A stretch of 64,000 bases of DNA from Roseibacillus ishigakijimensis (GTDB taxonomy: Bacteria > Verrucomicrobiota > Verrucomicrobiia > Verrucomicrobiales > Akkermansiaceae). Shown here in pieces: positions 1 to 64,000 of this stretch (position 1 is the stretch's first letter; every line of letters begins with the position of its first letter). The stretch covers positions 1-64,000 of the forward strand of contig NZ_JAENIO010000003.1 of the NCBI RefSeq assembly GCF_016595415.1. The letters are read 5' to 3'. Both the position numbers and the translations under genes were made by a program. Below the pieces are notes generated by a model, which did no database searches, was not told the origin of the DNA, and worked only from the letters and a program-made list of their open reading frames with translations.

Positions 1-2
1 AC

Positions 3-62
3 GGTAGTTGGTTTGGTTTGGTTTTTGCGACCTCACGCTCACGCGTGGGCCGACCAACTACC
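3..62. repeat. 10-bp inverted repeat downstream of the efflux operon
   Basis: Bases 3-12 (GGTAGTTGGT) are perfectly complementary to bases 53-62, with about 40 bases between them. The pair lies about 95 bases past the stop codon of the leftward permease gene. There is no clean T tract after either arm, so a classical intrinsic terminator is not clear. It could be a long-loop transcription end structure or chance. The remainder of 1-156 shows no gene I can support. Confidence 0.3.
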
Positions 63-156
63 ACCTCTATTTTAACGATGACGGGGACACTTCCGCTGGC
101 AACCGTTGTCCTGCCGGGTGAGCAATCCGGCTTTGCGAGCGATCTCCAGGGGAAGG

Positions 157-1443
157 TTATTCTTGGCGGAGGGCTTCGATGGGATCGAGTTTGGCTGCTT
201 GGGAAGCGGGATAGAGACCGAAGACAATGCCGGTGAGGCCGGAGATGCCAAAGGCAAGAAGAACTGACCAAGGCGTGATGATGGTCTGCATCTCGGTGAA
301 GTAACCCACCGCAATGGGCACGAGAATTCCAAGAACGACTCCGACAATTCCTCCCCCAATGGAGAGAACGATGGTTTCAATCAAGAACTGGGTGATGATG
401 TCCTTACGTTTGGCTCCCAACGCGCGCCGGATACCAATCTCGCGGGTGCGCTCGGTGACGGTGGCCAACATGATATTCATGATGCCGATACCACCGACGA
501 GGAGTGAGATGGCGGCAATGGAACCTAGCACGATATTGAACATCTGCTTGGTGGCTTCCGCTTCGCGCAAAAGTTGGAGGGGAACGATGAGCTCGAAGTC
601 GCTTTTGTTGTGAAAGTGATTGAGGAGGTGGCGAATCTGGGCTTCTCCGGCGAGGACTGCGGGAGAATTCTTCATGCGGATAATGAGGCGGTGAAGCTCG
701 ACTCGCTCGGAATTGAAGCTCCCTGAGGAGCGGGTGATGAGGGTTTCGCCGAAGCGAGAACGAGCTGCGGACAAAGGAATGTAGATATTGTTGTCCACGG
801 CCTGCCCATCGTTATCTCCACCCTGAGGGCGCTGTTCGGCGGTGCCGGTTTCATCGACGATGCCGATGACCTGATAGTAAGTGTCCTGCACCCGCACGGT
901 GGTCTCCAAAGGGTCTTGGTAGGGGAATAGTTTGCGTGCCAAGTCCTGCGTGATTACGCAGACATTGCGCTGATTGCGCTCGTCGGTCGGGCTGAGGAAA
1001 CGGCCCGCGATGAGATCGAGATTCTGCACTTCCGGGTAGGAGGGCAGAGTGCCGATGATTTGGCCGGACTCCTGGTTGCGGTCAAAGCGAATATTCTCCC
1101 GAATGATACGGAGGGGCACCACCCGGTCGATGGCAGGAATGGTGTCTTGGATGCGGGCGGCGTCCTTGTAAGTCAGTCCGTATTCGATGGACCAGTTGCT
1201 CCCGCTGGAAGTTTGTTCATTGTCTTCGGGAGGTTTGATGGAATTGATGATGATGTTTTCACTTCCCAGCCGCTTGATTCGTTCTTGGGCTTCGTAGGAG
1301 GCCCCTTCTCCGATGGCAAGCATGGCAATGACGGAGCAAACTCCAAAAATGATACCGAGCATCGTGAGACCAGAGCGTAGCTTGTGCATCAACAAGCTCT
1401 TGATCGCCAACTGGACGGTGTTGAGAAAATGGGAGGAGAGCAT
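157..1443 (-). CDS. MacB-like ABC transporter permease
   Basis: This 428-residue membrane protein is the permease of a tripartite efflux pump of the MacAB-TolC kind. The N-terminus (residues about 15-45) holds the first membrane helix, followed by a large MacB periplasmic core domain to about residue 290, then an FtsX-type block of three helices in the last 130 residues. The motif GGIGIMNIMLATVTERTREI is typical of MacB/FtsX permeases. Unlike E. coli MacB, the ATPase is a separate gene, lying 3 bases upstream. It is the last gene of a leftward four-gene operon with an ATPase, an HlyD adaptor and a TolC-like protein. The substrate cannot be read from sequence; macrolides, lipids or peptides are all possible. 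Confidence 0.9.
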   Translation of the reverse strand: MLSSHFLNTVQLAIKSLLMHKLRSGLTMLGIIFGVCSVIAMLAIGEGASYEAQERIKRLGSENIIINSIKPPEDNEQTSSGSNWSIEYGLTYKDAARIQDTIPAIDRVVPLRIIRENIRFDRNQESGQIIGTLPSYPEVQNLDLIAGRFLSPTDERNQRNVCVITQDLARKLFPYQDPLETTVRVQDTYYQVIGIVDETGTAEQRPQGGDNDGQAVDNNIYIPLSAARSRFGETLITRSSGSFNSERVELHRLIIRMKNSPAVLAGEAQIRHLLNHFHNKSDFELIVPLQLLREAEATKQMFNIVLGSIAAISLLVGGIGIMNIMLATVTERTREIGIRRALGAKRKDIITQFLIETIVLSIGGGIVGVVLGILVPIAVGYFTEMQTIITPWSVLLAFGISGLTGIVFGLYPASQAAKLDPIEALRQE

Positions 1444-1446
1444 GGA

Positions 1447-2148
1447 TTAGCTACCGGAATGATCGTTGTAAACTTCCTTGGCGATAAGGCCGTCTTTCAT
1501 ATGAATCACGCGATGGGCGTGCTGGGCTACGGCGTCATCATGGGTGACCATCACAATCGTTTTCCCCTCGCCATTGAGCTCGTTGAGGATGGCGAGCACT
1601 TCTTCTTCTGTTTCGGAATCGAGGTTGCCCGTGGGTTCGTCTGCTAGAATCATCAGGGGCTCATTGACGAGAGAGCGTGCGATGGCGACCCGTTGCTGTT
1701 GCCCTCCCGAGAGTTGGTTGGGGCGGTGATCCAAGCGCTCACCGAGACCCACGAGTTTGGCTAAATCCACGCAGCGGTCATGATGCTCGGCCAAGTCCTC
1801 TTGTTGATAGATGAGAGGGACCTGAATGTTCTCGATTACAGTTAGTTGGGCAATGAGATTATAGGATTGGAAAATGAAACCCAGCCGCTTGCCCCGCACT
1901 TGCGAAAGGGTGTCGTCGTCCATTTCCGCCACGTTGTCGGGTCCCAGAAAATACTCCCCGGTTGTCGGCCGGTCGAGACAGCCCAGAATGTTGAGCAAAG
2001 TGGATTTTCCGGATCCTGAGGGGCCCATGATCGCCACGAAGGAGCCTTTCTCGATGGTGAGGTCGACGCCCCGGAGAGCCCGCACCACGCTATCGCCGAC
2101 CTGAAAGTTTTTAACGATCTGCCGGATCTCAATGACGGATTCGCTCAT
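1447..2148 (-). CDS. MacB/LolD-type ABC transporter ATP-binding protein
   Basis: A 233-residue ABC ATPase that should power the neighbouring permease. It shows a Walker A motif (GPSGSGKST), the signature [13 protein letters not shown], a Walker B segment ([13 protein letters not shown]) and an H-loop (VTHD), all in the order expected for the LolD/MacB subfamily. I chose the ATG at 2148 (MSESVIEI). A GTG three codons earlier overlaps the upstream stop codon by one base and would also work, which suggests translational coupling to the adaptor gene. Length and motifs are complete. Confidence 0.93.
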
Positions 2149-2156
2149 GATCCACA

Positions 2157-3662
2157 CTAGGCTGCAGGCTCCGTTTCCCCGCTGGCGTCTTCAAGGTCCA
2201 GGGTGTCACCCTCCAGGTTGAGCCGTTTGTCCAAGGGTGGATTCAAGCTCACCTGATCGCCGGGATTCAGTCCGCTTTTCACTTCAATGAACTTGGTGTT
2301 GAAAAGGCCCACCTCGATTTCTGTCGGTTCGTCTTCGCCCTTGAGATAGCACACTTGCTTGCCATTCTGAGTGGTGACGGCCTGGATGGGCACGGAGATG
2401 ACATTGGACAGCTCTTGAATCACGATTTCTGCCCGCGCCGAGACTCCCGGCTTGATGTCTTTCATTTCATCAAGGATGACGATCTCGGTGGAATAGACCT
2501 TCTTGTCGTCGCCGCCCCGCCAGCCGCGATCGCTGTCCGGTAGAATGGCTACCTTGGACACCTCGCCGCGAAACCGTTGATCCGGGAGGGAGTCGAGAAC
2601 CACGTAGGCTTTTTGCCCCACCGCAATTTGACTGATCATGGATTCGTGAATCTTTACTTGCACCTTGAGCTTGGAGGTGTCCGGAATTTTGATCACATCG
2701 CGCCGGTTGCGGATCTTGGAACCTTCCGCAATCTCGGGCTCGTTGTCCCAGCGGCGGTCAGATTTGGCATAAATGACGAGGCCGTTCTGGGGTGCGTAGA
2801 GCTTGGTGGCTTCCAGCTGGGTTTTGGCGCGATCCAATTGCTCTTGAGTGATGCGCAAGGTGGATTTGGCTGAGTTGACCGCTGCTTCCTGCTGTGCGAT
2901 TTTGGATTCTCCTTCTTTGCGTGTGCGCTCCAGTTTGGCTTCGGCCTCCTGCAAGGCGGATTGATAAGTGGCCGCTTCTTTTTCCAAATCAAATTTACGA
3001 AGCATCTCGTAGGTTGATTTGGCTGTTTCCACTGCTTTCGAGCTTTTGCTCACTTCCAGGCGGTCGCGATCGACCTGGCTCTTGGTTTCGAAGCCTTTTT
3101 CGGCAAGTTTTTCCGACCACTCGTAGCGTTGTTGGGCGAGTTTGAGGGCTTCTTCCTGAGTGTCGATATTGAGTTCAGAATCCCGGATTTTGTGGTCTCG
3201 TTCCAGATTTTTGAATTTTTCCAAGTCCATTTGGGCAAACTCGACGGCCAGCTTGGCGGCCCGCAATTCGCTATCGACGGTGGAACGGGTGATGAGAAGG
3301 TCGTTGGTGGCTTTGACCACCTCCGCCTGATGGGATTCGTATTTGACCTGAGCCTCTTGCAGGGTGCTCTCGGCCTGACTTTTGTCAAATTCGACGAGGA
3401 GGTCTCCTTCTTGCACATAGCTGCCTTCTGGAATGAGCGTGATGATTTGGGATTCCCCTTCGATGGAGTTCTTCACCACCACCTCGTTGACGGCCTCAAT
3501 GGAGCCCCCTTCGATAATAGAGACGATGAGGTCGCCCCGGTTGGCGGTGTGATAGAGTCCCTCGCCTGCTTCCCCTTCCCGCCGGGAGAAAAGAAGCAGG
3601 ATCAGAACGGCAGCAACCCCGAGGAGGGGAAGGAGAAGGCGTTTGTTCAGCAAAAGTTTCAT
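2157..3662 (-). CDS. HlyD/MacA-family periplasmic adaptor subunit
   Basis: A 501-residue membrane-fusion protein that would bridge the inner-membrane transporter and the outer-membrane channel. A single N-terminal membrane helix (residues about 9-25, LLPLLGVAAVLILLLF) is followed by a first lipoyl half-motif, a very long alpha-helical hairpin (about residues 85-275, rich in Glu, Lys, Ala and Gln) and then the second lipoyl half and beta-barrel domain. The hairpin is longer than in E. coli MacA, which may match an extended partner channel. The C-terminus is acidic. It is 6 bases downstream of the TolC-like gene and shares a one-base overlap with a possible start of the ATPase gene. Confidence 0.9.
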   Translation of the reverse strand: MKLLLNKRLLLPLLGVAAVLILLLFSRREGEAGEGLYHTANRGDLIVSIIEGGSIEAVNEVVVKNSIEGESQIITLIPEGSYVQEGDLLVEFDKSQAESTLQEAQVKYESHQAEVVKATNDLLITRSTVDSELRAAKLAVEFAQMDLEKFKNLERDHKIRDSELNIDTQEEALKLAQQRYEWSEKLAEKGFETKSQVDRDRLEVSKSSKAVETAKSTYEMLRKFDLEKEAATYQSALQEAEAKLERTRKEGESKIAQQEAAVNSAKSTLRITQEQLDRAKTQLEATKLYAPQNGLVIYAKSDRRWDNEPEIAEGSKIRNRRDVIKIPDTSKLKVQVKIHESMISQIAVGQKAYVVLDSLPDQRFRGEVSKVAILPDSDRGWRGGDDKKVYSTEIVILDEMKDIKPGVSARAEIVIQELSNVISVPIQAVTTQNGKQVCYLKGEDEPTEIEVGLFNTKFIEVKSGLNPGDQVSLNPPLDKRLNLEGDTLDLEDASGETEPAA

Positions 3663-3668
3663 AGCAGG

Positions 3669-5372
3669 TTATTCAAAAAGTTCTTCTGGGGTGGGCACGT
3701 CATCATCGGTTCCAAAGGCGGGTGGCATTTGAGAGGGAGGAGCGAGGGCGGGGATGCTCGAAGGATTGTCACTGAGCCAGTAGTCGCGGTCATTAGGATT
3801 GAGGACGCCTAGCTCGACCAAGAGTCCGAGCCGGGCCCCGAGATAGTTCACCAGCGCGCTGGTGACCGCGTTCTGAGCACTCACGAGGTCATCCTGGGAC
3901 TCACTGAGTTGGCGGAATTCCACGGTGCCGGCTTGGAGGCGGAGTTGGTTGCCTTCCACCCGCTGACGGGCCAGTTCGACGGCCCCTTTTTGAATTTCGT
4001 AGCTTTGCCGGAATTCTTCCAGCTCCCGCAGGCGACGGTCGAGAAGGTTGCGCAGTTCGTCAAAATTCTGGCCCAGCTCACGGATGGCGGCTTCGAAATT
4101 GATGAGAGTCGCGCGGTATTGATTGCGCTCGCGCAGTCGGTCCAAGGGGAGGTCCAGCTGCAGCCCTACTGTAGCGCGCACGTCGTCGAAGTTGAATTTG
4201 GTGTAGTCGATGGGACCATCCCCGCTCGTGAGGCTGGCATCTCCAACCAAGGAGAGGTCGGTTTTCAACTGGTTGGCTGCCAAGGAGACTTGGCGTTTTC
4301 GATCTTCAAAGCGGTCAATCTGATTGAAAAGGGGGAGTCGGTGCGAGAGGGCCAGTCTGAAAGCTTCTTCATTGCTGATTGCGAGGGGCTTGAGTCCTTC
4401 GGCGCGGAGTTTGATGATTTCGGCATCATTGAGTCGGAGCCGGGTGGTCTGGGGGAGTCCCAGAGTGACCTTGAAGCGATCAAGGGCGTTGCGGTAGTTC
4501 GTGATGGCGCTGATGTAACGGTTTCGCGCGCTGAGCTCGTCCTGTTCCGCAATGCCCACGGATTCGGGGCGCTCCCGATCGGCCCTCTCCCGCAGATACA
4601 CCACGTTTTCTTTACGGGACTCATAGTTGTTGAATTCATTGAAGATAACGTCCTTGGTGCGCAGAAGGTCGAAGTATTGATTGACGATGCCGACCGAGAA
4701 GGTGTTTTGAAAGTGGGTGTAGTCGCGGATGGCGTAGACGACGTTGCGGTTGGCCTGGGTGAGATTCTCGAGAGCGATGTCCTGTCCCGCTCCGCGTAAG
4801 AGAGGCTGGGCGAGGTTGACCGAGATGAGGGAGGTGGCGGAGCGCCGGGGGTCTCCGGTGAAGTATTGCAACAAATCGTTGGCCAGGCTGAGCCCGAAAG
4901 TTCCTCCCGTGGCCAGAGCTTGATTCCATCCCAAGCGGGTATTGGCGCGTCCCACTTGCTCGCCATCACTCTGGCGGGTGAAGGAGGGATCGGTGCCTCC
5001 AAACCAGTTGGGGCGATAGCGGTGCTGCTCGCCGGTGAGAGTGAGCGCCGTGAGGTAGAGCTGTTCCTTCTGGGACTGGTATTCGCGGCTGTTTTTGACC
5101 GCATAGTTGAGGGCCTCGTTGAGGTCCAGGCGCAATTTTTCACCCGAACTGCGTTCGCCTAGGATGTCGCTGGCTTGCAGGGAACGCGCTTCCGTCGAGC
5201 TGTGTTTGCTCTCAATGGTGAAGTCCGAGGATTGCCCGAAGATGTCTTTTTCGACGCGGCTGAGAATGGCATAGACGTCCTTGTCGGCTTGGTCCCGGTA
5301 GTGTTCCGTCGAACAACCACACAGGGTGAGAGTGGCGAGGAGACCAAGTCGATGGCAGAAACGAGCGATCAT
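3669..5372 (-). CDS. TolC-family outer membrane efflux lipoprotein
   Basis: A 567-residue outer-membrane factor with the two-fold repeated long helices of the TolC family (residues about 75-290 and 300-500). I start it at the ATG at 5372 (MIARFCHRLGLLATLTLCGC), which gives a lipoprotein signal peptide ending in a lipobox-like LCGC; an upstream extension to 5492 has no signal peptide and runs into the promoter region. Lipidated TolC relatives (OprM/CusC) have this layout. It is the first gene of the efflux operon and is divergent from dnaK. Confidence 0.87.
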   Translation of the reverse strand: MIARFCHRLGLLATLTLCGCSTEHYRDQADKDVYAILSRVEKDIFGQSSDFTIESKHSSTEARSLQASDILGERSSGEKLRLDLNEALNYAVKNSREYQSQKEQLYLTALTLTGEQHRYRPNWFGGTDPSFTRQSDGEQVGRANTRLGWNQALATGGTFGLSLANDLLQYFTGDPRRSATSLISVNLAQPLLRGAGQDIALENLTQANRNVVYAIRDYTHFQNTFSVGIVNQYFDLLRTKDVIFNEFNNYESRKENVVYLRERADRERPESVGIAEQDELSARNRYISAITNYRNALDRFKVTLGLPQTTRLRLNDAEIIKLRAEGLKPLAISNEEAFRLALSHRLPLFNQIDRFEDRKRQVSLAANQLKTDLSLVGDASLTSGDGPIDYTKFNFDDVRATVGLQLDLPLDRLRERNQYRATLINFEAAIRELGQNFDELRNLLDRRLRELEEFRQSYEIQKGAVELARQRVEGNQLRLQAGTVEFRQLSESQDDLVSAQNAVTSALVNYLGARLGLLVELGVLNPNDRDYWLSDNPSSIPALAPPSQMPPAFGTDDDVPTPEELFE

Positions 5373-5477
5373 GAGGTGAGGAAAAACGCAAAATGGCGGC
5401 ACGCGGCCGCCGGAGGAATAGAAGGGTTGCTTTGTTCCTACAAAAACGCCGACGGCACGATCATCTGTCAGAAGTTT

Positions 5478-7669
<2,192 letters not shown>

Positions 7670-7685
7670 CTCACGAAGTAGATTT

Positions 7686-7724
7686 CCCGCTTTGGCTTCC
7701 ACAGAAGCCAGAGCGGGCTTTTTT
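7686..7724 (+). terminator. Intrinsic terminator after dnaK
   Basis: A 14-base stem with one mismatch (CCCGCTTTGGCTTC against GAAGCCAGAGCGGG), a four-base loop and six T residues. It ends only 30 bases before the groES start codon, so groES-groEL would depend on readthrough or on a promoter buried in this short gap. Confidence 0.85.
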
Positions 7725-7754
7725 AACCAACAAACAACCAACTAATAGAAAAAC

Positions 7755-8048
7755 ATGGCTAGCATTAAACCGCTTGGAGCCCGGGTGCTTGTGAAGCGCT
7801 TGGAAGCTGAAGAAGTCACTGCCGGGGGCATCGTCCTTCCCGACAGCGCTAAGGAAAAACCCCAGGAAGCCGAGGTCGTTTCCCTCGGAACCGGTGGCAA
7901 AGACGACAATGGCAACGACATCGAGTTCGCCGTCAAGGTGGGCGACAAGGTGCTCATCTCCAAATACGGCGGAACTGATGTGAAAGTGAACGGGGAAGAC
8001 CTCCTCATCCTTTCCGAGTCCGACATTCTCGGTGTTGTTGAAGACTAA
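7755..8048 (+). CDS. groES: Co-chaperonin GroES
   Basis: A 97-residue Hsp10 that caps the GroEL cylinder. It shows the start [17 protein letters not shown], the mobile-loop region [16 protein letters not shown] and the closing [19 protein letters not shown], all typical. Full length. It lies 33 bases upstream of groEL and forms a bicistronic unit with it. A strong terminator hairpin precedes it, and no CIRCE operator is present. Confidence 0.97.
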
Positions 8049-8081
8049 TTTAATACGTAGAATCTAGTAGAAGAAAATATT

Positions 8082-9707
8082 ATGGCAGGTAAACAACTCG
8101 TATTCGACGAAAAAGCACGCCAAGCCCTCCTCCGTGGAGTGGAGCAATTGGCTCGTGCCGTGAAGGCCACTTTGGGACCCTCCGGTCGTAACGTCATTCT
8201 CGACAAGAAGTTCGGTTCTCCCACCGTGACCAAGGACGGGGTCTCGGTCGCCAAGGAAATCGAACTGGAAGATCCCTATGAAAACATGGGTGCCCAGCTC
8301 ATCAAAGAAGTCTCTTCCAAGACTTCCGACATCGCTGGTGACGGCACCACCACAGCGACCGTGCTCGCGGAAGCCATCTACCGCGAAGGTCTCCGCAACG
8401 TGACTGCGGGTGCCAACCCCATCAGCCTCCAGCGTGGTATCCTGAAAGCGGCTGAAGCCATCGTGGCTCAGCTGGCCGAAATCTCCAAGGAAGTCTCCGA
8501 CTCCAAGGAAATCGCCCAGGTTGCTACCGTTTCCGCCAACTGGGATGCCGAAATCGGCAACATCATCGCGGAAGCGATGGACAAGGTGGGCAAAGACGGC
8601 ACCATCACTGTGGAAGAAGCCAAGGGCATCGAGACTACTCTCGACGTGGTGGAAGGGATGCAGTTCGACAAGGGATATCTTTCTCCCTACTTCGCAACTG
8701 ATAACGAAACCATGGAATGTAACCTCGACAATGCTTACATTCTCATCCACGAGAAGAAGATTTCCTCTCTCAAGGACATGCTTCCTCTTCTCGAGAAAGT
8801 GGCCAAGACCAGCCGCCCCCTCCTCATCATTGCCGAGGACGTGGAAGGCGAAGCGCTCGCCACTCTCGTGGTCAACAAGCTTCGTGGCACTCTCAACATC
8901 GCGGCTGTCAAGGCTCCCGGCTTTGGCGACCGTCGCAAGGCCATGCTCGAAGACCTCGCCGTCCTCACCGGTGGCCGTTGCATCACCGAAGACCTCGGTC
9001 TCAAGCTTGAGAACCTCGAGCTCAGCGACCTCGGTGAAGCTAAGCGCGTTTCCATCACCAAGGAAAACACCACCATCGTGGAAGGCAGCGGCACCAGCGA
9101 CGCCATCACTGGCCGCGTGAACCAGATCCGCAAGCAGATCGAAGACACCTCCTCCGACTACGACCGCGAGAAGCTCCAGGAGCGTCTGGCCAAGTTGGCT
9201 GGCGGGGTGGCCGTCATCAACGTGGGTGCGGCGACCGAAACCGAGATGAAGGAGAAGAAGGCCCGCGTGGAAGACGCCCTGCACGCCACTCGCGCCGCAG
9301 TGGAAGAAGGCATCGTCCCCGGCGGTGGCACCGCTCTCATCCGTGCTTACAGCCAGGTGGGTGACCTCGGTCTCGCTGGTGACGAAGCGACTGGTGCGGA
9401 GATCGTGGCCAAGGCCATCGAGGCTCCCCTCCGTCAGCTTGCTGCCAACGCCGGTCTCGAAGGCGCGCTCATCGTGGAGCAAGTCAAGGGCCGCACGGGT
9501 AACGAAGGCTACAACGTGGCCACCGCGACCTACGAAGACCTCGTGGCCGCCGGTGTGGTTGACCCCACCAAGGTGACTCGGAGCGCTCTCCAGAACGCCT
9601 CCTCCATCTCCGGCCTCATGCTCACCACCGAATGTCTCATCACTGACATTCCCGAGCCCGAAGCCGCTGCTCCCGCTGGTCACGACCACGGTGGCATGGA
9701 CTTCTAA
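8082..9707 (+). CDS. groEL: Chaperonin GroEL (Hsp60)
   Basis: A 541-residue chaperonin, full length. The ATP site is clear ([14 protein letters not shown] near residue 87), as are the apical-domain motifs and [14 protein letters not shown] in the returning equatorial domain. The C-terminal tail is HDHGGMDF rather than a long GGM repeat, giving only one GGM. It is followed by a strong terminator. Confidence 0.98.
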
Positions 9708-9738
9708 GGAAGTTGGTCCTGTTCTGATTTTCGCCAAG

Positions 9739-9769
9739 AGCCGGAGGATTCGCGTCCTCCGGCTTTTTT
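9739..9769 (+). terminator. Intrinsic terminator after groEL
   Basis: Ten-base perfect stem (AGCCGGAGGA and its complement) around a six-base loop, followed by six T residues. It closes the chaperonin operon. Confidence 0.9.
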
Positions 9770-9878
9770 CGTTCCTGCTTCCCTCGGTGGCGCGACCCGC
9801 CCTCTTTCACGGGTCGGTCCGGCCGGGGCTGTGCGCGATTGGAGGAGCTGCTCCCGGCCGGTGACTTTCTTCTTATCT

Positions 9879-9919
9879 AATAGTAAAAAGAAGGTAAAAT
9901 GATGGTAAGAAATACTATT
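9879..9919. promoter_or_regulatory. AT-rich inverted repeat upstream of the cupin gene
   Basis: AATAGTA at 9879-9885 is repeated inverted as TACTATT at 9913-9919, in an AT-rich island of an otherwise GC-rich gap (9770-10019), and is followed by a T-rich run. It could be an operator or part of a promoter for the cupin gene. No promoter boxes are convincing. Confidence 0.3.
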
Positions 9920-10019
9920 GGTTTTTTCTCGTTTTTTGCGGGCACCCCATGTTTGCTAGTCAACCGATTGACTCCGTCCGGGGGAGTCGCTAAGTCCCAG
10001 TTCAGATCATCTTTTCCCT

Positions 10020-10430
10020 ATGAATAAACGCGCTTTTATTACCGAGGCCGAGGCCATTAAAGAAGACTTCAAAGGCCGGACGAATTTTTGGATGTGCCAT
10101 CCGGACATCACCAATGCCAAGGATTTGCAGATTTGCCGAGCCGTTCTTCCTGCCGGGGAAGGGCACAACTTTCATCATCATCCAGAATTGGAAGAGGCCA
10201 TTTACGTCCTCGAAGGGGAGGTGGTGCAATGGGTGGGGGAGGAGCAGCAAACCCTGCGGGCGGGGGAGTGCGCCCACATGGGGCCGGGAGTTGTTCATGC
10301 CACCTTCAATGAGTCGGCAAAGGATGCCGTTATCCTGGCGATTCTCTCACCCGGGTCGCAAAAGGGACCCTTCTTGGTCGATGTGAGCGAGGAAGAGCCG
10401 TGGGCTTCCCTGCGGGCGAGTGTGGTCTGA
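10020..10430 (+). CDS. Cupin domain protein
   Basis: A 136-residue single-domain cupin. The first cupin motif is visible (GEGHNFHHHPELEEAIYVLEG) with metal-binding His residues and the Glu, and the second motif is AHMGPGVVHATFN with the last His. Such small cupins may be sugar isomerases, dioxygenase-like or regulatory; the sequence does not say which. It converges with the AraC gene, 15 bases away. No Shine-Dalgarno is obvious before the ATG. Confidence 0.8.
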   Translation: MNKRAFITEAEAIKEDFKGRTNFWMCHPDITNAKDLQICRAVLPAGEGHNFHHHPELEEAIYVLEGEVVQWVGEEQQTLRAGECAHMGPGVVHATFNESAKDAVILAILSPGSQKGPFLVDVSEEEPWASLRASVV

Positions 10431-10445
10431 GGTTGGTCGGGGCCA

Positions 10446-11321
10446 TTATTCCCGGAAGCGGGAAGGCCGACAGCCGATCCACTTCAGAAAAGTGTTGGAG
10501 AAAGTGGTCGCGCTTTCGTAGCCGACCTGGCGGGCGATCACTTCCACTTTGTCATCTGTGACCGAGAGCAGGTGACGCGCCTTTTGCAAACGGAGGTGGG
10601 TGAGATGTTGCATGGGGCTGCGGCCCAGTTCCGCCCGGCAGATGCGGCGCAGGTGCTCACTGCTCAGACAGCCGATGGCGGCCAGTTCGTCCAGGTTCCA
10701 AGAATGGGAGAGGTCTTTTTCAACCGCTTCCCAGACCCGCCAGAGACGTTCGTCGCTGCTGTGGGGTTGGGCGAATTGGAGAACATAGTGATGAATGAGC
10801 TCCGCCCAGTGGTGAAGAGCCGCAAGGTTGTTGGTGGCTCGGCACTCGGCATGGAGCCCGCCCACTGCGGCGCGGAGCGCTTCCCCGGGGAATGGCCCTG
10901 TCACCGGGGAGAGCGCGGTCACGATAGGGCGGGTGTCGTGGGTTTCGGCGTAGCGAACCCAGGCAAAATTCCACGGAGTCTCCGGCTCGCACTTGAGGGC
11001 ATTGAGGGTGAAGGGAGGCAGCAGGCAGGCTTCCCCGGCGGCAATGGTCTTCCATTTGCCATCGGCGAGAACCACTCCTTCCCCTTCGAGGCAGGCGAGC
11101 ATAAATGTGCCGCTCTGATAACTGCGCACGATTTTATAGGGTGGGCGGGCTCGCATCAGACCGCAATGGGCGATGTTGTTTTGGGCCAGCAGGCTACACT
11201 TTGGCTCCCGCGCGATCCACTCGCGATCGTCGCTATCATCAGCTCTAATGGCGATGAATTCAGTGCCAGGGCCAAATATTTCAAGGTCCTGACTGGGGCG
11301 TGGGGAAGAATGGAGAGGCAT
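10446..11321 (-). CDS. AraC-family transcriptional regulator
   Basis: A 291-residue regulator. The C-terminal 100 residues form the two helix-turn-helix motifs of AraC (LDELAAIGCLSSEHLRRICR and VEVIARQVGYESATTFSNTF), ending with the usual GCRPSRFR. The N-terminal domain resembles a cupin-like sensing domain. I start at the ATG at 11321; an extension reading into the antisense of the next gene is rejected. It is divergent from the PEP-hydrolase-like gene with 144 bases between, so it probably controls that gene and perhaps itself. The inducer is unknown. Confidence 0.88.
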   Translation of the reverse strand: MPLHSSPRPSQDLEIFGPGTEFIAIRADDSDDREWIAREPKCSLLAQNNIAHCGLMRARPPYKIVRSYQSGTFMLACLEGEGVVLADGKWKTIAAGEACLLPPFTLNALKCEPETPWNFAWVRYAETHDTRPIVTALSPVTGPFPGEALRAAVGGLHAECRATNNLAALHHWAELIHHYVLQFAQPHSSDERLWRVWEAVEKDLSHSWNLDELAAIGCLSSEHLRRICRAELGRSPMQHLTHLRLQKARHLLSVTDDKVEVIARQVGYESATTFSNTFLKWIGCRPSRFRE

Positions 11322-11465
11322 GACCAAGAAGGCTGAAGCTAACGGGAAAAGAACAGGCGGTCGAGAAAGAGTTTTGCGTTCTGATGTTGATTTTGAATAT
11401 TCTCTCGTGGACGGACCAAGGTTTCCTCTCTTGCGGGAGTCCTCCCCGGGGCCTAGGCTGGAGGA

Positions 11466-12329
11466 ATGCCAAATCAATGGACTGGAAAAGGAAATCCTTA
11501 CACCCGTGAGGAAGTGGTCGAGCGTTTCAATGACACCCTCGCGAAGGGAGAGGCTCTCATCGTTGCGGGAGCAGGAACGGGAATCAGTGCCAAATTCATC
11601 GAAAAGGGCGGGGCGGACATGATTATCATCTACAATTCCGGGCGCTTTCGCATGATGGGCCATGGCTCCACTGCCGGAATGATGGCCTATGGCGATGCCA
11701 ATGCCATTGCGATGGAAATTGGCGAATACGAGGTCCTGCCCGTGGTGGAGGAGGTCCCGGTGATCTGCGGAGTCCACGCCACCGATCCTCGGCGCCGGAT
11801 GTGGCACTGGTTGGGCAAAGTGAAGGAAATGGGTTTCTCGGGAATCAATAACTTTCCCACCCACACCATCGTGGACGGTCATTTCCGCGGCGTCTTGGAG
11901 GAAACCGGTATGAGTGTGCAGAAGGAATTCGAGGCCGTGGGCCTGGCCCGCAAAATGGACATGTTCTCCATTGTCTATGTCGGCTCTCCCGAGGAAGCCG
12001 CCGAGATGGCCCGGCAGGGAGCGGATGCCATCATCGCCCACGTGGGAACGACGGTGGGAGGCTCTATCGGAGTTACTGATGCGGTCGTTTCTTGGGAAGA
12101 GACGATCAAGCGCACTCAAGACATCATCGATGCTGCCAAGTCGGTGCGGGATGATATTTTTTACCTTTGCCATGGCGGCCCCATCAACACTCCGGAAGAT
12201 GCTGATCGGGTGATTCAGGCCACTGACTGCGTGGGCTTCGTGGGTGCATCCAGCCTCGAGCGCATGGGGGTGGAAGAATCTCTGACGAATCTCACCCGCG
12301 AGTTCAAATCCATTTCGGTCAAACGCTAG
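11466..12329 (+). CDS. PEP-hydrolase-like TIM-barrel protein (TIM-br_sig_trns family)
   Basis: A 287-residue protein of the phosphoenolpyruvate hydrolase-like family (Pfam TIM-br_sig_trns/PEP_hydrolase). Diagnostic stretches are the start region with GAGTGISAKFIEKGGADMII, NSGRFRMMGHGS, GVHATDPRR, NFPTHTIVDGHFR and HVGTTVGGSIG. Members often sit beside or are fused to UPF0261 (Tm-1-like) proteins; no UPF0261 gene is nearby here. The biochemical role is unsettled, and phosphoenolpyruvate or an analogue is a plausible ligand. The divergent AraC regulator suggests inducible expression. Confidence 0.82.
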   Translation: MPNQWTGKGNPYTREEVVERFNDTLAKGEALIVAGAGTGISAKFIEKGGADMIIIYNSGRFRMMGHGSTAGMMAYGDANAIAMEIGEYEVLPVVEEVPVICGVHATDPRRRMWHWLGKVKEMGFSGINNFPTHTIVDGHFRGVLEETGMSVQKEFEAVGLARKMDMFSIVYVGSPEEAAEMARQGADAIIAHVGTTVGGSIGVTDAVVSWEETIKRTQDIIDAAKSVRDDIFYLCHGGPINTPEDADRVIQATDCVGFVGASSLERMGVEESLTNLTREFKSISVKR

Positions 12330-12337
12330 CGGCTGGA

Positions 12338-12364
12338 AGGTCCCCGGTTGCCGGGGACTTTCGG
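12338..12364 (+). terminator. Short intrinsic terminator
   Basis: GTCCCCGG and its exact complement with a three-base TTG loop, followed by TTTC. The T tract is short, so strength is uncertain. Confidence 0.6.
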
Positions 12365-12400
12365 CTCAACCTGTTTCAGCTCATTCCTAGGATACCCTTT

Positions 12401-15400
12401 ATGATTCGACTATCTTTTGCAACCCTGCTGGTGGCCTCGACGTTGAGTGCCCAAGAGGTGGCGGAGCCCCGCCGCCTGGAGGTTCTCTTTCTCGGTGATG
12501 ACGGCCATCACAACCCCATTGAACGCTATCGTGTGCTCAAGCAATCCCTCGGTCCGCAGGGATTCAATCTTTCGTTTGAAGAGGATTTGAGCGAGATCAC
12601 GAGCGAAACGCTGTCGCTCTACGACGCTCTCATCGTCTACGCCAACTATGAGAAAGAGGAAGTCCCCGCCGCCATTCAGCCGTGGGTGACAGCGGGAGGA
12701 GGGCTCGTTGCCCTCCACAGCGCTTGTGGAAATTTTCATCCTTCCGAGGAATGGTTTGATTTGGTGGGCGGACGCTTTGCCAGTCACGAAGGCGGTGTTT
12801 TTAGCCCCGTTACGGTGGACTCCGAGCATCCCATCACGAAGGATCTGCCTGTGCTGAAGTCTTGGGATGAAACCTATCAGCATCAGGATTTGACCGAAGA
12901 CCGTCATCTTTTGCAAGTCCGGGAACCCATGAACGAGGGCGAAAGTGAGCCTGAGCCGTGGACTTGGGTTCGCAAGGAAGGGGAGGGGCGCGTGTTTTAT
13001 ACGGCAAGTGGTCACGATCTTCGCAGTTGGCGGGAACCTGCTTATCAGGAGCTGGTTCGGCGTGCCATTGTTTGGTCGGTTGGGGATGAAAAGGCGGACT
13101 TGTTTGCCCGCTTCGAACTGCCGAAGTTAGAGACCGAGGTTCCAGAGCTCGATAACCGCACCCATCCGGATATCCCCATGATGGAGCTGCAAAAGCCTCT
13201 TTCTCCTGAAGACAGCGCCGCCCACACCCAAGTCCCGGTGCGGACCCGGCTTGAGTTGTTCGCAAGCGAACCGATGATTAAGAATCCCATCGCGATTGAC
13301 TGGGATCATCGAGGTCGAGCCTGGGTGGTGGAGAGCTTTGGATACCCCAATGATGTCCCCGAGGAGCCTGGTTCCGGCACCGACACGATTAAAATTTTGG
13401 AAGATAGCGATGGCGATGGCCGTGCGGACAAGATGACGGTTTTCGCGGAGGGATTGCGTCACTGCACCGCAACGGCTTTCGTGAAGGACGGGGTGCTGGC
13501 CACTGATGGCCGTGACTTTGTTTTTCTTGGCGATAGCGACGGGGACGATAAAGCCGATGTGCGCCAGGTTCTTGCTACGGGGTTAAATATCAATGACACC
13601 CATGCCTCGACTTCCAACTTGTTTCGCGGCATCGATAACTGGATTTATGCCACCGTGGGATACAGTGGAGTGGATATGAAGGTCGGTGACCAGCATCACA
13701 AATTCGGGAGTTCGGTATTCCGCGTGCGACCCGATTTGTCCGAGCTGGAGTTCTTGCAAGGCACCACTAACAATACTTGGGGCTTGGGCTTCACTGAGCA
13801 GGGAGACATCACCGGTTCCACTGCTAATAACAATCCTTCGTGGCTGGTTTCCATACCCGCCCGTGCTTATCACGAGAGCGGGCTGGAGCAGCCGCGCACC
13901 CCTCGCATGGATGTTTTCCGCCGTCGTGATGGAGATCGGGGCCCCCGGCTTCTGCCCATGTATACCAATACTCGGGATGTCACTCAGGTGGATCAGATTG
14001 ACGGTTATACCGCTGCCGCAGGTCATCAGTTTTATACCGATCGGGTGATGGATGAGATTTTGGCTCCCAATAACGTTCTCATCTGTGAGCCGACAGGTCA
14101 TCTTGTCGCTACTGGTGACGTCGTTGCCAAAGGCTCGCTGATGGAGACCATCTTGAGAGGCAAAAACATCTTTGCCAGCGCGGATGCTTGGGCCGCCCCG
14201 GTAGCGGCTCGGGTGGGACCCGATGGCGCGGTTTGGATTGCGGATTGGTATAATCCCATCATCCAGCACAACGTTGTTTTCCGCTACTACAATCCCGCGC
14301 GGAACTACGACCAACCTCATAGTCCCTATCACACGGGCGAACGAAAAGGACCGGGTAAGGGCAATGCGTATCGCACCCCCTTGCGGGACCGTGATCATGG
14401 CCGAATCTGGCGGGTTGTCCCGGCTGATGGAAAACTTCGCGAAGATGTCACGCTGGACCCACGGCGGGTGAATACTCTGCTGGCGGGCTTGCGTTCGCCT
14501 TCTCAGCTGATTCGCCTGGAAGCGCAGCGCTTGTTGGTCGAAAGCGGGAGCAAGGTGGTCGTCGCGGAGCTGACGAAAATGGTCAAGCAGGGCAGCCAGT
14601 CTGAGATCCCCGCTCTTCATGCTCTTTGGACGCTGGAGGGCTTGGGCGAGCGAGAGGCCCTCGTGCCCGCCCTCTCATCGTCGAGCGCTCTCTTGCGCCG
14701 CCATGCTCTTCTCGCTCTAGGAGCCAAAGACCCTGCGGTTGTTTCCGCTTTGCCCCAGTTGATAGCTCAAACCGAAGAGCCTCGTGAACTATTGCATGTT
14801 CTGACGGCTGCCGCTCAGACTGAACCTCATGAAAAAGTGGCGCAAGCTCTTTGGAACCGGGTGCAGGAGGATGCCGATTTCGATGACTCCTTGCGGGAAG
14901 CCAGTCGGCTGGCCCTTCGTCAGCAGGGCTTGACTCTGGTGAAGACTTCTCTCGCAGACCTGCCCGCAGTGCAGCCAAATCATTGGCAGGGGCAGGAAGC
15001 GGTCGAAGTCATCAAGCGAGTGGCCAGTAGCGACCAGCGGGAAGATTTGGCGAATTTTGCCAAAGAGGCCCCGGTGGGAGTGCGCACTCATATCGAGAGC
15101 ATTCTGGCTGGGCCTCGCGTTGTCGAAAGGGAAGCAGCCCAGGTGCCCCGTCGTTTCCATGCCGGACGGGACCACTACATGAAGGCCTGCATCGAGTGCC
15201 ACCAGGCGGACGGAAAAGGAGTTGAAAACACCTTCCCGCCGCTGGTGGATTCCGAATGGGTCACCGGTGATCGGGATCGGATGTTACGGATTCTGCTGGG
15301 TGGTCTGGCTGGAGAAATCGAGGTGAATGGAATCGAGTTCAATGGCGTCATGCCCGGTCATAGTCATGTGAGTGATGAGGAAATCGCTCAAATCGCCAGC

Positions 15401-15535
15401 TTCGTGCGCTTCGCCTTCGGGGGGCTGGAGGAAGAAGCCGTCACCCCGGCGGAGGTGAAAGCTCTCCGTCCCGAGGTTGAGGCCCGCAAATATGTTCCCT
15501 GGTCTGTGGAGGACTTGGAGAAAGCGGGTCAGTAG
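12401..15535 (+). CDS. PVC-type heme-binding dehydrogenase with N-terminal ThuA domain
   Basis: A 1044-residue exported protein. A signal peptide (MIRLSFATLLVASTLSA) is followed by a ThuA domain (about 25-225; FYTASGHDL...W), a membrane-bound-dehydrogenase beta-propeller domain (about 275-680; starts ELFASEPMIKNPIAIDWD), a helical HEAT-like region (about 700-900) and a C-terminal cytochrome c domain with CIECH near residue 929 and a Met ligand candidate in VMPGH. Multidomain proteins of this kind are a hallmark of Planctomycetota and Verrucomicrobiota and are thought to oxidise sugars or polyols in the periplasm. The precise substrate is unknown. The next ThuA protein gene follows in the same direction after a terminator. 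Confidence 0.9.
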   Translation: MIRLSFATLLVASTLSAQEVAEPRRLEVLFLGDDGHHNPIERYRVLKQSLGPQGFNLSFEEDLSEITSETLSLYDALIVYANYEKEEVPAAIQPWVTAGGGLVALHSACGNFHPSEEWFDLVGGRFASHEGGVFSPVTVDSEHPITKDLPVLKSWDETYQHQDLTEDRHLLQVREPMNEGESEPEPWTWVRKEGEGRVFYTASGHDLRSWREPAYQELVRRAIVWSVGDEKADLFARFELPKLETEVPELDNRTHPDIPMMELQKPLSPEDSAAHTQVPVRTRLELFASEPMIKNPIAIDWDHRGRAWVVESFGYPNDVPEEPGSGTDTIKILEDSDGDGRADKMTVFAEGLRHCTATAFVKDGVLATDGRDFVFLGDSDGDDKADVRQVLATGLNINDTHASTSNLFRGIDNWIYATVGYSGVDMKVGDQHHKFGSSVFRVRPDLSELEFLQGTTNNTWGLGFTEQGDITGSTANNNPSWLVSIPARAYHESGLEQPRTPRMDVFRRRDGDRGPRLLPMYTNTRDVTQVDQIDGYTAAAGHQFYTDRVMDEILAPNNVLICEPTGHLVATGDVVAKGSLMETILRGKNIFASADAWAAPVAARVGPDGAVWIADWYNPIIQHNVVFRYYNPARNYDQPHSPYHTGERKGPGKGNAYRTPLRDRDHGRIWRVVPADGKLREDVTLDPRRVNTLLAGLRSPSQLIRLEAQRLLVESGSKVVVAELTKMVKQGSQSEIPALHALWTLEGLGEREALVPALSSSSALLRRHALLALGAKDPAVVSALPQLIAQTEEPRELLHVLTAAAQTEPHEKVAQALWNRVQEDADFDDSLREASRLALRQQGLTLVKTSLADLPAVQPNHWQGQEAVEVIKRVASSDQREDLANFAKEAPVGVRTHIESILAGPRVVEREAAQVPRRFHAGRDHYMKACIECHQADGKGVENTFPPLVDSEWVTGDRDRMLRILLGGLAGEIEVNGIEFNGVMPGHSHVSDEEIAQIASFVRFAFGGLEEEAVTPAEVKALRPEVEARKYVPWSVEDLEKAGQ

Positions 15536-15567
15536 AACGCTTCCTTACCTTTTCAGTTGCTAGCGAA

Positions 15568-15601
15568 AGCCATCCCCCGTCGACGGGGGGTGGCTTTTTT
15601 T
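15568..15601 (+). terminator. Intrinsic terminator after the heme dehydrogenase
   Basis: A 12-base stem (AGCCATCCCCCG against CGGGGGGTGGCT, one G-T pair), four-base loop and seven T residues. It separates the two ThuA genes. Confidence 0.88.
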
Positions 15602-15682
15602 CTGCCAGAGGGAAAAATCCCAGTTTGTGGGTTACTTCTTCACAGACGCTTCCATTCATTTTCGCTAGGCTCTTCCTTTGCC

Positions 15683-16432
15683 ATGAAGAAAATCCTGTTT
15701 ACGAGTCTCATTCTGTGCCCGTTGCTGGCGGGAGCCAATCCCAAGGATCCCGAAACGACTGCCCCCTGGGGGGAAAAATTTGCGGCTGAGTCAGCCGAGT
15801 CGACCCTGCAAGTTCTCCTCGTTGGTTCGGGTAGCTCTCATGATTTTCCTCGTGATTTTTTGAGCACGGATCGGGAGACCCTGCTTGCAAGTGGCGATCT
15901 GGAGGTGGTTTCGACCCCGAATATGGAGGAAGCGGTGGCCTTGCTTCCTCAGGCGGAGGTGCTCGTTTTCAGCGGTAATCACGGTGACTATGGCAAAAAG
16001 GAGTTTCAGGAGGCCCTGCATGCTCACGCCGACGCGGGCAAGGGACTGGTTTTTCTCCATGCCGCCACGTGGTCTCATCCCTGGGAAGGATACAATGACC
16101 GCTTCATTGCCGGTCGCACGCCCAGCCATGGAAACGGACTTTTTGCGGTTACGGTTACCGATACTGATCATGCGGTGACAAAAGAGGTTCCCGAGGAGTT
16201 TCAGATTGAAGACGAAAATTATCGCTTCGAATTGGCTGACGAGGAACGGGTGCATGTTTGTTGTGAGAATGCCGCCGACCAAACCGAGGGGCCGATTCCC
16301 AGCGTCTGGGTGGTCAAGGACCCGAAAACACGCATCGTTTGCATCACTCTGGGGCACGATGACAAGGCTCACAAAAATGAGGCCTATCAAAAGCTGCTCA
16401 TCAACGCCGTCCAGTGGGTGGCCGAGCAGTGA
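15683..16432 (+). CDS. Exported ThuA-domain protein
   Basis: A 249-residue protein with a signal peptide (MKKILFTSLILCPLLAGA) and a single ThuA domain, a class I glutamine-amidotransferase-like fold linked to trehalose and other sugar use. It keeps GNHGDYG, LVFLHAATW and the late CITLGHDDKAH. The start at 15683 gives the signal peptide; an upstream extension would read through the terminator. It follows the ThuA-heme dehydrogenase and resembles its first domain, so the two may act on related sugars. The enzyme activity of ThuA domains is not well defined. Confidence 0.82.
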   Translation: MKKILFTSLILCPLLAGANPKDPETTAPWGEKFAAESAESTLQVLLVGSGSSHDFPRDFLSTDRETLLASGDLEVVSTPNMEEAVALLPQAEVLVFSGNHGDYGKKEFQEALHAHADAGKGLVFLHAATWSHPWEGYNDRFIAGRTPSHGNGLFAVTVTDTDHAVTKEVPEEFQIEDENYRFELADEERVHVCCENAADQTEGPIPSVWVVKDPKTRIVCITLGHDDKAHKNEAYQKLLINAVQWVAEQ

Positions 16433-16484
16433 AAATCAGGTCCGACGGCGGGGTTGAAATTGCCGTTGGGGCCGCTACTTTCAA

Positions 16485-16528
16485 AGCGCTCTCACTTCCT
16501 TCTTGCTGCAGGAAGAGGGCGCTTTTTT
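16485..16528 (+). terminator. Terminator-like hairpin overlapping the YitT ribosome binding site
   Basis: AGCGCTCTC (16485-16493) pairs with GAGGGCGCT (16515-16523), with an added TTCC/GGAA pairing after a two-base bulge, and is followed by six T residues that abut the YitT start codon. The likely Shine-Dalgarno (GGAAGAGG, 16511-16518) lies in the 3' arm. The hairpin could end transcription of the ThuA gene and also hide the start of the next gene. Confidence 0.6.
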
Positions 16529-17428
16529 ATGACCCCTCCTTTCGATTCCCGCCGCCGTGTCCTCGACTATGCCACATTGCTTCTTTCCGGGCTGCTCTAT
16601 GCTTGCGCACTGAAGTATTTCGTCTTGCCCTCCCAGGTGATCCTGACCGGAACGGAGGGAATTGCGACCGCCTTGTCCTACTATTTCGATAGTTACGCCC
16701 TCTTCATCGGACTTTACCTGCTCTTTCAGGTGGTGCTCTTGGGCTTTGCTTTCACCCGGGTGAGCCGAGTCTTCGCCGTCCGTTCGGCAGTTGTGGTGAC
16801 GACGGTGGTCGTCATGTTGATGGTCCTTCCCGAGTTCCGCTTTGCCCGCCCGGAGCCCCATCACGAGCGTATGATTCTTGTTCTTTTCGGGGGAATTTTG
16901 GCGGGAGCGGCCAAGGCCATGGCCTTCACGCGGCGGGGCTCCACCGGCGACGAAGACATCTTGGGGGCTTATTTTGCCAGTAAATACCTCAAGCCCGTTG
17001 GATCGATTGCCATCGTCGCGGCAGGCGTGTCCACGGCTTTCGGGTTGCTGATGGCTTTCCTCAAGACCGGGGATTTTGAGACGGTGGTGAATACCTTGAT
17101 GTATACCATCGTTTATATCTTTGCCTCGGCGGAGACGCTCAATAATCTTTATCACAAGTTCAAGATCACCATGCTGGCGGTTCTCACTCGGAAGCAAGAG
17201 GCGGTGGGCAAAGCCATTAATTCGGCCATCGAGCACCGCACTTTCACCGTTTCGGAAGCCACCGGGGGCCGGAGCCGGGAGAAATTTGCCATCGTGCGCA
17301 CCATCATTACTCAAGAAGAGCTTCCCACCATGATTGCGGCGGTGGAGGCCGCTGATCCGGAATGCTTCCATTACCACCACGATGTCGAAGGTATTTCGCG
17401 TCGCTACTATATTGCGCCCATTGGGTGA
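16529..17428 (+). CDS. YitT-family membrane protein with DUF2179 domain
   Basis: A 299-residue integral membrane protein. Five or six hydrophobic helices span residues about 15-205, beginning LLLSGLLYACALKYFVLPS with the YitT-typical TGTEGIATALSYYF, and the cytoplasmic C-terminal DUF2179 domain follows (about 215-295; MLAVLTRKQEAVGKAIN, ending HHDVEGISRRYYI). The function of the family is unknown. I chose the ATG at 16529 because GGAAGAGG lies ten bases upstream; a longer in-frame start reads through the hairpin. It precedes lnt by 12 bases and may be co-transcribed. Confidence 0.85.
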   Translation: MTPPFDSRRRVLDYATLLLSGLLYACALKYFVLPSQVILTGTEGIATALSYYFDSYALFIGLYLLFQVVLLGFAFTRVSRVFAVRSAVVVTTVVVMLMVLPEFRFARPEPHHERMILVLFGGILAGAAKAMAFTRRGSTGDEDILGAYFASKYLKPVGSIAIVAAGVSTAFGLLMAFLKTGDFETVVNTLMYTIVYIFASAETLNNLYHKFKITMLAVLTRKQEAVGKAINSAIEHRTFTVSEATGGRSREKFAIVRTIITQEELPTMIAAVEAADPECFHYHHDVEGISRRYYIAPIG

Positions 17429-17440
17429 GAAGCGAAGATT

Positions 17441-19204
17441 ATGTTGCCTATGAAAACCGTTCTCACCGTTCTGTGGCCCTTGCTGCTTTCGCTGCTCGGG
17501 GGCGTTTTACTCGCGCTTTGTTTTGCGCCCTTTGACTGGCCGGACTTGGTCTGGCTGGCCCCGGTCGCCTGGCTGGCGGCCCTTTGGTTGGGGGGAGGGG
17601 AGCGCAAGCGCAAGCGTTTTGGTTTCCTCACCGCAAGCGTGGGTGGGTTTGTCTTTTGGGCTCTCAACTTGAAGTGGCTGGCCTCGGTGGCTGGGGGGGC
17701 CTATCTGATTTTGGCTCTCTATTTGGCTCTCTTCTTCGGGCTTTTCGGACTCTTTGCGGCCACGACGGGAAATCCCTTTCGTCGGAAGAGGGCACCAGGA
17801 ACCCGCCTTGCGGAAGCCGGGCGTTCGCTCGCCTATGCGGCCCTCAATGGTGGGGTGTGGTGTGGCCTGGAGTGGCTGCGCGGCTGGCTTTTCACCGGCT
17901 TCGGTTGGAATGGCCTCGGGGTGGCTTTTCATGATCGCTTGCCGCTGGCGCAGGGGGCGGAATTCGTAGGCGTCACCGGTCTGGCCTTTTTGCCGGTTTT
18001 TACTGCGGCGGTCTTGGTGCAGGTGGGCGTTCGCCTGGCAGCGGGCGTGCGCGTCGGTCGAGTCGAACGCCATTGGGATTTTGCGGCCACCATTCTCTTT
18101 CTCATCGCCGTTTTCACCTTTGGTGTTTTCCGCACCTTCTCCATCAATCGCGCCCCCAGTGAGGCCCTTCGCGTTCTGTTGGTCCAGATGGATATTCCCC
18201 AAACGGCAGGCAAGGTTCACTGGACCCCGGAGGAGGTTCATGAAGGCTACGAAAGCGAAACCCGAGCTGCCTTTGCTGCTGTGGATGCTCTTAATGAAAA
18301 GCTCGTCGCGGAAGCCGAGGGGGAAGTTGAACTCGCGGCCATCGACTGGGTCGTCTGGCCCGAGGTGGTGCTCTACGGGCCCTTACTCTCCCTGGAGGAG
18401 GAACGATATGTCACCTACGAGCCATCCAGTAGCACCATCACCCGGATGCAGGAATTGGGAGCCCGCAATTTCATTGCCGGAATTGGGGAGATCGAGGGGG
18501 AAATTGTCGATGAGATCATTCGTCCCCGGCCTGACGGCACACATTACAATTCCTTGTTGGCGGTCAATCCAGAGTCCGAGTTGTCCGTTCACCGCAAACA
18601 ACATCTGGTCATTTATGGCGAGTTCATTCCCTTTGTCGATTCCGTGCAATGGCTGGCTGATATTTATGAGAAAGTGGCTGGGGTGAAGTGGGCGGGTAAC
18701 ATGGGCCGGGGCACGGGGGCGGAAGGGTTTTCCCTGCCCGGGGCCGGTGGGGAAGTGCGGGTCATCCCCTCCATTTGTTTCGAGGATACCGTTCCCCGGG
18801 TGACCCGTAAGTTTAGCGAGGGGCCACGCGAAATCATCGTCAATATCACCAATGATGGTTGGTTTGGAAAGACCGAGGGTTCGCAACAGCACTTCGACAA
18901 TGCACTCTTTCGCACCATCGAGCTGCGGCGTCCCATGGTGCGCGCTGCCAACCGGGGCGTCACCGGGGTGGTCTCTGCTACGGGAAGTCTCGTGGATTAC
19001 CGCACCGGGGAAGAGCAAGTGCTGCGCAATGAAGAGGGGAAGCCTTTCACTCGGGGACATGTGCGCGGCCGGGCCTACATCCGGGAAAGCGGGGGGCCGA
19101 CTCTCTATGCCCGCTTTGGCGACTGGTTTGCCGCTCTCGGTCTGTTCGCGGGACTAGCAGCCGTGTTCTGGCAAAAAGCGCGCGCGCGGAGCCGCCGTTC
19201 CTGA
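17441..19204 (+). CDS. lnt: Apolipoprotein N-acyltransferase
   Basis: A 587-residue inner-membrane enzyme that adds the third acyl chain to outer-membrane lipoproteins. The N-terminal 230 residues are hydrophobic helices, including GVWCGLEWLRGWLFTGFGWN, and the C-terminal half is the carbon-nitrogen hydrolase domain. The catalytic triad is visible: Glu in WVVWPEVV, Lys in SVHRKQHLVIYGEF and Cys in IPSICFEDT. A last membrane helix closes the protein. It is somewhat longer than E. coli Lnt (512). Lipoproteins elsewhere in the window (TolC-like, DUF1353) are likely clients. Confidence 0.93.
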   Translation: MLPMKTVLTVLWPLLLSLLGGVLLALCFAPFDWPDLVWLAPVAWLAALWLGGGERKRKRFGFLTASVGGFVFWALNLKWLASVAGGAYLILALYLALFFGLFGLFAATTGNPFRRKRAPGTRLAEAGRSLAYAALNGGVWCGLEWLRGWLFTGFGWNGLGVAFHDRLPLAQGAEFVGVTGLAFLPVFTAAVLVQVGVRLAAGVRVGRVERHWDFAATILFLIAVFTFGVFRTFSINRAPSEALRVLLVQMDIPQTAGKVHWTPEEVHEGYESETRAAFAAVDALNEKLVAEAEGEVELAAIDWVVWPEVVLYGPLLSLEEERYVTYEPSSSTITRMQELGARNFIAGIGEIEGEIVDEIIRPRPDGTHYNSLLAVNPESELSVHRKQHLVIYGEFIPFVDSVQWLADIYEKVAGVKWAGNMGRGTGAEGFSLPGAGGEVRVIPSICFEDTVPRVTRKFSEGPREIIVNITNDGWFGKTEGSQQHFDNALFRTIELRRPMVRAANRGVTGVVSATGSLVDYRTGEEQVLRNEEGKPFTRGHVRGRAYIRESGGPTLYARFGDWFAALGLFAGLAAVFWQKARARSRRS

Positions 19205-19253
19205 ACTTGCTTTTCGCTCTTAGATTCCCTACTATCACGGCAATTGTCTGGTT

Positions 19254-19790
19254 ATGATGAAACCGTCTTTCCTCTTTCTGCCACTCCTTATTCTGGTGTG
19301 GTTTTTCGGTGCCTGTGCCCCCATGAAGCCGGTGCCGCTCATTCCCTTTATTGATGGCGAGCACTGGATGGTGGCTAGTCCCTTGATCTACGAGCGCGCC
19401 AGCACGGGCGAAGTTTACGAGGTGCCGGAGGGTTTTGTGACTGATTTTGCCAGCATTCCCCGTCCTTTGTGGCCCATTTATCCCAAGACCGGGCGCTATC
19501 AACTGGCTGCCGTAGTGCACGATTTTCTCTACTGGGAGCAAACCACCACTCGCAAGGAAGCTGATGAGATTTTTCTAGCAGGTATGATCGAGTCGGACGT
19601 TCCCAAAAAGGATCGCACCGTGATCTATCAGGCGGTGCGCACCGGCGGAGGACGGGCGTGGAAAAAGAACGCCGAGGAACGGGCGGCGGGCAAGCCCCGC
19701 CAGATTCCATCGGAATACCGCGATATCCCGGCCAATACCGAGTGGAAAGAGTATCGGGAATTTCTCTACAAAGAGGGAGTGCGGCCCTAA
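19254..19790 (+). CDS. DUF1353 lipoprotein
   Basis: A 178-residue protein with a lipoprotein signal peptide (MMKPSFLFLPLLILVWFFGAC) and the DUF1353 signature VTDFASIPRP followed by AVVHDFLYW. The family is found in phages and bacteria and has no settled role; the conserved His and Asp suggest metal binding or hydrolysis. It lies 49 bases after lnt. Confidence 0.78.
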   Translation: MMKPSFLFLPLLILVWFFGACAPMKPVPLIPFIDGEHWMVASPLIYERASTGEVYEVPEGFVTDFASIPRPLWPIYPKTGRYQLAAVVHDFLYWEQTTTRKEADEIFLAGMIESDVPKKDRTVIYQAVRTGGGRAWKKNAEERAAGKPRQIPSEYRDIPANTEWKEYREFLYKEGVRP

Positions 19791-19800
19791 GCTCGCCGGC

Positions 19801-20772
19801 ATGGAGGGAGTGACCATTCATGGCTGTGGCTTGGCGGGAGTGTTTGTCGGCTGGCATCTCTGGCAGCGTGGTATCAGTTTTCGCCATGTGGGCGAGCGCG
19901 AGGTGGGAGCCTCTTGGGCGGCTGCGGGATTGGTCAATCCGGTGACTGGCAAGGGCATGAACGTCAGTTGGCGCTTGGCGGATTTCCTGGAGGGCATGCG
20001 GGAATTTTATCTCGATGCGGGAGCGATGTTGGGAGGGCGGTATTTTCAGGAAAGTCCGGTGCTCCGGATTTTTAGCGATGAGAAAGAGCGCCAGAAATTT
20101 GCCCATAAACAACCGGCTCTTGAGCCTTGGATAGGTGATGTCTATCAGGTTCTCACCGATGTGAAGGGGGGGGAATTCGGTGGTGTGGAATGGGTCGGCG
20201 GCGGTTGGGTGGCGGTGCGGCAGTTCGTGACCGATTCCCTGGCCTTTTTTACGGAAGAAGGCCGGGGCGCTCCCGGTCCGGTGGTCGATGTTTATTGTCA
20301 AGGCGCGCTGGGATTGCAGCAGGGGCTTTTTTCCTCGTTACCCCGGCGATTAGCCAAGGGGGAGATTCTGGAAGTGGAGATTCCGGGCTGGGGAGAAGAG
20401 CGCATTCTCAATCGCCGCGGATGGTGTATCCCGATTGGAAAAGATATCTATCGGGTGGGGGCAACCTATGAGTGGGAGGATTTGGATAGTGAACCCACGG
20501 AGGAGGGACGGAGGCGCTTGCAAGAACTCGTGGGCGAGTTCACGGACCGGCCCTTCACCGTGCGAAATCATGTTGCCGGGGTTCGCCCCATTGTGCGCAA
20601 TAGCGAGCCGGTGGTGGGAGCTCATCCGGAGGAAAAGAGCCGCTATCTCCTCAATGGATTGGGTTCTAAAGGCTGTCTCTACGGACCGGAGGCGGCGCGG
20701 CAATTGGTGAATTTGATTTTGGACCAGCAGGAGGTCAGTGCCGATTTTTCCCTGCAAAGAGTTTTGCCATGA
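19801..20772 (+). CDS. FAD-dependent oxidoreductase (DAO family), possible MnmC-type tRNA-modifying enzyme
   Basis: A 323-residue flavoprotein of the D-amino-acid-oxidase family. The N-terminal dinucleotide fold is GCGLAGVFVGWHL, and the C-terminal FAD-binding stretch is RYLLNGLGSKGCLYGPEAA; GVRPIVRNSEPVVGAHP is also typical of the glycine-oxidase/MnmC branch. Its stop codon overlaps by four bases (ATGA) the start of a methyltransferase of the MnmM/YtqB family. In E. coli the oxidoreductase half of MnmC removes the carboxymethyl group of cmnm5(s2)U34 and the methyltransferase half then methylates it, so this pair may be a split version. That is inference from family and context; another amine substrate is possible. 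Confidence 0.75.
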   Translation: MEGVTIHGCGLAGVFVGWHLWQRGISFRHVGEREVGASWAAAGLVNPVTGKGMNVSWRLADFLEGMREFYLDAGAMLGGRYFQESPVLRIFSDEKERQKFAHKQPALEPWIGDVYQVLTDVKGGEFGGVEWVGGGWVAVRQFVTDSLAFFTEEGRGAPGPVVDVYCQGALGLQQGLFSSLPRRLAKGEILEVEIPGWGEERILNRRGWCIPIGKDIYRVGATYEWEDLDSEPTEEGRRRLQELVGEFTDRPFTVRNHVAGVRPIVRNSEPVVGAHPEEKSRYLLNGLGSKGCLYGPEAARQLVNLILDQQEVSADFSLQRVLP

Positions 20773-21338
20773 CGGTGACTGAACAAGCGAAGGAGGAGGT
20801 GGCAGCGGTGCTGCAAGAGGGGGAAAGAGCCATTGATGGCACTATGGGCAATGGCTGGGACACGCTCTTTCTCGCCGAGCGAGTAGGACCGCAGGGCAGG
20901 GTTGATGCCTTTGATGTGCAGGAGGCAGCCTTGGCCTCGACCAGCAAGCGCTTGATGCGAGCAGGCCTCGCGGATCGGTGTCGACTCCATCATTGTGGGC
21001 ATGAGGAAATGGCTCGTTTCGTCAGAGAACCCATTGCGGCGGCGATGTTCAATCTCGGCTACCTGCCGCATTCCGACAAGCGCGTCATCACCCGGGGAGA
21101 AACCACTTTGCGGGCCCTTGCCGCTGCCCGTGATCTCTTGCGGGTAGGTGGAGTGCTCTGCGTGGTCTGTTACCGGGGCCACGAAGGTGGCATGGCGGAG
21201 GCGCAAGCGGTCTGGCAATGGGCGGGCACGGAAAGCGCTCTCACCGTGCGACAGCCTGCCGTTTTTCCCGAAGGCGATAAGCCTTTTCTTTTGCTTCTGG
21301 TTAAGGAAGAGGCCTCATTGACTGCGGCGAATCACTGA
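20769..21338 (+). CDS. mnmM: MnmM/YtqB-family SAM-dependent methyltransferase
   Basis: A 189-residue Rossmann methyltransferase of the rRNA_methylase/YtqB family. Motif I is DGTMGNGWDTLFLAERVG, motif II VDAFDVQE, and motif IV FNLGYLPHSDK with the family-typical NLGYLP. B. subtilis MnmM (YtqB) methylates nm5(s2)U34 of tRNA to mnm5(s2)U34. Coupling to an MnmC-like oxidoreductase fits this role. The last 24 bases overlap, tail to tail, the opposite-strand gene that follows. Confidence 0.82.
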   Translation: MTVTEQAKEEVAAVLQEGERAIDGTMGNGWDTLFLAERVGPQGRVDAFDVQEAALASTSKRLMRAGLADRCRLHHCGHEEMARFVREPIAAAMFNLGYLPHSDKRVITRGETTLRALAAARDLLRVGGVLCVVCYRGHEGGMAEAQAVWQWAGTESALTVRQPAVFPEGDKPFLLLLVKEEASLTAANH

Positions 21339-22034
21339 TTTTTCCTGATAGAGATCCTTGTTCGAGGCATTGTATTCACTCTTGAGCTTCAGGGTGGTGC
21401 GGGAGAGGTCGATGAGTTTCCAGTGCAAGAACTGCCACTGGCCGTCGTGGCCATCGTGGGCGAAGCCGAGGAGGAGATGATGACCATCGGTTAGAATCTT
21501 GGAAGTCTCGCGTCGGGGGGTGTAGTAGAAGGTGCGGAGACTGGAGTCCTCCGCGCTGGCTTCGTAGAGCTTGGGGTCGAGATAGTAGGTGGTGCCGGTG
21601 GGGTGATGGGTGAGGAGGAGATCCGGGTAGCCGGATCGCTGGGCTTTGCCTTCCCGGGTGAGTGGAATGTGACAACTCAGGTCAGGGTGGCCATCGAGGA
21701 GCTCGCGCAGGGAATCCTCAAAGTGGCGGGAGGCCTCGTTGATGCGGGCCAGTCCAATCAGCGGCGAGGTGGGGCGGTTCATCTTCTCTCGCGTGGCCTC
21801 GGCGGCAGTGGCGATGAGATCGAGAACGGGTTCGTTCGCTTTCCCTATCGGGAGCACTTTCTGCCCGCTGCCCTGCTGAATCACTTCCGCAAACGGACTG
21901 GTCGCTCCGGATTGAAAGATGGGCGGCTTGGGGGAAGTCGGGTTCGCTGGGTCCGGACTGAGCTGTTGACCCAGCAGGAGCCCGAGAGTGAAAGCGATTG
22001 AGATAGCGAGCGAGATTGCAAGGAGCCCTTTCAC
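21315..22034 (-). CDS. Membrane-anchored protein with a PD-(D/E)xK-like nuclease core
   Basis: About 239 residues from the GTG at 22034; an ATG at 22121 is also open but would cover the clpB promoter motif. An N-terminal hydrophobic helix (LLAISLAISIAFTLGLLLG) and a proline-rich linker precede a domain in which a helix with Glu (INEASRHFEDSLREL) is followed by GYPDLLL and, after a strand, YYLDPKLYEAS. This E...PD...DxK order is the layout of the PD-(D/E)xK nuclease fold. I do not recognise the family. It is divergent from clpB. The call of a nuclease fold is inference from spacing of these residues. Confidence 0.55.
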   Translation of the reverse strand: MKGLLAISLAISIAFTLGLLLGQQLSPDPANPTSPKPPIFQSGATSPFAEVIQQGSGQKVLPIGKANEPVLDLIATAAEATREKMNRPTSPLIGLARINEASRHFEDSLRELLDGHPDLSCHIPLTREGKAQRSGYPDLLLTHHPTGTTYYLDPKLYEASAEDSSLRTFYYTPRRETSKILTDGHHLLLGFAHDGHDGQWQFLHWKLIDLSRTTLKLKSEYNASNKDLYQEKSVIRRSQ

Positions 22035-22113
22035 GGGAAGGAGCCTAGAGTGCAAGGGAGGGAAGCAAAGGAGAAAGCCTTCCCAGTCAATCCCGGTCAA
22101 AATGCCCGGGGAA

Positions 22114-22141
22114 TGCGACATTTTGCCGGACAAGTTGTCGC
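22114..22141. promoter_or_regulatory. Inverted TGCGACA pair upstream of clpB
   Basis: TGCGACA at 22114-22120 faces TGTCGC at 22136-22141, so that GCGACA and its complement are 15 bases apart. It lies about 90 bases before the clpB start. The same heptamer appears three times before dnaK. Candidate operator or sigma-factor element for heat-shock genes. Confidence 0.4.
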
Positions 22142-22227
22142 GGAGGGAAAGTTTTTCAGGTTGGATGCGCTTTTTTTCAATGAGTTAAAAGAAATTTGGC
22201 TGGCAAGTATCCTGCGAAAAAGGAGGC

Positions 22228-24807
22228 ATGGGATTAGATAAATTAACCGCAAAATTACAGGAAGCGCTGCAGCAGGCGCAACGAACGGCTGCCAAATCGG
22301 CTCACCCGGAGCTGAAGGGAAATCATGTGCTCCTCGCCCTCCTCACTCAGGAAGGCGGCATCGTGGTGCCCATTCTGGAGAAAGCGGGGGTCGATGTGCC
22401 GCGCTTGAAGGCCTCGGTGGTGACAGCCTTGGAGAAGGAGCCCCGCGTGCAAGGCTCGGGCAGTCAGCCGCAGATTAGCTACGGGCTGCGTAGTAGTCTC
22501 GATGCCGCCGATGAGGTGCGCGAGGCTATGGGCGACGACTACCTCAGCGTGGAGCACTTTCTCGCGGGCTCGCTCAAGTCCGATTCGCCCGCCGGCAAGC
22601 TGCTCAAGGAGGCGGGCTTGACCCAGGCCAATTTCGACAAAGCCCTGAAGGAGATCCGGGGATCGCAAAAGGTCACCGACGAGGATCCGGAAGGGAAATA
22701 CGAGGCGCTGGAAAAATACGGCACCGACCTCACCGCCCGGGCACGGGAGGGCAAAATTGACCCCGTGATTGGACGCGATGAAGAGATTCGGCGCATTCTC
22801 CAGGTCCTTTCCCGCCGCACCAAGAACAACCCGGTGCTCATCGGTGATCCCGGCGTGGGCAAGACCGCCATCGTGGAAGGGCTGGCCCGCCGGATCGTGA
22901 GCGGAGACGTGCCCGATGGCATGAAAAACAAGCGCGTGGTCTCGCTCGATCTCGGCAGCATGCTGGCGGGGGCGAAGTATCGCGGGGAGTTCGAGGACAG
23001 GCTCAAGGCCTTTTTGAAAGAAGTCTCTTCCTCGGACGGGGAGATCATTCTCTTCATCGACGAGCTTCACACCATCGTGGGCGCGGGTGCCAGCGAGGGG
23101 GCAGTCGATGCCTCCAACCTGCTCAAGCCCCAGTTGGCGCGCGGCGAACTGCGCACCATTGGCGCGACTACGCTGGATGAGTATCGCAAATACATCGAGA
23201 AGGATGCCGCCCTTGAGCGCCGCTTCCAGCCCGTCAAAGTGGGCGAGCCCTCTTCGGAGGACACCATCGCCATTTTGCGGGGACTGAAGGATCGCTATGA
23301 GGTTCACCATGGGGTGCGCATTCAGGATGGTGCCATCGTGGCCGCCGCGACCCTGAGCGACCGCTACATCACGGACCGCTTTTTGCCGGACAAGGCCGTG
23401 GACCTGATTGATGAGGCCGCCAGTCGGCTCAAGATCGAGCTCGACTCCATGCCGACCGAGATCGACCAAATCGAGCGCCAAATCATGCAGCTGGAAATGG
23501 AGCGCCAGGCTCTTGCCAAGGAAACGGACGAGGCCAGCAAGAAGCGACTTTCCAAAGTGGAAGCCGAGATGGCGGACCTCAAGGAGGAGTCCAGCGGTCT
23601 CATGGCCCGTTGGCGTAATGAGAAGGAGGTCATCGATGCCGTGCGCGAGGTGCAGGAGCGCCTGGAAAGCCTGCGCACCGAGGTCGAGCAGGCCCAGCGC
23701 ATTGGCGACCTGACCCGGGCTTCTGAGATCACCTACGGACAGATTCCGGATGCGGAAAAGGACTTGGAAGATGCCAAGGCCCGGCTCGACGAGCTGCAGG
23801 GCGGTTCCGGTCTCTTGAAAGAAGAGGTCACCGAAGAAGACATCGCCCGCGTGGTGGCGAGCTGGACGGGCATCCCGGTCAGCCGTTTGCAAGAAGGTGA
23901 GCGCGCCAAACTGGTCAAGATGGAGAGCCGTCTCGGCGAGCGCGTGATTGGTCAGCGCAAAGCCATCGACGCGGTCTCCAATGCCGTGCGCCGGGCCCGT
24001 GCTGGCTTGCAGGACGAGAACCGGCCCATCGGCTCTTTCCTCTTCCTCGGACCCACCGGGGTGGGAAAAACCGAGCTCTCCAAGGCCCTCGCCGAGTTCC
24101 TCTTCGACGACGAAGGCGCGATGGTGCGAATCGACATGTCGGAATACATGGAGAAACACGCCGTCTCGCGTCTCATCGGAGCGCCTCCCGGCTATGTCGG
24201 CTACGAGGAAGGTGGTCAGCTGAGCGAACACGTGCGGCGCCAACCCTACTCGGTGGTTCTCTTCGACGAGATCGAGAAGGCCCATCCCGATGTCTTCAAC
24301 GTCCTCTTGCAAGTGCTCGACGACGGACGCATCACCGATGGCCAGGGCCGCACAGTGGACTTCCGCAACACGGTGCTGATCATGACTTCCAACATCGGCA
24401 GCCAGCACATCATGGACGAGAGCAATGCCGAGCAGCGCGAAGCCAAGGTCACCGAGGCTCTGCGAGCCCACTTCCGCCCCGAGTTCCTCAACCGCATTGA
24501 CGAAACCGTCATCTTCGACCGACTCGACCGTTCGGAACTGACCACCATCGTCGACCTCCAGCTTGAGCGGGTGCGCAAGCGCCTCGCCGCGCAGGGACTG
24601 GGCCTCGCCCTCAGCGAAGAAGCGAAGGAATTCATCGGCAACCAGGGCTACGATCCGGTCTACGGAGCACGCCCCCTCAAGCGGGCCATCCAGCGTCACT
24701 TGCTGGACGAACTCAGCTTGCAAGTGCTGGAAGGTAACTTCGTCCCCGGCGACATCATCAAGGCCGACGTCGCGGACGGCAAAGTGGTCTTTGCCAAGGA
24801 GTCGTAA
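22228..24807 (+). CDS. clpB: ATP-dependent disaggregase ClpB
   Basis: A complete 859-residue Hsp100. Domains in order: N-domain with two Clp repeats (1-145), AAA1 with Walker A GDPGVGKT near residue 207 and Walker [10 protein letters not shown], the coiled-coil middle domain (about 405-525), and AAA2 with [14 protein letters not shown] near 608 and [11 protein letters not shown]. The conserved pore loop [10 protein letters not shown] is present. A strong ribosome site (AAGGAGG) lies just before the ATG. It works with DnaK to rescue aggregates and shares a promoter motif with dnaK. Confidence 0.97.
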
Positions 24808-24826
24808 TCACTTGAGAAATCCTCCC

Positions 24827-24860
24827 GCCCGGTTGAAGCTCGTCTTCAACCGGGCTTTCT
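24827..24860 (+). terminator. Intrinsic terminator after clpB
   Basis: A 12-base perfect stem (GCCCGGTTGAAG and complement) with a five-base loop, followed by TTTCT. Confidence 0.85.
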
Positions 24861-24901
24861 CATTTCAACCGACTCCCAATTTTCAACTCTCAACTCCCCC
24901 C

Positions 24902-25174
24902 ATGCCTGCCAAGAAAAACAAGAACAAGCCCTTGGTTGGCAAAGCCCTCGTCAAGGAGGTCAACCGGCGCATCCGTCTCGCGCGCACGCTCTGGGACGCG
25001 CACAAGAACGCGGCTTGCCGCAATGAACGCCTCCGGGCCCTGGAGCTTTATGAGACCCTGAGCGAGGCGGAAAAAGAGCAGGTTCCGCAAGTCCTGCGCG
25101 TTTGGCTGCGCTATCGCAGCGAAAAGTATTTCGGCGAAGGCCGGAAGGGAAATGGAGCGAACTCCAAAGAGTAG
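24902..25174 (+). CDS. Small basic protein of unknown function
   Basis: A 90-residue, Lys- and Arg-rich protein beginning MPAKKNKNKP. The middle (VNRRIRLARTLWDAHKNAAC) is probably helical and the segment LYETLSEAEKEQVPQVLRVWLRYRSEKYF looks folded. I do not recognise it. The codon pattern matches neighbouring genes, and a lysine-rich start is common in nucleic-acid-binding or ribosome-associated small proteins, but no function is claimed. It follows the clpB terminator by about 40 bases. Confidence 0.6.
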   Translation: MPAKKNKNKPLVGKALVKEVNRRIRLARTLWDAHKNAACRNERLRALELYETLSEAEKEQVPQVLRVWLRYRSEKYFGEGRKGNGANSKE

Positions 25175-25270
25175 AGAAAGTAGCGCCGACGCCTCGTCGG
25201 CCCCACTGGTGGTGAACCCTTGAAAGCTCGCTCATCGGCGGTGCGGCGGTGCTTCTTGATTTTCGCTGGG

Positions 25271-27082
25271 TTAAGAGGGGTTCGTGGCGTTGGCCGTGGA
25301 CACTTCCGCTTCCGGGGTGAGCTTTTCTTTTGTGAAATGCCAAGCGGCCAGCAGGGCGGCGAGGGTGAGGGTCACCCAGAGCGGCCACCAGCGATCCTCC
25401 TCGCTGTAGTGCTCGATGGCGGTGGCGCTGGCGGGATCGAGATTGCTGGTAGCGCTTGCCAGTCTCAGGTCGGCCTCCCGGGTGTCCGCAAAGTGGCTGG
25501 CGGAGCGCAGCAGAAGAGTTTCTCCCTGATGGACTTCAAAAAAGCAGGGTTCCACCGGGGCCCGCAAGTCGCCTGGGGCCGGGAGGGGGGCTGCGGTGCG
25601 GGCGGAATGGTCGCTAGTCCAAGTGGTGAGGGTGAGCTCCGCACCGGGCTCATGAGCTAGCGCTATGACTTGACCCGTTTCGCTGTTGGTGGCCGCGAAG
25701 GCCACTTTCTCCGCCTGTAATTGACTGGCAAAGCGGTGCAGGAGAATGACGATGGCGGGGAGTTTGAGGGCGTTTGACTGGGAGAGATCGAAGTTGAAGA
25801 TGAGGTGCGAGCGCTGCTGGCCGGAGGTTTCTTCCCGGCTTTCGCGCATCGCAATGAGGGGGCGCTGGCCCTGCCAGAGAAGAATATCGTCCCCTTGTTG
25901 CAGCGGAAAAGTCACGGTTTCGCGCGATTGCAGGGCCTGCCAATTGAGGCCGCGCATGAGGGGATGAGGCTCCGCGACAATGCCACCTGAGAGAAAGCGG
26001 CGAGAGGGAGTGGTCTCGTGGATGGTGAGGATGGAGTGAGTTTCCGGGAGAACCGGCAGGAGGGGATCATAGGCGGTGAGGGTGAGGTCGGCGGCGCTTG
26101 CCGGGGCCTCAGCTTGAGGGGGAAAAAAGGCCCGGAACCGTTTTTCGAAGTCGCGGAACTTCTCGGGGAGAGAAGAGGCAATGAGGAGGTTCTTTGGTTG
26201 AGGTCGCACCAGCGGCAGTTGGTCATCGAGCGCAAAGGCATCGCCCTCGAGTTGCACGGTCAGATGGTCCTCTTTGTCGGGAAAGCGACCGGTCAGGGTG
26301 GTGAGGCCGTCCGGTCCCAAGGTGAGGAGGCGGGGCTCCGACCGGGAGCCATCGGGATAGCGGACGGACCAGCTTCTGCTGACTTCTTGGTCCGAGTAGT
26401 TGCGCACGGTGGCCTGCCAGCTGGCGCCCTCTTCGGCAAAGCTGAGACCGGTGAAGCCGGTATTGGCCGAGGAGTGACCCACCGCGAGAAGTTGGGCCTC
26501 GAAGGGCAGGGGTCGTTCGCGGACGTGGTCGGTGAGGTAGACCAGGAGACCTTCGCTCCGGATGCGGGAGCGGGCCAAGCGGAGGGCTGCCGCCGGATCG
26601 CGGGCTCCCCCTCTTGGTTGCCAGCTCTCCAGCACAGTCAGCGCCTCCTTCAGATCGGTGCCCGCGTAGAGGAGGGGTTCCGCAGGGTCATCGCTCAAGA
26701 GTGAGAGGTGCAGTCGGGCGGCCAGTCCTTGGAGAGAAGGGAGATCTCGGGCCAAAGTTTTGCGGGCCTCTTCTTGAAAGACCGCCATCGAGGCCGAGGA
26801 ATCGAGGACTACTGCCACCTGCCGGGTGGTGGTGCTACTGCGGTAACGGGGCTCGGTGAGCAGCCAGGTGAGGAGGAGGACCATGAGCAGCTGCAGCCAG
26901 AGCGGCACCGAAGAGGTGAGACGATCGAAGCGTCGGCCGGAAGTCGCTTCCCGTTGCGTCTGTTCGAGGAGGAAAAGAGTCGAAACCGGCACCACCCGGG
27001 CCTGCCGCTGCAGAAAGTGAATCAGCAGCACGGCCGGAATGCCGAGAAGAGCGAGCAGCCCGAGGGGATTGGTCAGAATCAT
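25271..27082 (-). CDS. BatA/von Willebrand A domain membrane protein
   Basis: A 603-residue membrane protein starting MILTNPLGLLALLGIPAVLL, the N-terminal BatA domain with two helices (about 5-25 and 58-75). A VWA domain follows with a MIDAS-like DSSASM (about residue 93) and a later TDH segment. The long remainder resembles glutamine-amidotransferase-like periplasmic regions of BatA relatives, and a last helix (WPLWVTLTLAALLAAWHF) sits near the C-terminus. Such proteins usually travel with MoxR ATPase and DUF58 genes; none lies in this direction here. Function is unknown, possibly envelope or stress related. Confidence 0.8.
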   Translation of the reverse strand: MILTNPLGLLALLGIPAVLLIHFLQRQARVVPVSTLFLLEQTQREATSGRRFDRLTSSVPLWLQLLMVLLLTWLLTEPRYRSSTTTRQVAVVLDSSASMAVFQEEARKTLARDLPSLQGLAARLHLSLLSDDPAEPLLYAGTDLKEALTVLESWQPRGGARDPAAALRLARSRIRSEGLLVYLTDHVRERPLPFEAQLLAVGHSSANTGFTGLSFAEEGASWQATVRNYSDQEVSRSWSVRYPDGSRSEPRLLTLGPDGLTTLTGRFPDKEDHLTVQLEGDAFALDDQLPLVRPQPKNLLIASSLPEKFRDFEKRFRAFFPPQAEAPASAADLTLTAYDPLLPVLPETHSILTIHETTPSRRFLSGGIVAEPHPLMRGLNWQALQSRETVTFPLQQGDDILLWQGQRPLIAMRESREETSGQQRSHLIFNFDLSQSNALKLPAIVILLHRFASQLQAEKVAFAATNSETGQVIALAHEPGAELTLTTWTSDHSARTAAPLPAPGDLRAPVEPCFFEVHQGETLLLRSASHFADTREADLRLASATSNLDPASATAIEHYSEEDRWWPLWVTLTLAALLAAWHFTKEKLTPEAEVSTANATNPS

Positions 27083-27224
27083 GCGCGGTTGCCACTCTCT
27101 GCAATGGAGGGGGAGCCGTCCAGCTTGCGATGCCATTTTTGCGGGCGGGGGAGTTTTTCACAGGAAAGCGCAAAGTCGTATTGACATCCCGGTCCCATCC
27201 GGTCCATCCTCCGCGCCCCAAGTT

Positions 27225-27299
27225 GGGCCTGTAGTTCAATGGATAGAACGACGGTTTCCGGTACCGTAGATCGGGGTTCGATTCCCTGTGGGCCTACCA
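27225..27299 (+). tRNA. tRNA-Arg (CCG)
   Basis: The 75 bases fold as a tRNA with encoded CCA. D arm GTTC/GAAC with loop AATGGATA; anticodon arm ACGGT/ACCGT with loop TTCCGGT, anticodon CCG (codon CGG, arginine); T arm CGGGG/CCCTG with loop TTCGATT. The acceptor stem (GGGCCTG against TGGGCCT) forms seven pairs but three are G-T, including the first pair. Confidence 0.9.
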
Positions 27300-27533
27300 T
27301 TTTTTCTTTTTCCCTTCCTTCGGTTGGGAGGTGGTGGTGCGACCGGGAAAGCGCTGCCAGGAAGGGGCCCGTTTTCATCTCGGGATTCTTTCTGCTCCAA
27401 ATGAGGCGGTTTTCTCCGCAACAGGTGTGCGGCGTGGCGAGGGCAGTTGGCTTGGGATCAGGATTCCGCTTTGCGTTTTGAACTTGAAGTCCCGCATCGT
27501 GGTCCCGGCAGTGAGGTGAAGGCTGCAGGGGGA

Positions 27534-28727
27534 TCAAATTTCAATGACATCGTCGGGGGCGCTTTCGGGAGCGGGAAGAAGTCGGGCCCGCTTGTTGGTG
27601 CGGGGGAAGTGCAAGGTGACGGCGGTGCCCTGGCCTTCTTCGGATTGGATTTCGATTTCGCCCCCATGTTCCCGCAGGATGCGGCGCACGATGAGCAAGC
27701 CGAGGCCTGTGCCCCCGGATTTGGTGGTCGAGTAGGGCTCGAAGAGTGAGCCCAGCACTTCCGGCGAAATGCCATCGCCACTGTCTTCGATGCGGACGAG
27801 CACTTCGTGTTCGTTCTGGGTGGTGGCGATGGAGATGTCTCCGCCCGAGGCGGGCACGGCTTGGTAGGCGTTCTTGATGAGGTTGAAGAGGGCCTGCCGG
27901 ATCTGGTCCGGGTCGAGGGGCAGCTGTGGGAGGTCGGCGTGTAATTCCAGCTGGATACGGATTTCCCGGGCGGCCAGTTCGGGCTCGAGGGTTTTAAGGG
28001 TGTCGCGGATGAGTTCGTTGAGCTGGCTGGCTTGCATCACTGCCCGGGCGGGGCGGATGGCGTGGAGGAACTCTTGTAGCAGGGTGTCGAGGCGACGAAT
28101 TTCGGTGCGAGCGGTGGAGAGATGGTCGAGGAGGGAGTCGCTGTCTCCGGGGGGCAGTTTCTTGATTTTGCGCTCCAGCAGCTGAAGGTGAATGCCGAGG
28201 GAATTGAGGGGATTGCCGATTTCGTGGGCCACGCCGGCCGCCAGCAGGGTGAGGGCGTTGAGCTTTTCGGATTCGAGATTTTCCTCGCTGGTGCGCCGGG
28301 CTTCAGTGAGGTCGCGCACCAGCATGACGGTGCCCAGGTGCCGGGGGCTGCCCTCGACATCCTCGACGATGGGAGAGAGGTAGAAATTGAGAAAGCGGTG
28401 CTCGGGGTAAAAGACCTCGAGGTCGCGGGAGACCACGGAGGGGGTCTTGCCGCCGGAGAGGCTCTCCCAGTCCAGCCCGCGCACCAGCTTGGCGAGGGGT
28501 TGTCCGGTGGCTTTTTCGACATCGAGTCCGAAAAGGCGGGCGGCGGCGGAGTTCAGAAAGGTGACCAGGCCTTCGGGCGTGAGGATGAGAACACCTTCAC
28601 GCAGGGCCTCGAAGACCGACTCGAGGAAGCCCTTGTCCCGCAGGAGGCGGTCCACCAGGGTTTGCACTTGGCGGGGCGACAGGCGGTCCAGCCGGGAAAG
28701 CAGTTTGTCAATGAAGGAGGACTTCAT
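27534..28727 (-). CDS. PAS-domain sensor histidine kinase (NtrB-like)
   Basis: A 397-residue soluble histidine kinase with no membrane helix. A PAS domain (about 45-150, ALREGVLILTPEGLVTFLN) precedes the phosphoacceptor helix with LLAAGVAHEIGNPLNSLGIH and an HATPase domain with NLIKNAYQAV (N box), DSGDGIS (G1) and GGTGLGL (G2). It starts at the ATG at 28727. No response regulator is adjacent on either side, so it looks orphan in this window. The architecture resembles NtrB/AtoS kinases that drive sigma-54 activators. Confidence 0.88.
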   Translation of the reverse strand: MKSSFIDKLLSRLDRLSPRQVQTLVDRLLRDKGFLESVFEALREGVLILTPEGLVTFLNSAAARLFGLDVEKATGQPLAKLVRGLDWESLSGGKTPSVVSRDLEVFYPEHRFLNFYLSPIVEDVEGSPRHLGTVMLVRDLTEARRTSEENLESEKLNALTLLAAGVAHEIGNPLNSLGIHLQLLERKIKKLPPGDSDSLLDHLSTARTEIRRLDTLLQEFLHAIRPARAVMQASQLNELIRDTLKTLEPELAAREIRIQLELHADLPQLPLDPDQIRQALFNLIKNAYQAVPASGGDISIATTQNEHEVLVRIEDSGDGISPEVLGSLFEPYSTTKSGGTGLGLLIVRRILREHGGEIEIQSEEGQGTAVTLHFPRTNKRARLLPAPESAPDDVIEI

Positions 28728-28805
28728 GGCTCGGCCGGAAGTCTGTGCGAAGGGAGGCGGTTTTCCAAGCTCGCATGGCGACAGGATTGCCCGTAGGGAG
28801 GGAGG

Positions 28806-29126
28806 GTGACTACGAAGGCTATCTTGATTTTGACGACATTTGGAGACTTTGCGGCCGCGCGCTCGGTGGTGCGCGAACTCGTGGAGCGCGAGCTGGTGGC
28901 TTGTGGGACGATCTTGCCGGGTGCGACTTCGATATACCGTTGGGAGGGCGAACTTTGTGAAGAAGAGGAAGTCCTCGTCTTGCTGAAAGCCGCGGGAGAG
29001 CAGTATCCCGCTATTGAAAAGGCCTTGGGTGACCTCCACCCTTACGATGAGCCCGAGATCGTAGCGCTCGATTTCGCAGCCGCGAGCCCGGGCTACCTGG
29101 CCTTCTTGCTGGGTGAAAGCCGTTGA
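28806..29126 (+). CDS. cutA: Divalent cation tolerance protein CutA
   Basis: A 106-residue trimeric CutA1 protein. It carries ARSVVRELVERELVACGTILPG, SIYRWEGELCEEEEVLVLLK and LHPYDEPEIVAL, all strongly conserved in the family. The start is GTG at 28806, preceded by a GGAGGGAGG stretch. Its cellular role is still debated, though copper and signal-transduction links are reported for the family. It is divergent from the histidine kinase by about 80 bases. Confidence 0.93.
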   Translation: MTTKAILILTTFGDFAAARSVVRELVERELVACGTILPGATSIYRWEGELCEEEEVLVLLKAAGEQYPAIEKALGDLHPYDEPEIVALDFAAASPGYLAFLLGESR

Positions 29127-29153
29127 GGGCTGGGGGCTGCGCGCTCTGGGGAA

Positions 29154-29192
29154 AGGAAAAAAGCCGGAGAAAGGGCGATCTCCGGCTTTTTT
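29154..29192. terminator. Bidirectional terminator between cutA and the redoxin gene
   Basis: AGCCGGAG (29162-29169) pairs with CTCCGGCT (29180-29187); six T residues follow on the plus strand and an A-rich run precedes, so it serves both converging genes. Confidence 0.85.
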
Positions 29193-29216
29193 GTAGGGGG
29201 GTGGGAAAGGAAGAGC

Positions 29217-29927
29217 TTAGTTTTTCGTCTTTTTCAAGGCGGCCAGCACCTGTTCCGGGGTGGCCCGGTTGCGGTATTCGGCATCCAAAAAGGCGTAGCT
29301 GATGGTGCGGTCGGGCTGGATGATGTAGGTCGCGCTCAAGGGCAGGGTGGTGTCGTCGTAGTCTTCGCCATTGTATTTCTTGAGGTCGGCAAATTCGCGC
29401 ATGGCCTCCTCCACCCATTTGGTCATGGTGAAGACGATATTGAAGTCTTTGGCCACCTGGTTGTTCGTGTCGCTAAGGACTTGGAATGCCAGCTCGTGCT
29501 TTTCCTTGGTAGGGAGAGATTGGTCGGGCTGCTCCGGGCTGATGGCCACGAATTGGGCTCCCGCCTCTTTGATTTTATCCAGATTTTCCTGATAGTTGAT
29601 GAGGGTGAGGTTGCAATAGGGGCACCACGAGCCGCGATACCAGGTCAGGATGACGGGGCCGTCCTTGAGCAGTTCGGAGAGGGTGACCTCTTTCCCCACT
29701 GCGTTGGGGAGGGTGAAATCCGGGGCTTGATCGCCGACGTTGAGGGCTTTTGCCAAGATACCGGATTGCTTCACTGCTTCCACTCCCTTGTTGTATTCGG
29801 AGATTTTTTCCGCGCTGGCGGTTTTCTCGAAGTTGGCTTTGCGGGCATCGAGTTCGTCTTGCAGGTCTTCAGCGGAGAGGGACAGGGCAGAGAGCAGAAA
29901 GGCGAGGCCCAGTGTGGTTCGTTTCAT
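29217..29927 (-). CDS. Exported AhpC/TSA-family peroxiredoxin-like protein
   Basis: A 236-residue protein with a signal peptide (MKRTTLGLAFLLSALSLSA) and a thioredoxin-fold AhpC/TSA domain. The active-site segment is WYRGSWCPYCNLTL, which combines a peroxidatic-type Cys with a CPYC motif. The family-typical LSDTNNQVAKDF follows. It is likely a periplasmic thiol peroxidase or reductase. An in-frame start 13 codons earlier is less likely because it would precede the signal peptide. It converges with cutA. Confidence 0.85.
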   Translation of the reverse strand: MKRTTLGLAFLLSALSLSAEDLQDELDARKANFEKTASAEKISEYNKGVEAVKQSGILAKALNVGDQAPDFTLPNAVGKEVTLSELLKDGPVILTWYRGSWCPYCNLTLINYQENLDKIKEAGAQFVAISPEQPDQSLPTKEKHELAFQVLSDTNNQVAKDFNIVFTMTKWVEEAMREFADLKKYNGEDYDDTTLPLSATYIIQPDRTISYAFLDAEYRNRATPEQVLAALKKTKN

Positions 29928-30191
29928 GGCGATAGTTGCGATTGTGACGGGTGTTGGTAGCTTCATCTGTCCTTCCTGAGAGGGGTGAGAAGAGGATTGA
30001 TTCCCACACGGACGCGATTTTTTTCAAAATGGGCCTCATTTGCTCCAGAAAGGGTGCTATAAGGGTGGAAAGGAAACCGTAGTTGCGAGGAGGTTCCGGC
30101 CGGGCTTCAATTTGACGGAATCGTCACTGGAAATGTGTTCCGGCCAGAGGCCTTTCCGTTACTCCCCGTTTCTGCGGCCTGCCGTCAAGCT

Positions 30192-32198
30192 ATGAGAATC
30201 GAATTCGTTACCGACACCTTTCCGCCCGATGTCAATGGAGTGGCCATGACTCTTGGTCGGTTGGTGGAAGGCCTGCGGGCCCGCGGCCATCTGGTCCACG
30301 TCTGGCATACTGCCGAGCGCCAGGGGGAGAGTGGGGAGACTTCCCTTCCTTCCATTCCCTTGCCGGGCTACAAGGAGGTGCGGGTCGGGCTCCCGGGTCG
30401 GCTGAAGCTTCTCCGGCGCTGGCGCAAGAAAAGTCCTGATGCGGTCTATGTGGCGACGGAGAGTTTGTTGGGGCTTTCCGCCATCAAGGCTGCGGCCATG
30501 TTGCGCATTCCAGTGGCAGCGGGCTTTCACACCAATTTCGACCAGTATCTGGAGCAATACAAGCTGCGCACCCTCAAGCCTGCCGCGATGAGCTACCTGA
30601 AGAAGGTGCACAATCGCGCGGATAGCACCTTTGCGCCCTCCCGCGAGGTCGTGGAGCGCTTGGAAAATGAGGGGTTCAAGCAAGTTCACCTTTTGGGGCG
30701 GGGAGTGGATACCGAGCTCTTCCGCCCCGACCGCCGGGACGAGACTCTCCGGCGCGAGTGGGGAGCCGAAGGGGAGACGCCCGTGGTTCTCATGGTGGGG
30801 CGGCTGGCACCTGAAAAAAATCTGGAACTGGGCCTGCGGGCTTTTCGCGAGATTCAAAAGCAACATCCCCGGGCCAAGGGGGTGATTGTGGGGGACGGGC
30901 CGGTGCGCGAGCAGCTGCAGGGGCAAAACAAGGATCTCATCTTCGCGGGCGTGCAACGGGGCGAAGACTTGGCCCGGCACTACGCCTCAGCGGATATCCT
31001 TCTTTTTCCCAGTGAAACGGAGACTTTTGGCAATGTTCTGCTTGAGGCCATGGCCAGCGGACTTTCCACCGTCAGTTACGACTATGCCGCCTCTGCCAAG
31101 CATGTGAGCCATGGAGTCAATGGCCGCAAGGCCCCGTTGGGAGAGAGTGAGCGCTTCGTCGCCGAGGCTCTGGCCGCCGCCGATTCGCTGGCGGCGGAGG
31201 CCGATTCCCTGCGAAAGACCGCTTGCGAGAGCGTGCAGGAGATGGGTTGGTCACAAGTAGTGGAAACCTTTGAGAACCAGCTGGCCAAGATGGGAGAGGG
31301 TCGACTCAATGCCCGCACCATCAGCCGTCGCAAGCCTTCCACCCTGGAGTATCGCACCATCTTCTTGTCCGATATTCACCTCGGCACCCAAGATAGCAAG
31401 GTGAAGGAGGTCATCGACTTTCTCAAGCACTCCAAGTATGAGAAACTCGTGCTCAACGGAGATATCATCGATGGCTGGGCTTTGAAGCGGGGAGGAACTT
31501 GGAAAAAAAGCCATTCCAAATTTGTGAGGCATATTTTCAAGGTGATGGAGAATGATATTGAAGTGATTTACCTGCGGGGAAATCATGATGATATCCTGGA
31601 TCGCTTTCTCCCCATGGCTTTTGGGCCGATGAAAATCGTCAAGGAACACATCCATGAGTCCCTGCAGGGGAAAAAGTATCTCGTGGTGCATGGCGATGGT
31701 TTCGATACGGTCTCTACTGATCACAAGTGGATTGCAGGTCTGGGGGCGATCGCCTACGACCAACTGATGAAGGTCAACCGCCTCTACAACAGTTACCGGC
31801 TGTGGCGAGGAAAGGATTACTTTTCCATGAGTAAAATGGTGAAGTCCAAGGTGAAGTCGGCGGTTTCCTTCGTCGACCGTTATCAGGAGCAGCTCCAGAT
31901 GCTGGCGCGCCGCCGCAATTGCGATGGGATCATCTGTGGGCACATTCACACGCCGGCTGATGAGCAGATTGATGATATCCACTACCTGAATTCCGGTGAC
32001 TGGGTGGAGTCCCTGAGCTGTGTGGTCGAGCATCTCGATGGAAGCTTCGAGGTGATCTACTATGAAGACTACCTGCAGAAAATCCATGATGACGCCGCCG
32101 CCAAAGCGGAGGAAGAGGTGGCCCGGGGTCTTTTGGAGTTGCCCGAAACCGCCCCCGAGGCGGACTCGCCTGCCCCCATGGTCTCAGCGGCGGGTTGA
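30192..32198 (+). CDS. Fusion of a GT4 glycosyltransferase and a metallophosphoesterase
   Basis: A 668-residue two-domain enzyme. Residues 1-380 form a GT4 glycosyltransferase (MRIEFVTDTFPPDVNGVAMT at the start; SETETFGNVLLEAMASG as the Glu-x7-Glu motif near 280-295), close to mannosyltransferases such as MgtA. Residues about 400-640 form a calcineurin-like phosphoesterase with all metal motifs: SDIHLG, NGDIIDGW, LRGNHDD, VVHGDGFD and CGHIHTP, similar to LpxH-like UDP-2,3-diacylglucosamine hydrolases. The two are often separate neighbours in other bacteria. The fusion suggests envelope glycolipid synthesis. The ATG at 30192 is chosen over an upstream in-frame start because it begins the Rossmann strand. 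Confidence 0.88.
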   Translation: MRIEFVTDTFPPDVNGVAMTLGRLVEGLRARGHLVHVWHTAERQGESGETSLPSIPLPGYKEVRVGLPGRLKLLRRWRKKSPDAVYVATESLLGLSAIKAAAMLRIPVAAGFHTNFDQYLEQYKLRTLKPAAMSYLKKVHNRADSTFAPSREVVERLENEGFKQVHLLGRGVDTELFRPDRRDETLRREWGAEGETPVVLMVGRLAPEKNLELGLRAFREIQKQHPRAKGVIVGDGPVREQLQGQNKDLIFAGVQRGEDLARHYASADILLFPSETETFGNVLLEAMASGLSTVSYDYAASAKHVSHGVNGRKAPLGESERFVAEALAAADSLAAEADSLRKTACESVQEMGWSQVVETFENQLAKMGEGRLNARTISRRKPSTLEYRTIFLSDIHLGTQDSKVKEVIDFLKHSKYEKLVLNGDIIDGWALKRGGTWKKSHSKFVRHIFKVMENDIEVIYLRGNHDDILDRFLPMAFGPMKIVKEHIHESLQGKKYLVVHGDGFDTVSTDHKWIAGLGAIAYDQLMKVNRLYNSYRLWRGKDYFSMSKMVKSKVKSAVSFVDRYQEQLQMLARRRNCDGIICGHIHTPADEQIDDIHYLNSGDWVESLSCVVEHLDGSFEVIYYEDYLQKIHDDAAAKAEEEVARGLLELPETAPEADSPAPMVSAAG

Positions 32199-32297
32199 GC
32201 GAGCTTGCCAGTGGAAAGCTCATTGCGGGACTTGTTGCGGGAAGATCGCTCTCATGTGAAAGGGAGTTGGCACGAGTCTGGTAGACTATCTCTAGCG

Positions 32298-32870
32298 ATG
32301 AAAATGATCTCTCTGCTGCTTGTTGCCAGTTTGTCTAGGCTGGGTGCCCAGTTTGGTGATGACAATCCGGGTGGCGAATGGTTGCCGGTTCCCGACGGTT
32401 ATGTTTGGCCTGCCGTTGAGGAAGGTGCTCCCCGCTTTACTCCTTTGAGGAAACGATGGGAGGAGCTGGCGATTGGTCAGCGGAAGGTGGTGAAGGAAGC
32501 TTTTCCAGAGGGGAAAGCGCCCGAGTCGGTGGAAGTTGCGGAAGTTGACCTCAATGGTGACGGTTGGGCCGAGATCTTCGTGGGCGTGCCTGAACTCAGT
32601 GGCACGGGAGGGCCCTTTTATGTCTTGTTCACGAGTAAAGACGGGAAAAGCTATGAGGGGATGGGTGAGGTCCAGGGCTCGGGATTCCAGTTCCTGCCAG
32701 CAAAAATGGGGTGGCGTCAGTTCTCAGGAGTGAGCAGGGGCGGTGGCGGGCAATACGCCCGCTTTCTGATGTCCTTTTCCGGTCGGCACTATGAGATTGT
32801 CCGCTGCGAAAGACATGACTTTAACGCTGGAAAGGTGACGATTGCGACCCCCCTCGAGAGCCAGCAGTAG
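32298..32870 (+). CDS. Exported protein with an FG-GAP-like segment
   Basis: A 190-residue protein with a signal peptide (MKMISLLLVASLSRLGA). The central stretch VAEVDLNGDGWAEIFVGV resembles an FG-GAP/calcium-binding repeat as in integrin-like proteins. I do not recognise the full family. An upstream in-frame start adds 31 residues without a signal peptide and is rejected. It converges with the OppF-like gene. Confidence 0.6.
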   Translation: MKMISLLLVASLSRLGAQFGDDNPGGEWLPVPDGYVWPAVEEGAPRFTPLRKRWEELAIGQRKVVKEAFPEGKAPESVEVAEVDLNGDGWAEIFVGVPELSGTGGPFYVLFTSKDGKSYEGMGEVQGSGFQFLPAKMGWRQFSGVSRGGGGQYARFLMSFSGRHYEIVRCERHDFNAGKVTIATPLESQQ

Positions 32871-32903
32871 GTGGCTTTTTGACGAGGGCTCTGCGTCACT
32901 TCC

Positions 32904-33707
32904 TCAGCCGGCCGCTTGAATTTGGGGCACGGCTGCGAGGAGCTTCTGGGTGTAGGGATGGGTCGCATTGTTGAAGACTTCTTCCGCTTCTCCGTATTCC
33001 ACGATTTCGCCCGCATACATCACGGCAATGTTGTCGGCGAGATAGCGAACCACCGAGAGGTCATGGGAGATGAAGATCATGGTGAGTTCGAGCTCGTCGC
33101 GGAGCTTGAGCAGGAGATTCAGGATTTGGGACTGAATCGAGACATCGAGAGCGGAGACCGGTTCGTCAGCGATGACCAGCTTGGGCTCGGGAGCGAGAGC
33201 GCGGGCGATGGCGACGCGTTGGCGTTGGCCGCCGGAGAATTCGTGGGGATACTTCCGCATGTGCTTGGGGTCGAGTCCCACGGTGCGCATCAGTTCCACC
33301 ACGCGATCGGTCATGGCGGCTTGGTGGCCCACGGCACCGGGGTGACGGCGTCCGATGGCTTCGGCTAGCATGGAAAAGACGGTCATGCGGGGATTGAGGG
33401 AGGCATAGGGGTCTTGGAAAATCATCTGGAAGTCCAGCCGGTGGCGGCGCACTTCGCTCCGCGGCAACTCGGTCAGCACCCGGTCCTCCAGGGTGATGCG
33501 TCCGCTGGTGGGGGAGATGAGCTGCATCACCGCGCGGGAGAGGGTGGACTTTCCGCAGCCGGATTCCCCGACGAGCCCGAGGATTTCGCCCTTTTGGATT
33601 TTCAGGGACACCCCGTTCACCGCTTTGACCGTTTCGCCGCCGCCTTGACCGAAGAGACCGCGCTTGCCGGGAAAGTGAACCTTGAGATCGTCGATATGGA
33701 GAAACAC
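32904..33707 (-). CDS. Oligopeptide/dipeptide ABC transporter ATP-binding protein (OppF/DppF type)
   Basis: A 267-residue ATPase with Walker A GESGCGKST, signature FSGGQRQRVAIARAL and Walker B LVIADEPVSALD, and the C-terminal zinc-free oligopeptide-ATPase region (GEIVEYGEAEEVF) that specifies the OppF branch. The usual OppA-OppD partners are not adjacent: the flanking genes face away or are unrelated. It may serve a permease encoded elsewhere. The start at 33707 fits MFLHIDDLKVHFPGKRG. Confidence 0.88.
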   Translation of the reverse strand: MFLHIDDLKVHFPGKRGLFGQGGGETVKAVNGVSLKIQKGEILGLVGESGCGKSTLSRAVMQLISPTSGRITLEDRVLTELPRSEVRRHRLDFQMIFQDPYASLNPRMTVFSMLAEAIGRRHPGAVGHQAAMTDRVVELMRTVGLDPKHMRKYPHEFSGGQRQRVAIARALAPEPKLVIADEPVSALDVSIQSQILNLLLKLRDELELTMIFISHDLSVVRYLADNIAVMYAGEIVEYGEAEEVFNNATHPYTQKLLAAVPQIQAAG

Positions 33708-33829
33708 GGGCAGGAAAGTAGATTCTCGACGGCAGAAGGGAAAGCGCGGAGTGGCCCACTGTCAGTTTTTCTGGGGCCATTCCGCTCTCGGGCTTGATGG
33801 TTGGCCTTCCCTTCGCTAGACGAACGGGC

Positions 33830-35368
33830 ATGTCGAAGAAGCCGGTTGTATTGATAATTCGCGATGGTTGGGGCTTGAATCCGGGAGGCGCGGCGACGGC
33901 CGAGCAGGATGGCAATGCCGTGGAGCTGGCCCGGACCCCGTTTCATGACGAGGTGCTTCTTCCCAAATACCCCCGGGGCTGTGTCTCGGCTTCGGGTCTC
34001 GATGTCGGCTTGCCTGAGGGACAGATGGGGAACTCGGAGGTCGGCCACCTCAATCTGGGAGCCGGGCGCATTGTTTATCAGGACCTCACCCGCATCAACA
34101 AGTGCATCGCTGACGGGGAATTGGGCCAGAACGAGGTGCTCAAGGACGCCTTTGCCAAGGCCAAGGGCAAGCGGCTGCACTTTCTCGGACTCGTCTCCGA
34201 TGGCGGGGTGCACAGTCATCAGAATCATCTCGTGGCCCTGGCCAGTGAGGCCAAGGCGGCGGGAGTGGAGGATATCTTTGTCCATGCCATCACCGATGGT
34301 CGGGACACCTCGCCGACGGGAGGAAAAGCTTATCTCAGCGAGGTGGAGAGCAAGCTTGCCGAGAGTGGAGCGCGCATTGCCACCGTGGTGGGCCGTTACT
34401 ACGCCATGGATCGTGACAAGCGCTGGGACCGCAGCAAGCTGGCCTGGGACGCGATTGTCGATGGCAAGGGGGAGAAAAAGGACGTTCTCGCCAGTGAAGC
34501 GGTGGCCGAGCAATACGAGCAGGAAAAGACGGACGAATTCCTGTTGCCCATGGTCTTCGAGGCTGCCGGGGAGCGCCGCGTCAATGACGGCGATGTCGTG
34601 GTTTTCTTCAACTTCCGTGCCGACCGGGCCCGCCAGCTCTCAGAGGCTTTCCTCAAGGAGGGCTTCGAGGGCTTTGATACCGGAGGCCAGCCCAAGGTCC
34701 ACTTTGTCACCCTGACCGAGTATGATGAAACCTACGGTTGCCCGGTTGCCTTTCCGCCTGAAACGATGAGCAATGTGCTTGGCGAGGTGGTGGCGGCGGC
34801 GGGTAAAAACCAGATGCGCATTGCGGAAACCGAGAAGTATCCTCACGTCACTTATTTCTTTAATGGAGGCGTTGAGGTCGAGTTTCCCGGCGAAGAACGC
34901 TTCATCATCCCATCTCCCAAGGATGTGGCCACTTATGATGAGAAGCCGGAGATGAGCGCGGAGGAAGTGGTCGCCACCGTGGTGGAGAAGCTCAAGGACT
35001 ACGACCTGATGATTCTCAACTTCGCCAATCCCGACATGGTGGGCCACACCGGAGTGGTGGAGGCCGCGATGAAGGCGGTGGAAACTATCGATGCGGGCGT
35101 GAAGGCCGTGGTGGAAGAAACCCTTCGTCTCGGGGGCAAGGCGCTCATCACTGCCGACCACGGCAACTGCGAATACATGCGCAATCCCGATGGCTCGCCC
35201 CACACCGCGCACACCACCAACCTGGTCCACGCCATCTATGTGGGCGAAGATGCGGAGAGCCTCTATGTGGCCGACGGCATCCTGGCTGACATGGCGCCCA
35301 CTTTGCTCGATATGATGGGCTTGGAGAAACCGGCGGAAATGACGGGCACGAGCTTGCTCCGTCGCTGA
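33830..35368 (+). CDS. gpmI: 2,3-bisphosphoglycerate-independent phosphoglycerate mutase
   Basis: A 512-residue two-domain enzyme of glycolysis. The phosphatase domain starts with LIIRDGWGLN and contains GNSEVGHLNLGAGR with the nucleophilic Ser; the transferase domain contains AITDGRDT and VGRYYAMDRDKRWDR; the late metal ligands lie in NFANPDMVGHTG and ADHGNCE. The ATG at 33830 is chosen because it gives the canonical start. Full length. The only phosphoglycerate mutase in the window. Confidence 0.97.
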   Translation: MSKKPVVLIIRDGWGLNPGGAATAEQDGNAVELARTPFHDEVLLPKYPRGCVSASGLDVGLPEGQMGNSEVGHLNLGAGRIVYQDLTRINKCIADGELGQNEVLKDAFAKAKGKRLHFLGLVSDGGVHSHQNHLVALASEAKAAGVEDIFVHAITDGRDTSPTGGKAYLSEVESKLAESGARIATVVGRYYAMDRDKRWDRSKLAWDAIVDGKGEKKDVLASEAVAEQYEQEKTDEFLLPMVFEAAGERRVNDGDVVVFFNFRADRARQLSEAFLKEGFEGFDTGGQPKVHFVTLTEYDETYGCPVAFPPETMSNVLGEVVAAAGKNQMRIAETEKYPHVTYFFNGGVEVEFPGEERFIIPSPKDVATYDEKPEMSAEEVVATVVEKLKDYDLMILNFANPDMVGHTGVVEAAMKAVETIDAGVKAVVEETLRLGGKALITADHGNCEYMRNPDGSPHTAHTTNLVHAIYVGEDAESLYVADGILADMAPTLLDMMGLEKPAEMTGTSLLRR

Positions 35369-35410
35369 GGGATTCCCCGGGATGTTCCCCGGCGAGACAG
35401 TTTTTCACGA

Positions 35411-35442
35411 AAAAAGCCCCGTTGGTGACAACGGGGCTTTCT
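35411..35442. terminator. Bidirectional terminator between gpmI and carbonic anhydrase
   Basis: AAAGCCCCGTTG pairs exactly with CAACGGGGCTTT around GTGA. It has T-rich DNA on both sides, so it can end both converging transcripts. Confidence 0.88.
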
Positions 35443-35472
35443 CTTTGAGAAATGACGGGAGCGGGATTTTGC

Positions 35473-36102
35473 TCAAACGCCGTCGAAGAAGTCGACTTTG
35501 CCCGTTTCCAGGGAGTATTCCGCCCCTACCACGCGCAAGCCGTCATTCTCGATGAGGTCTTCCAGGATGGCGGAGCCGTGGCGGAGATGATTGGCGGAGG
35601 CGCGGATGTTGGCGCGGACCGCTTTGGCGATGAGGCTGCCCGGATCCTGGTCGCGGCGGAATTCCAAGAGCGGTTCCACTGCCGGACGCACGCGCTTGAC
35701 GATGGAGTCGAGATTGGGAGAGCGCTGGTCGCTGGGTTGCTGCAGCTCCTCGATGGTTGCGGTGACCGCGCCGCATTGGGAATGACCGAGAACGACCACC
35801 AGGCGGGTGCCGAATTTGGCAGCCGCGAACTCCACCGAGCCGATGCCGGAGGGAGCGACGACATTGCCCGCAATGCGGATGACGAAGAGATCGCCGAGGT
35901 TTTGGTCGAAGACGAGTTCAACGGGAGCGCGGGAGTCCGAGCAACCGAGGATGATGGCGAAGGGGGTTTGTCCGCCAGTCAGACTATTGCGTTGCTCGAC
36001 GGTGGTTTGAGCAACCTTCAGAGGCTCGCCGGCCGCGAAGCGGGCATTGCCTTCTTTCAACATTTTGAGAGCTTCGTCGGCAGGAATCACGTTGGTAGAC
36101 AT
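35473..36102 (-). CDS. Beta-class carbonic anhydrase
   Basis: A 209-residue zinc enzyme that interconverts CO2 and bicarbonate. The zinc ligands are in GCSDSRAPVE (Cys) and LGHSQCGAV (His and Cys), and the Asp-Arg dyad of the first motif is intact. No signal peptide is clear, so it is probably cytoplasmic. It stands alone, leftward, between gpmI and polX. Bicarbonate supply would serve carbamoyl phosphate synthase and other carboxylases. Confidence 0.92.
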   Translation of the reverse strand: MSTNVIPADEALKMLKEGNARFAAGEPLKVAQTTVEQRNSLTGGQTPFAIILGCSDSRAPVELVFDQNLGDLFVIRIAGNVVAPSGIGSVEFAAAKFGTRLVVVLGHSQCGAVTATIEELQQPSDQRSPNLDSIVKRVRPAVEPLLEFRRDQDPGSLIAKAVRANIRASANHLRHGSAILEDLIENDGLRVVGAEYSLETGKVDFFDGV

Positions 36103-36213
36103 GTGGATTGTGGTGAGAAATTTTGCCGTTCGCGGGCCAGAGTGGCCAGCACATTTTCGGCCAACCCTCTGGCGGGGCGCTTGCGGGGGAGGCGAAGGAA
36201 GTGAGGAGGGCCC

Positions 36214-37944
36214 TCACTTTTGCAAATAAGCGCGCACTTCGGCCAGGGTGCGGGTATTGAAAACGTCTTCCTTGCGCAGCCAGCCTTTCTGCGCCACGCG
36301 CACGCCAAAGTGGAGTGCTTGCAACTGGCTGGTGCTGTGGGCATCGGGGTTGATGGAGCAGAGCACGCCCTTGTCGCGGGCCCGCTTCCAGTAGCGCCAA
36401 TCCATGTCCATGCGCTTGGCCGAGCAATTGAGCTCGATGATGGTTTCGTTGGCCGCCGCCGCATCGATGATTTTGTCAAGATTGATGGGGTAGGCTTCCC
36501 GGCGCAGGAGGAGACGGCCGGTGGAGTGGCCGAGCATGGTGACGTGGGGATTCTCGATGGCGCGGATGACCCGAGCCGTCATTTCCGCCTCTGGGAGGGA
36601 GAAGGAGTTGTGCACGGAGGCCACCACGTAGTCGAGTTCGCTCAGGAGATCGTCGTCGAAATCGAGGCTGCCATCCTTGAGGATATCGACCTCCGAGCCC
36701 GCGAAGAGGTGCAGGCTGCCATCCAGTTCCTCATTGAGAGCCCGAATTTCTGCGATTTGGGTGTGGAGCCGTTCTTCGTCCAGTCCATTGGCCTGGGGCG
36801 AGGATTTACTGTGATCGCTGATGCCGAGATAGTCCATCCCCAGCTCGCGGGCGGCCTCCGCCATTTCCCGCAGGGTATTGCGGCCATCGGAAGCGGTGGT
36901 GTGATTGTGGAAGGTTCCGCGCAGATGCTCCTGCTGCAGGAGGGGAGGGAGCTCATTCTCGGCGGCGGCTTCGATTTCTCCCCGGTTTTCCCGCAGGGGG
37001 GGAGGAACGAAGGCCAGATGGAGAGCCGCGTAGAGGTCGGCCTCGGTCTCGATCGGGGGCCTTTCGTCGGCATCCTCCCGGATGGGGGAAAAGTCGTATT
37101 CGTTGAGCGACCAGCCGCGTGCCTTGGCCCGGCTGCGGAGGGCGACATTGTGCTCCTTGGAACCGGTGAAGTATTGCAGGGCAAAGGGAAACTGGGCGCT
37201 GGAAACCGCCCGCAAGTCGCACTGGAGCCCGTTCTCCAGCCGGATGGCGGCCTTGGTCTCGCCTTGCGCGATGGTCTCGATGCTACCGGGATAGCTGGCG
37301 AAATACTCGGTCAATTCCGCCGGACGATCGGTGGCGACGAGGAAGTCGAGGTCGTGCACGGTCTCCTTGCCCCGGCGGTAGGAGCCCGCGATCTCGAGCT
37401 GGTGCACGGCGGGATGCTCCCGCAGGTAGTCGCGTAGGGGCTCGGCCTCGTGGGCGGCATCGGCGAGGCGATAGCGCCCCGAAAAGCGTTCGTGGGTCGC
37501 GATCGCGGCGAGGATTTTCTCCGCCGTTTTTTTGCCAAAGCCCTTTAGCTCGGCCACCGAGCCATCGGCACATGCTCGTTTCAGCGCTCCTAGGGTGGCG
37601 ATGCCGAGCTCTTCGTAGAGCACCTTGATTTTTTTGGGCCCCAGTCCTTGCAGCTCAAAGAGCTCGAAGAGGGTTTCCGGGAACTGGTGCTTGAGGTCGA
37701 GGTAGTAGTCCAGTTTGCCGGTGCGGGCCAGTTCGTGCAGCTTTTCCTGCAGGGCCTCTCCGATGCCCTTGATGCCTTTGAGGTCGTTGTCTTTGGCCTT
37801 TTGGAAAAAATCGCCTTCGTAGTCGCGAATGATATCCGCGCCATTGCGGTAGGCCCGGGTTTTGAAGGGATTTTCGCCTTTCAACTCCAGCAGGAGGGCG
37901 ATTTCTTCCAAGGTGGCGGCGAGGTCTTCAGCGGTGAGGGACAC
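36214..37944 (-). CDS. polX: PolX-type DNA polymerase with PHP exonuclease
   Basis: A 576-residue repair polymerase. The N-terminal helix-hairpin-helix domains (about 1-130; GIKGIGEALQEKLHELAR and LQGLGPKKIKVLYEELG) precede the polymerase palm with GSYRRGKETVHDLDFLVATD, and the C-terminal PHP domain (about 330-576) begins FHNHTTASDGRNTLREMA and keeps GISDHS and SVHNSFS. The start is the GTG at 37944; a TTG at 37995 is possible but adds a hydrophobic stretch not typical of PolX. Length matches Bacillus PolX (570). Confidence 0.9.
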   Translation of the reverse strand: MSLTAEDLAATLEEIALLLELKGENPFKTRAYRNGADIIRDYEGDFFQKAKDNDLKGIKGIGEALQEKLHELARTGKLDYYLDLKHQFPETLFELFELQGLGPKKIKVLYEELGIATLGALKRACADGSVAELKGFGKKTAEKILAAIATHERFSGRYRLADAAHEAEPLRDYLREHPAVHQLEIAGSYRRGKETVHDLDFLVATDRPAELTEYFASYPGSIETIAQGETKAAIRLENGLQCDLRAVSSAQFPFALQYFTGSKEHNVALRSRAKARGWSLNEYDFSPIREDADERPPIETEADLYAALHLAFVPPPLRENRGEIEAAAENELPPLLQQEHLRGTFHNHTTASDGRNTLREMAEAARELGMDYLGISDHSKSSPQANGLDEERLHTQIAEIRALNEELDGSLHLFAGSEVDILKDGSLDFDDDLLSELDYVVASVHNSFSLPEAEMTARVIRAIENPHVTMLGHSTGRLLLRREAYPINLDKIIDAAAANETIIELNCSAKRMDMDWRYWKRARDKGVLCSINPDAHSTSQLQALHFGVRVAQKGWLRKEDVFNTRTLAEVRAYLQK

Positions 37945-38127
37945 GGGGGCGACGATGATCGCAAGCGAGCAGCAAGACAAGGCAGGACCTGCCAAAAGTG
38001 ACGCTAGCGATTTTTTCCCCTTCCGTGGCCGGGCCGTGAGGGGAGCGGGAGACCGGGGAGAGGGCTGCCGGTGGGTGACAGCGATTGAAATTGAATTTGG
38101 CGGCCGGGGGACTCAGCTTTCTGCCAG

Positions 38128-40188
38128 ATGTTACGGTCATTGATGACGGTCTCGGGCTTCACGCTCATAAGCCGATTGCTGGGTTTTCTCCGCGATATTC
38201 TTATCGCGCGTTTTCTGGGCACCGGGCTGGTGGCGGATGCCTTTTTCGCTGCTTTTCGTTTTCCCAATCTCTTTCGACGTATTTTCGGTGAGGGGGCCTT
38301 CAATGCCGCTTTTGTGCCCCTCTTTGGCCGCAAGGTGGCGGCCGATCATGCAGGCGGGATCCGCTTTGCCAGCAAGGCTTTTTCCATGCTCTTCGTGGTG
38401 CTGGGGATCTTCACTCTGGTGGCCATTCCCGCCATGCCCCTGCTCATGAATCTCGTCGTGCCGGGGTTCAAGGCCCGCGATGTCGACCCCTCTTTCTTTG
38501 GCAAGACCACCGAGATCGTGCTGCAGGAAAAGGGGCAGACCTTTGAAGTGGGCACCAAGGGGGCGCGGGCGATGTTTCTCAATCCCCTGGAAAAAGGCTC
38601 CTTGCGGGTCAGCGAGGTGAGCTTTGCCAGTGAGGACCGGGGATTGGGCGGTCTCTTCGGGCAAAAGAGCGCCCGGGAGGTCCGCCGCTTGGGTGCGCCC
38701 GTCAGTGAGGAAGTGGCCCTGGCCGGGCGCTACCACACGGTGCTGGGGCCCTTGACCATCGAGCTGCCGCCCGGGCTTTCCGGGGAAGAGGCCGAGGACT
38801 TTACTGAAGAGCGGGCGGAGGAGATCAAGCTCATCCGGCAGAACAACTTTGTGGTGGAGGGCTTCACGTGGGAAGAGGGAGTCTTTGTGGCCCGGAGCGG
38901 GGCTGATTCCTACCAGTTTTCGCGGCCCCGGGGGAAAGCGGGCGAGGACTTCCGCTGGTTCTCGCTCTCGCTGGCGGGGCAGGGCTCCACTGAGATTTAT
39001 CGCAATGATCCGGGCACCTTCGAGACCACCGTCAAGTTGGCCCGCATCATGTTCATCTACCTCCTCTGCATGGCCCTGGCCGCGCACCTCAGCGGGGTGC
39101 TCAATACCTTCCGCATCTTTGGCATGCCCGCCGCCGCTCCGGTCATTCTCAATCTCGTTTTCCTCATCGCCCTGGGCTTCATTGGCTGGCGGGGCTGGCT
39201 GCCGGGGGAGACCCTTGCTTGGGCGGTTGCAGTGGCTGGCTTTCTTCAATTGGCCGCGCTGTGGGCCACTTGTCTGAAAAAGGGCGCGCCCATCAAGCTG
39301 GTGCGTCCGCGTCTGGACCGCGAGATGAAGAAGCTTTTCGCTCTCATGGGACCGGGGGTCGCTTCCGCCAGTGTGCAACAGATCAACCTCCTCATCGGTG
39401 GCATCATCGCCTCCTTCCAGCCTGGTGCGGTGTCGTATCTTTACTACTCGGACCGCGTCTACCAGCTGCCCCTCGGGATGATCGGAATCGCCCTCGGGGT
39501 GGTCCTCCTGCCGGAGGTCACCCGCCAGCTACAGGGCGGGCTGGAGCGCCAGGCGGGCAAGACCATCACGCGTGGAATCGAGCTTGGGATGTTGCTCACC
39601 CTGCCTGCGGCGGCAGCCATGGTGGTGGTGCCCACCGAGCTCATCGCCGGTCTCTTCCAGCGGGGGGAGTTCGTGCGCGCCGATGCGGTGCAGACCGGGC
39701 GGGCCCTGGCGGCCTTTGCCCTCGGCCTTCCGGGCTACGTGCTCATCAAGGTCCTGCAGCCCGGCTATTTTGCCAAAGGCGATACCAAGAATCCGATGAA
39801 GATGGCGCTCACCATGGTGTTGGTCAATATCGTGGTCAGCCTCCTTCTTTTCCCTTGGCTCGGTCATGTCGGGCTCGCGCTGGCCACATCCATCGCCGCG
39901 TGGGTCAATGTCTTCATGCTCTGGCGCGGCTTGCATGGCTTCGTGGTGATGTCGGAGTCCGTGGTCTTCCGCCTCGGCCGCATGGTGCTCTGCAGTCTTC
40001 TCATGGGGGTCGTCCTCTTTTTCGCCGCCAAGGGTCTGGCACCTTGGTTCGAGGAAGGCGCGAGTTGGCAGCGCATTGGCGCCATGGTCATTCTGGTCAG
40101 CACGGGGGCGACCGCCTTCGGGGCCTTTGCCCTCTTCCTGCGCGCCACCAGCATTCAGGACCTCAAGGCTGGCTTTGGCAAGGGCTAG
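38128..40188 (+). CDS. murJ: Lipid II flippase MurJ with a large inserted loop
   Basis: A 686-residue membrane protein; usual MurJ is about 510-530. The N-terminal MATE-like start (MTVSGFTLISRLLGFLRDIL, RIFGEGAFNAAFVPLF) is normal to about residue 115. Residues about 116-296 are an extra hydrophilic segment of some 180 residues, after which the normal fold resumes at TVKLARIMFIYLL and runs through SYLYYSDRVYQLPLGMIGIA to the end. The ATG at 38143 is an equally good start. The insertion lies after the first few helices, probably outside the membrane. MurJ moves lipid II for peptidoglycan synthesis. Confidence 0.9.
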   Translation: MLRSLMTVSGFTLISRLLGFLRDILIARFLGTGLVADAFFAAFRFPNLFRRIFGEGAFNAAFVPLFGRKVAADHAGGIRFASKAFSMLFVVLGIFTLVAIPAMPLLMNLVVPGFKARDVDPSFFGKTTEIVLQEKGQTFEVGTKGARAMFLNPLEKGSLRVSEVSFASEDRGLGGLFGQKSAREVRRLGAPVSEEVALAGRYHTVLGPLTIELPPGLSGEEAEDFTEERAEEIKLIRQNNFVVEGFTWEEGVFVARSGADSYQFSRPRGKAGEDFRWFSLSLAGQGSTEIYRNDPGTFETTVKLARIMFIYLLCMALAAHLSGVLNTFRIFGMPAAAPVILNLVFLIALGFIGWRGWLPGETLAWAVAVAGFLQLAALWATCLKKGAPIKLVRPRLDREMKKLFALMGPGVASASVQQINLLIGGIIASFQPGAVSYLYYSDRVYQLPLGMIGIALGVVLLPEVTRQLQGGLERQAGKTITRGIELGMLLTLPAAAAMVVVPTELIAGLFQRGEFVRADAVQTGRALAAFALGLPGYVLIKVLQPGYFAKGDTKNPMKMALTMVLVNIVVSLLLFPWLGHVGLALATSIAAWVNVFMLWRGLHGFVVMSESVVFRLGRMVLCSLLMGVVLFFAAKGLAPWFEEGASWQRIGAMVILVSTGATAFGAFALFLRATSIQDLKAGFGKG

Positions 40189-40203
40189 TGGGGCGGGCGA
40201 GGG

Positions 40204-40242
40204 CCTGAAAAAAAACCGGCAGGGAAACGTCCTCTGCCGGTT
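40204..40242 (-). terminator. Intrinsic terminator of metY
   Basis: AACCGGCAG (40214-40222) pairs with CTGCCGGTT (40234-40242). Read leftward, the hairpin is followed by at least eight T residues, which fits the end of the metY transcript. Confidence 0.87.
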
Positions 40243-40293
40243 CTTGGTGCAAGCAAGGGGTGTTTCCCGCCGGGCAGACCCCGGGCGGGGTGG

Positions 40294-41584
40294 TTAGGCG
40301 GTGGCCTTTTGCAAACCTTGCTCGAGGTCGGCCAGAATGTCGTCGATGTGCTCGATGCCCACGCTCAAGCGGATGAGCTCGGGGGTGATGCCGCCCGCAG
40401 CCTGCTGCTCTTCGTTCAATTGGCTGTGGGTGGTCGTGGCGGGATGGATGGCCAGCGACTTGGCATCGCCCACATTGGCAACGTGGGAGTGCAGGCTCAG
40501 GGACTCGATGAACTTCTTGCCAGCCTCGGCCCCGCCCCGGATGCCGAAGACCACCATGGGACCCCCTTTGCCACCGAGGTATTTCTCGTTCTTGGCAAAT
40601 TGGGAATCGCCCGAGAGCCCCGGGAAGCGCACCCACTCCACCAACTCATGATTGGCGAGATACTTCGCCACTGCCGCCGCGTTCTCGCAATGGCGCTCCA
40701 TGCGTAGCGGCAGGGTCTCGATGCCTTGCAAAAACATCCAAGCATTGTCGGGGGACAGGCAAGCCCCCAGATTGCGCATCGGCCCGGTGCGCATGCGTAG
40801 AATGAAGGCCAGGGGGGGCTAGCGGAGCCGGCAGATCGTGACCCCAGCGCAGCCCGTGGTAGGAGGCGTCGGGCTCGTCGTAGAGGGGGTGCTGCCCTCC
40901 GGCCCAGTTAAATTTGCCGGAGTCCACCACCAGGCCGCCGATACCCGTGCCATGCCCTCCCAGCCATTTCGTCAGCGAGTGCACCACGATGTCGGCTCCG
41001 TGCTCCAAGGGCCGGAGCAGAGCCGGGGTGGTGAAGGTGCTATCCACCACCAGCGGCACCCCAGCCAGGTGGGCGGCCTCCGCGATGGCCTCCAGATCGG
41101 CCACCTCCAGCGCGGGATTGGAGACCGTCTCGGTGAAAAAGGCGCGCGTCTTCTCATCCGCCGCCGCCGCGAAGCTGGCCGGATCATTGGAATCCACGAA
41201 GCGCACCTCGATGCCCAGCTTCGGCAGGATGTCCTTGAACTGAGTGTAAGTGCCCCCGTAAAGATTGCGTGCCGAGACGATATTGTCCCCGGCCTCGGCG
41301 AGATTGATGATGGTATTGAAAATGGCCGAAGTGCCCGAGGAGTGCGCCAAGCCCCCCATCTCGGGTGCCCCTTCCAACAAGCAAACCCGCTTCTCCAAGA
41401 CGTCGTTGGTGGGGTTCATGAGGCGGGTGTAAATGTTTCCCAGCTCCTTGAGGGCAAACAAATTGGCCGCGTGTTCGGTGGAGTCGAAGGTGAAGGCGGA
41501 GGTCCGGTAGACCGGCACCGCGCGGGATTTGGTATCGGAATCGGGCGTATGGCCGCCGTGCAGGCAGAGGGTATCGAGTTTCAT
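40294..41584 (-). pseudogene. metY: metY (O-acetylhomoserine sulfhydrylase), frameshifted
   Basis: A PLP enzyme of methionine synthesis of about 429 residues, split into two frames. The first frame covers the start (MKLDTLCLHGGHTPD), the PLP lysine region (HSLTKWLGGHGTG) and ends GHDLPAPLA; the second frame resumes with LAFILRMRTGPMRNLG and runs to the normal end. The break falls at a run of seven G at 40812-40818. Six G would restore one frame. The 1291-base span is one base more than a multiple of three. This may be a sequencing or assembly error rather than a true pseudogene. Both halves otherwise look under selection. Confidence 0.85.
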
Positions 41585-41651
41585 AGGTGGGCCCATTCCA
41601 CCTCCCCACCCCCGTCGGCGCACGCCGAAAGTGAGAAAATCCGTTCGTGGG

Positions 41652-41739
41652 ATTCAAGATTCAAGATTCAAGATTCAAGATTCAAGATTCAAGATTCAAG
41701 ATTCAAGATTCAAGATTCAAGATTCAAGATTCAAGATTC
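41652..41739. repeat. Heptamer tandem repeat (ATTCAAG), 12 copies plus four bases
   Basis: Perfect head-to-tail copies of ATTCAAG in the 234-base gap between metY and the array. The rest of this gap (41740-41818) shows no gene. A similar-sized heptamer block lies on the other side of the array between cas2 and cas1. Confidence 0.95.
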
Positions 41740-41818
41740 CCCGGATTACGGTGGAGATAGGAGGAGTGGGGAGATGAGAGTCTTGCGTCTTGCATCTTGC
41801 AGTCTTGAATCTTTTTTC

Positions 41819-43409
41819 GTCTTCAGTGCCTTTCGGCTGAGGGGATTGGGGGGAGAGCGACCCCAGACTGAAGGCCAGCTTCTCGCTGGCCTTGTCTTCA
41901 GTGCCTTTCGGCTGAGGGGATTGGGGGGAGGAAGTGTTTGAAGACCGGGCCGCGTTTGACGCGCGGTCTTCAGTGCCTTTCGGCTGAGGGGATTGGGGGG
42001 AGGGATTACATTGTCGGCCTGTTCACCTGCGATTGGGATGTCTTCAGTGCCTTTCGGCTGAGGGGATTGGGGGGAGCTTCGGTTCAAGGATCAGTCTAAG
42101 CCGCAATTAACACGTCTTCAGTGCCTTTCGGCTGAGGGGATTGGGGGGAGGTTGAGAGGAGACGACATGTCTTACACTTACGTGAGCTGTCTTCAGTGCC
42201 TTTCGGCTGAGGGGATTGGGGGGAGCGTGAACACTGTTCACTTGATTAGCACTGTTCAGTAGTGTCTTCAGTGCCTTTCGGCTGAGGGGATTGGGGGGAG
42301 GGAAGGATGGAAAGAAACGTTATCCAGTCACTGAACGTCTTCAGTGCCTTTCGGCTGAGGGGATTGGGGGGAGACCGCCTACGGAATTGAAAAGCGTGGT
42401 CATGGGGCGCGTCTTCAGTGCCTTTCGGCTGAGGGGATTGGGGGGAGAGTCGCATGGATGAATACGATCTTGAGCAAATGAAAAAGAGTCTTCAGTGCCT
42501 TTCGGCTGAGGGGATTGGGGGGAGATGGCTAAAAAAGAGAACCCCGAGATTATCGCTTGGTCTTCAGTGCCTTTCGGCTGAGGGGATTGGGGGGAGAGGA
42601 GTCTTATCCGAAGGTTTGTATTCCGGTTTGCGGGTCTTCAGTGCCTTTCGGCTGAGGGGATTGGGGGGAGAACCGAGTGTTGGGAGAGTCTTAAATTAAG
42701 GATATGTCTTCAGTGCCTTTCGGCTGAGGGGATTGGGGGGAGGATGGAATGCGCGCAAGGGGTTTACTTGCGCGCAAGGTCTTCAGTGCCTTTCGGCTGA
42801 GGGGATTGGGGGGAGCTGCCTGGAATGCACGGGCTGCACGGGCTGCACGGGGTCTTCAGTGCCTTTCGGCTGAGGGGATTGGGGGGAGCGTGCTATTGTA
42901 GAACTAGAGAGTTCTATTCAATACGTCTTCAGTGCCTTTCGGCTGAGGGGATTGGGGGGAGATCTAAGGTGTCACTAAAACACGGCGGAAGCGCCGAGTC
43001 TTCAGTGCCTTTCGGCTGAGGGGATTGGGGGGAGTGGCGAGCTTTTCCTGATCATGTTAGTTTTTTGCGCGCTCTGTCTTCAGTGCCTTTCGGCTGAGGG
43101 GATTGGGGGGAGTGAGGCCAGCGAAGGTGAGCTAGCCTCCAATATTGGAGGTCTTCAGTGCCTTTCGGCTGAGGGGATTGGGGGGAGTCAATATAACCTT
43201 CAATAACAATACCTAGCATCACTAGGGTCTTCAGTGCCTTTCGGCTGAGGGGATTGGGGGGAGTCCCAAACAATACCTAGCATCACTAGGTATTGTTTTG
43301 TCTTCAGTGCCTTTCGGCTGAGGGGATTGGGGGGAGCAATTATGAACATGATATTCGTCAGTCGGCATGAACGTCTTCAGTGCCTTTCGGCTGAGGGGAT
43401 TGGGGGGAG
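41819..43409 (-). CRISPR. CRISPR array, 22 repeats and 21 spacers
   Basis: Twenty-two 37-base repeats that look identical by eye, starting at 41819, 41894, 41966, 42040, 42114, 42189, 42264, 42337, 42411, 42488, 42560, 42634, 42706, 42779, 42852, 42925, 42998, 43076, 43151, 43227, 43300 and 43373. On the plus strand the repeat begins GTCTTCAGTGCCTTTCGGCT and ends in ATTGGGGGGAG. Spacers are 35-41 bases. I infer leftward transcription: the minus-strand repeat ends ACTGAAGAC, like the usual 8-base type III tag, the cas genes run the same way, and the cas2-side flank can serve as leader. The repeat core GCCGAAAGGC forms a short GNRA hairpin. Confidence 0.97.
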
Positions 43410-43595
43410 AGGGTAGCAGTAATCCACTCGCTGCCAATCCTCAAATGGGTGCTTTTGACGGGACCATCGTTCGCGCACCAGATTGAGGGTGGCTGGAGAG
43501 GTCGATAGGCGCTTTCTCTGGGTTCTATCACTTTATTTTGAGTGGTTTCTGTGTGTTGACGCGAGGTGGCGGTTTTGGGCTCTTTGGCCGTCGCG
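43410..43595 (-). promoter_or_regulatory. Probable CRISPR leader
   Basis: A 186-base non-coding gap between the array and the cas2 stop codon. It should hold the leftward array promoter and the site where new spacers enter. A run with CAAAATAAA on the minus strand could be a -10 region, but no convincing box pair is seen. The assignment rests on position and on array orientation. Confidence 0.55.
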
Positions 43596-43871
43596 TCAGA
43601 CGAGGTAGCAGATGACTTTCTCGGGGCTGACCATCTGGCCGGCGGTGCGGGTCTTGCGGGCCGACTTGGCATCGAGGGTGTAGGCGACGAGTTTGTCTTC
43701 TTCGCTATCAATGATTTCGTTGAGACGATACCAGAGCTGGTCGAATTCCAAGGCGTCGAGGTGGCACTCGAAGAAGGAATACTGGGTGCGCACGCCGTAG
43801 TCGAGACAGGTCTTGGCGACTTTGTTGAGCCGCTTGGCGTCGGTGATGTCGTAGCCGATGAGGATGAGCAT
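43596..43871 (-). CDS. cas2: CRISPR-associated endonuclease Cas2
   Basis: A 91-residue Cas2 that pairs with Cas1 in spacer integration. It starts MLILIGYDITDAKRLNKVAK, with the usual first-strand Asp, and continues YGVRTQYSFFECHL. The end KVICYLV is normal. It is the last cas gene before the array and lies 164 bases from cas1, the gap holding a heptamer repeat block. Confidence 0.93.
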   Translation of the reverse strand: MLILIGYDITDAKRLNKVAKTCLDYGVRTQYSFFECHLDALEFDQLWYRLNEIIDSEEDKLVAYTLDAKSARKTRTAGQMVSPEKVICYLV

Positions 43872-43943
43872 GTCGGTATTTCCCGGCGGGGACCATTGAT
43901 AGGGAACTTGGGGGAAGAGGTCGTCCCACCAGGGGGGAGTTGA

Positions 43944-44030
43944 GAGTTCAGAGTTCAGAGTTTTGAGTTTTAAGTTTTAAGTTTTGAGTTTTGAGTTTTG
44001 AGTTTTGAGTTTTGAGTTTTGAGTTTTGAG
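43944..44030. repeat. Heptamer tandem repeat (GAGTTTT), 12 copies plus three bases
   Basis: Two GAGTTCA copies are followed by GAGTTTT and AAGTTTT variants and then seven perfect GAGTTTT copies, filling most of the gap between cas2 and cas1. The copy number almost equals that of the ATTCAAG block beyond the array. Confidence 0.93.
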
Positions 44031-44035
44031 TGGGG

Positions 44036-45043
44036 TTAGTTGATGAGGAAGGGGGAGAGGTCGTGGGGTGGGGCGAGGGCGGATTTGAAGTCGGTGACGG
44101 CGTAGTCGAATTGCTGGCGCAGGGAGGTGCGGTGCTGACGCTGGGTGGAGAGGAATTCGCGTTGCACGCGCTTTTCATACTGGAGGATGAGCTTTTGGCG
44201 GCCGATGGGGTCGAGGTGGATGCCGCCGTCTTCGCTGGGTTGGAAGTGTTGCTGCTGGAGCATGCCGCGGGAGAAGAGGTCGAGGGTGAGGGCTTCGACG
44301 ATGACGGGGCGGAAGGGCTCGATGAGGTCGAGAGCGAGGGAGGGGCGGCCGGAGTCGGGGCTGTGAAAGACGGGGAGGGCGGGGTCGAGCCCGTGGGCGT
44401 GGAGGAGGGCGGTGAGCTCGTTGGTGAGGACGACGGAGATGAAGGAGAGGACGGCGTTGACGGGGTTGAGTGGGGGGCGGCGGGAGCGTTTCTCGAAGGG
44501 GAAGTCGCTGGGGAGAAGGCGGGCCCAGGCGGAGAGGTAGGTGGCGGAGGCGGCGCCTTCGAGGCCGAGGAGCTCGGGGGCGTCGCCGGGGTGGAGGGCG
44601 CGCTGGTGGAGGGCGTTGAGGCGGGCGAGCTCGGTGGTGGAGTCGTGCCCCCGGTCGTTGCAGAGGCGCTGGAGGAGGCGGCGCTGGTTGCGAATCTTGG
44701 CGGCGATGAGCTGGGCGGCGAGGGGGAGGGAGCGCGCGGGGGAGAGGGTGAGCTCGTATTGGCGGAGCCGGGCGGGGGCGTGATGGCTGCCGGGGGAGAG
44801 GGTGGTGCCGAGGAAGCGGGTGGCGCTGTGGTTCAAGTGGACGACGGGGATTTCCTCATCCATGAGGGCGGCGAGGGCGGGTCCGGTGAGGGTGATGCCG
44901 GAGGTGACGATGAGGCGGTCGAGGTCGCGCAGGGGGATCTGGCGGCTGACTTTCTGGTCGTCTTCATTGACGCCGGAGACGTCGAGACGACGGGAGACAA
45001 GGCGCACGGTGGCGCGGGGCAGGGTTAACCAGGCGGAGGGCAT
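44036..45043 (-). CDS. cas1: CRISPR integrase Cas1
   Basis: A 335-residue Cas1. The metal-binding residues expected of the family are present: Glu in LLGLEGAASATYLSAW, His in LPVFHSPDSGRPSLALDLIEPF, and the acidic residue in DLIEPFRPVI. There is no fused reverse transcriptase. I start at the ATG at 45043 (MPSAWLTLPRATVRL); a longer in-frame start would translate REP-like palindromes and is rejected. With Cas2 it forms the adaptation module of this type III-B locus. Confidence 0.93.
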   Translation of the reverse strand: MPSAWLTLPRATVRLVSRRLDVSGVNEDDQKVSRQIPLRDLDRLIVTSGITLTGPALAALMDEEIPVVHLNHSATRFLGTTLSPGSHHAPARLRQYELTLSPARSLPLAAQLIAAKIRNQRRLLQRLCNDRGHDSTTELARLNALHQRALHPGDAPELLGLEGAASATYLSAWARLLPSDFPFEKRSRRPPLNPVNAVLSFISVVLTNELTALLHAHGLDPALPVFHSPDSGRPSLALDLIEPFRPVIVEALTLDLFSRGMLQQQHFQPSEDGGIHLDPIGRQKLILQYEKRVQREFLSTQRQHRTSLRQQFDYAVTDFKSALAPPHDLSPFLIN

Positions 45044-45060
45044 GAGGTGGGAGGGTGGGT

Positions 45061-45135
45061 GCAAGCCTCTGGCTTGGCACAGTGGTGGGTGCAAGCGTCT
45101 CGCTTGGCACAGGTGGGTGGGCAAGCTTCCAGCTT
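45061..45135. repeat. REP-like palindromes between cas1 and the csx1-type gene
   Basis: Three imperfect palindromes: GCAAGCCTCTGGCTTGGC (45061-45078), GCAAGCGTCTCGCTTGGC (45091-45108) and GCAAGCTTCCAGCTTG (45121-45136). The first two recur, in the same order and at near-identical spacing, in cad1 and between cmr4 and cmr3. They fill the 110-base gap between cas1 and the next gene. Confidence 0.9.
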
Positions 45136-45153
45136 GATGGGGGCAAAATGCGC

Positions 45154-46443
45154 TTAGGGAATGAGGGTGGGAAAAGCGGCAACAAGCTCGGATACCTTAT
45201 CCCTCAGAGCGGAAGCCTTGTGGGATTTGTCGTTGTGGTTGGCGTGATTGAGATCGTTCCGAGGCCCCGTGGTTTGGCTCCAAAGGGTTTCAAAGGTGGC
45301 AAGAAGGGTCGGGGGGAGCTCTTCGCTTTTGGCTAGAAGATCTTCGTCGAGAGATTGTTTCTTTGCTTTGGGGTTTGTGCGATAATTGAGAATGGCTTCA
45401 AAAGGTTTGCGTTCCGAATAAACGAGTGGAAAAGGAGGGGCTGGGCGCAAATGGGCTGCGAAGGCGGTTACGATCCACTCCCTTGCCAAGGTCAAGGCGG
45501 ACACGGGGTGTCCTTTCGCCAGAAGCCATCGGATGAGGTCGAGTTGGGCTTGGAGATCGGTTTCCTCAGGAAGGTTGCTTTCGGAATTCTTTCGGGAAGA
45601 CAGCCCTGCCTCCCGGTGAGCGATTAGCTCGTCTGCAATCAATTTGATAAGGTGTCCGAAAGGGGGAAGGAATTGGTCTATCTCTGTTTCGGCGGCGTCC
45701 GACTTGGTTTTGAGTTCGCTGGCAGAGGTTGAAAGATCCTGCAATCGAAGGGTGCGGAGATTTGCGGAGGTCTCACGTAATGTTCTCGCCAAAGGGGTCA
45801 GATTGCGTGGGTTCTCGGATTTGGAAAGCGTCTTATTCGCCCAGAGGTTTCTTTGAGTATGCTCAATGAGATGGCTAATTTGAGTTGCGTCACCTGTTTC
45901 GAAAAAAGATTCGGCAGCGCTCGTCCACTGGAGAAGTGAGAGAAAGGGTGAAAGATCGAAGGTGGGCTTGAGAGGATAATCCCTAGGAACGGCATCGAAG
46001 GCTCCATAATAGAGACCGTGAACCTGAACGGCGCGGGTCATCCTGAGATAAGTAAGAGCAAGAAGAGTGACAATGGGGGTGCTACGAAAGCCGTGTGTGA
46101 TATCAGCGATGATATTTTCTCCTTTGCAGAGGTTTTCGGTGAGAACTTGAAAGTAATCCCAGAGATCGGATTCCGTTCCCGTTTGCAATGGAAGCTGGAA
46201 AAATTCAACTTCGTATCCTGTGAGTTCTTTTCTCAATTCCTTTTCATGTTTGTTAGATGCGTCCTGTGTGGTGATGACAAGTATGCGAACAGGGTGAGTC
46301 CACTTTGCTAAGGCCGCTGAGAAAAATCTGCTTGTGAGGGGTTGAGGGTCGGTGTGTTGTGGCTGTGGAAGGTTCGAAAAATCACAAGGGTTGTATGTGG
46401 TTTCGGTATAGTTTCCGATGCCGAGAAAGGTGATAAGAGTCAT
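45154..46443 (-). CDS. CARF-HEPN effector of the Csx1/Csx2 (TM1812, DxTHG) family
   Basis: A 429-residue type III accessory ribonuclease. The N-terminal CARF domain starts MTLITFLGIGNYTETTY and contains DITHGFRSTP, the DxTHG motif (D114-G118) that should contact cyclic oligoadenylate. The C-terminal half is helical and ends with RNDLNH (R395-H400), the RxxxxH motif of HEPN ribonucleases. It should be switched on when Cas10 makes the second messenger and then cut RNA. I start at the ATG at 46443; a longer frame is antisense-like extension. It lies 17 bases after cad1. Confidence 0.88.
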   Translation of the reverse strand: MTLITFLGIGNYTETTYNPCDFSNLPQPQHTDPQPLTSRFFSAALAKWTHPVRILVITTQDASNKHEKELRKELTGYEVEFFQLPLQTGTESDLWDYFQVLTENLCKGENIIADITHGFRSTPIVTLLALTYLRMTRAVQVHGLYYGAFDAVPRDYPLKPTFDLSPFLSLLQWTSAAESFFETGDATQISHLIEHTQRNLWANKTLSKSENPRNLTPLARTLRETSANLRTLRLQDLSTSASELKTKSDAAETEIDQFLPPFGHLIKLIADELIAHREAGLSSRKNSESNLPEETDLQAQLDLIRWLLAKGHPVSALTLAREWIVTAFAAHLRPAPPFPLVYSERKPFEAILNYRTNPKAKKQSLDEDLLAKSEELPPTLLATFETLWSQTTGPRNDLNHANHNDKSHKASALRDKVSELVAAFPTLIP

Positions 46444-46460
46444 TGCGGTGGAATTAAGGA

Positions 46461-49118
46461 TTATTGGTGAGATAGATGAATCTGCCCCAACAGCCTTTCC
46501 CGCTCTTCTTGCGGCAGGAAGCTGTGCTCGATGGCGTGGCGTAGGAGGTGCAGAACGTCGAGACGGGTGAGGCCGGGGCAGAGGCGAGGCAGGAGTAGAA
46601 GGTTGTCGCTGAGGCTGGCGGCACTGATGCCGATGTTGTCGGTATTGACGGTGACGGGAACCCCGGCTCGCAGGTAGCGGAGGAGGGGGTAGCGTTTCTC
46701 TTCCGGGGCCAGGTCGACGGCTTTGTCGAGGGGATAGCCTTTGATTTGTAGATTGGCGTAGGGACACATCTCGATGGCGATGCGACGTTGGGCCACCGAG
46801 CGGAGGAGGGCGGGGCTCTCGTGGAGGGAGAGTCCGTGGCCGAGACGCATGGCGGAGAGGTCGAAGATGGCGGACCAGATGGCTTCGGCATCGTCGTTCT
46901 CGCCCGCATGCACGGTGAGGGAGAGTCCGGCCCGGTGGACGGGGAGGAAGTCGTCGCGGAAGTAGTGGGAGCGGGTGCTGGGATCCTCGAATCCGGCAAG
47001 GTCAACCCCGACGACCCGGCAGCTGCGGCTCTCACCAAAGTGCTCGGCAGCGGTGACCGCGAGCATGAGGTGCTTGATGATTTGGGTGCGGTAGTCGCCC
47101 CCCGGTTGGCGCGTGCCGATGATGATGAGGTTGATGGTGGGAGCAAGCCTCTGGCTTGGCTCAGAGGTGGCGGCAAGCGTCTCGCTTGGCAGGGAATGAC
47201 CCGCGTCCGGGACGGCCGGGGTCACCTCTGGACAAGCTGGGAAGCTTGTTCCCACCTCAGGGCAAGCAGGGGTGCTTGCCCCCACGACCAGTCCAAGACC
47301 TTGTCCCACCAGGTAGCCTTGCTCTAGACCGGCCTTTTCCGGATTCTCCGCGATGTAGTGCCGATAGTGCTCCAGCTGGCGTTCGCTCCGCACCAGATGG
47401 TCATAGGATTCGTGTTGCCAGAGCTGGCCCGCGCGATTTTCGCGCTCATTGATGGCCTTGGCGGTGAAGGATTTCCAGGAGTGAAGAATGTCGGCCAGCT
47501 TGTGCGAGCCGAGAGGCTTGACTAAGGCGTGGACGTGATTGGGCATCACCACGAAGCGGTCGAGGATGTAGCGCTCGCCGTCGAAGTGCTGGAGGGCTTG
47601 TGCCACGAGGGCTGCGTTTTCGGGATTCCGGAGAAGGCAAGAGCCATGGGAGCGATCGAGCCAGTTCTCGAGCTGGCGGGGAAATCGGCGCTGATAGTTG
47701 CGCCAGATTTCTTCGCTCCAGGGCTTGGGATGCTTGGCAAGGAAGAGCTCTCGTTCGGCCAGCCAACTTTTCACCCGGTCCTTGGGAAGGGAATCCGCGA
47801 GCCGGAAGGTGACAAAGGCGGTGGCCCCTTCCTGATGACGGTGGGGAAGGTCGCGCCAGGTTTGGGAATAGTCTTTGTCTTCGTTGTAGGGGATGAAGGT
47901 GGCAGCCTCTCCCGCGCCCGGGACGGGCGGGGACACGGGACTGCAAGCTGGGAAGCTCGCAGCCACGGGACTGCAAGCTGGGAAGCTCGCAGCCACCTCC
48001 TCAAAGCCCGTGAGGATCTCCTCCAGCACCTTCCAGGGCGAGCGCCCCGGGGAGGCGTAATTCCCGGGCGAACAACGGACCTCCGCATGCTGAATGTTCT
48101 CGGCTGCAAAGTGGTGATAAAGCAGCTCGATCTGCTTGCGCAGGCAGCCCGGGTCGCGGAGCAGGGCCGAGCCATTGAGGTCGCCGAGATGGCGGTAGGG
48201 CTCCAGCCCGATGGGCTCGGCCGGGCATGGCCAGTCTGCCGGGGGAGAAGTCTTGCGATCCGCTTCACTGTCCGGCTCGGGCAGAGGAGGGAGCCTCTCC
48301 GGATGCCTTGCCGCCGCCCGCACCTCCGCCAGCAGCGCGCCGTGGGTGGCAAAGCCTCCCAGATGACAGTGCAACTCCACTTTCGGCAGCCCCCGCACCC
48401 AATCGGCATCCGCGTTCGGGTCGAGCGGCTGGTTGAGCCAATCCCGCGCCGCCGGAGACCAACGGGCGATTTGGGGAAAGGGCAACGCTGCCAGCTCCCT
48501 TTCCGATTGCGCGAGCCGATTGGCCTCCTGCAGCCGGTTCTGCACCTGTTCGCGGAGAGTAATGTTTTCAATACGAAGCGTCTCCCCCTGCGGGGCCGGA
48601 GCCTCGTCGAGCAAAGTCTGGATAGTCGGCCAACCGGGTCGGGGACCGAGGTCGATCAAATTGATCAGTCCCTCCGCGATGCCTTGGCGAAATTCTGCAT
48701 CGGTATCAAAGCGATGACCGAAAGGGCTGGTGATATGAAACAACTTGCCGCAGCCCAGCAGATCGGCGGTCTGGTGCACGGCACTGGAAATGGTCTTGAA
48801 CCCTCCCGCGAGGCAGAGATGGATCTTCTCCAAACTCTCCTCCTGTCGCAAGACCGCCGCATAGCAGCGCAGAAGAGCTTCCTCGAACCGGGCGTGGTCG
48901 CCATGATTGCGGATATCGGGCAGATCGGCGATGACCCGAAGCGAAAGCGCCACCTGCGGCGCGTGCCCGGCAAACCACTCCCGAACCTGCCTCACGCTAT
49001 CAGGGACCCCCGAGGTGGCCAGCACCGTGACGCGGGCATACTGCTCCGGACCATTCCCCAGCAAAAAAGCCTCCGGCACGACCCCAAAGCTGGAGCCCAA
49101 TGTAGCGAGAAGGTGCAT
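46461..49118 (-). CDS. cad1: Cad1 (CARF-adenosine deaminase) with an in-frame RAYT domain inserted
   Basis: An 885-residue open frame. Residues 1-160 are a CARF domain (MHLLATLGSSFGVVPEAFLL; LCLAGGFKTISS is the ligand-loop motif). Residues 243-376 and 662-880 are the two halves of an adenosine deaminase: HCHLGG (H250, H252), VHAGE (H737, catalytic E740), LGHG (H761) and NTDN (D827) are all kept. Between them, residues about 377-661 are a REP-associated tyrosine transposase with palindromes at each end. Cad1 without such an insert (about 600 residues) is known to convert ATP to ITP when its CARF domain binds cyclic oligoadenylate. Whether the insert is tolerated, spliced or excised is unknown. 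It lies 6 bases after cmr1. Confidence 0.9.
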   Translation of the reverse strand: MHLLATLGSSFGVVPEAFLLGNGPEQYARVTVLATSGVPDSVRQVREWFAGHAPQVALSLRVIADLPDIRNHGDHARFEEALLRCYAAVLRQEESLEKIHLCLAGGFKTISSAVHQTADLLGCGKLFHITSPFGHRFDTDAEFRQGIAEGLINLIDLGPRPGWPTIQTLLDEAPAPQGETLRIENITLREQVQNRLQEANRLAQSERELAALPFPQIARWSPAARDWLNQPLDPNADADWVRGLPKVELHCHLGGFATHGALLAEVRAAARHPERLPPLPEPDSEADRKTSPPADWPCPAEPIGLEPYRHLGDLNGSALLRDPGCLRKQIELLYHHFAAENIQHAEVRCSPGNYASPGRSPWKVLEEILTGFEEVAASFPACSPVAASFPACSPVSPPVPGAGEAATFIPYNEDKDYSQTWRDLPHRHQEGATAFVTFRLADSLPKDRVKSWLAERELFLAKHPKPWSEEIWRNYQRRFPRQLENWLDRSHGSCLLRNPENAALVAQALQHFDGERYILDRFVVMPNHVHALVKPLGSHKLADILHSWKSFTAKAINERENRAGQLWQHESYDHLVRSERQLEHYRHYIAENPEKAGLEQGYLVGQGLGLVVGASTPACPEVGTSFPACPEVTPAVPDAGHSLPSETLAATSEPSQRLAPTINLIIIGTRQPGGDYRTQIIKHLMLAVTAAEHFGESRSCRVVGVDLAGFEDPSTRSHYFRDDFLPVHRAGLSLTVHAGENDDAEAIWSAIFDLSAMRLGHGLSLHESPALLRSVAQRRIAIEMCPYANLQIKGYPLDKAVDLAPEEKRYPLLRYLRAGVPVTVNTDNIGISAASLSDNLLLLPRLCPGLTRLDVLHLLRHAIEHSFLPQEERERLLGQIHLSHQ
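47143..47279. repeat. REP-like palindromes at the 3' boundary of the RAYT insert
   Basis: Four palindromes: GCAAGCCTCTGGCTTGGC (47143-47160), GCAAGCGTCTCGCTTGGC (47173-47190), a ACAAGCTGGGAAGCTTGT-type copy (47232-47249) and GGCAAGCAGGGGTGCTTGCC (47261-47280). They are translated as the linker between the transposase and the second deaminase half. Confidence 0.9.
47934..47993. repeat. Two 30-bp tandem repeats with REP-like core at the 5' boundary of the insert
   Basis: Two identical 30-base units (47934-47963 and 47964-47993) each contain GCAAGCTGGGAAGCTCGC, an imperfect palindrome of the same family. They encode VAASFPACSP twice in the protein. Thirty bases keep the frame. Confidence 0.9.
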
Positions 49119-49124
49119 GCGAGG

Positions 49125-49973
49125 TTAGGCGGTGAGTTGGGGGAGAGCGGATTGAAGAAGGCGGCCTAGTTCGGCTTTTCCTTCGAAGGTCTTCATCATT
49201 TTTATCGCAGCTTCTAGGTTTGCAGGATTGTCTTGGGAGTCGCTTGGAATCCAAAGCGCCAGGAGACGATAGGCTTGGTCGAGGTCCACGACTTTCAGTT
49301 TGAGTGAAGAAGGCTTTCGAGGAGAAGCCGAACCGAAAACAGCGCCGGGAACGGTGGAGGGATTTTTCCAATCCTTTGGAGCATGTTTTGGAAAGCGTCC
49401 TGCTAGATCCCGGGCTTCAATATCATTCTCAAATACGCGGTCGAGAATGGCGAAGGAGACTCTGCTCCCTTTCGTTAGGTCGCCGACGATGATCTCGAAA
49501 TCTTTCTGGGTCGTCGGGCATTTCTCCCAAAGAACCGATCCGGCTGCCCGATTGGAGCGCTGCCCGATGGAGCCGAGAAGAAGCCAAGCCTCGGTCGCTT
49601 GCTTGAGTTGTTCTTTGAAAGATCCCGAAAGGCCCTCCCGGCGTGGTATCAGCGAAAGTCGAAAGAATGTCCCCGGAGTGATGGCGAACTTGGGTTTGCG
49701 GCTTTTATGTGGCAAAAACGGAGACTCTGAAATGTCGGGTGGTTCGATTGGCTCTACTCTAACGATGACGAGAGACGCTTTGTTACCTCCTTTGACTTTT
49801 CCAAAGATATGGTCGGCATCCGCTTTCGAGTAACCCAGCGCTTCGTGCCACCAGCGAATCATTCCTTTGACTGAAGGAGCGCGGAGTTCGGGCTGATTGA
49901 AATCCTGGGTTTGGTAGGCTCCGTGGACGAAGGTGTCGCTGAGGAGGGTGAACTGATAGGTGAGAGTTTCCAT
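49125..49973 (-). CDS. cmr1: Type III-B RAMP protein Cmr1
   Basis: A 282-residue Cmr1. The start METLTYQFTLLSDTFVHGAY and the motif LRAPSVKGMIRWWHEALG are diagnostic, as is LLLGSIGQRSNRAAGSV. Cmr1 caps the 3' end of the crRNA in the Cmr complex. The ATG at 49973 is used; the stretch upstream belongs to cmr6. It lies between cmr6 (one base away) and cad1 (six bases). Confidence 0.9.
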   Translation of the reverse strand: METLTYQFTLLSDTFVHGAYQTQDFNQPELRAPSVKGMIRWWHEALGYSKADADHIFGKVKGGNKASLVIVRVEPIEPPDISESPFLPHKSRKPKFAITPGTFFRLSLIPRREGLSGSFKEQLKQATEAWLLLGSIGQRSNRAAGSVLWEKCPTTQKDFEIIVGDLTKGSRVSFAILDRVFENDIEARDLAGRFPKHAPKDWKNPSTVPGAVFGSASPRKPSSLKLKVVDLDQAYRLLALWIPSDSQDNPANLEAAIKMMKTFEGKAELGRLLQSALPQLTA

Positions 49974-49974
49974 C

Positions 49975-51351
49975 TTAGCTGAGTTCAATGTTGTGGGATT
50001 GGGCCAGGTCACGAAGATTTTCCCAGAGTTGGGCTTTCTTTTTGGACCACTGCTTTCGGCGTTCTTTTTTGGCTTTGCTGAGCAGGACATCGAAGAAGGC
50101 CAGTTGTTCGTCTCTTTCGCTTTCCGAAAGAGAATTGGCGAGACTGGCAAAATCTTGATCGTTCAGAGCGGAAATGTTCTCGCGGAATCGGTCCCGAGCC
50201 GGGAGATTCGCCAAGCGCTCTTCTTCGGCCTTCGCGGCGGCTTGCGCTTCCGCCTCCTCTCGGGCGCGGGCTTCGGCGGCTGCCTGTTCCGCAGCGATGC
50301 GGGCTTGCTCGGCGGCGAGAGCTTCGGCTTGTCTGGCTTCTGCCTGGGGATCGAGTTTGAACCAGCCATAGCCAGCCCCGGTCTTGGCTCCGATGCCGTT
50401 GTTGGCGAGAGCGGATTGGAGCCATTTTTTGGCCATTTCAAGCAAGGTGCTGCGAGTGAGATCTTGCAACCCTTTGCCAGCAGGGGACCGATTGGCGATG
50501 ATGGCGAAGGCAAACTCCGAACCCGCTTCGACGGCAGGAAAGAAGATTGGTCGGAGGTTGTTATTGAAGTGGGGGGTGAGAACTTCGGCCACGATGGCCA
50601 GTCTTTTGGTGCTGGATGGCTGAGCTGGCAGAAAGGAACAGAGGCCTTTGAAGGTGTCGCTGGGGAAGCCGCGGTGAGCCTCTTCGAGCAGAGCCTGCTT
50701 TCCGTGGACCGCCCAAAGGAAATCGCCGTTCCTAGCGGTGTCGTTGGGACTGAAGCCAAAGATGGCGAGAGCCTGACGAAGAAGGAGGGTCTGCTTGGCA
50801 GGTTCGTCTTGTGAGTTCCGAATTTCCCACAGAGCTTCGTGGCGGGTGATTCCCTTGATCGCGCTTCCTGGAATAATGGGGAGGCCAGTGATACGGTCCA
50901 GGGAAAGGCCGGAGTTCTCCATCACCCCTCCCGCCATGTTGATAAGGAGGCGGCCTCCCAGCTGGGCAGGGAAGGTGACGCAGCGACCCCCGTAGGTCCG
51001 GGCGAGGTCCGCTTGCAGACGGAGAGTGGAGCGGATTCGTGACTCTGCCAAGTTGGTGTTCTCCAGGCGAATTCCCGCCAAAGCGCCGGCGACCTTGGCC
51101 TTGTAAGCTTCTTTGTCGGCATTCTTTCCACCACGCTGCGCTTTGCGAGAGGCGGCTTCGCGCTCTTGGCCGAGCACTTTGTGTCCGTCAAATGAGGCTC
51201 GGAGAACGTTGAATCGCTGGGCATCTTCAAAGCGAGCTTCGTGACCCCAGGTCTTGGCGAGAACCATTTTCTCGAAGAGGAGAGAGCGGTTTTCGACCCT
51301 GTCGGCGAAGGCTCCAATGGATTCGCGGGTGTCTTTTGCTAAAGGAATCAT
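49975..51351 (-). CDS. cmr6: Type III-B RAMP protein Cmr6 with a long C-terminal extension
   Basis: A 458-residue Cmr6. The RAMP core is within residues 1-335 and shows TGLPIIPGSAIKGITRHEAL and the Gly-rich end NNGIGAKTGAGYGWF. Residues about 336-458 are an Ala/Glu/Lys-rich helical extension (start DPQAEARQAEALAAEQARIA) followed by a folded-looking tail with SESERDEQLAFFDVLLSKAK. Typical Cmr6 has about 300-330 residues. Cmr6 caps the Cmr4 filament next to Cmr1. Confidence 0.9.
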   Translation of the reverse strand: MIPLAKDTRESIGAFADRVENRSLLFEKMVLAKTWGHEARFEDAQRFNVLRASFDGHKVLGQEREAASRKAQRGGKNADKEAYKAKVAGALAGIRLENTNLAESRIRSTLRLQADLARTYGGRCVTFPAQLGGRLLINMAGGVMENSGLSLDRITGLPIIPGSAIKGITRHEALWEIRNSQDEPAKQTLLLRQALAIFGFSPNDTARNGDFLWAVHGKQALLEEAHRGFPSDTFKGLCSFLPAQPSSTKRLAIVAEVLTPHFNNNLRPIFFPAVEAGSEFAFAIIANRSPAGKGLQDLTRSTLLEMAKKWLQSALANNGIGAKTGAGYGWFKLDPQAEARQAEALAAEQARIAAEQAAAEARAREEAEAQAAAKAEEERLANLPARDRFRENISALNDQDFASLANSLSESERDEQLAFFDVLLSKAKKERRKQWSKKKAQLWENLRDLAQSHNIELS

Positions 51352-51357
51352 GGCATC

Positions 51358-51726
51358 TTAGGTGGTGACGAAACGACGGGCGTAGGCGAGCCACTCCATG
51401 GCCTCAGCGGTCGCCAGCTTGAGGGTTTGGCTGTCGGATTCTGTGAGTTTGACGATTAGATCTGGGGCTCCCTTGCTGGAGATGATGGCTATATCGGAAG
51501 ATCCGAGATGTTTAGCGATGGCATCAAAGATAGCGGCATAGCCGGGGCGTTGAAGTTTGTCGTTTTTGACTTCAACCGAAAAAGCAATGGCAGCGAGAAG
51601 TCCATTAGATGCAATCATGGGTGGAATCTTCTTGATGGCCTCACCACCGTCTTTTCCTCTTTTTTCCGCAGGGCTATTTGCAAAGGCGAGGGCGTTTGCG
51701 GCGCGAATTTGAGCGAGATTTTTCAT
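51358..51726 (-). CDS. cmr5: Type III-B small subunit Cmr5
   Basis: A 122-residue, mostly helical small subunit. It starts MKNLAQIRAANALAFA and keeps IPPMIASNGLLAAIAFS and the end TAEAMEWLAYARRFV, which match the Cmr5 family. The ATG at 51726 is used. It binds target RNA along the Cmr filament. Its position between cmr4 and cmr6 is standard. Confidence 0.88.
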   Translation of the reverse strand: MKNLAQIRAANALAFANSPAEKRGKDGGEAIKKIPPMIASNGLLAAIAFSVEVKNDKLQRPGYAAIFDAIAKHLGSSDIAIISSKGAPDLIVKLTESDSQTLKLATAEAMEWLAYARRFVTT

Positions 51727-51734
51727 GATAGTTC

Positions 51735-52586
51735 TTATTTGAGGGTGATGGAGCAAAAGCCTCGACCGGTGGTGGAGTTTCCCCCGAATTGCATGATGGG
51801 GTTGTTCTCTACGATGGCTGCAAGGCCCGCTTCGCTATCGGTATCCTTGTATCGTCCGATGATTTGTACTGGAGCGGCGAAGAGGGTTTCTGCCGGGATG
51901 CATTCCATGTTGAAGAGCGCCCCCTTTGCAACTGCTCCAGTCTCGGGATTAATCTTAGTTTGGGTGGAGATTTCGGTAGTGGTGGTGACGAAGTGGGCAA
52001 AGTCGCCATCACTGAGCAGGACGAGCCGATCCTTGGCTTCTTGCCAGACCGGGTCTTCGCTGAGGGAAAGAAGGGCGGTTTGCCATTCGGCGGGGAAGTC
52101 CTCTTTCTTTTCGAAGGCATATTCTTCCAAGACCACTCGTTTGGCCGGATTGTCGATACTGACTGTTTTGCCGGCGAGACAGGTTTGGTCGTTTGGTTGG
52201 GGCAAGTCGGAGAGGTCGGGAAGGTTGGCTTCGCGGGCAAAGCGCTGCAGGACGAAGGGGCAGGTCACGTAAGCAAAAGCCCCTTTAGCAGAGCGCACCG
52301 GAAAGGCGATGGGCCGGGCTTCGCCGAAGGCAAGGTCGCCAGCTTGAGCTTTGTTGGTGTCGTCAATCTCGTCATTGTCGGGGCCAAAGAGGTCGCGAAT
52401 GAGAGATTGCGTGTCTTGGGAATGGGAAGCGCAGTCGCGGAAGACTCCTTTGATTGAGCTACCGGGAATGATGGGATGATTCGTATGGCGCTCCCGGCGG
52501 ATGGGGAGGTCCACCGCTCCGACAGATGAACCCACTCCAACATGGAGGGGAGTGCGGGTGAAGATGTAGAGTAGTTTTGTTTTCAT
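51735..52586 (-). CDS. cmr4: Type III-B backbone subunit and RNase Cmr4
   Basis: A 283-residue RAMP. The start MKTKLLYIFTRTPLHVGVGS and SSVGAVDLPIRRERHTNHP are strongly conserved, with D26 in the position of the catalytic Asp of characterised Cmr4. PIIPGSSIKGVFRD and the Gly-rich QFGGNSTTGRGF complete the fold. It should cut target RNA at six-base intervals. A 116-base gap of REP-like palindromes separates it from cmr3. Confidence 0.93.
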   Translation of the reverse strand: MKTKLLYIFTRTPLHVGVGSSVGAVDLPIRRERHTNHPIIPGSSIKGVFRDCASHSQDTQSLIRDLFGPDNDEIDDTNKAQAGDLAFGEARPIAFPVRSAKGAFAYVTCPFVLQRFAREANLPDLSDLPQPNDQTCLAGKTVSIDNPAKRVVLEEYAFEKKEDFPAEWQTALLSLSEDPVWQEAKDRLVLLSDGDFAHFVTTTTEISTQTKINPETGAVAKGALFNMECIPAETLFAAPVQIIGRYKDTDSEAGLAAIVENNPIMQFGGNSTTGRGFCSITLK

Positions 52587-52619
52587 GATGTTTCTGAGGT
52601 TGGATTGGAGAGGGTGGGT

Positions 52620-52722
52620 GCAAGCCTCTGGCTTGGCACAAGGGGGCGGCAAGCGTCTCGCTTGGCGTTGGGGGACTCGGCCAGGATGGCCGAGGTCACG
52701 ACTCAGCAAGCAGGATGCTCGC
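52620..52722. repeat. REP-like palindromes between cmr4 and cmr3
   Basis: GCAAGCCTCTGGCTTGGC (52620-52637), GCAAGCGTCTCGCTTGGC (52649-52666), a CTCGGCCAGGATGGCCGAG palindrome (52676-52694) and GCAAGCAGGATGCTCGCTGC (52706-52725). The last one overlaps the cmr3 stop and encodes its final residues. The first two match the copies in cad1 and near cas1. Confidence 0.9.
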
Positions 52723-54067
52723 TGCTACCGTGGTATCGAAAGTTCGAGCACACGCCGAGGCCGAAGCCTTTTTCGCCGAACAAGGAGGAGCGGCGGTTGA
52801 CGATGGTGGGGGCCAGCCTCTGGCTGGCGGGCGCTCCATGCCAGTTGAGCTCGTCAGCCAGCTTGCGTGCCTCTTTGTCGCTCTCGCACTCGAAGTAATA
52901 GACCGCTCCCGCCGGGACGGCGAGATGGGTGGATTTGGCCCCAAACCCGCGACCGCCTTCACCCTCCGCCTTTCCCAGCGACCATCCCGTCACCGGAATG
53001 GCAGGGGGAAGGAGGGCCGCGATCAGCTGGCCGTCGATGGCAGGGGCTCCGTTCACGGCATCGCGCCAAGCTTTGCGCGACTGCCCCTTCTCCCGCGCTG
53101 GCCGGGTCTTTAGGCGAATCTTCAGCATCTCCGGTTCAATCCAAGTCGGCAACCAGCCACCGGGATGATTGTTTTCGCCTGTGAGCAGGGGAAAAATGGC
53201 CGGGGTCAGCAGAGTCCAGCGCACCAGGTTTCCTGTGATCGCGCTTCCGGTCGGCAAAGGCAAGACCTCGGGAGTGGTGCGGTAAACGGTGCAGGTGCGT
53301 TGTTGTCCTCCCGCGAGAATATGGTTGGCGTGGCCTGAGTTTTGGAAGGTCTTCTCAATCAGATCGATGCGTCCCTCCTTGTCCTGAGCTTCTTTTTCGC
53401 CCTTATCCAAACAAGAGGTCAAGAGCCCCAAGGACCAGCCCTGCTGGAGGCGCAGGTAGGAGGCGGAGTAAAAGCTCTTTCCGTCCTGGGCCCCGGTGCT
53501 GGTCTCAATGCCGATTCCGATATTGTGTTCGGCCGAGAAAATCGTCTCATCGTGGCAATAGTGTTCCGCAGGCAAGGATTCCGTTTGCTTCAAGTAGGCC
53601 TGATAAGCGGCTGCGCTCAGCCATTTCTCGGCCTTGTTCTTTGAGGGTGGATGAAGGCTCACCACGGGCTTGAGCCCCTTGGTGAGACTGCTGGCGGCCC
53701 CTTCGGGAAGAGAGGCCAAAGGCCTGTGCGTGCTTTTGCTGGAGCCGATTTGGTCGGCATCGGCTGGACGAGGAAAAAACCACTCGCCATCCGGGCTCAC
53801 CGGGAAGGGTCCCACGGATTGCAGGGAGCCGAAGAGGCGGGTGCGTTTGCTCTCATTGTCGCGATCGCGATCCGACGATCGTCCCACGGTGTGTTTGTGA
53901 GCTTTCTTCTCCAGCCCCGAGCGATGGAGGGCGGCGTGTAGGGCGGAATCCAGCACATGAGGGAGCGGCCAAGCGGCACCATGACCGGCGGACGAGCCTT
54001 CCATGGGGCGACCATCTTTGAAAAAGAGGACGTCAGTGGGGCGGAGATTGAGTTGATGAATGGACAT
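52703..54067 (-). CDS. cmr3: Type III-B RAMP protein Cmr3 carrying a translated REP-like palindrome
   Basis: A 454-residue Cmr3, which binds the 5' tag of the crRNA beside Cas10. It begins MSIHQLNLRPTDVLFFKDGR and keeps PMEGSSAGHGAAWPLPHVL; the C-terminal Gly-rich GEKGFGLGVCSNF is also normal. Two oddities lie at the end: residues about 412-424 (APASQRLAPT) are encoded by a REP-like palindrome, the same amino acids that close the RAYT insert in cad1, and the last residues read into another palindrome. The core looks intact. Confidence 0.9.
   Translation of the reverse strand: MSIHQLNLRPTDVLFFKDGRPMEGSSAGHGAAWPLPHVLDSALHAALHRSGLEKKAHKHTVGRSSDRDRDNESKRTRLFGSLQSVGPFPVSPDGEWFFPRPADADQIGSSKSTHRPLASLPEGAASSLTKGLKPVVSLHPPSKNKAEKWLSAAAYQAYLKQTESLPAEHYCHDETIFSAEHNIGIGIETSTGAQDGKSFYSASYLRLQQGWSLGLLTSCLDKGEKEAQDKEGRIDLIEKTFQNSGHANHILAGGQQRTCTVYRTTPEVLPLPTGSAITGNLVRWTLLTPAIFPLLTGENNHPGGWLPTWIEPEMLKIRLKTRPAREKGQSRKAWRDAVNGAPAIDGQLIAALLPPAIPVTGWSLGKAEGEGGRGFGAKSTHLAVPAGAVYYFECESDKEARKLADELNWHGAPASQRLAPTIVNRRSSLFGEKGFGLGVCSNFRYHGSSEHPAC
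52812..52828. repeat. REP-like palindrome inside cmr3
   Basis: GCCAGCCTCTGGCTGGC lies in frame in the cmr3 coding region, after GATGGTGGGG, the same flank that precedes the palindrome at 47143 in cad1. It is read as APASQRLAP. Confidence 0.85.
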
Positions 54068-54090
54068 AAGGGGTTCGGGCTTTCGGCAGG

Positions 54091-56877
54091 TTAATGGGTG
54101 TTTAGGGCATAGGTTGTTTCTTCGTCGGCGCGGCGCTCATTGCGCACCGACCAAGCGGCGGTTCGAAGCAGGTTGATGAAGAGTGATAATTTCTTGTTGA
54201 AATCTTGTTTCTCAGCAGGGTTGTTCGGCCCCGTGAGGGTGCCCAGTTCTTCCCAATATCTTGTGAAGTCCTCTTTTTTCGTGGCTTCCGGGTGTCCTCC
54301 GTCATTGTGAGTGAGAACGTGCTCAACCTCTCGCAGTAAGAGTTTGCCAAAGAGTGGGTCGAATGACTCGTCTTCTCGGAGGCTCTTGGAGTGGTTCAGA
54401 TAAGGAACTAACAAGGCCTCCACCTTGTGTGGGAACCGGCCTTTGAGGCTCTCGCTCAACAAGTCCGTGATGAGGCTTTGCAGCAAAAGGTAGCCCGCCG
54501 AATCGGCAGTCTTCTTCGAGTCCGTGGACCACTTGCAGCCCCATTCCAGAATCTCGCCCGAGCGCTTCATCACGGTGATGGCCAGAGCCGCGCGGTTCAG
54601 TTGTTTCTTAGCCCGCTTTTCTGCCGACTGCGCGGCCCGAACCACATCTTGCAGCGGCGACTTTTGGTGGGCGATGGCGATGCCGACAGAGACGTCAGTG
54701 GCGGGTCCAGGCAGAAGCACGGAGAATTCGACTGGGTCGGAAAGGAGACCTTTACTCTCACCAAACGTCGCTCCCGAATCTTCGTGCAAGCGCAGGTAGC
54801 CCTCCTCGTCGCAGTTGAAGAGACGGCTTTTGCGGTCCGAGCGGCGCTTCTTTCCTTCTCCGATTAATTTGCCTCGAACTTTGTTGAGATGATCTTTTTC
54901 GCCCCGGAAGGCGGCGCGCAGGGCCCGTGCGCAAGCGACGGCATCTTTGGCGGGCAGCATGGCGAGAACATCATCGCCTCCGGCATAAAGAAGACGGCCG
55001 TCGAAGGCTTCCACGATGCGTTGCGCACAGTGGAAAGAAAAGTTGCCCAGCGCTTCCGAGAACTGTTGGTGCCAAGCCGGAGTGATGGCGCGGCGGGCTT
55101 CCAGAAAATCGGGAGCTTTTTCTTCGTAGTATTTGAGCGCTTCTGGAGAGAGGCAGTGGCGCATTTTCGGCGATTTGGATCCGGAGATCCACTTGCCCAT
55201 CTCGTCGCCGTCGAGGGCGAGGATGGCAAAATATTTTTCCCCCTCGCTCTCCTCGTATTCGTCGCTATCGGCGAAAGGGTCACCCTTCGCAATGGCGTGG
55301 GTGTTCGGCATGGGGTGCATCTCTTTGAGGGTGCTTGCCGAGATGCCAATCTCGTCCGGCAAGTAGCAATGCCACCACAGTCGCTTGATGAGGGTGGAAG
55401 CTCCCAGGAGTTCGTTGGCCTTGAAGGTGCCTTTGCTCATGCCGAGGATGAGACCCAATTTTTCGGCATCCTCGTTCCCGGAGGGAATGATCAACACCGC
55501 CTCCTCCTTACCGTTGAGGGAGTCCTTGTTGAACGTTGTTCCCGATTTCCATTCTCCCGTAGACCAAGCCTCGAAGGGACGCTGGGCTTTGGTGCCGTCG
55601 TGCAGCCATTGCAAGAGAGCGTTGAGAAGGCCCCATGCGGAAGTGGGAGAGGGATCGTATTGCGGTTTACAGTCTTCCTGCTGTATCATGTCCCGAATGG
55701 CGGCGATGGGAGCTCGGGGTTGATACCCCTTATCTTGTTTTTCGTCGGGAGGAAGGAGTTCATCAGCCTGCTTCCACACCTCCTCAAAGCCTTCCGGGAT
55801 GGCCAGGGTTTGCCAATGAAGGTCAAGGATGCGGGAGGTTTGTTCGTCGAAGCGGTCTCTCTCAAATTGGAGACCTAGTTTCCCAACTTCTCGCGCAACT
55901 GTGCCGGCGATATCGCTGAGTGTCTTCTGGATGGTCTTCCCGAGTTTGGCAGCGAATTCCTCGCAGGTTTCTCCGTTAGGAAGGGTGGCCGGAAGCACGG
56001 CCAGAAAACGATTGGGTAATGATGGAGTGAGGAGCTTGGACAAGTTGTATTCTTGATATCCCAAGCCCTTCCAGACTGTGTTCTCAGAAAAAGTGACTTT
56101 CTCAAATATCTCTCTCAGTTGCAGATCAAGAAGAGGTTGGTCGAGGAGGTTGGGGAAAATGACGTGATCGGGACCCAACTCGCGGGCGATCTCACCCAAG
56201 GCCGTGCTGATGAGGTAGGAAAGAAGGTAAGAACCCGACCACAAGTCCCTCGTGGACCGCGCGGAGGCGATGAAGGGTTGCACGGGACCGAGGGAAAAAA
56301 GGAGGAGGCGGGGATTCTGACTGGCGTCGATAAAGGTCTTGGTCCTGCCTTGGGCATCGGTGGAGCAGGGAATCTGGCAGGATTGCAGTGCGGAGGTGAC
56401 ACCCAGATGATGCCAGATGCTGTGGTCGGGAATGCGGGTGTCGGCGGGAAGAAAGGGGAAGCGGGCATCCGCGCTCGAAGCCCAGTTTCGCCAGAAGCGC
56501 CAGGCGCAGAGGTAGTCCGCCCTTGGGTCGTTGCCATCCAGGAGGAAGGGCCGGGTCTTTTGGCTGGTTTCGAGGGCTTCCATCGCCGAGCCGAACTTGG
56601 GGGCGGTGACCGTTGCCTCTCCCAAAGCATGAGGGAGTCTTTCCAATTCATCGAGAGACTGGCGCAAGCGTTTGGGATGGGGGAAGGGGAGGCGGTCTGC
56701 GGCGGAGGCGGCCCAGTCGGCGGACTTGTCAAAGCTCTCCTCGTCGGAAAACTGGTCCAAAGCCTTGAGCCAAGCGGCCCGGAACTCGTGACTGGCAATA
56801 TCTGTTGTCTTGTCGGGGGTGTCGTGAAGATAAGCGTTCAGCTTGCGGCGCCAAAGGTGATCGGAGGAACTGTTCAT
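54091..56877 (-). CDS. cas10: Type III-B large subunit Cmr2 (Cas10)
   Basis: A 928-residue Cas10. The N-terminal HD nuclease domain has AYLHDTPDK (H18-D19). The first palm domain contains LLLFSLGPVQPFIASARSTR. The second contains LALDGDEMGKWISG near residue 565 and LLYAGGDDVLAML near 634, the GGDD motif of the cyclic-oligoadenylate cyclase, both intact. So DNase and cyclase activities should both be possible. It is the first gene of the leftward cas operon, 73 bases from a divergent LysR-type gene. Confidence 0.94.
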   Translation of the reverse strand: MNSSSDHLWRRKLNAYLHDTPDKTTDIASHEFRAAWLKALDQFSDEESFDKSADWAASAADRLPFPHPKRLRQSLDELERLPHALGEATVTAPKFGSAMEALETSQKTRPFLLDGNDPRADYLCAWRFWRNWASSADARFPFLPADTRIPDHSIWHHLGVTSALQSCQIPCSTDAQGRTKTFIDASQNPRLLLFSLGPVQPFIASARSTRDLWSGSYLLSYLISTALGEIARELGPDHVIFPNLLDQPLLDLQLREIFEKVTFSENTVWKGLGYQEYNLSKLLTPSLPNRFLAVLPATLPNGETCEEFAAKLGKTIQKTLSDIAGTVAREVGKLGLQFERDRFDEQTSRILDLHWQTLAIPEGFEEVWKQADELLPPDEKQDKGYQPRAPIAAIRDMIQQEDCKPQYDPSPTSAWGLLNALLQWLHDGTKAQRPFEAWSTGEWKSGTTFNKDSLNGKEEAVLIIPSGNEDAEKLGLILGMSKGTFKANELLGASTLIKRLWWHCYLPDEIGISASTLKEMHPMPNTHAIAKGDPFADSDEYEESEGEKYFAILALDGDEMGKWISGSKSPKMRHCLSPEALKYYEEKAPDFLEARRAITPAWHQQFSEALGNFSFHCAQRIVEAFDGRLLYAGGDDVLAMLPAKDAVACARALRAAFRGEKDHLNKVRGKLIGEGKKRRSDRKSRLFNCDEEGYLRLHEDSGATFGESKGLLSDPVEFSVLLPGPATDVSVGIAIAHQKSPLQDVVRAAQSAEKRAKKQLNRAALAITVMKRSGEILEWGCKWSTDSKKTADSAGYLLLQSLITDLLSESLKGRFPHKVEALLVPYLNHSKSLREDESFDPLFGKLLLREVEHVLTHNDGGHPEATKKEDFTRYWEELGTLTGPNNPAEKQDFNKKLSLFINLLRTAAWSVRNERRADEETTYALNTH

Positions 56878-56912
56878 TATTCGTTATCAGAAATGGCAGG
56901 AGGTGGAAAGGA

Positions 56913-56941
56913 TTGCAAGAGATAAGTTTCTCTGTTATGAC
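56913..56941 (+). promoter_or_regulatory. Likely LysR gene promoter with an internal dyad
   Basis: TTGCAA (56913-56918), a 17-base spacer and TATGAC (56936-56941) form a plausible sigma-70 promoter for the rightward LysR gene. Within it, ATAA-N9-TTAT (56922-56938) and GAGATAAGTTTCTC make a dyad that a LysR-type dimer could bind. The same 73 bases must also hold the cas10 promoter. Confidence 0.5.
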
Positions 56942-56950
56942 TGAAAAATC

Positions 56951-57838
56951 ATGAAAGGAGTGACTCTGGCGAGGCTTGCGGTGTTAGAATCTCTATCTGA
57001 ATCTGTTAGCTTAAATCAGGCGGCGGGCAATGCGGTCCGGCAGTCCCAATTCAGTCATCAGATCAAGTTGCTGGAAAAAGCGACCGGTCTGGTGTTGGTT
57101 GAGCGGGTCGGGAGGCGGCTGCGTCTTTCCCGGAAGGGGTATGAGGTGTTGGGTCGTTACCAAAAGCTGATGAGGGAGATTCAGGGGGAGTCCATTGAAG
57201 GGGATTGCGAAGAGGTGACCATTGCGGGGGGAGAGATGGCATTGGTGCAGTTTGTGATTCCTGCTTTGGCGCCGTGTTTGTTGCCCGATTTTCCTGCTAT
57301 GCGTTTGCGAAATATGCGGAGCGCGGAGGCGATGCAGGAGTTTCGGCGCGGGGTGGTCGATATTGTCTTGAGTTCGAGCGAGCCGCCCAAGGAGGTGGGG
57401 CAACGCTCGCTGCGGTTGCATCAGGGAGATTTTCTTGCTCTCACTCGGCGGAAGTATCCCGCCGCCAAGCGGGTGATGGTTTCAACTATCTTAAAAGAGC
57501 GTCTGATTCTCTTGGAGGGGGTGACCCCGCTCAGAATGGCGTTGGAGCAAGCTGCTGAAAGGCAGGGAGTCCGTTTGCAGATTGCGGCTTTGTGCTCAAC
57601 CTACGAGCAGGCTCTCGCTTTGGCGGCGCAGAGTTCTTTCATGGCAGTGGTGCCGGGCCTCTGCCGCCCCTTGGCCAAGGACAATGGCTTGGGGATTCGC
57701 AAGTTGGCGGGGGATGATTTGCCGGATTCAGAGATTTGGCTGATGCATCGCGAGCAACCGGGCGCGGGAGCGCAGCAGGTTCTGCGAGCCTTGCGGGTTG
57801 GCCTTGGTCCTTGCGCAGGGAGGCGAGGGGATGACTAG
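56951..57838 (+). CDS. LysR-family transcriptional regulator divergent from the cas operon
   Basis: A 295-residue regulator. The N-terminal helix-turn-helix (VSLNQAAGNAVRQSQFSHQI, then KLLEKATGLVLVERVGRRLR) is the LysR type with a few unusual residues, and the rest forms the periplasmic-binding-protein-like sensing domain. It uses ATG at 56951 with no clear Shine-Dalgarno; a downstream start near AAAGGAG is not better. Its position back to back with cas10 suggests control of the CRISPR operon, and possibly itself. The ligand is unknown. Confidence 0.8.
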   Translation: MKGVTLARLAVLESLSESVSLNQAAGNAVRQSQFSHQIKLLEKATGLVLVERVGRRLRLSRKGYEVLGRYQKLMREIQGESIEGDCEEVTIAGGEMALVQFVIPALAPCLLPDFPAMRLRNMRSAEAMQEFRRGVVDIVLSSSEPPKEVGQRSLRLHQGDFLALTRRKYPAAKRVMVSTILKERLILLEGVTPLRMALEQAAERQGVRLQIAALCSTYEQALALAAQSSFMAVVPGLCRPLAKDNGLGIRKLAGDDLPDSEIWLMHREQPGAGAQQVLRALRVGLGPCAGRRGDD

Positions 57839-59286
57839 TCGCGTAGGAAGTGGAAGCGGGTGGGGGAGAGAAATTGGCCGAGAACGGCTTCTTTGGGGAG
57901 CCAGCGGGGAGCTTGCCGGGGGGCGGTGAGAGCGGTGTGGTAAAGGCTGGCCAGTTGCTCCTGGGAGCGGGGCAGGCTGTAGGCTTCCACTTGTGCGGGG
58001 GTGGCTGTGGGCTGCTCCTGCGCGAGGGTCGCGGCCAGCCACTGGCGCAAGGAGTCCAGATAGGGGGCCTGGCCTTTGAGCACTTGCTGAATGACTGTCT
58101 CCTGGTGGTCTTCGGGCAAGGCTCCGAAGTCGACTTCGTTCCCGCTGGTGAGATGGGCCCATGCGGCGGTGAGGTCTTCGTCGGATAAAGGGAAGTTATA
58201 GTTTTGGTAGTTTTCTTGCAGGCGGGATTGCAGTTGTGCTTTTAGGGCGGAATGATCAAGAGCGGAGAGAGGGATGGGAAGGTGTTGATAGAAGCGCCCG
58301 GGTTCGATGCCATGGGTGCGGAAGTCGGAAGTGATTTCCGGGAGGTCGCGACCAAAGAGGGGTTTGCCCCGCAGGGCGGGCTCGAGGTAGGCGAGTCCGA
58401 AGCCTTCTGCGATGGATGTGGTCACGAGATGGGTGGCATGGGAGACCCAGGTGGCGAAGTTGCTTTCTTTCCCCGGACGAGGGGGCAATCGATCGGTGAC
58501 GTCGAAGAGGACGGGGAGGTGGTTTTCCTTGGCAAAGGCCACCCAGCGGTCGTGTTCTGCCTGCCAACGGGGATTCTCGGGGGCGAGGGAGATGGCAAAG
58601 CGGGTGCCCGGGGGGGCGAGGGCGGCGAGGAGAACCATTTCGCCCAGATTTTTTCTGCGAATGCCTCGCACCGGGTAAAGGACGAGGGCCGGGGTGTTGC
58701 CTTCGGAGAGTGCGGGCGCGGAGTCCGCTACCACGGCATTGGGCAGGAGGTGGCTTTGGCTTTCCGGGAGTCCCGCTTGTTTCAGGAAGCGTTGGTCGCG
58801 GCTGTTGATAAAGGCGTAGTGGATCTGGGGGGCCAGGGGGTAGAGGTGCTCCCCGGTGAGGAGGGGGTAGTTGTGGGGCCGGTTGTCTTCAGCGAAATCG
58901 TGCAACTGGAGAATGAAGGGGGTGCCGCTATGGGCGAGGTCGCGGATGAGCCCGGGGAAGCCGGCATGCTTGCCCAAGGTGGCATTATGCAGGTGCCAGA
59001 GGTCGGGCTCGCCACCCATCTCCCGGGCGAAAGCGGCGCGAAGACGGGGGAAGAGGGGGGAGGAGTCCGGAGCGGGCTCGCTTTGGTAATCGAGTTCGGG
59101 GAGGGTGAGGTGGGGGAGGGCCTTGGGGGCAGGTCCGGCGGAAAGGACGCGGTGGGAGATGCCGAGGCTGCTGAGAGCCTGCGATTGATTGGCAACGACT
59201 TTGCTGACTCCTCCCGTGCGGAGATGGTAGTGGACGAGCGCGGCTTTCAACGGGACCAGTGAAGGGCAAGTGGAGGGGAACTGCAA
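57835..59286 (-). CDS. GT-B glycosyltransferase (GT4-like)
   Basis: A 483-residue protein. The N-terminal domain begins AALVHYHLRTGGVSKVVANQ, the classical GT4 start; the C-terminal nucleotide-sugar domain contains LYPVRGIRRKNLGEMVLLAA and TTSIAEGFGLAYLEPALRGK with the Glu-x7-Glu motif. A C-terminal extension of about 100 residues is unusual. The start is a TTG at 59286, preceded by AAAGGA; another TTG at 59250 is possible. It overlaps the LysR gene by four bases at the 3' ends. The sugar acceptor is not known. Confidence 0.75.
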   Translation of the reverse strand: MQFPSTCPSLVPLKAALVHYHLRTGGVSKVVANQSQALSSLGISHRVLSAGPAPKALPHLTLPELDYQSEPAPDSSPLFPRLRAAFAREMGGEPDLWHLHNATLGKHAGFPGLIRDLAHSGTPFILQLHDFAEDNRPHNYPLLTGEHLYPLAPQIHYAFINSRDQRFLKQAGLPESQSHLLPNAVVADSAPALSEGNTPALVLYPVRGIRRKNLGEMVLLAALAPPGTRFAISLAPENPRWQAEHDRWVAFAKENHLPVLFDVTDRLPPRPGKESNFATWVSHATHLVTTSIAEGFGLAYLEPALRGKPLFGRDLPEITSDFRTHGIEPGRFYQHLPIPLSALDHSALKAQLQSRLQENYQNYNFPLSDEDLTAAWAHLTSGNEVDFGALPEDHQETVIQQVLKGQAPYLDSLRQWLAATLAQEQPTATPAQVEAYSLPRSQEQLASLYHTALTAPRQAPRWLPKEAVLGQFLSPTRFHFLRD

Positions 59287-59416
59287 TGCGGTCCTTTGGC
59301 AAAATGGCTCCGGGAGGGGGATTTCCCGTCCGGGGCGTTGACGGGTTGGGGTCGCTTGGCCAGACTACCCGGCCCGGTGGGAAGAAATTTCCCCAGGGAG
59401 TAATTGATATTTGGCG

Positions 59417-61906
59417 ATGAAACCTTCCCTCCCCGGATACGAAACAGGTGATCTCATTGGTGAGGGCGTGTGTGGTGCCGTCTGGGCGGCCCGGGATGAG
59501 AGTGGTCGCGCTTGTGCCCTGCGGGTGCTGGATACCCTTTCGGTCAATTTCGACCTCGCGCGTGAACGGGTCAAGCGCTTGCCTCCGGAGTTAGCGCTCT
59601 CCTCTGGGGTTCTTCCGGTTGAAAAACAGTTCTTTGCGCAAAAGCCGGTGGTGGAGGTGAGCCCCTTGGTGGGGGGGGATGCCCAGGAGCCGCGGACCTT
59701 GCAACGGCAGTTGGGCGGGTATTTGGCAACTGCGGAATCCCGGGAGCTGGTGCCGCACTTGGCGCGGGCGTTGGCGACATTGCATAGTTTTCAGATCGCC
59801 CATGGTAATCTGAAGCCGGGGAATATCTTCCTCATTGCGGAGGGTGGGGTGGCGGTAGCGGACTATGGTTTGGGCTGGATGCCGGGGATCGATGTTTTGG
59901 AGTTCACCGATGCCCTTCTCTACATGGCTCCCGAGCAGTTGGAAGATCCCTCCGGTTACCTGCATGGGGCGGGCTATCGCTGGGATGTTTTTTCCTTCGG
60001 GGTGTTGGCCTATCGTTTGTTGGAGGGGTGTTTTCCGCGTTTTGACGTCTTTTTCTCCGATCTGGCCCCTCCGGCAGGGCAAGACCGGGGACCGGCCTAT
60101 GACCTGAATTTTGAGGAACTGGCGAGTCTGCTGCGAGCCGAGGAAGTGCGTCCCTGGGAGGGGGCGACGGACGAAATTTTGCGTGGGGTGGTAGAGCGTT
60201 GTTTGCATCCTGATCCGGAAAAGCGCTTCCGGGATATGGTTGAGCTTTGCGAGATTTGGGACTGGGAAATCCAGAAGGCGGAACACGCCGCGGAAGTGGC
60301 CGAGATGGCGGCGGCCCACGCGCAGGAAGTCTTTTCCTTACAAGAGGCCCAGGCTAGCGAGCTTGCGGGTTGGAAGCAGAAACTGCGGCGCACCCGACGG
60401 ATTAAGAATACGCTGGGGGCGGGTTTCCTGCTCAGCTTGCTGGCGGGGGGAGCGACGGCGGTGACTTGGTCCGGGAGGGAGGAGACCCTGGCGGCCCGGA
60501 TTGCGGATTTGCAGAAGGAGACTTCCCGCGCGCTGCGCAGTGAGGAGGCGGCCCGGCTGGCGCGGGAGGAGGCTGAGCGCGAGCGCCAGGTGATGGCCGC
60601 GCGTTTGGCTGAGAGTGAACAGGATGGCGAGTTGCTGGAGGCGGGTCGCGAGCTGCTGCTGGATTGGGCTTTCCGGGAGGGGGGCGATGGCTTGCCTGTT
60701 TTACAGGGGCGGCAAGAGCGCCTGGAGGAGCTGGATGCGCAATATGAGAAGCTTTTGCAGAGGCAATCGCCGGGGGTGGAGAAATGGGGGGAGCGTTGGC
60801 GGACGGAGCGGGCCTTGCTGGCGCTTGCCCGGGGGGATTGGCAGGCGGCCCGCGAGGGAGTGGCGGGAGAATTGGGTCAGCTGGGGGCGCGGGGGGGCGT
60901 TCGTTTGCTGGTGAAGGAATCGCTCGTGCAGGCTGTGGACCCCGGGGACCTCGCGCGCGTGCGGGAGGGGGTGGCCGCGATGGCTGAGGAGCAGGAGCGG
61001 GCTTGGCTGGCTGCGGTTCTCGATTTGGTGGCGGTGCGTTCCCAGCTCCACTTGGGTCAGGAGGAAGAAGCTTTGGACGCTCTTCTGGCGTTGTCCGAGC
61101 GGGTGGCCGAGCTGCCAGTGGCAGGCGAGGCGGGCTTGATTTCGCTGTGGAAAATGCGTCTGCGTCGAGAGGCTGCCGAGGTGGCGGTGGGGGTCGGTCG
61201 CGACGAATTGGCAGCGGATCTTCGGGAGCAGGTGATCTCCGTGTTGCGGACGAGCCTGGAGGCCGAGGCTTTGTCGCCACAGATGGAGGCTGCTCTGCGG
61301 GAGCAATTTATCTTGGCGGCCGAGGGCTTGGGGGAGGAACTCTATGCAGAGGGGGAGCTGGCTGCGGCGGCAGAGCTAGCCAGGGAGGCCATCGCTCTCG
61401 CTCCGCCTGAGCCCGGACCCCGCACGGCCATCTCGCTGGCGGTCCAGCAGGCGGTGTTGGCGGGGATTGCGAGGGAAAAAGGAGAGCTTGAGGAAGCGCG
61501 CAGCTATTTGCAGGACGGTCTGGAGTTGATTGGGGAACCCTTTGCCGATCCCGCTGAGGAACGGTGGCGGAAATACCGGCGGGCGGTCTTGCAGTGGCAA
61601 TTGGCGGCCGTGCTGGGGCAGAGCGACGATGGCGAGGGGGAGCAATCGGTGGGACAAGAAGCGCGCGAGCTTCTGCAGCAATTGCTGGCCGGGGGGGACC
61701 GGGCTCCCAGTGCCCGGGAGATCCACCACGTGCTCGGCTACCTCTGTGGCGATCTCGCCCGGGCCCACCAGGGTGAGCAACGGGAAAAATTGTTAGAGAC
61801 CGCAATCGCCTCTTGGCAAGCCCTGCTCGCTCTCGACCCGGAAAATCCGGAATATCGGGCCGGGCTGACCTGGTGCGAGAAGCTGCTTGCTGGCGAGGTG
61901 GAGTGA
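59417..61906 (+). CDS. Ser/Thr kinase-like membrane protein, probable pseudokinase
   Basis: An 829-residue protein. The kinase-like domain (1-285) has a normal glycine loop (GEGVCGAVW) but the ATP-binding Lys is replaced by Arg (CALRVL, R36) and the catalytic Asp by Asn (HGNLKPGN, N131); the DFG motif reads DYG. These changes suggest loss of catalysis. A membrane helix follows (LGAGFLLSLLAGGATAVTW, about 325-343), then a coiled coil and a long helical tail with TPR-like repeats (about 400-830). The ATG at 59417 follows AGGGAG. It is convergent with the ROK gene. Confidence 0.8.
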   Translation: MKPSLPGYETGDLIGEGVCGAVWAARDESGRACALRVLDTLSVNFDLARERVKRLPPELALSSGVLPVEKQFFAQKPVVEVSPLVGGDAQEPRTLQRQLGGYLATAESRELVPHLARALATLHSFQIAHGNLKPGNIFLIAEGGVAVADYGLGWMPGIDVLEFTDALLYMAPEQLEDPSGYLHGAGYRWDVFSFGVLAYRLLEGCFPRFDVFFSDLAPPAGQDRGPAYDLNFEELASLLRAEEVRPWEGATDEILRGVVERCLHPDPEKRFRDMVELCEIWDWEIQKAEHAAEVAEMAAAHAQEVFSLQEAQASELAGWKQKLRRTRRIKNTLGAGFLLSLLAGGATAVTWSGREETLAARIADLQKETSRALRSEEAARLAREEAERERQVMAARLAESEQDGELLEAGRELLLDWAFREGGDGLPVLQGRQERLEELDAQYEKLLQRQSPGVEKWGERWRTERALLALARGDWQAAREGVAGELGQLGARGGVRLLVKESLVQAVDPGDLARVREGVAAMAEEQERAWLAAVLDLVAVRSQLHLGQEEEALDALLALSERVAELPVAGEAGLISLWKMRLRREAAEVAVGVGRDELAADLREQVISVLRTSLEAEALSPQMEAALREQFILAAEGLGEELYAEGELAAAAELAREAIALAPPEPGPRTAISLAVQQAVLAGIAREKGELEEARSYLQDGLELIGEPFADPAEERWRKYRRAVLQWQLAAVLGQSDDGEGEQSVGQEARELLQQLLAGGDRAPSAREIHHVLGYLCGDLARAHQGEQREKLLETAIASWQALLALDPENPEYRAGLTWCEKLLAGEVE

Positions 61907-61964
61907 GCGGAGGGCGGTCGGACAGCTGGAGAATGCTTGGCTCGCCATTCTGCGACCGTGAACT

Positions 61965-61992
61965 TGAAGGAGGAATCTCGCTTCCTCCTTCA
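61965..61992. terminator. Hairpin between the pseudokinase and ROK genes
   Basis: TGAAGGAGGAA pairs exactly with TTCCTCCTTCA around TCTCGC. No T tract on either strand, so it may be a weak or factor-dependent end for the two converging genes. Confidence 0.5.
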
Positions 61993-62012
61993 GCGAGAGC
62001 CATTCACTGGCT

Positions 62013-62939
62013 TCAGAGGCGTTCGAGGGCTTGGTTGGCTGCTCCCAGCATACCGGCCTCATTGCCAAAGTGGGCGGGGAGAAGTTGGAGATTTTCTTTG
62101 AAGGGTTCTCCGATTTGGGAAAAGAGTTTTTCCTTGAGGGGGAGAAACAGGAGATCGCCGGCCTTGGAGACCCCTCCACCGATGATGATGGCCTCGGGAT
62201 TGAGCAGAAAAACGGTTGAGGTGAGGGCACAGGCAAGCTTTTCGGCAATGCCGTCCCACACCCGGAGAGCGACCGGATCGCCCTCGAGGGCGGATTCGGC
62301 GAGGGTTTTGGGAGAGCAGTCGTCGAGGGAGAGACGGTGGCCGGCCTCGCGGTAGAGCTCCCGGGCGCGCGCCACAATCTCGTTGTTGCCGATGTATTCT
62401 TCGAGGCCGCCATGGTTGCCATATGGGCCGGTGCGGCCCTTGTAATTGATGGACACGTGGCCGAGCTCCGAGCCCACTGAATTGGCTCCGCGGGCCAGTT
62501 TGCCATCGATGACGAGGCCGCCGCCCACCCCGGTGCCAAGGGTGAGAGCCACCAGGTGGTTGAAGCCGCGTCCGGCCCCCAGCTTCCACTCCGCGTAGGC
62601 CATGGCATTGGCATCATTGTCGATGGTGGCGGGCAAGCGCAGGCGGTCCTCCAGTTCCTTTTTCAGGAAAATATTGGTCCACCCTTCCACATTGGTCAGG
62701 CGATGGACCCGACCGGTGGGGAAGTCGACAAAGCCGGGCATCCCTGCTCCCACTGCCGCGATGCCGGGGAAACGAGCCCGGAGGGCCTCCGCCGTGCGGG
62801 CGATATCATCGATGAGAGGGGGCGCCGAGGTGTAGTCCTGGGTGGCGATGGGGGGGGCTTTGTCCAGAATTTCCGAACCTTGCACCACCCCGATTTTTAC
62901 CGTGGTGCCCCCGAAGTCGATGCCAATTGCCTGTTGCAT
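62013..62939 (-). CDS. ROK-family sugar kinase
   Basis: A 308-residue protein. The phosphate motif is IGIDFGGTTVKIGVV and later GAGMPGFVD and LTLGTGVGGG, with catalytic Asp in IDNDANAMAYAEW. The region that in most ROK proteins binds zinc (GHxxx...C.CG..GC.E) reads GHVSINYKGRTGPYGNHGGLEEY, so the His is kept but all three Cys are lost. Glucokinase is the likeliest role. It lies downstream of carA on the same strand with 89 bases between. Confidence 0.87.
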   Translation of the reverse strand: MQQAIGIDFGGTTVKIGVVQGSEILDKAPPIATQDYTSAPPLIDDIARTAEALRARFPGIAAVGAGMPGFVDFPTGRVHRLTNVEGWTNIFLKKELEDRLRLPATIDNDANAMAYAEWKLGAGRGFNHLVALTLGTGVGGGLVIDGKLARGANSVGSELGHVSINYKGRTGPYGNHGGLEEYIGNNEIVARARELYREAGHRLSLDDCSPKTLAESALEGDPVALRVWDGIAEKLACALTSTVFLLNPEAIIIGGGVSKAGDLLFLPLKEKLFSQIGEPFKENLQLLPAHFGNEAGMLGAANQALERL

Positions 62940-63028
62940 GGCGCGACCTTAGCGACTCTCGGGAAGAGGGGGAGGAGAAATTCCGTCGTCCTTGCCATCA
63001 CCTCTCCCGTCGATTCGAGGGAAGGCCC

Positions 63029-64000
63029 TCAGTTGGCGCGGTGCTCCTCGATGAGCTTGGCGAAGTCGCTGAAGAACTCGCGCTCGTCGTTCGGGCCGGG
63101 AGCGGCTTCCGGGTGATGCTGCACGGAAAAGACCGGTGCCACCGTCGAGCGAGTGCCTTCCACCGTGTTGTCGTTCAGGTTCCGGTGGGTCACTTCGGTA
63201 TCGGGCGGGAGGTTGTCGCCATCAGTGGCAAAACCGTGGTTCTGGGCGGTGATGGCGACTTGGCCGCTGCGCAGATCCTTGACCGGTTGGTTGCCGCCGC
63301 GGTGACCGAACTTCAGCTTGTAAGTCTTTCCGCCGCAGGCGTGGGTCAGCAGCTGGTGACCGAGGCAAATGCCGAAGAGAGGAGTCTGACCGATGAGTTC
63401 GCGAATCTCGCTGTGCACGTATTCCAGTGAAGCGGGGTCCCCGGGGCCGTTGGAAAGAAAGACACCGTCGGGATTCATGGCCAGCACCTCTTTGGCCGGC
63501 GTGGTGGCTGGCACGACGGTCACGTCGAAACCTTCCTGGCGCAGGCGGCGCAGGATGTTGCGTTTGATGCCGAAGTCGTAGGCCACAATCTTGTATTTGG
63601 GCTCCTCCAGAGGCAGGTAGTTGCCCTCGATTCCTTGGGAAGTGGAGGGGATGGTCCACGGGCGCGATTCGCCTTCCCAGTGATAGACTTTGTCGGTGGT
63701 GACTTCCTTCACGTAATCCGCGCCAAGCATGGAAGGGGCGTCTTGGGCCGCCTTCACCGCTTCCTCGGCAGAGAGTTCGGTGGTCAGGCAGGCCCGCATG
63801 GCTCCCGCCGAGCGGAGGTGTTTGGTCAGGGCCCGGGTATCGATGTCGTCGATGCCGATGACTTTGTTTTCCGCCAAATAGTCGCTGAGAGTCTGCTGGG
63901 AGCGCCAGCTGGAGGGGATGTCGCAGAGTTCGCCCACCACGAATCCGCGCACATGAACTTGGTCCGATTCAGCGTCTTCGGGATTGATTCCGTAGTTGCC
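63029..64000 (-). CDS. carA: Carbamoyl-phosphate synthase small subunit, 5' end outside the window
   Basis: At least 324 residues of the glutamine amidotransferase subunit; the start lies beyond base 64000. The amidotransferase domain has [15 protein letters not shown] with the catalytic Cys, and [10 protein letters not shown] with His and Glu. The N-terminal part keeps [20 protein letters not shown]. It supplies ammonia for pyrimidine and arginine synthesis; the large subunit is not in the window. Confidence 0.95.

What the first reader, a model, noticed from the sequence alone, without database searches (positions are those of the whole stretch)
46461..49118. A CRISPR cyclic-oligoadenylate effector (Cad1) with a transposase inserted in frame in its deaminase domain
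The CARF-adenosine deaminase frame runs for 885 codons without a stop. Residues 377-661 are a complete-looking RAYT domain (HUH H528/H530, Tyr 588) placed between two halves of the deaminase whose ligands (H250, H252, H737, E740, H761, D827) are all kept. The insert has no Met before residue 525, so it can only be translated as a fusion. This could be a chance insertion that was tolerated in a loop, or a domesticated fusion in which a single-strand DNA transposase shares control by the CARF domain. I know of Cad1 as CARF plus deaminase only; I know of no report of this three-part form.
Basis: partly seen in the sequence, partly recalled or inferred. Interest (0 to 1): 0.95.

Follow-up and report, generated by a model that had tools for sequence, protein, structure and literature searches.

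The report
Transposase domain nested inside CRISPR Cad1
A CRISPR antiviral enzyme carries a complete DNA-cutting transposase inside its body, and this is one case of a widespread, apparently undescribed habit in which such transposases live as in-frame internal parts of bacterial proteins, including the cell's only copy of essential enzymes.

Summary
In detail: one 885-codon minus-strand frame encodes CARF, deaminase half 1, repeat linker, RAYT (HUH/Tyr) domain, repeat linker, deaminase half 2. The insert sits in an alpha/beta loop of the deaminase barrel, where Cad1 relatives have a short variable loop; the model re-forms one barrel across it. It is not a one-off. The same three-part Cad1 occurs in a sister species and in another family of the order. 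The three RAYTs form one clade, and in the sister pair the RAYT has dN/dS 0.11, like the deaminase (0.10). Wider searches show RAYTs, usually with flanking repeats, read through in frame inside about 15 unrelated proteins (LeuRS, CarB, MetH, AlaS, ClpB, RecG, HsdR and others) across Verrucomicrobiota and in some MAGs of other phyla. In 13 of 13 genomes checked the interrupted LeuRS was the only LeuRS found, and in 4 of 4 the only CarB. Best reading: a transposase adapted to live as an unspliced, translated domain of host proteins; Cad1 is one host. CARF control of the RAYT is not needed to explain it. REP-only in-frame insertions are known (PMC3733652); I found no report of nested RAYTs. No activity was tested.

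The parts
46461..49118 (-). Cad1-RAYT fusion ORF, 885 aa
48579..49112 (-). CARF domain (residues 3-180)
   Evidence: matches to Cad1-CARF structures 9c68/9c69; fold match 9c6a_B TMt 0.86
47991..48413 (-). adenosine deaminase, N-terminal half (residues about 236-376; H250, H252)
47916..47990 (-). 5' linker: two translated 30-bp palindromic repeat units (residues 377-401; ASFPACSPVA repeated)
   Evidence: pLDDT under 50
47289..47915 (-). RAYT / Y1 HUH transposase domain (residues 402-610; H528, H530, Y588)
   Evidence: model matches 4er8_A, Z 13.7, rmsd 2.7
47139..47288 (-). 3' linker: translated palindromes at 47263-47278, 47233-47248, 47174-47188, 47144-47158 (residues 611-660)
46464..47138 (-). 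adenosine deaminase, C-terminal half (residues 661-885; H737, E740, H761, D827)
45061..45137 (-). three further copies of the same palindrome family next to cas1 (outside Cad1)
52620..52665 (-). two further copies of the same palindrome family at the start of the predicted cmr4 ORF; period 29, not 30
49128..56877 (-). type III-B Cmr operon: Cmr1, Cmr6, unassigned 132-aa ORF (Cmr5 position), Cmr4, Cmr3, Cas10/Cmr2
45157..46767 (-). TIGR02221-family CRISPR accessory protein downstream of Cad1 (start probably near 46440)
44039..45124 (-). Cas1
41819..43444 (.). CRISPR array, 22 repeats of about 37 bp

Best explanation
This is a cyclic-oligoadenylate-activated ATP deaminase (Cad1) that carries a protein-nested RAYT: a repeat-RAYT-repeat element that entered the loop between a barrel helix and the next strand, has no stop in the host frame, and is translated as an internal domain on two flexible linkers. 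Shown: one continuous frame, loop position, re-formed deaminase fold in the model, conserved catalytic residues, common descent in three genomes, purifying selection on the RAYT, and recurrence in many unrelated host proteins. Inferred: (1) Cad1 still makes ITP when cA4/cA6 binds; (2) the RAYT still binds and nicks single-stranded palindromes while tethered; (3) the element gains by nesting, because it borrows the host gene's expression and can be lost only by precise in-frame deletion. RAYTs of this type have repeatedly taken up this lifestyle; Cad1 is one host.
For: Frame, domains, catalytic residues. Empty sites in Cad1s of other genomes. Model: repeat linkers pLDDT under 50; a deaminase-domain Cad1 chain aligns across the insert, TMt 0.92, rmsd 2.9 over 671 columns; RAYT domain pLDDT 84, best match E. 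coli RAYT 4er8. Same fusion, same site in G003 and G039; the three RAYTs form one clade, SH-aLRT 99. dN/dS 0.11 RAYT, 0.10 deaminase. Class. Interrupted LeuRS is the only LeuRS found in 13/13 genomes and CarB in 4/4. HUH kept in 62/62 nested RAYTs; Met near the domain start in 14/73 nested-or-ambiguous versus 51/63 free. Repeats on both sides beyond shuffles: direct 26/60, inverted 42/60. No Rfam intron, no intein domain.
Against: No expression, activity or proteomic data. Most genomes are drafts or MAGs of varying completeness; a missed second LeuRS in one is possible, in 13 unlikely. The tree is a quick search with 44 open branches. The RAYT domain is below NCBI's equivalog cut-off (70.5 versus 80) though above Pfam's for Y1_Tnp. 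The Cad1 repeats carry GTGG where classical REPs carry GTAG. Purifying selection does not tell a host function from a selfish one.
Confidence: 0.8

Rival explanations
1. Domesticated bifunctional effector: cyclic oligoadenylate binding to CARF also gates the RAYT, so activated Cad1 both deaminates ATP and nicks single-stranded (phage) DNA.
For: Fusion kept in two genera of two families with strong purifying selection on the RAYT; it is the only RAYT found in this genome; same-family palindromes cluster in the CRISPR locus.
Against: RAYTs nest equally in LeuRS, CarB, MetH and others with no such signal input. The linkers are long, disordered and differ completely between G000 and G039, a poor fit to allosteric coupling. 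Plain Cad1s are active without it (PMC11645235).
Confidence: 0.07
2. Recent chance insertion that happens to be in frame and tolerated, with no selection on the RAYT.
For: Loop site; the insert carries repeats also found nearby.
Against: Shared by three genomes at one site, one RAYT clade; dN/dS 0.11; open frame unlikely by chance (0.37%).
Confidence: 0.04
3. The RAYT is made as a separate protein by internal initiation (GTG 385 or 395) or by proteolysis of the disordered linkers, and Cad1 is reassembled or carried as an inert fusion.
For: In-frame GTGs and disordered linkers.
Against: No well-placed Shine-Dalgarno; no stop codon ends the RAYT, so internal initiation would give RAYT plus the deaminase C-half; most nested RAYTs lack a Met near the domain start.
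Confidence: 0.08
4. The insert is removed by splicing (intein-like or intron-like).
For: Essential sole-copy hosts, as for many inteins.
Against: No intron family in Rfam, no intein/Hint domain in Pfam, repeats at the boundaries instead of splice residues.
Confidence: 0.02

Closest known systems
Cad1 / CAAD (CARF-adenosine deaminase; structures 9c67, 8z3k, 9ebt; PMC11645235, PMC12669630)
   Same: CARF plus deaminase aligned over both halves, metal ligands, the Gly (254) and Asn (828) that mark ATP-deaminating Cad1s (as TaqCad1), type III operon
   Different: a 285-residue repeat-RAYT-repeat insert between a barrel helix and strand
RAYT / TnpA-REP (E. coli 4er8; PMC6006769, PMC8266576)
   Same: HUH and catalytic Tyr, fold (Z 13.7), palindromes on both sides
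   Different: no own start or stop codon; translated inside another protein; palindromes tagged GTGG, not GTAG; PMC6006769 discarded unexpectedly long proteins as gene fusions or annotation errors
Intragenic REPs and Rickettsia RPEs (PMC3733652)
   Same: palindromic repeats inserted in frame in conserved, often essential proteins; most intragenic GTAG REPs in the verrucomicrobium Opitutus terrae
   Different: those inserts encode roughly 20-80 aa and no enzyme; here the whole transposase is inside
Inteins with homing endonucleases
   Same: an endonuclease living inside essential enzymes at permissive sites
   Different: no splicing machinery found; the insert appears to stay in the protein

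Membership tests
Cad1 (CARF-ADA effector) | CARF domain joined to an adenosine deaminase fold | tested here: met
Cad1 (CARF-ADA effector) | deaminase metal ligands and catalytic residues conserved | tested here: met
   H250, H252, H737, E740, H761, D827
Cad1 (CARF-ADA effector) | type III CRISPR locus | tested here: met
   Cmr operon, Cas10, Cas1, array
Cad1 (CARF-ADA effector) | cA4/cA6-dependent ATP to ITP deamination as a hexamer | not testable with these tools
   needs purified protein
RAYT / TnpA-REP | Y1 HUH fold with both His and the catalytic Tyr | tested here: met
   H528, H530, Y588; 4er8_A Z 13.7 rmsd 2.7; Pfam Y1_Tnp 27.7 over cut-off 23
RAYT / TnpA-REP | NCBIfam NF047646 equivalog cut-off | tested here: inconclusive
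   70.5 bits, cut-off 80; other nested copies score above (86.6, 84.1, 80.7)
RAYT / TnpA-REP | flanked by palindromic repeats | tested here: met
classical GTAG REP repeats | GTAG tetranucleotide tag | tested here: not met
   GTGG at the Cad1 repeats (read); hence called REP-like palindromes here
intein | Hint/intein splicing domain | tested here: not met
   no such Pfam match
IStron (IS605 plus group I intron) | group I intron RNA | tested here: not met
   no Rfam match up to E 1

The most novel reading that the evidence does not exclude
The nested RAYT has been made a working second effector of Cad1: cyclic oligoadenylate binding switches on both ATP deamination and single-strand DNA nicking, a two-headed CRISPR effector.
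Probability: 0.07. Interest if true: 0.97.

Novelty: new variant of a known kind. Interest (0 to 1): 0.88.

Why it matters
It shows a way of life for a transposase that I could not find described: no start or stop codon of its own, translated as an internal domain of unspliced host proteins, including the only leucyl-tRNA synthetase found in a genome. That makes old questions testable: how RAYTs persist for so long, why palindromic repeats sit in frame inside conserved proteins, and how far proteins tolerate whole foreign domains. The insertion sites are a natural map of insertion-tolerant loops. For CRISPR biology it gives the first three-part Cad1 that I know of.

Tried and rejected
A mixed alignment of Cad1 and RAYT rows misaligned plain Cad1s onto RAYT columns, so a Cad1-only alignment was used for the model. 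ORF artefact: rejected by curated family matches on both sides of the insert in many hosts. Intron and intein: no support. Literature: searches for RAYT with in-frame insertion, Verrucomicrobia, fusion or synthetase found no nested RAYT; only open-licence PMC papers are held. Cad1 across the phylum: 9 of 388 genomes, none with a new fusion. Long frames with a RAYT near one end or with an unrecognised partner (L008, L009, L010/L164, L045, L052, L059, L061, L086, L097, L151) were left unassigned and not counted as nested.

Full report
Observation. The minus-strand frame 46461-49118 is open for 885 codons. It holds a CARF domain, the two halves of an adenosine deaminase, and between them a Y1/HUH transposase domain. 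Solved Cad1 chains match residues 2-379 and 654-880 and nothing in between. The transposase domain proper is about 402-610. The rest of the insert is mostly translated palindromic repeats with a 30-bp, that is 10-codon, period. The insert is 855 bp; in a first-order Markov simulation 0.37% of such sequences stay open in this frame.

Context. The gene is in a type III-B locus: Cas10, Cmr3, Cmr4, Cmr6, Cmr1, Cad1, a TIGR02221-family protein, Cas1 and a 22-repeat array. The protein keeps the Gly (254) and Asn (828) that stand in Cad1 where classical adenosine deaminases have Asp, as reported for TaqCad1 (PMC12669630). So it looks like an ATP-deaminating Cad1.

Site. Cad1s without the insert (G054, G013, G367, G284, G310, L072-L074) have a short, variable loop exactly there, between a barrel helix and the next strand. 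From general knowledge of TIM barrels, loops that lead from a helix into a strand lie on the face away from the active site. In the AlphaFold2 model the repeat linkers are disordered, and a solved deaminase-domain chain (8z3k_F) aligns across the insert with TMt 0.92 and rmsd 2.9. So the halves can meet. The RAYT domain alone models well (pLDDT 84), and its best match is the E. coli RAYT bound to a REP hairpin, 4er8 (Z 13.7, rmsd 2.7).

History. The same fusion at the same site exists in G003 (same genus; record JAUTCR010000035.1, Verrucomicrobiota bacterium JB023; the contig end cuts its N-terminus) and in G039 (another family of the order). The three RAYTs form one clade (SH-aLRT 99). Between G000 and G003 the RAYT evolves with dN/dS 0.11, the deaminase with 0.10. 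The repeat linkers differ by whole 10-codon units, and G039 has quite different repeats around the same RAYT. All neighbouring palindrome pairs inside this Cad1 keep a period of 30 within each array; one copy elsewhere in the operon has 29.

The class. A search of relatives returned many RAYTs inside very long frames. Fetching them showed RAYTs read through in frame inside LeuRS, CarB, MetH, IspG, AlaS, RecG, PglX/Eco57I-like methylases, HsdR, glycosyltransferases and a TPR protein; in ClpB, further LeuRS and CarB, HsdR and a two-domain dehydrogenase; and, in named genomes, ValRS, exonuclease VII large subunit, HsdR and methylases from Kiritimatiellae, Opitutales, Chloroflexales, Bacteroidetes and proteobacterial records. 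By my count, 33 of the roughly 150 best RAYT matches listed in the order lie in frames of 800 codons or more, and similar long frames occur across the phylum. In 13 of 13 genomes checked the interrupted LeuRS is the only LeuRS found, and in 4 of 4 the only CarB, while six others have CarB uninterrupted. LeuRS is essential (established knowledge), so the interrupted enzyme must work. The HUH motif is kept in 62 of 62 nested RAYTs; a Met near the domain start is present in 14 of 73 nested or ambiguous copies but in 51 of 63 free ones. Repeats shared by both flanks beyond shuffled controls are common (direct 26 of 60, inverted 42 of 60). In other hosts dN/dS of the nested RAYT, where it could be estimated, is 0.06-0.18. 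On the tree nested RAYTs largely group by host gene with several separate origins.

Mechanism. Most likely a repeat-RAYT-repeat element inserts in loops; only insertions that keep the frame survive in needed genes; the element then loses its own start and stop and is expressed and protected by its host. Shown: frame, descent, selection, sole-copy hosts. Inferred: retained deaminase and nicking activity, and the benefit of nesting. Nothing here requires CARF control of the RAYT.

Known. Palindromic repeats in frame inside proteins are known, most of all in Opitutus terrae (PMC3733652), but there they encode short peptides. A classification of the transposase family discarded unexpectedly long proteins as fusions or annotation errors (PMC6006769). 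No paper found describes RAYTs nested in proteins or a three-part Cad1; only the open-licence library was searched. I rate the finding a new variant of a known kind: it joins two known things (in-frame palindromic inserts, and RAYTs) in a form that I could not find described.

Noticed in passing
G001, G003, G027, G031, G057, G068, G096, G106, G115, G135, G159, G237, G248 (LeuRS loci, e.g. L025, L027, L160): The only leucyl-tRNA synthetase found in each genome carries an in-frame RAYT at the same site (about profile position 360-370 of 843), with RAYTs of several clades.
   Followed up: partly
L056 (G039 Cad1, 502-3792 minus): This Cad1 also has a second in-frame repeat array without a RAYT (APWKAAPTDG-like unit, five copies) in another deaminase loop.
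   Followed up: no
window 45061-45137, 47143-47189, 52620-52665; G000:C181:4816-4840: The palindrome family GCCAAGCCAGAGGCTTGC is nearly confined to the CRISPR locus of this genome (4 of 5 matches).
   Followed up: partly
window 46461-49118 versus L055: dS of the Cad1 RAYT (0.55) is lower than that of the deaminase (0.85), whereas in other hosts the nested RAYT has higher dS than its host.
   Followed up: no
L009, L151: RAYT in frame upstream of a NUDIX-like protein; may be an N-terminal fusion or a long spurious frame.
   Followed up: no
L159, L089, L091, L094: HsdR genes with closely similar nested RAYTs in verrucomicrobial and proteobacterial records, suggesting horizontal spread of the interrupted hsdR (or mis-binning).
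   Followed up: no
window 41637-41762 and 43923-44045: Short 7/14-bp tandem repeats (GATTCAA, GAGTTTT) border the CRISPR array on both sides.
   Followed up: no
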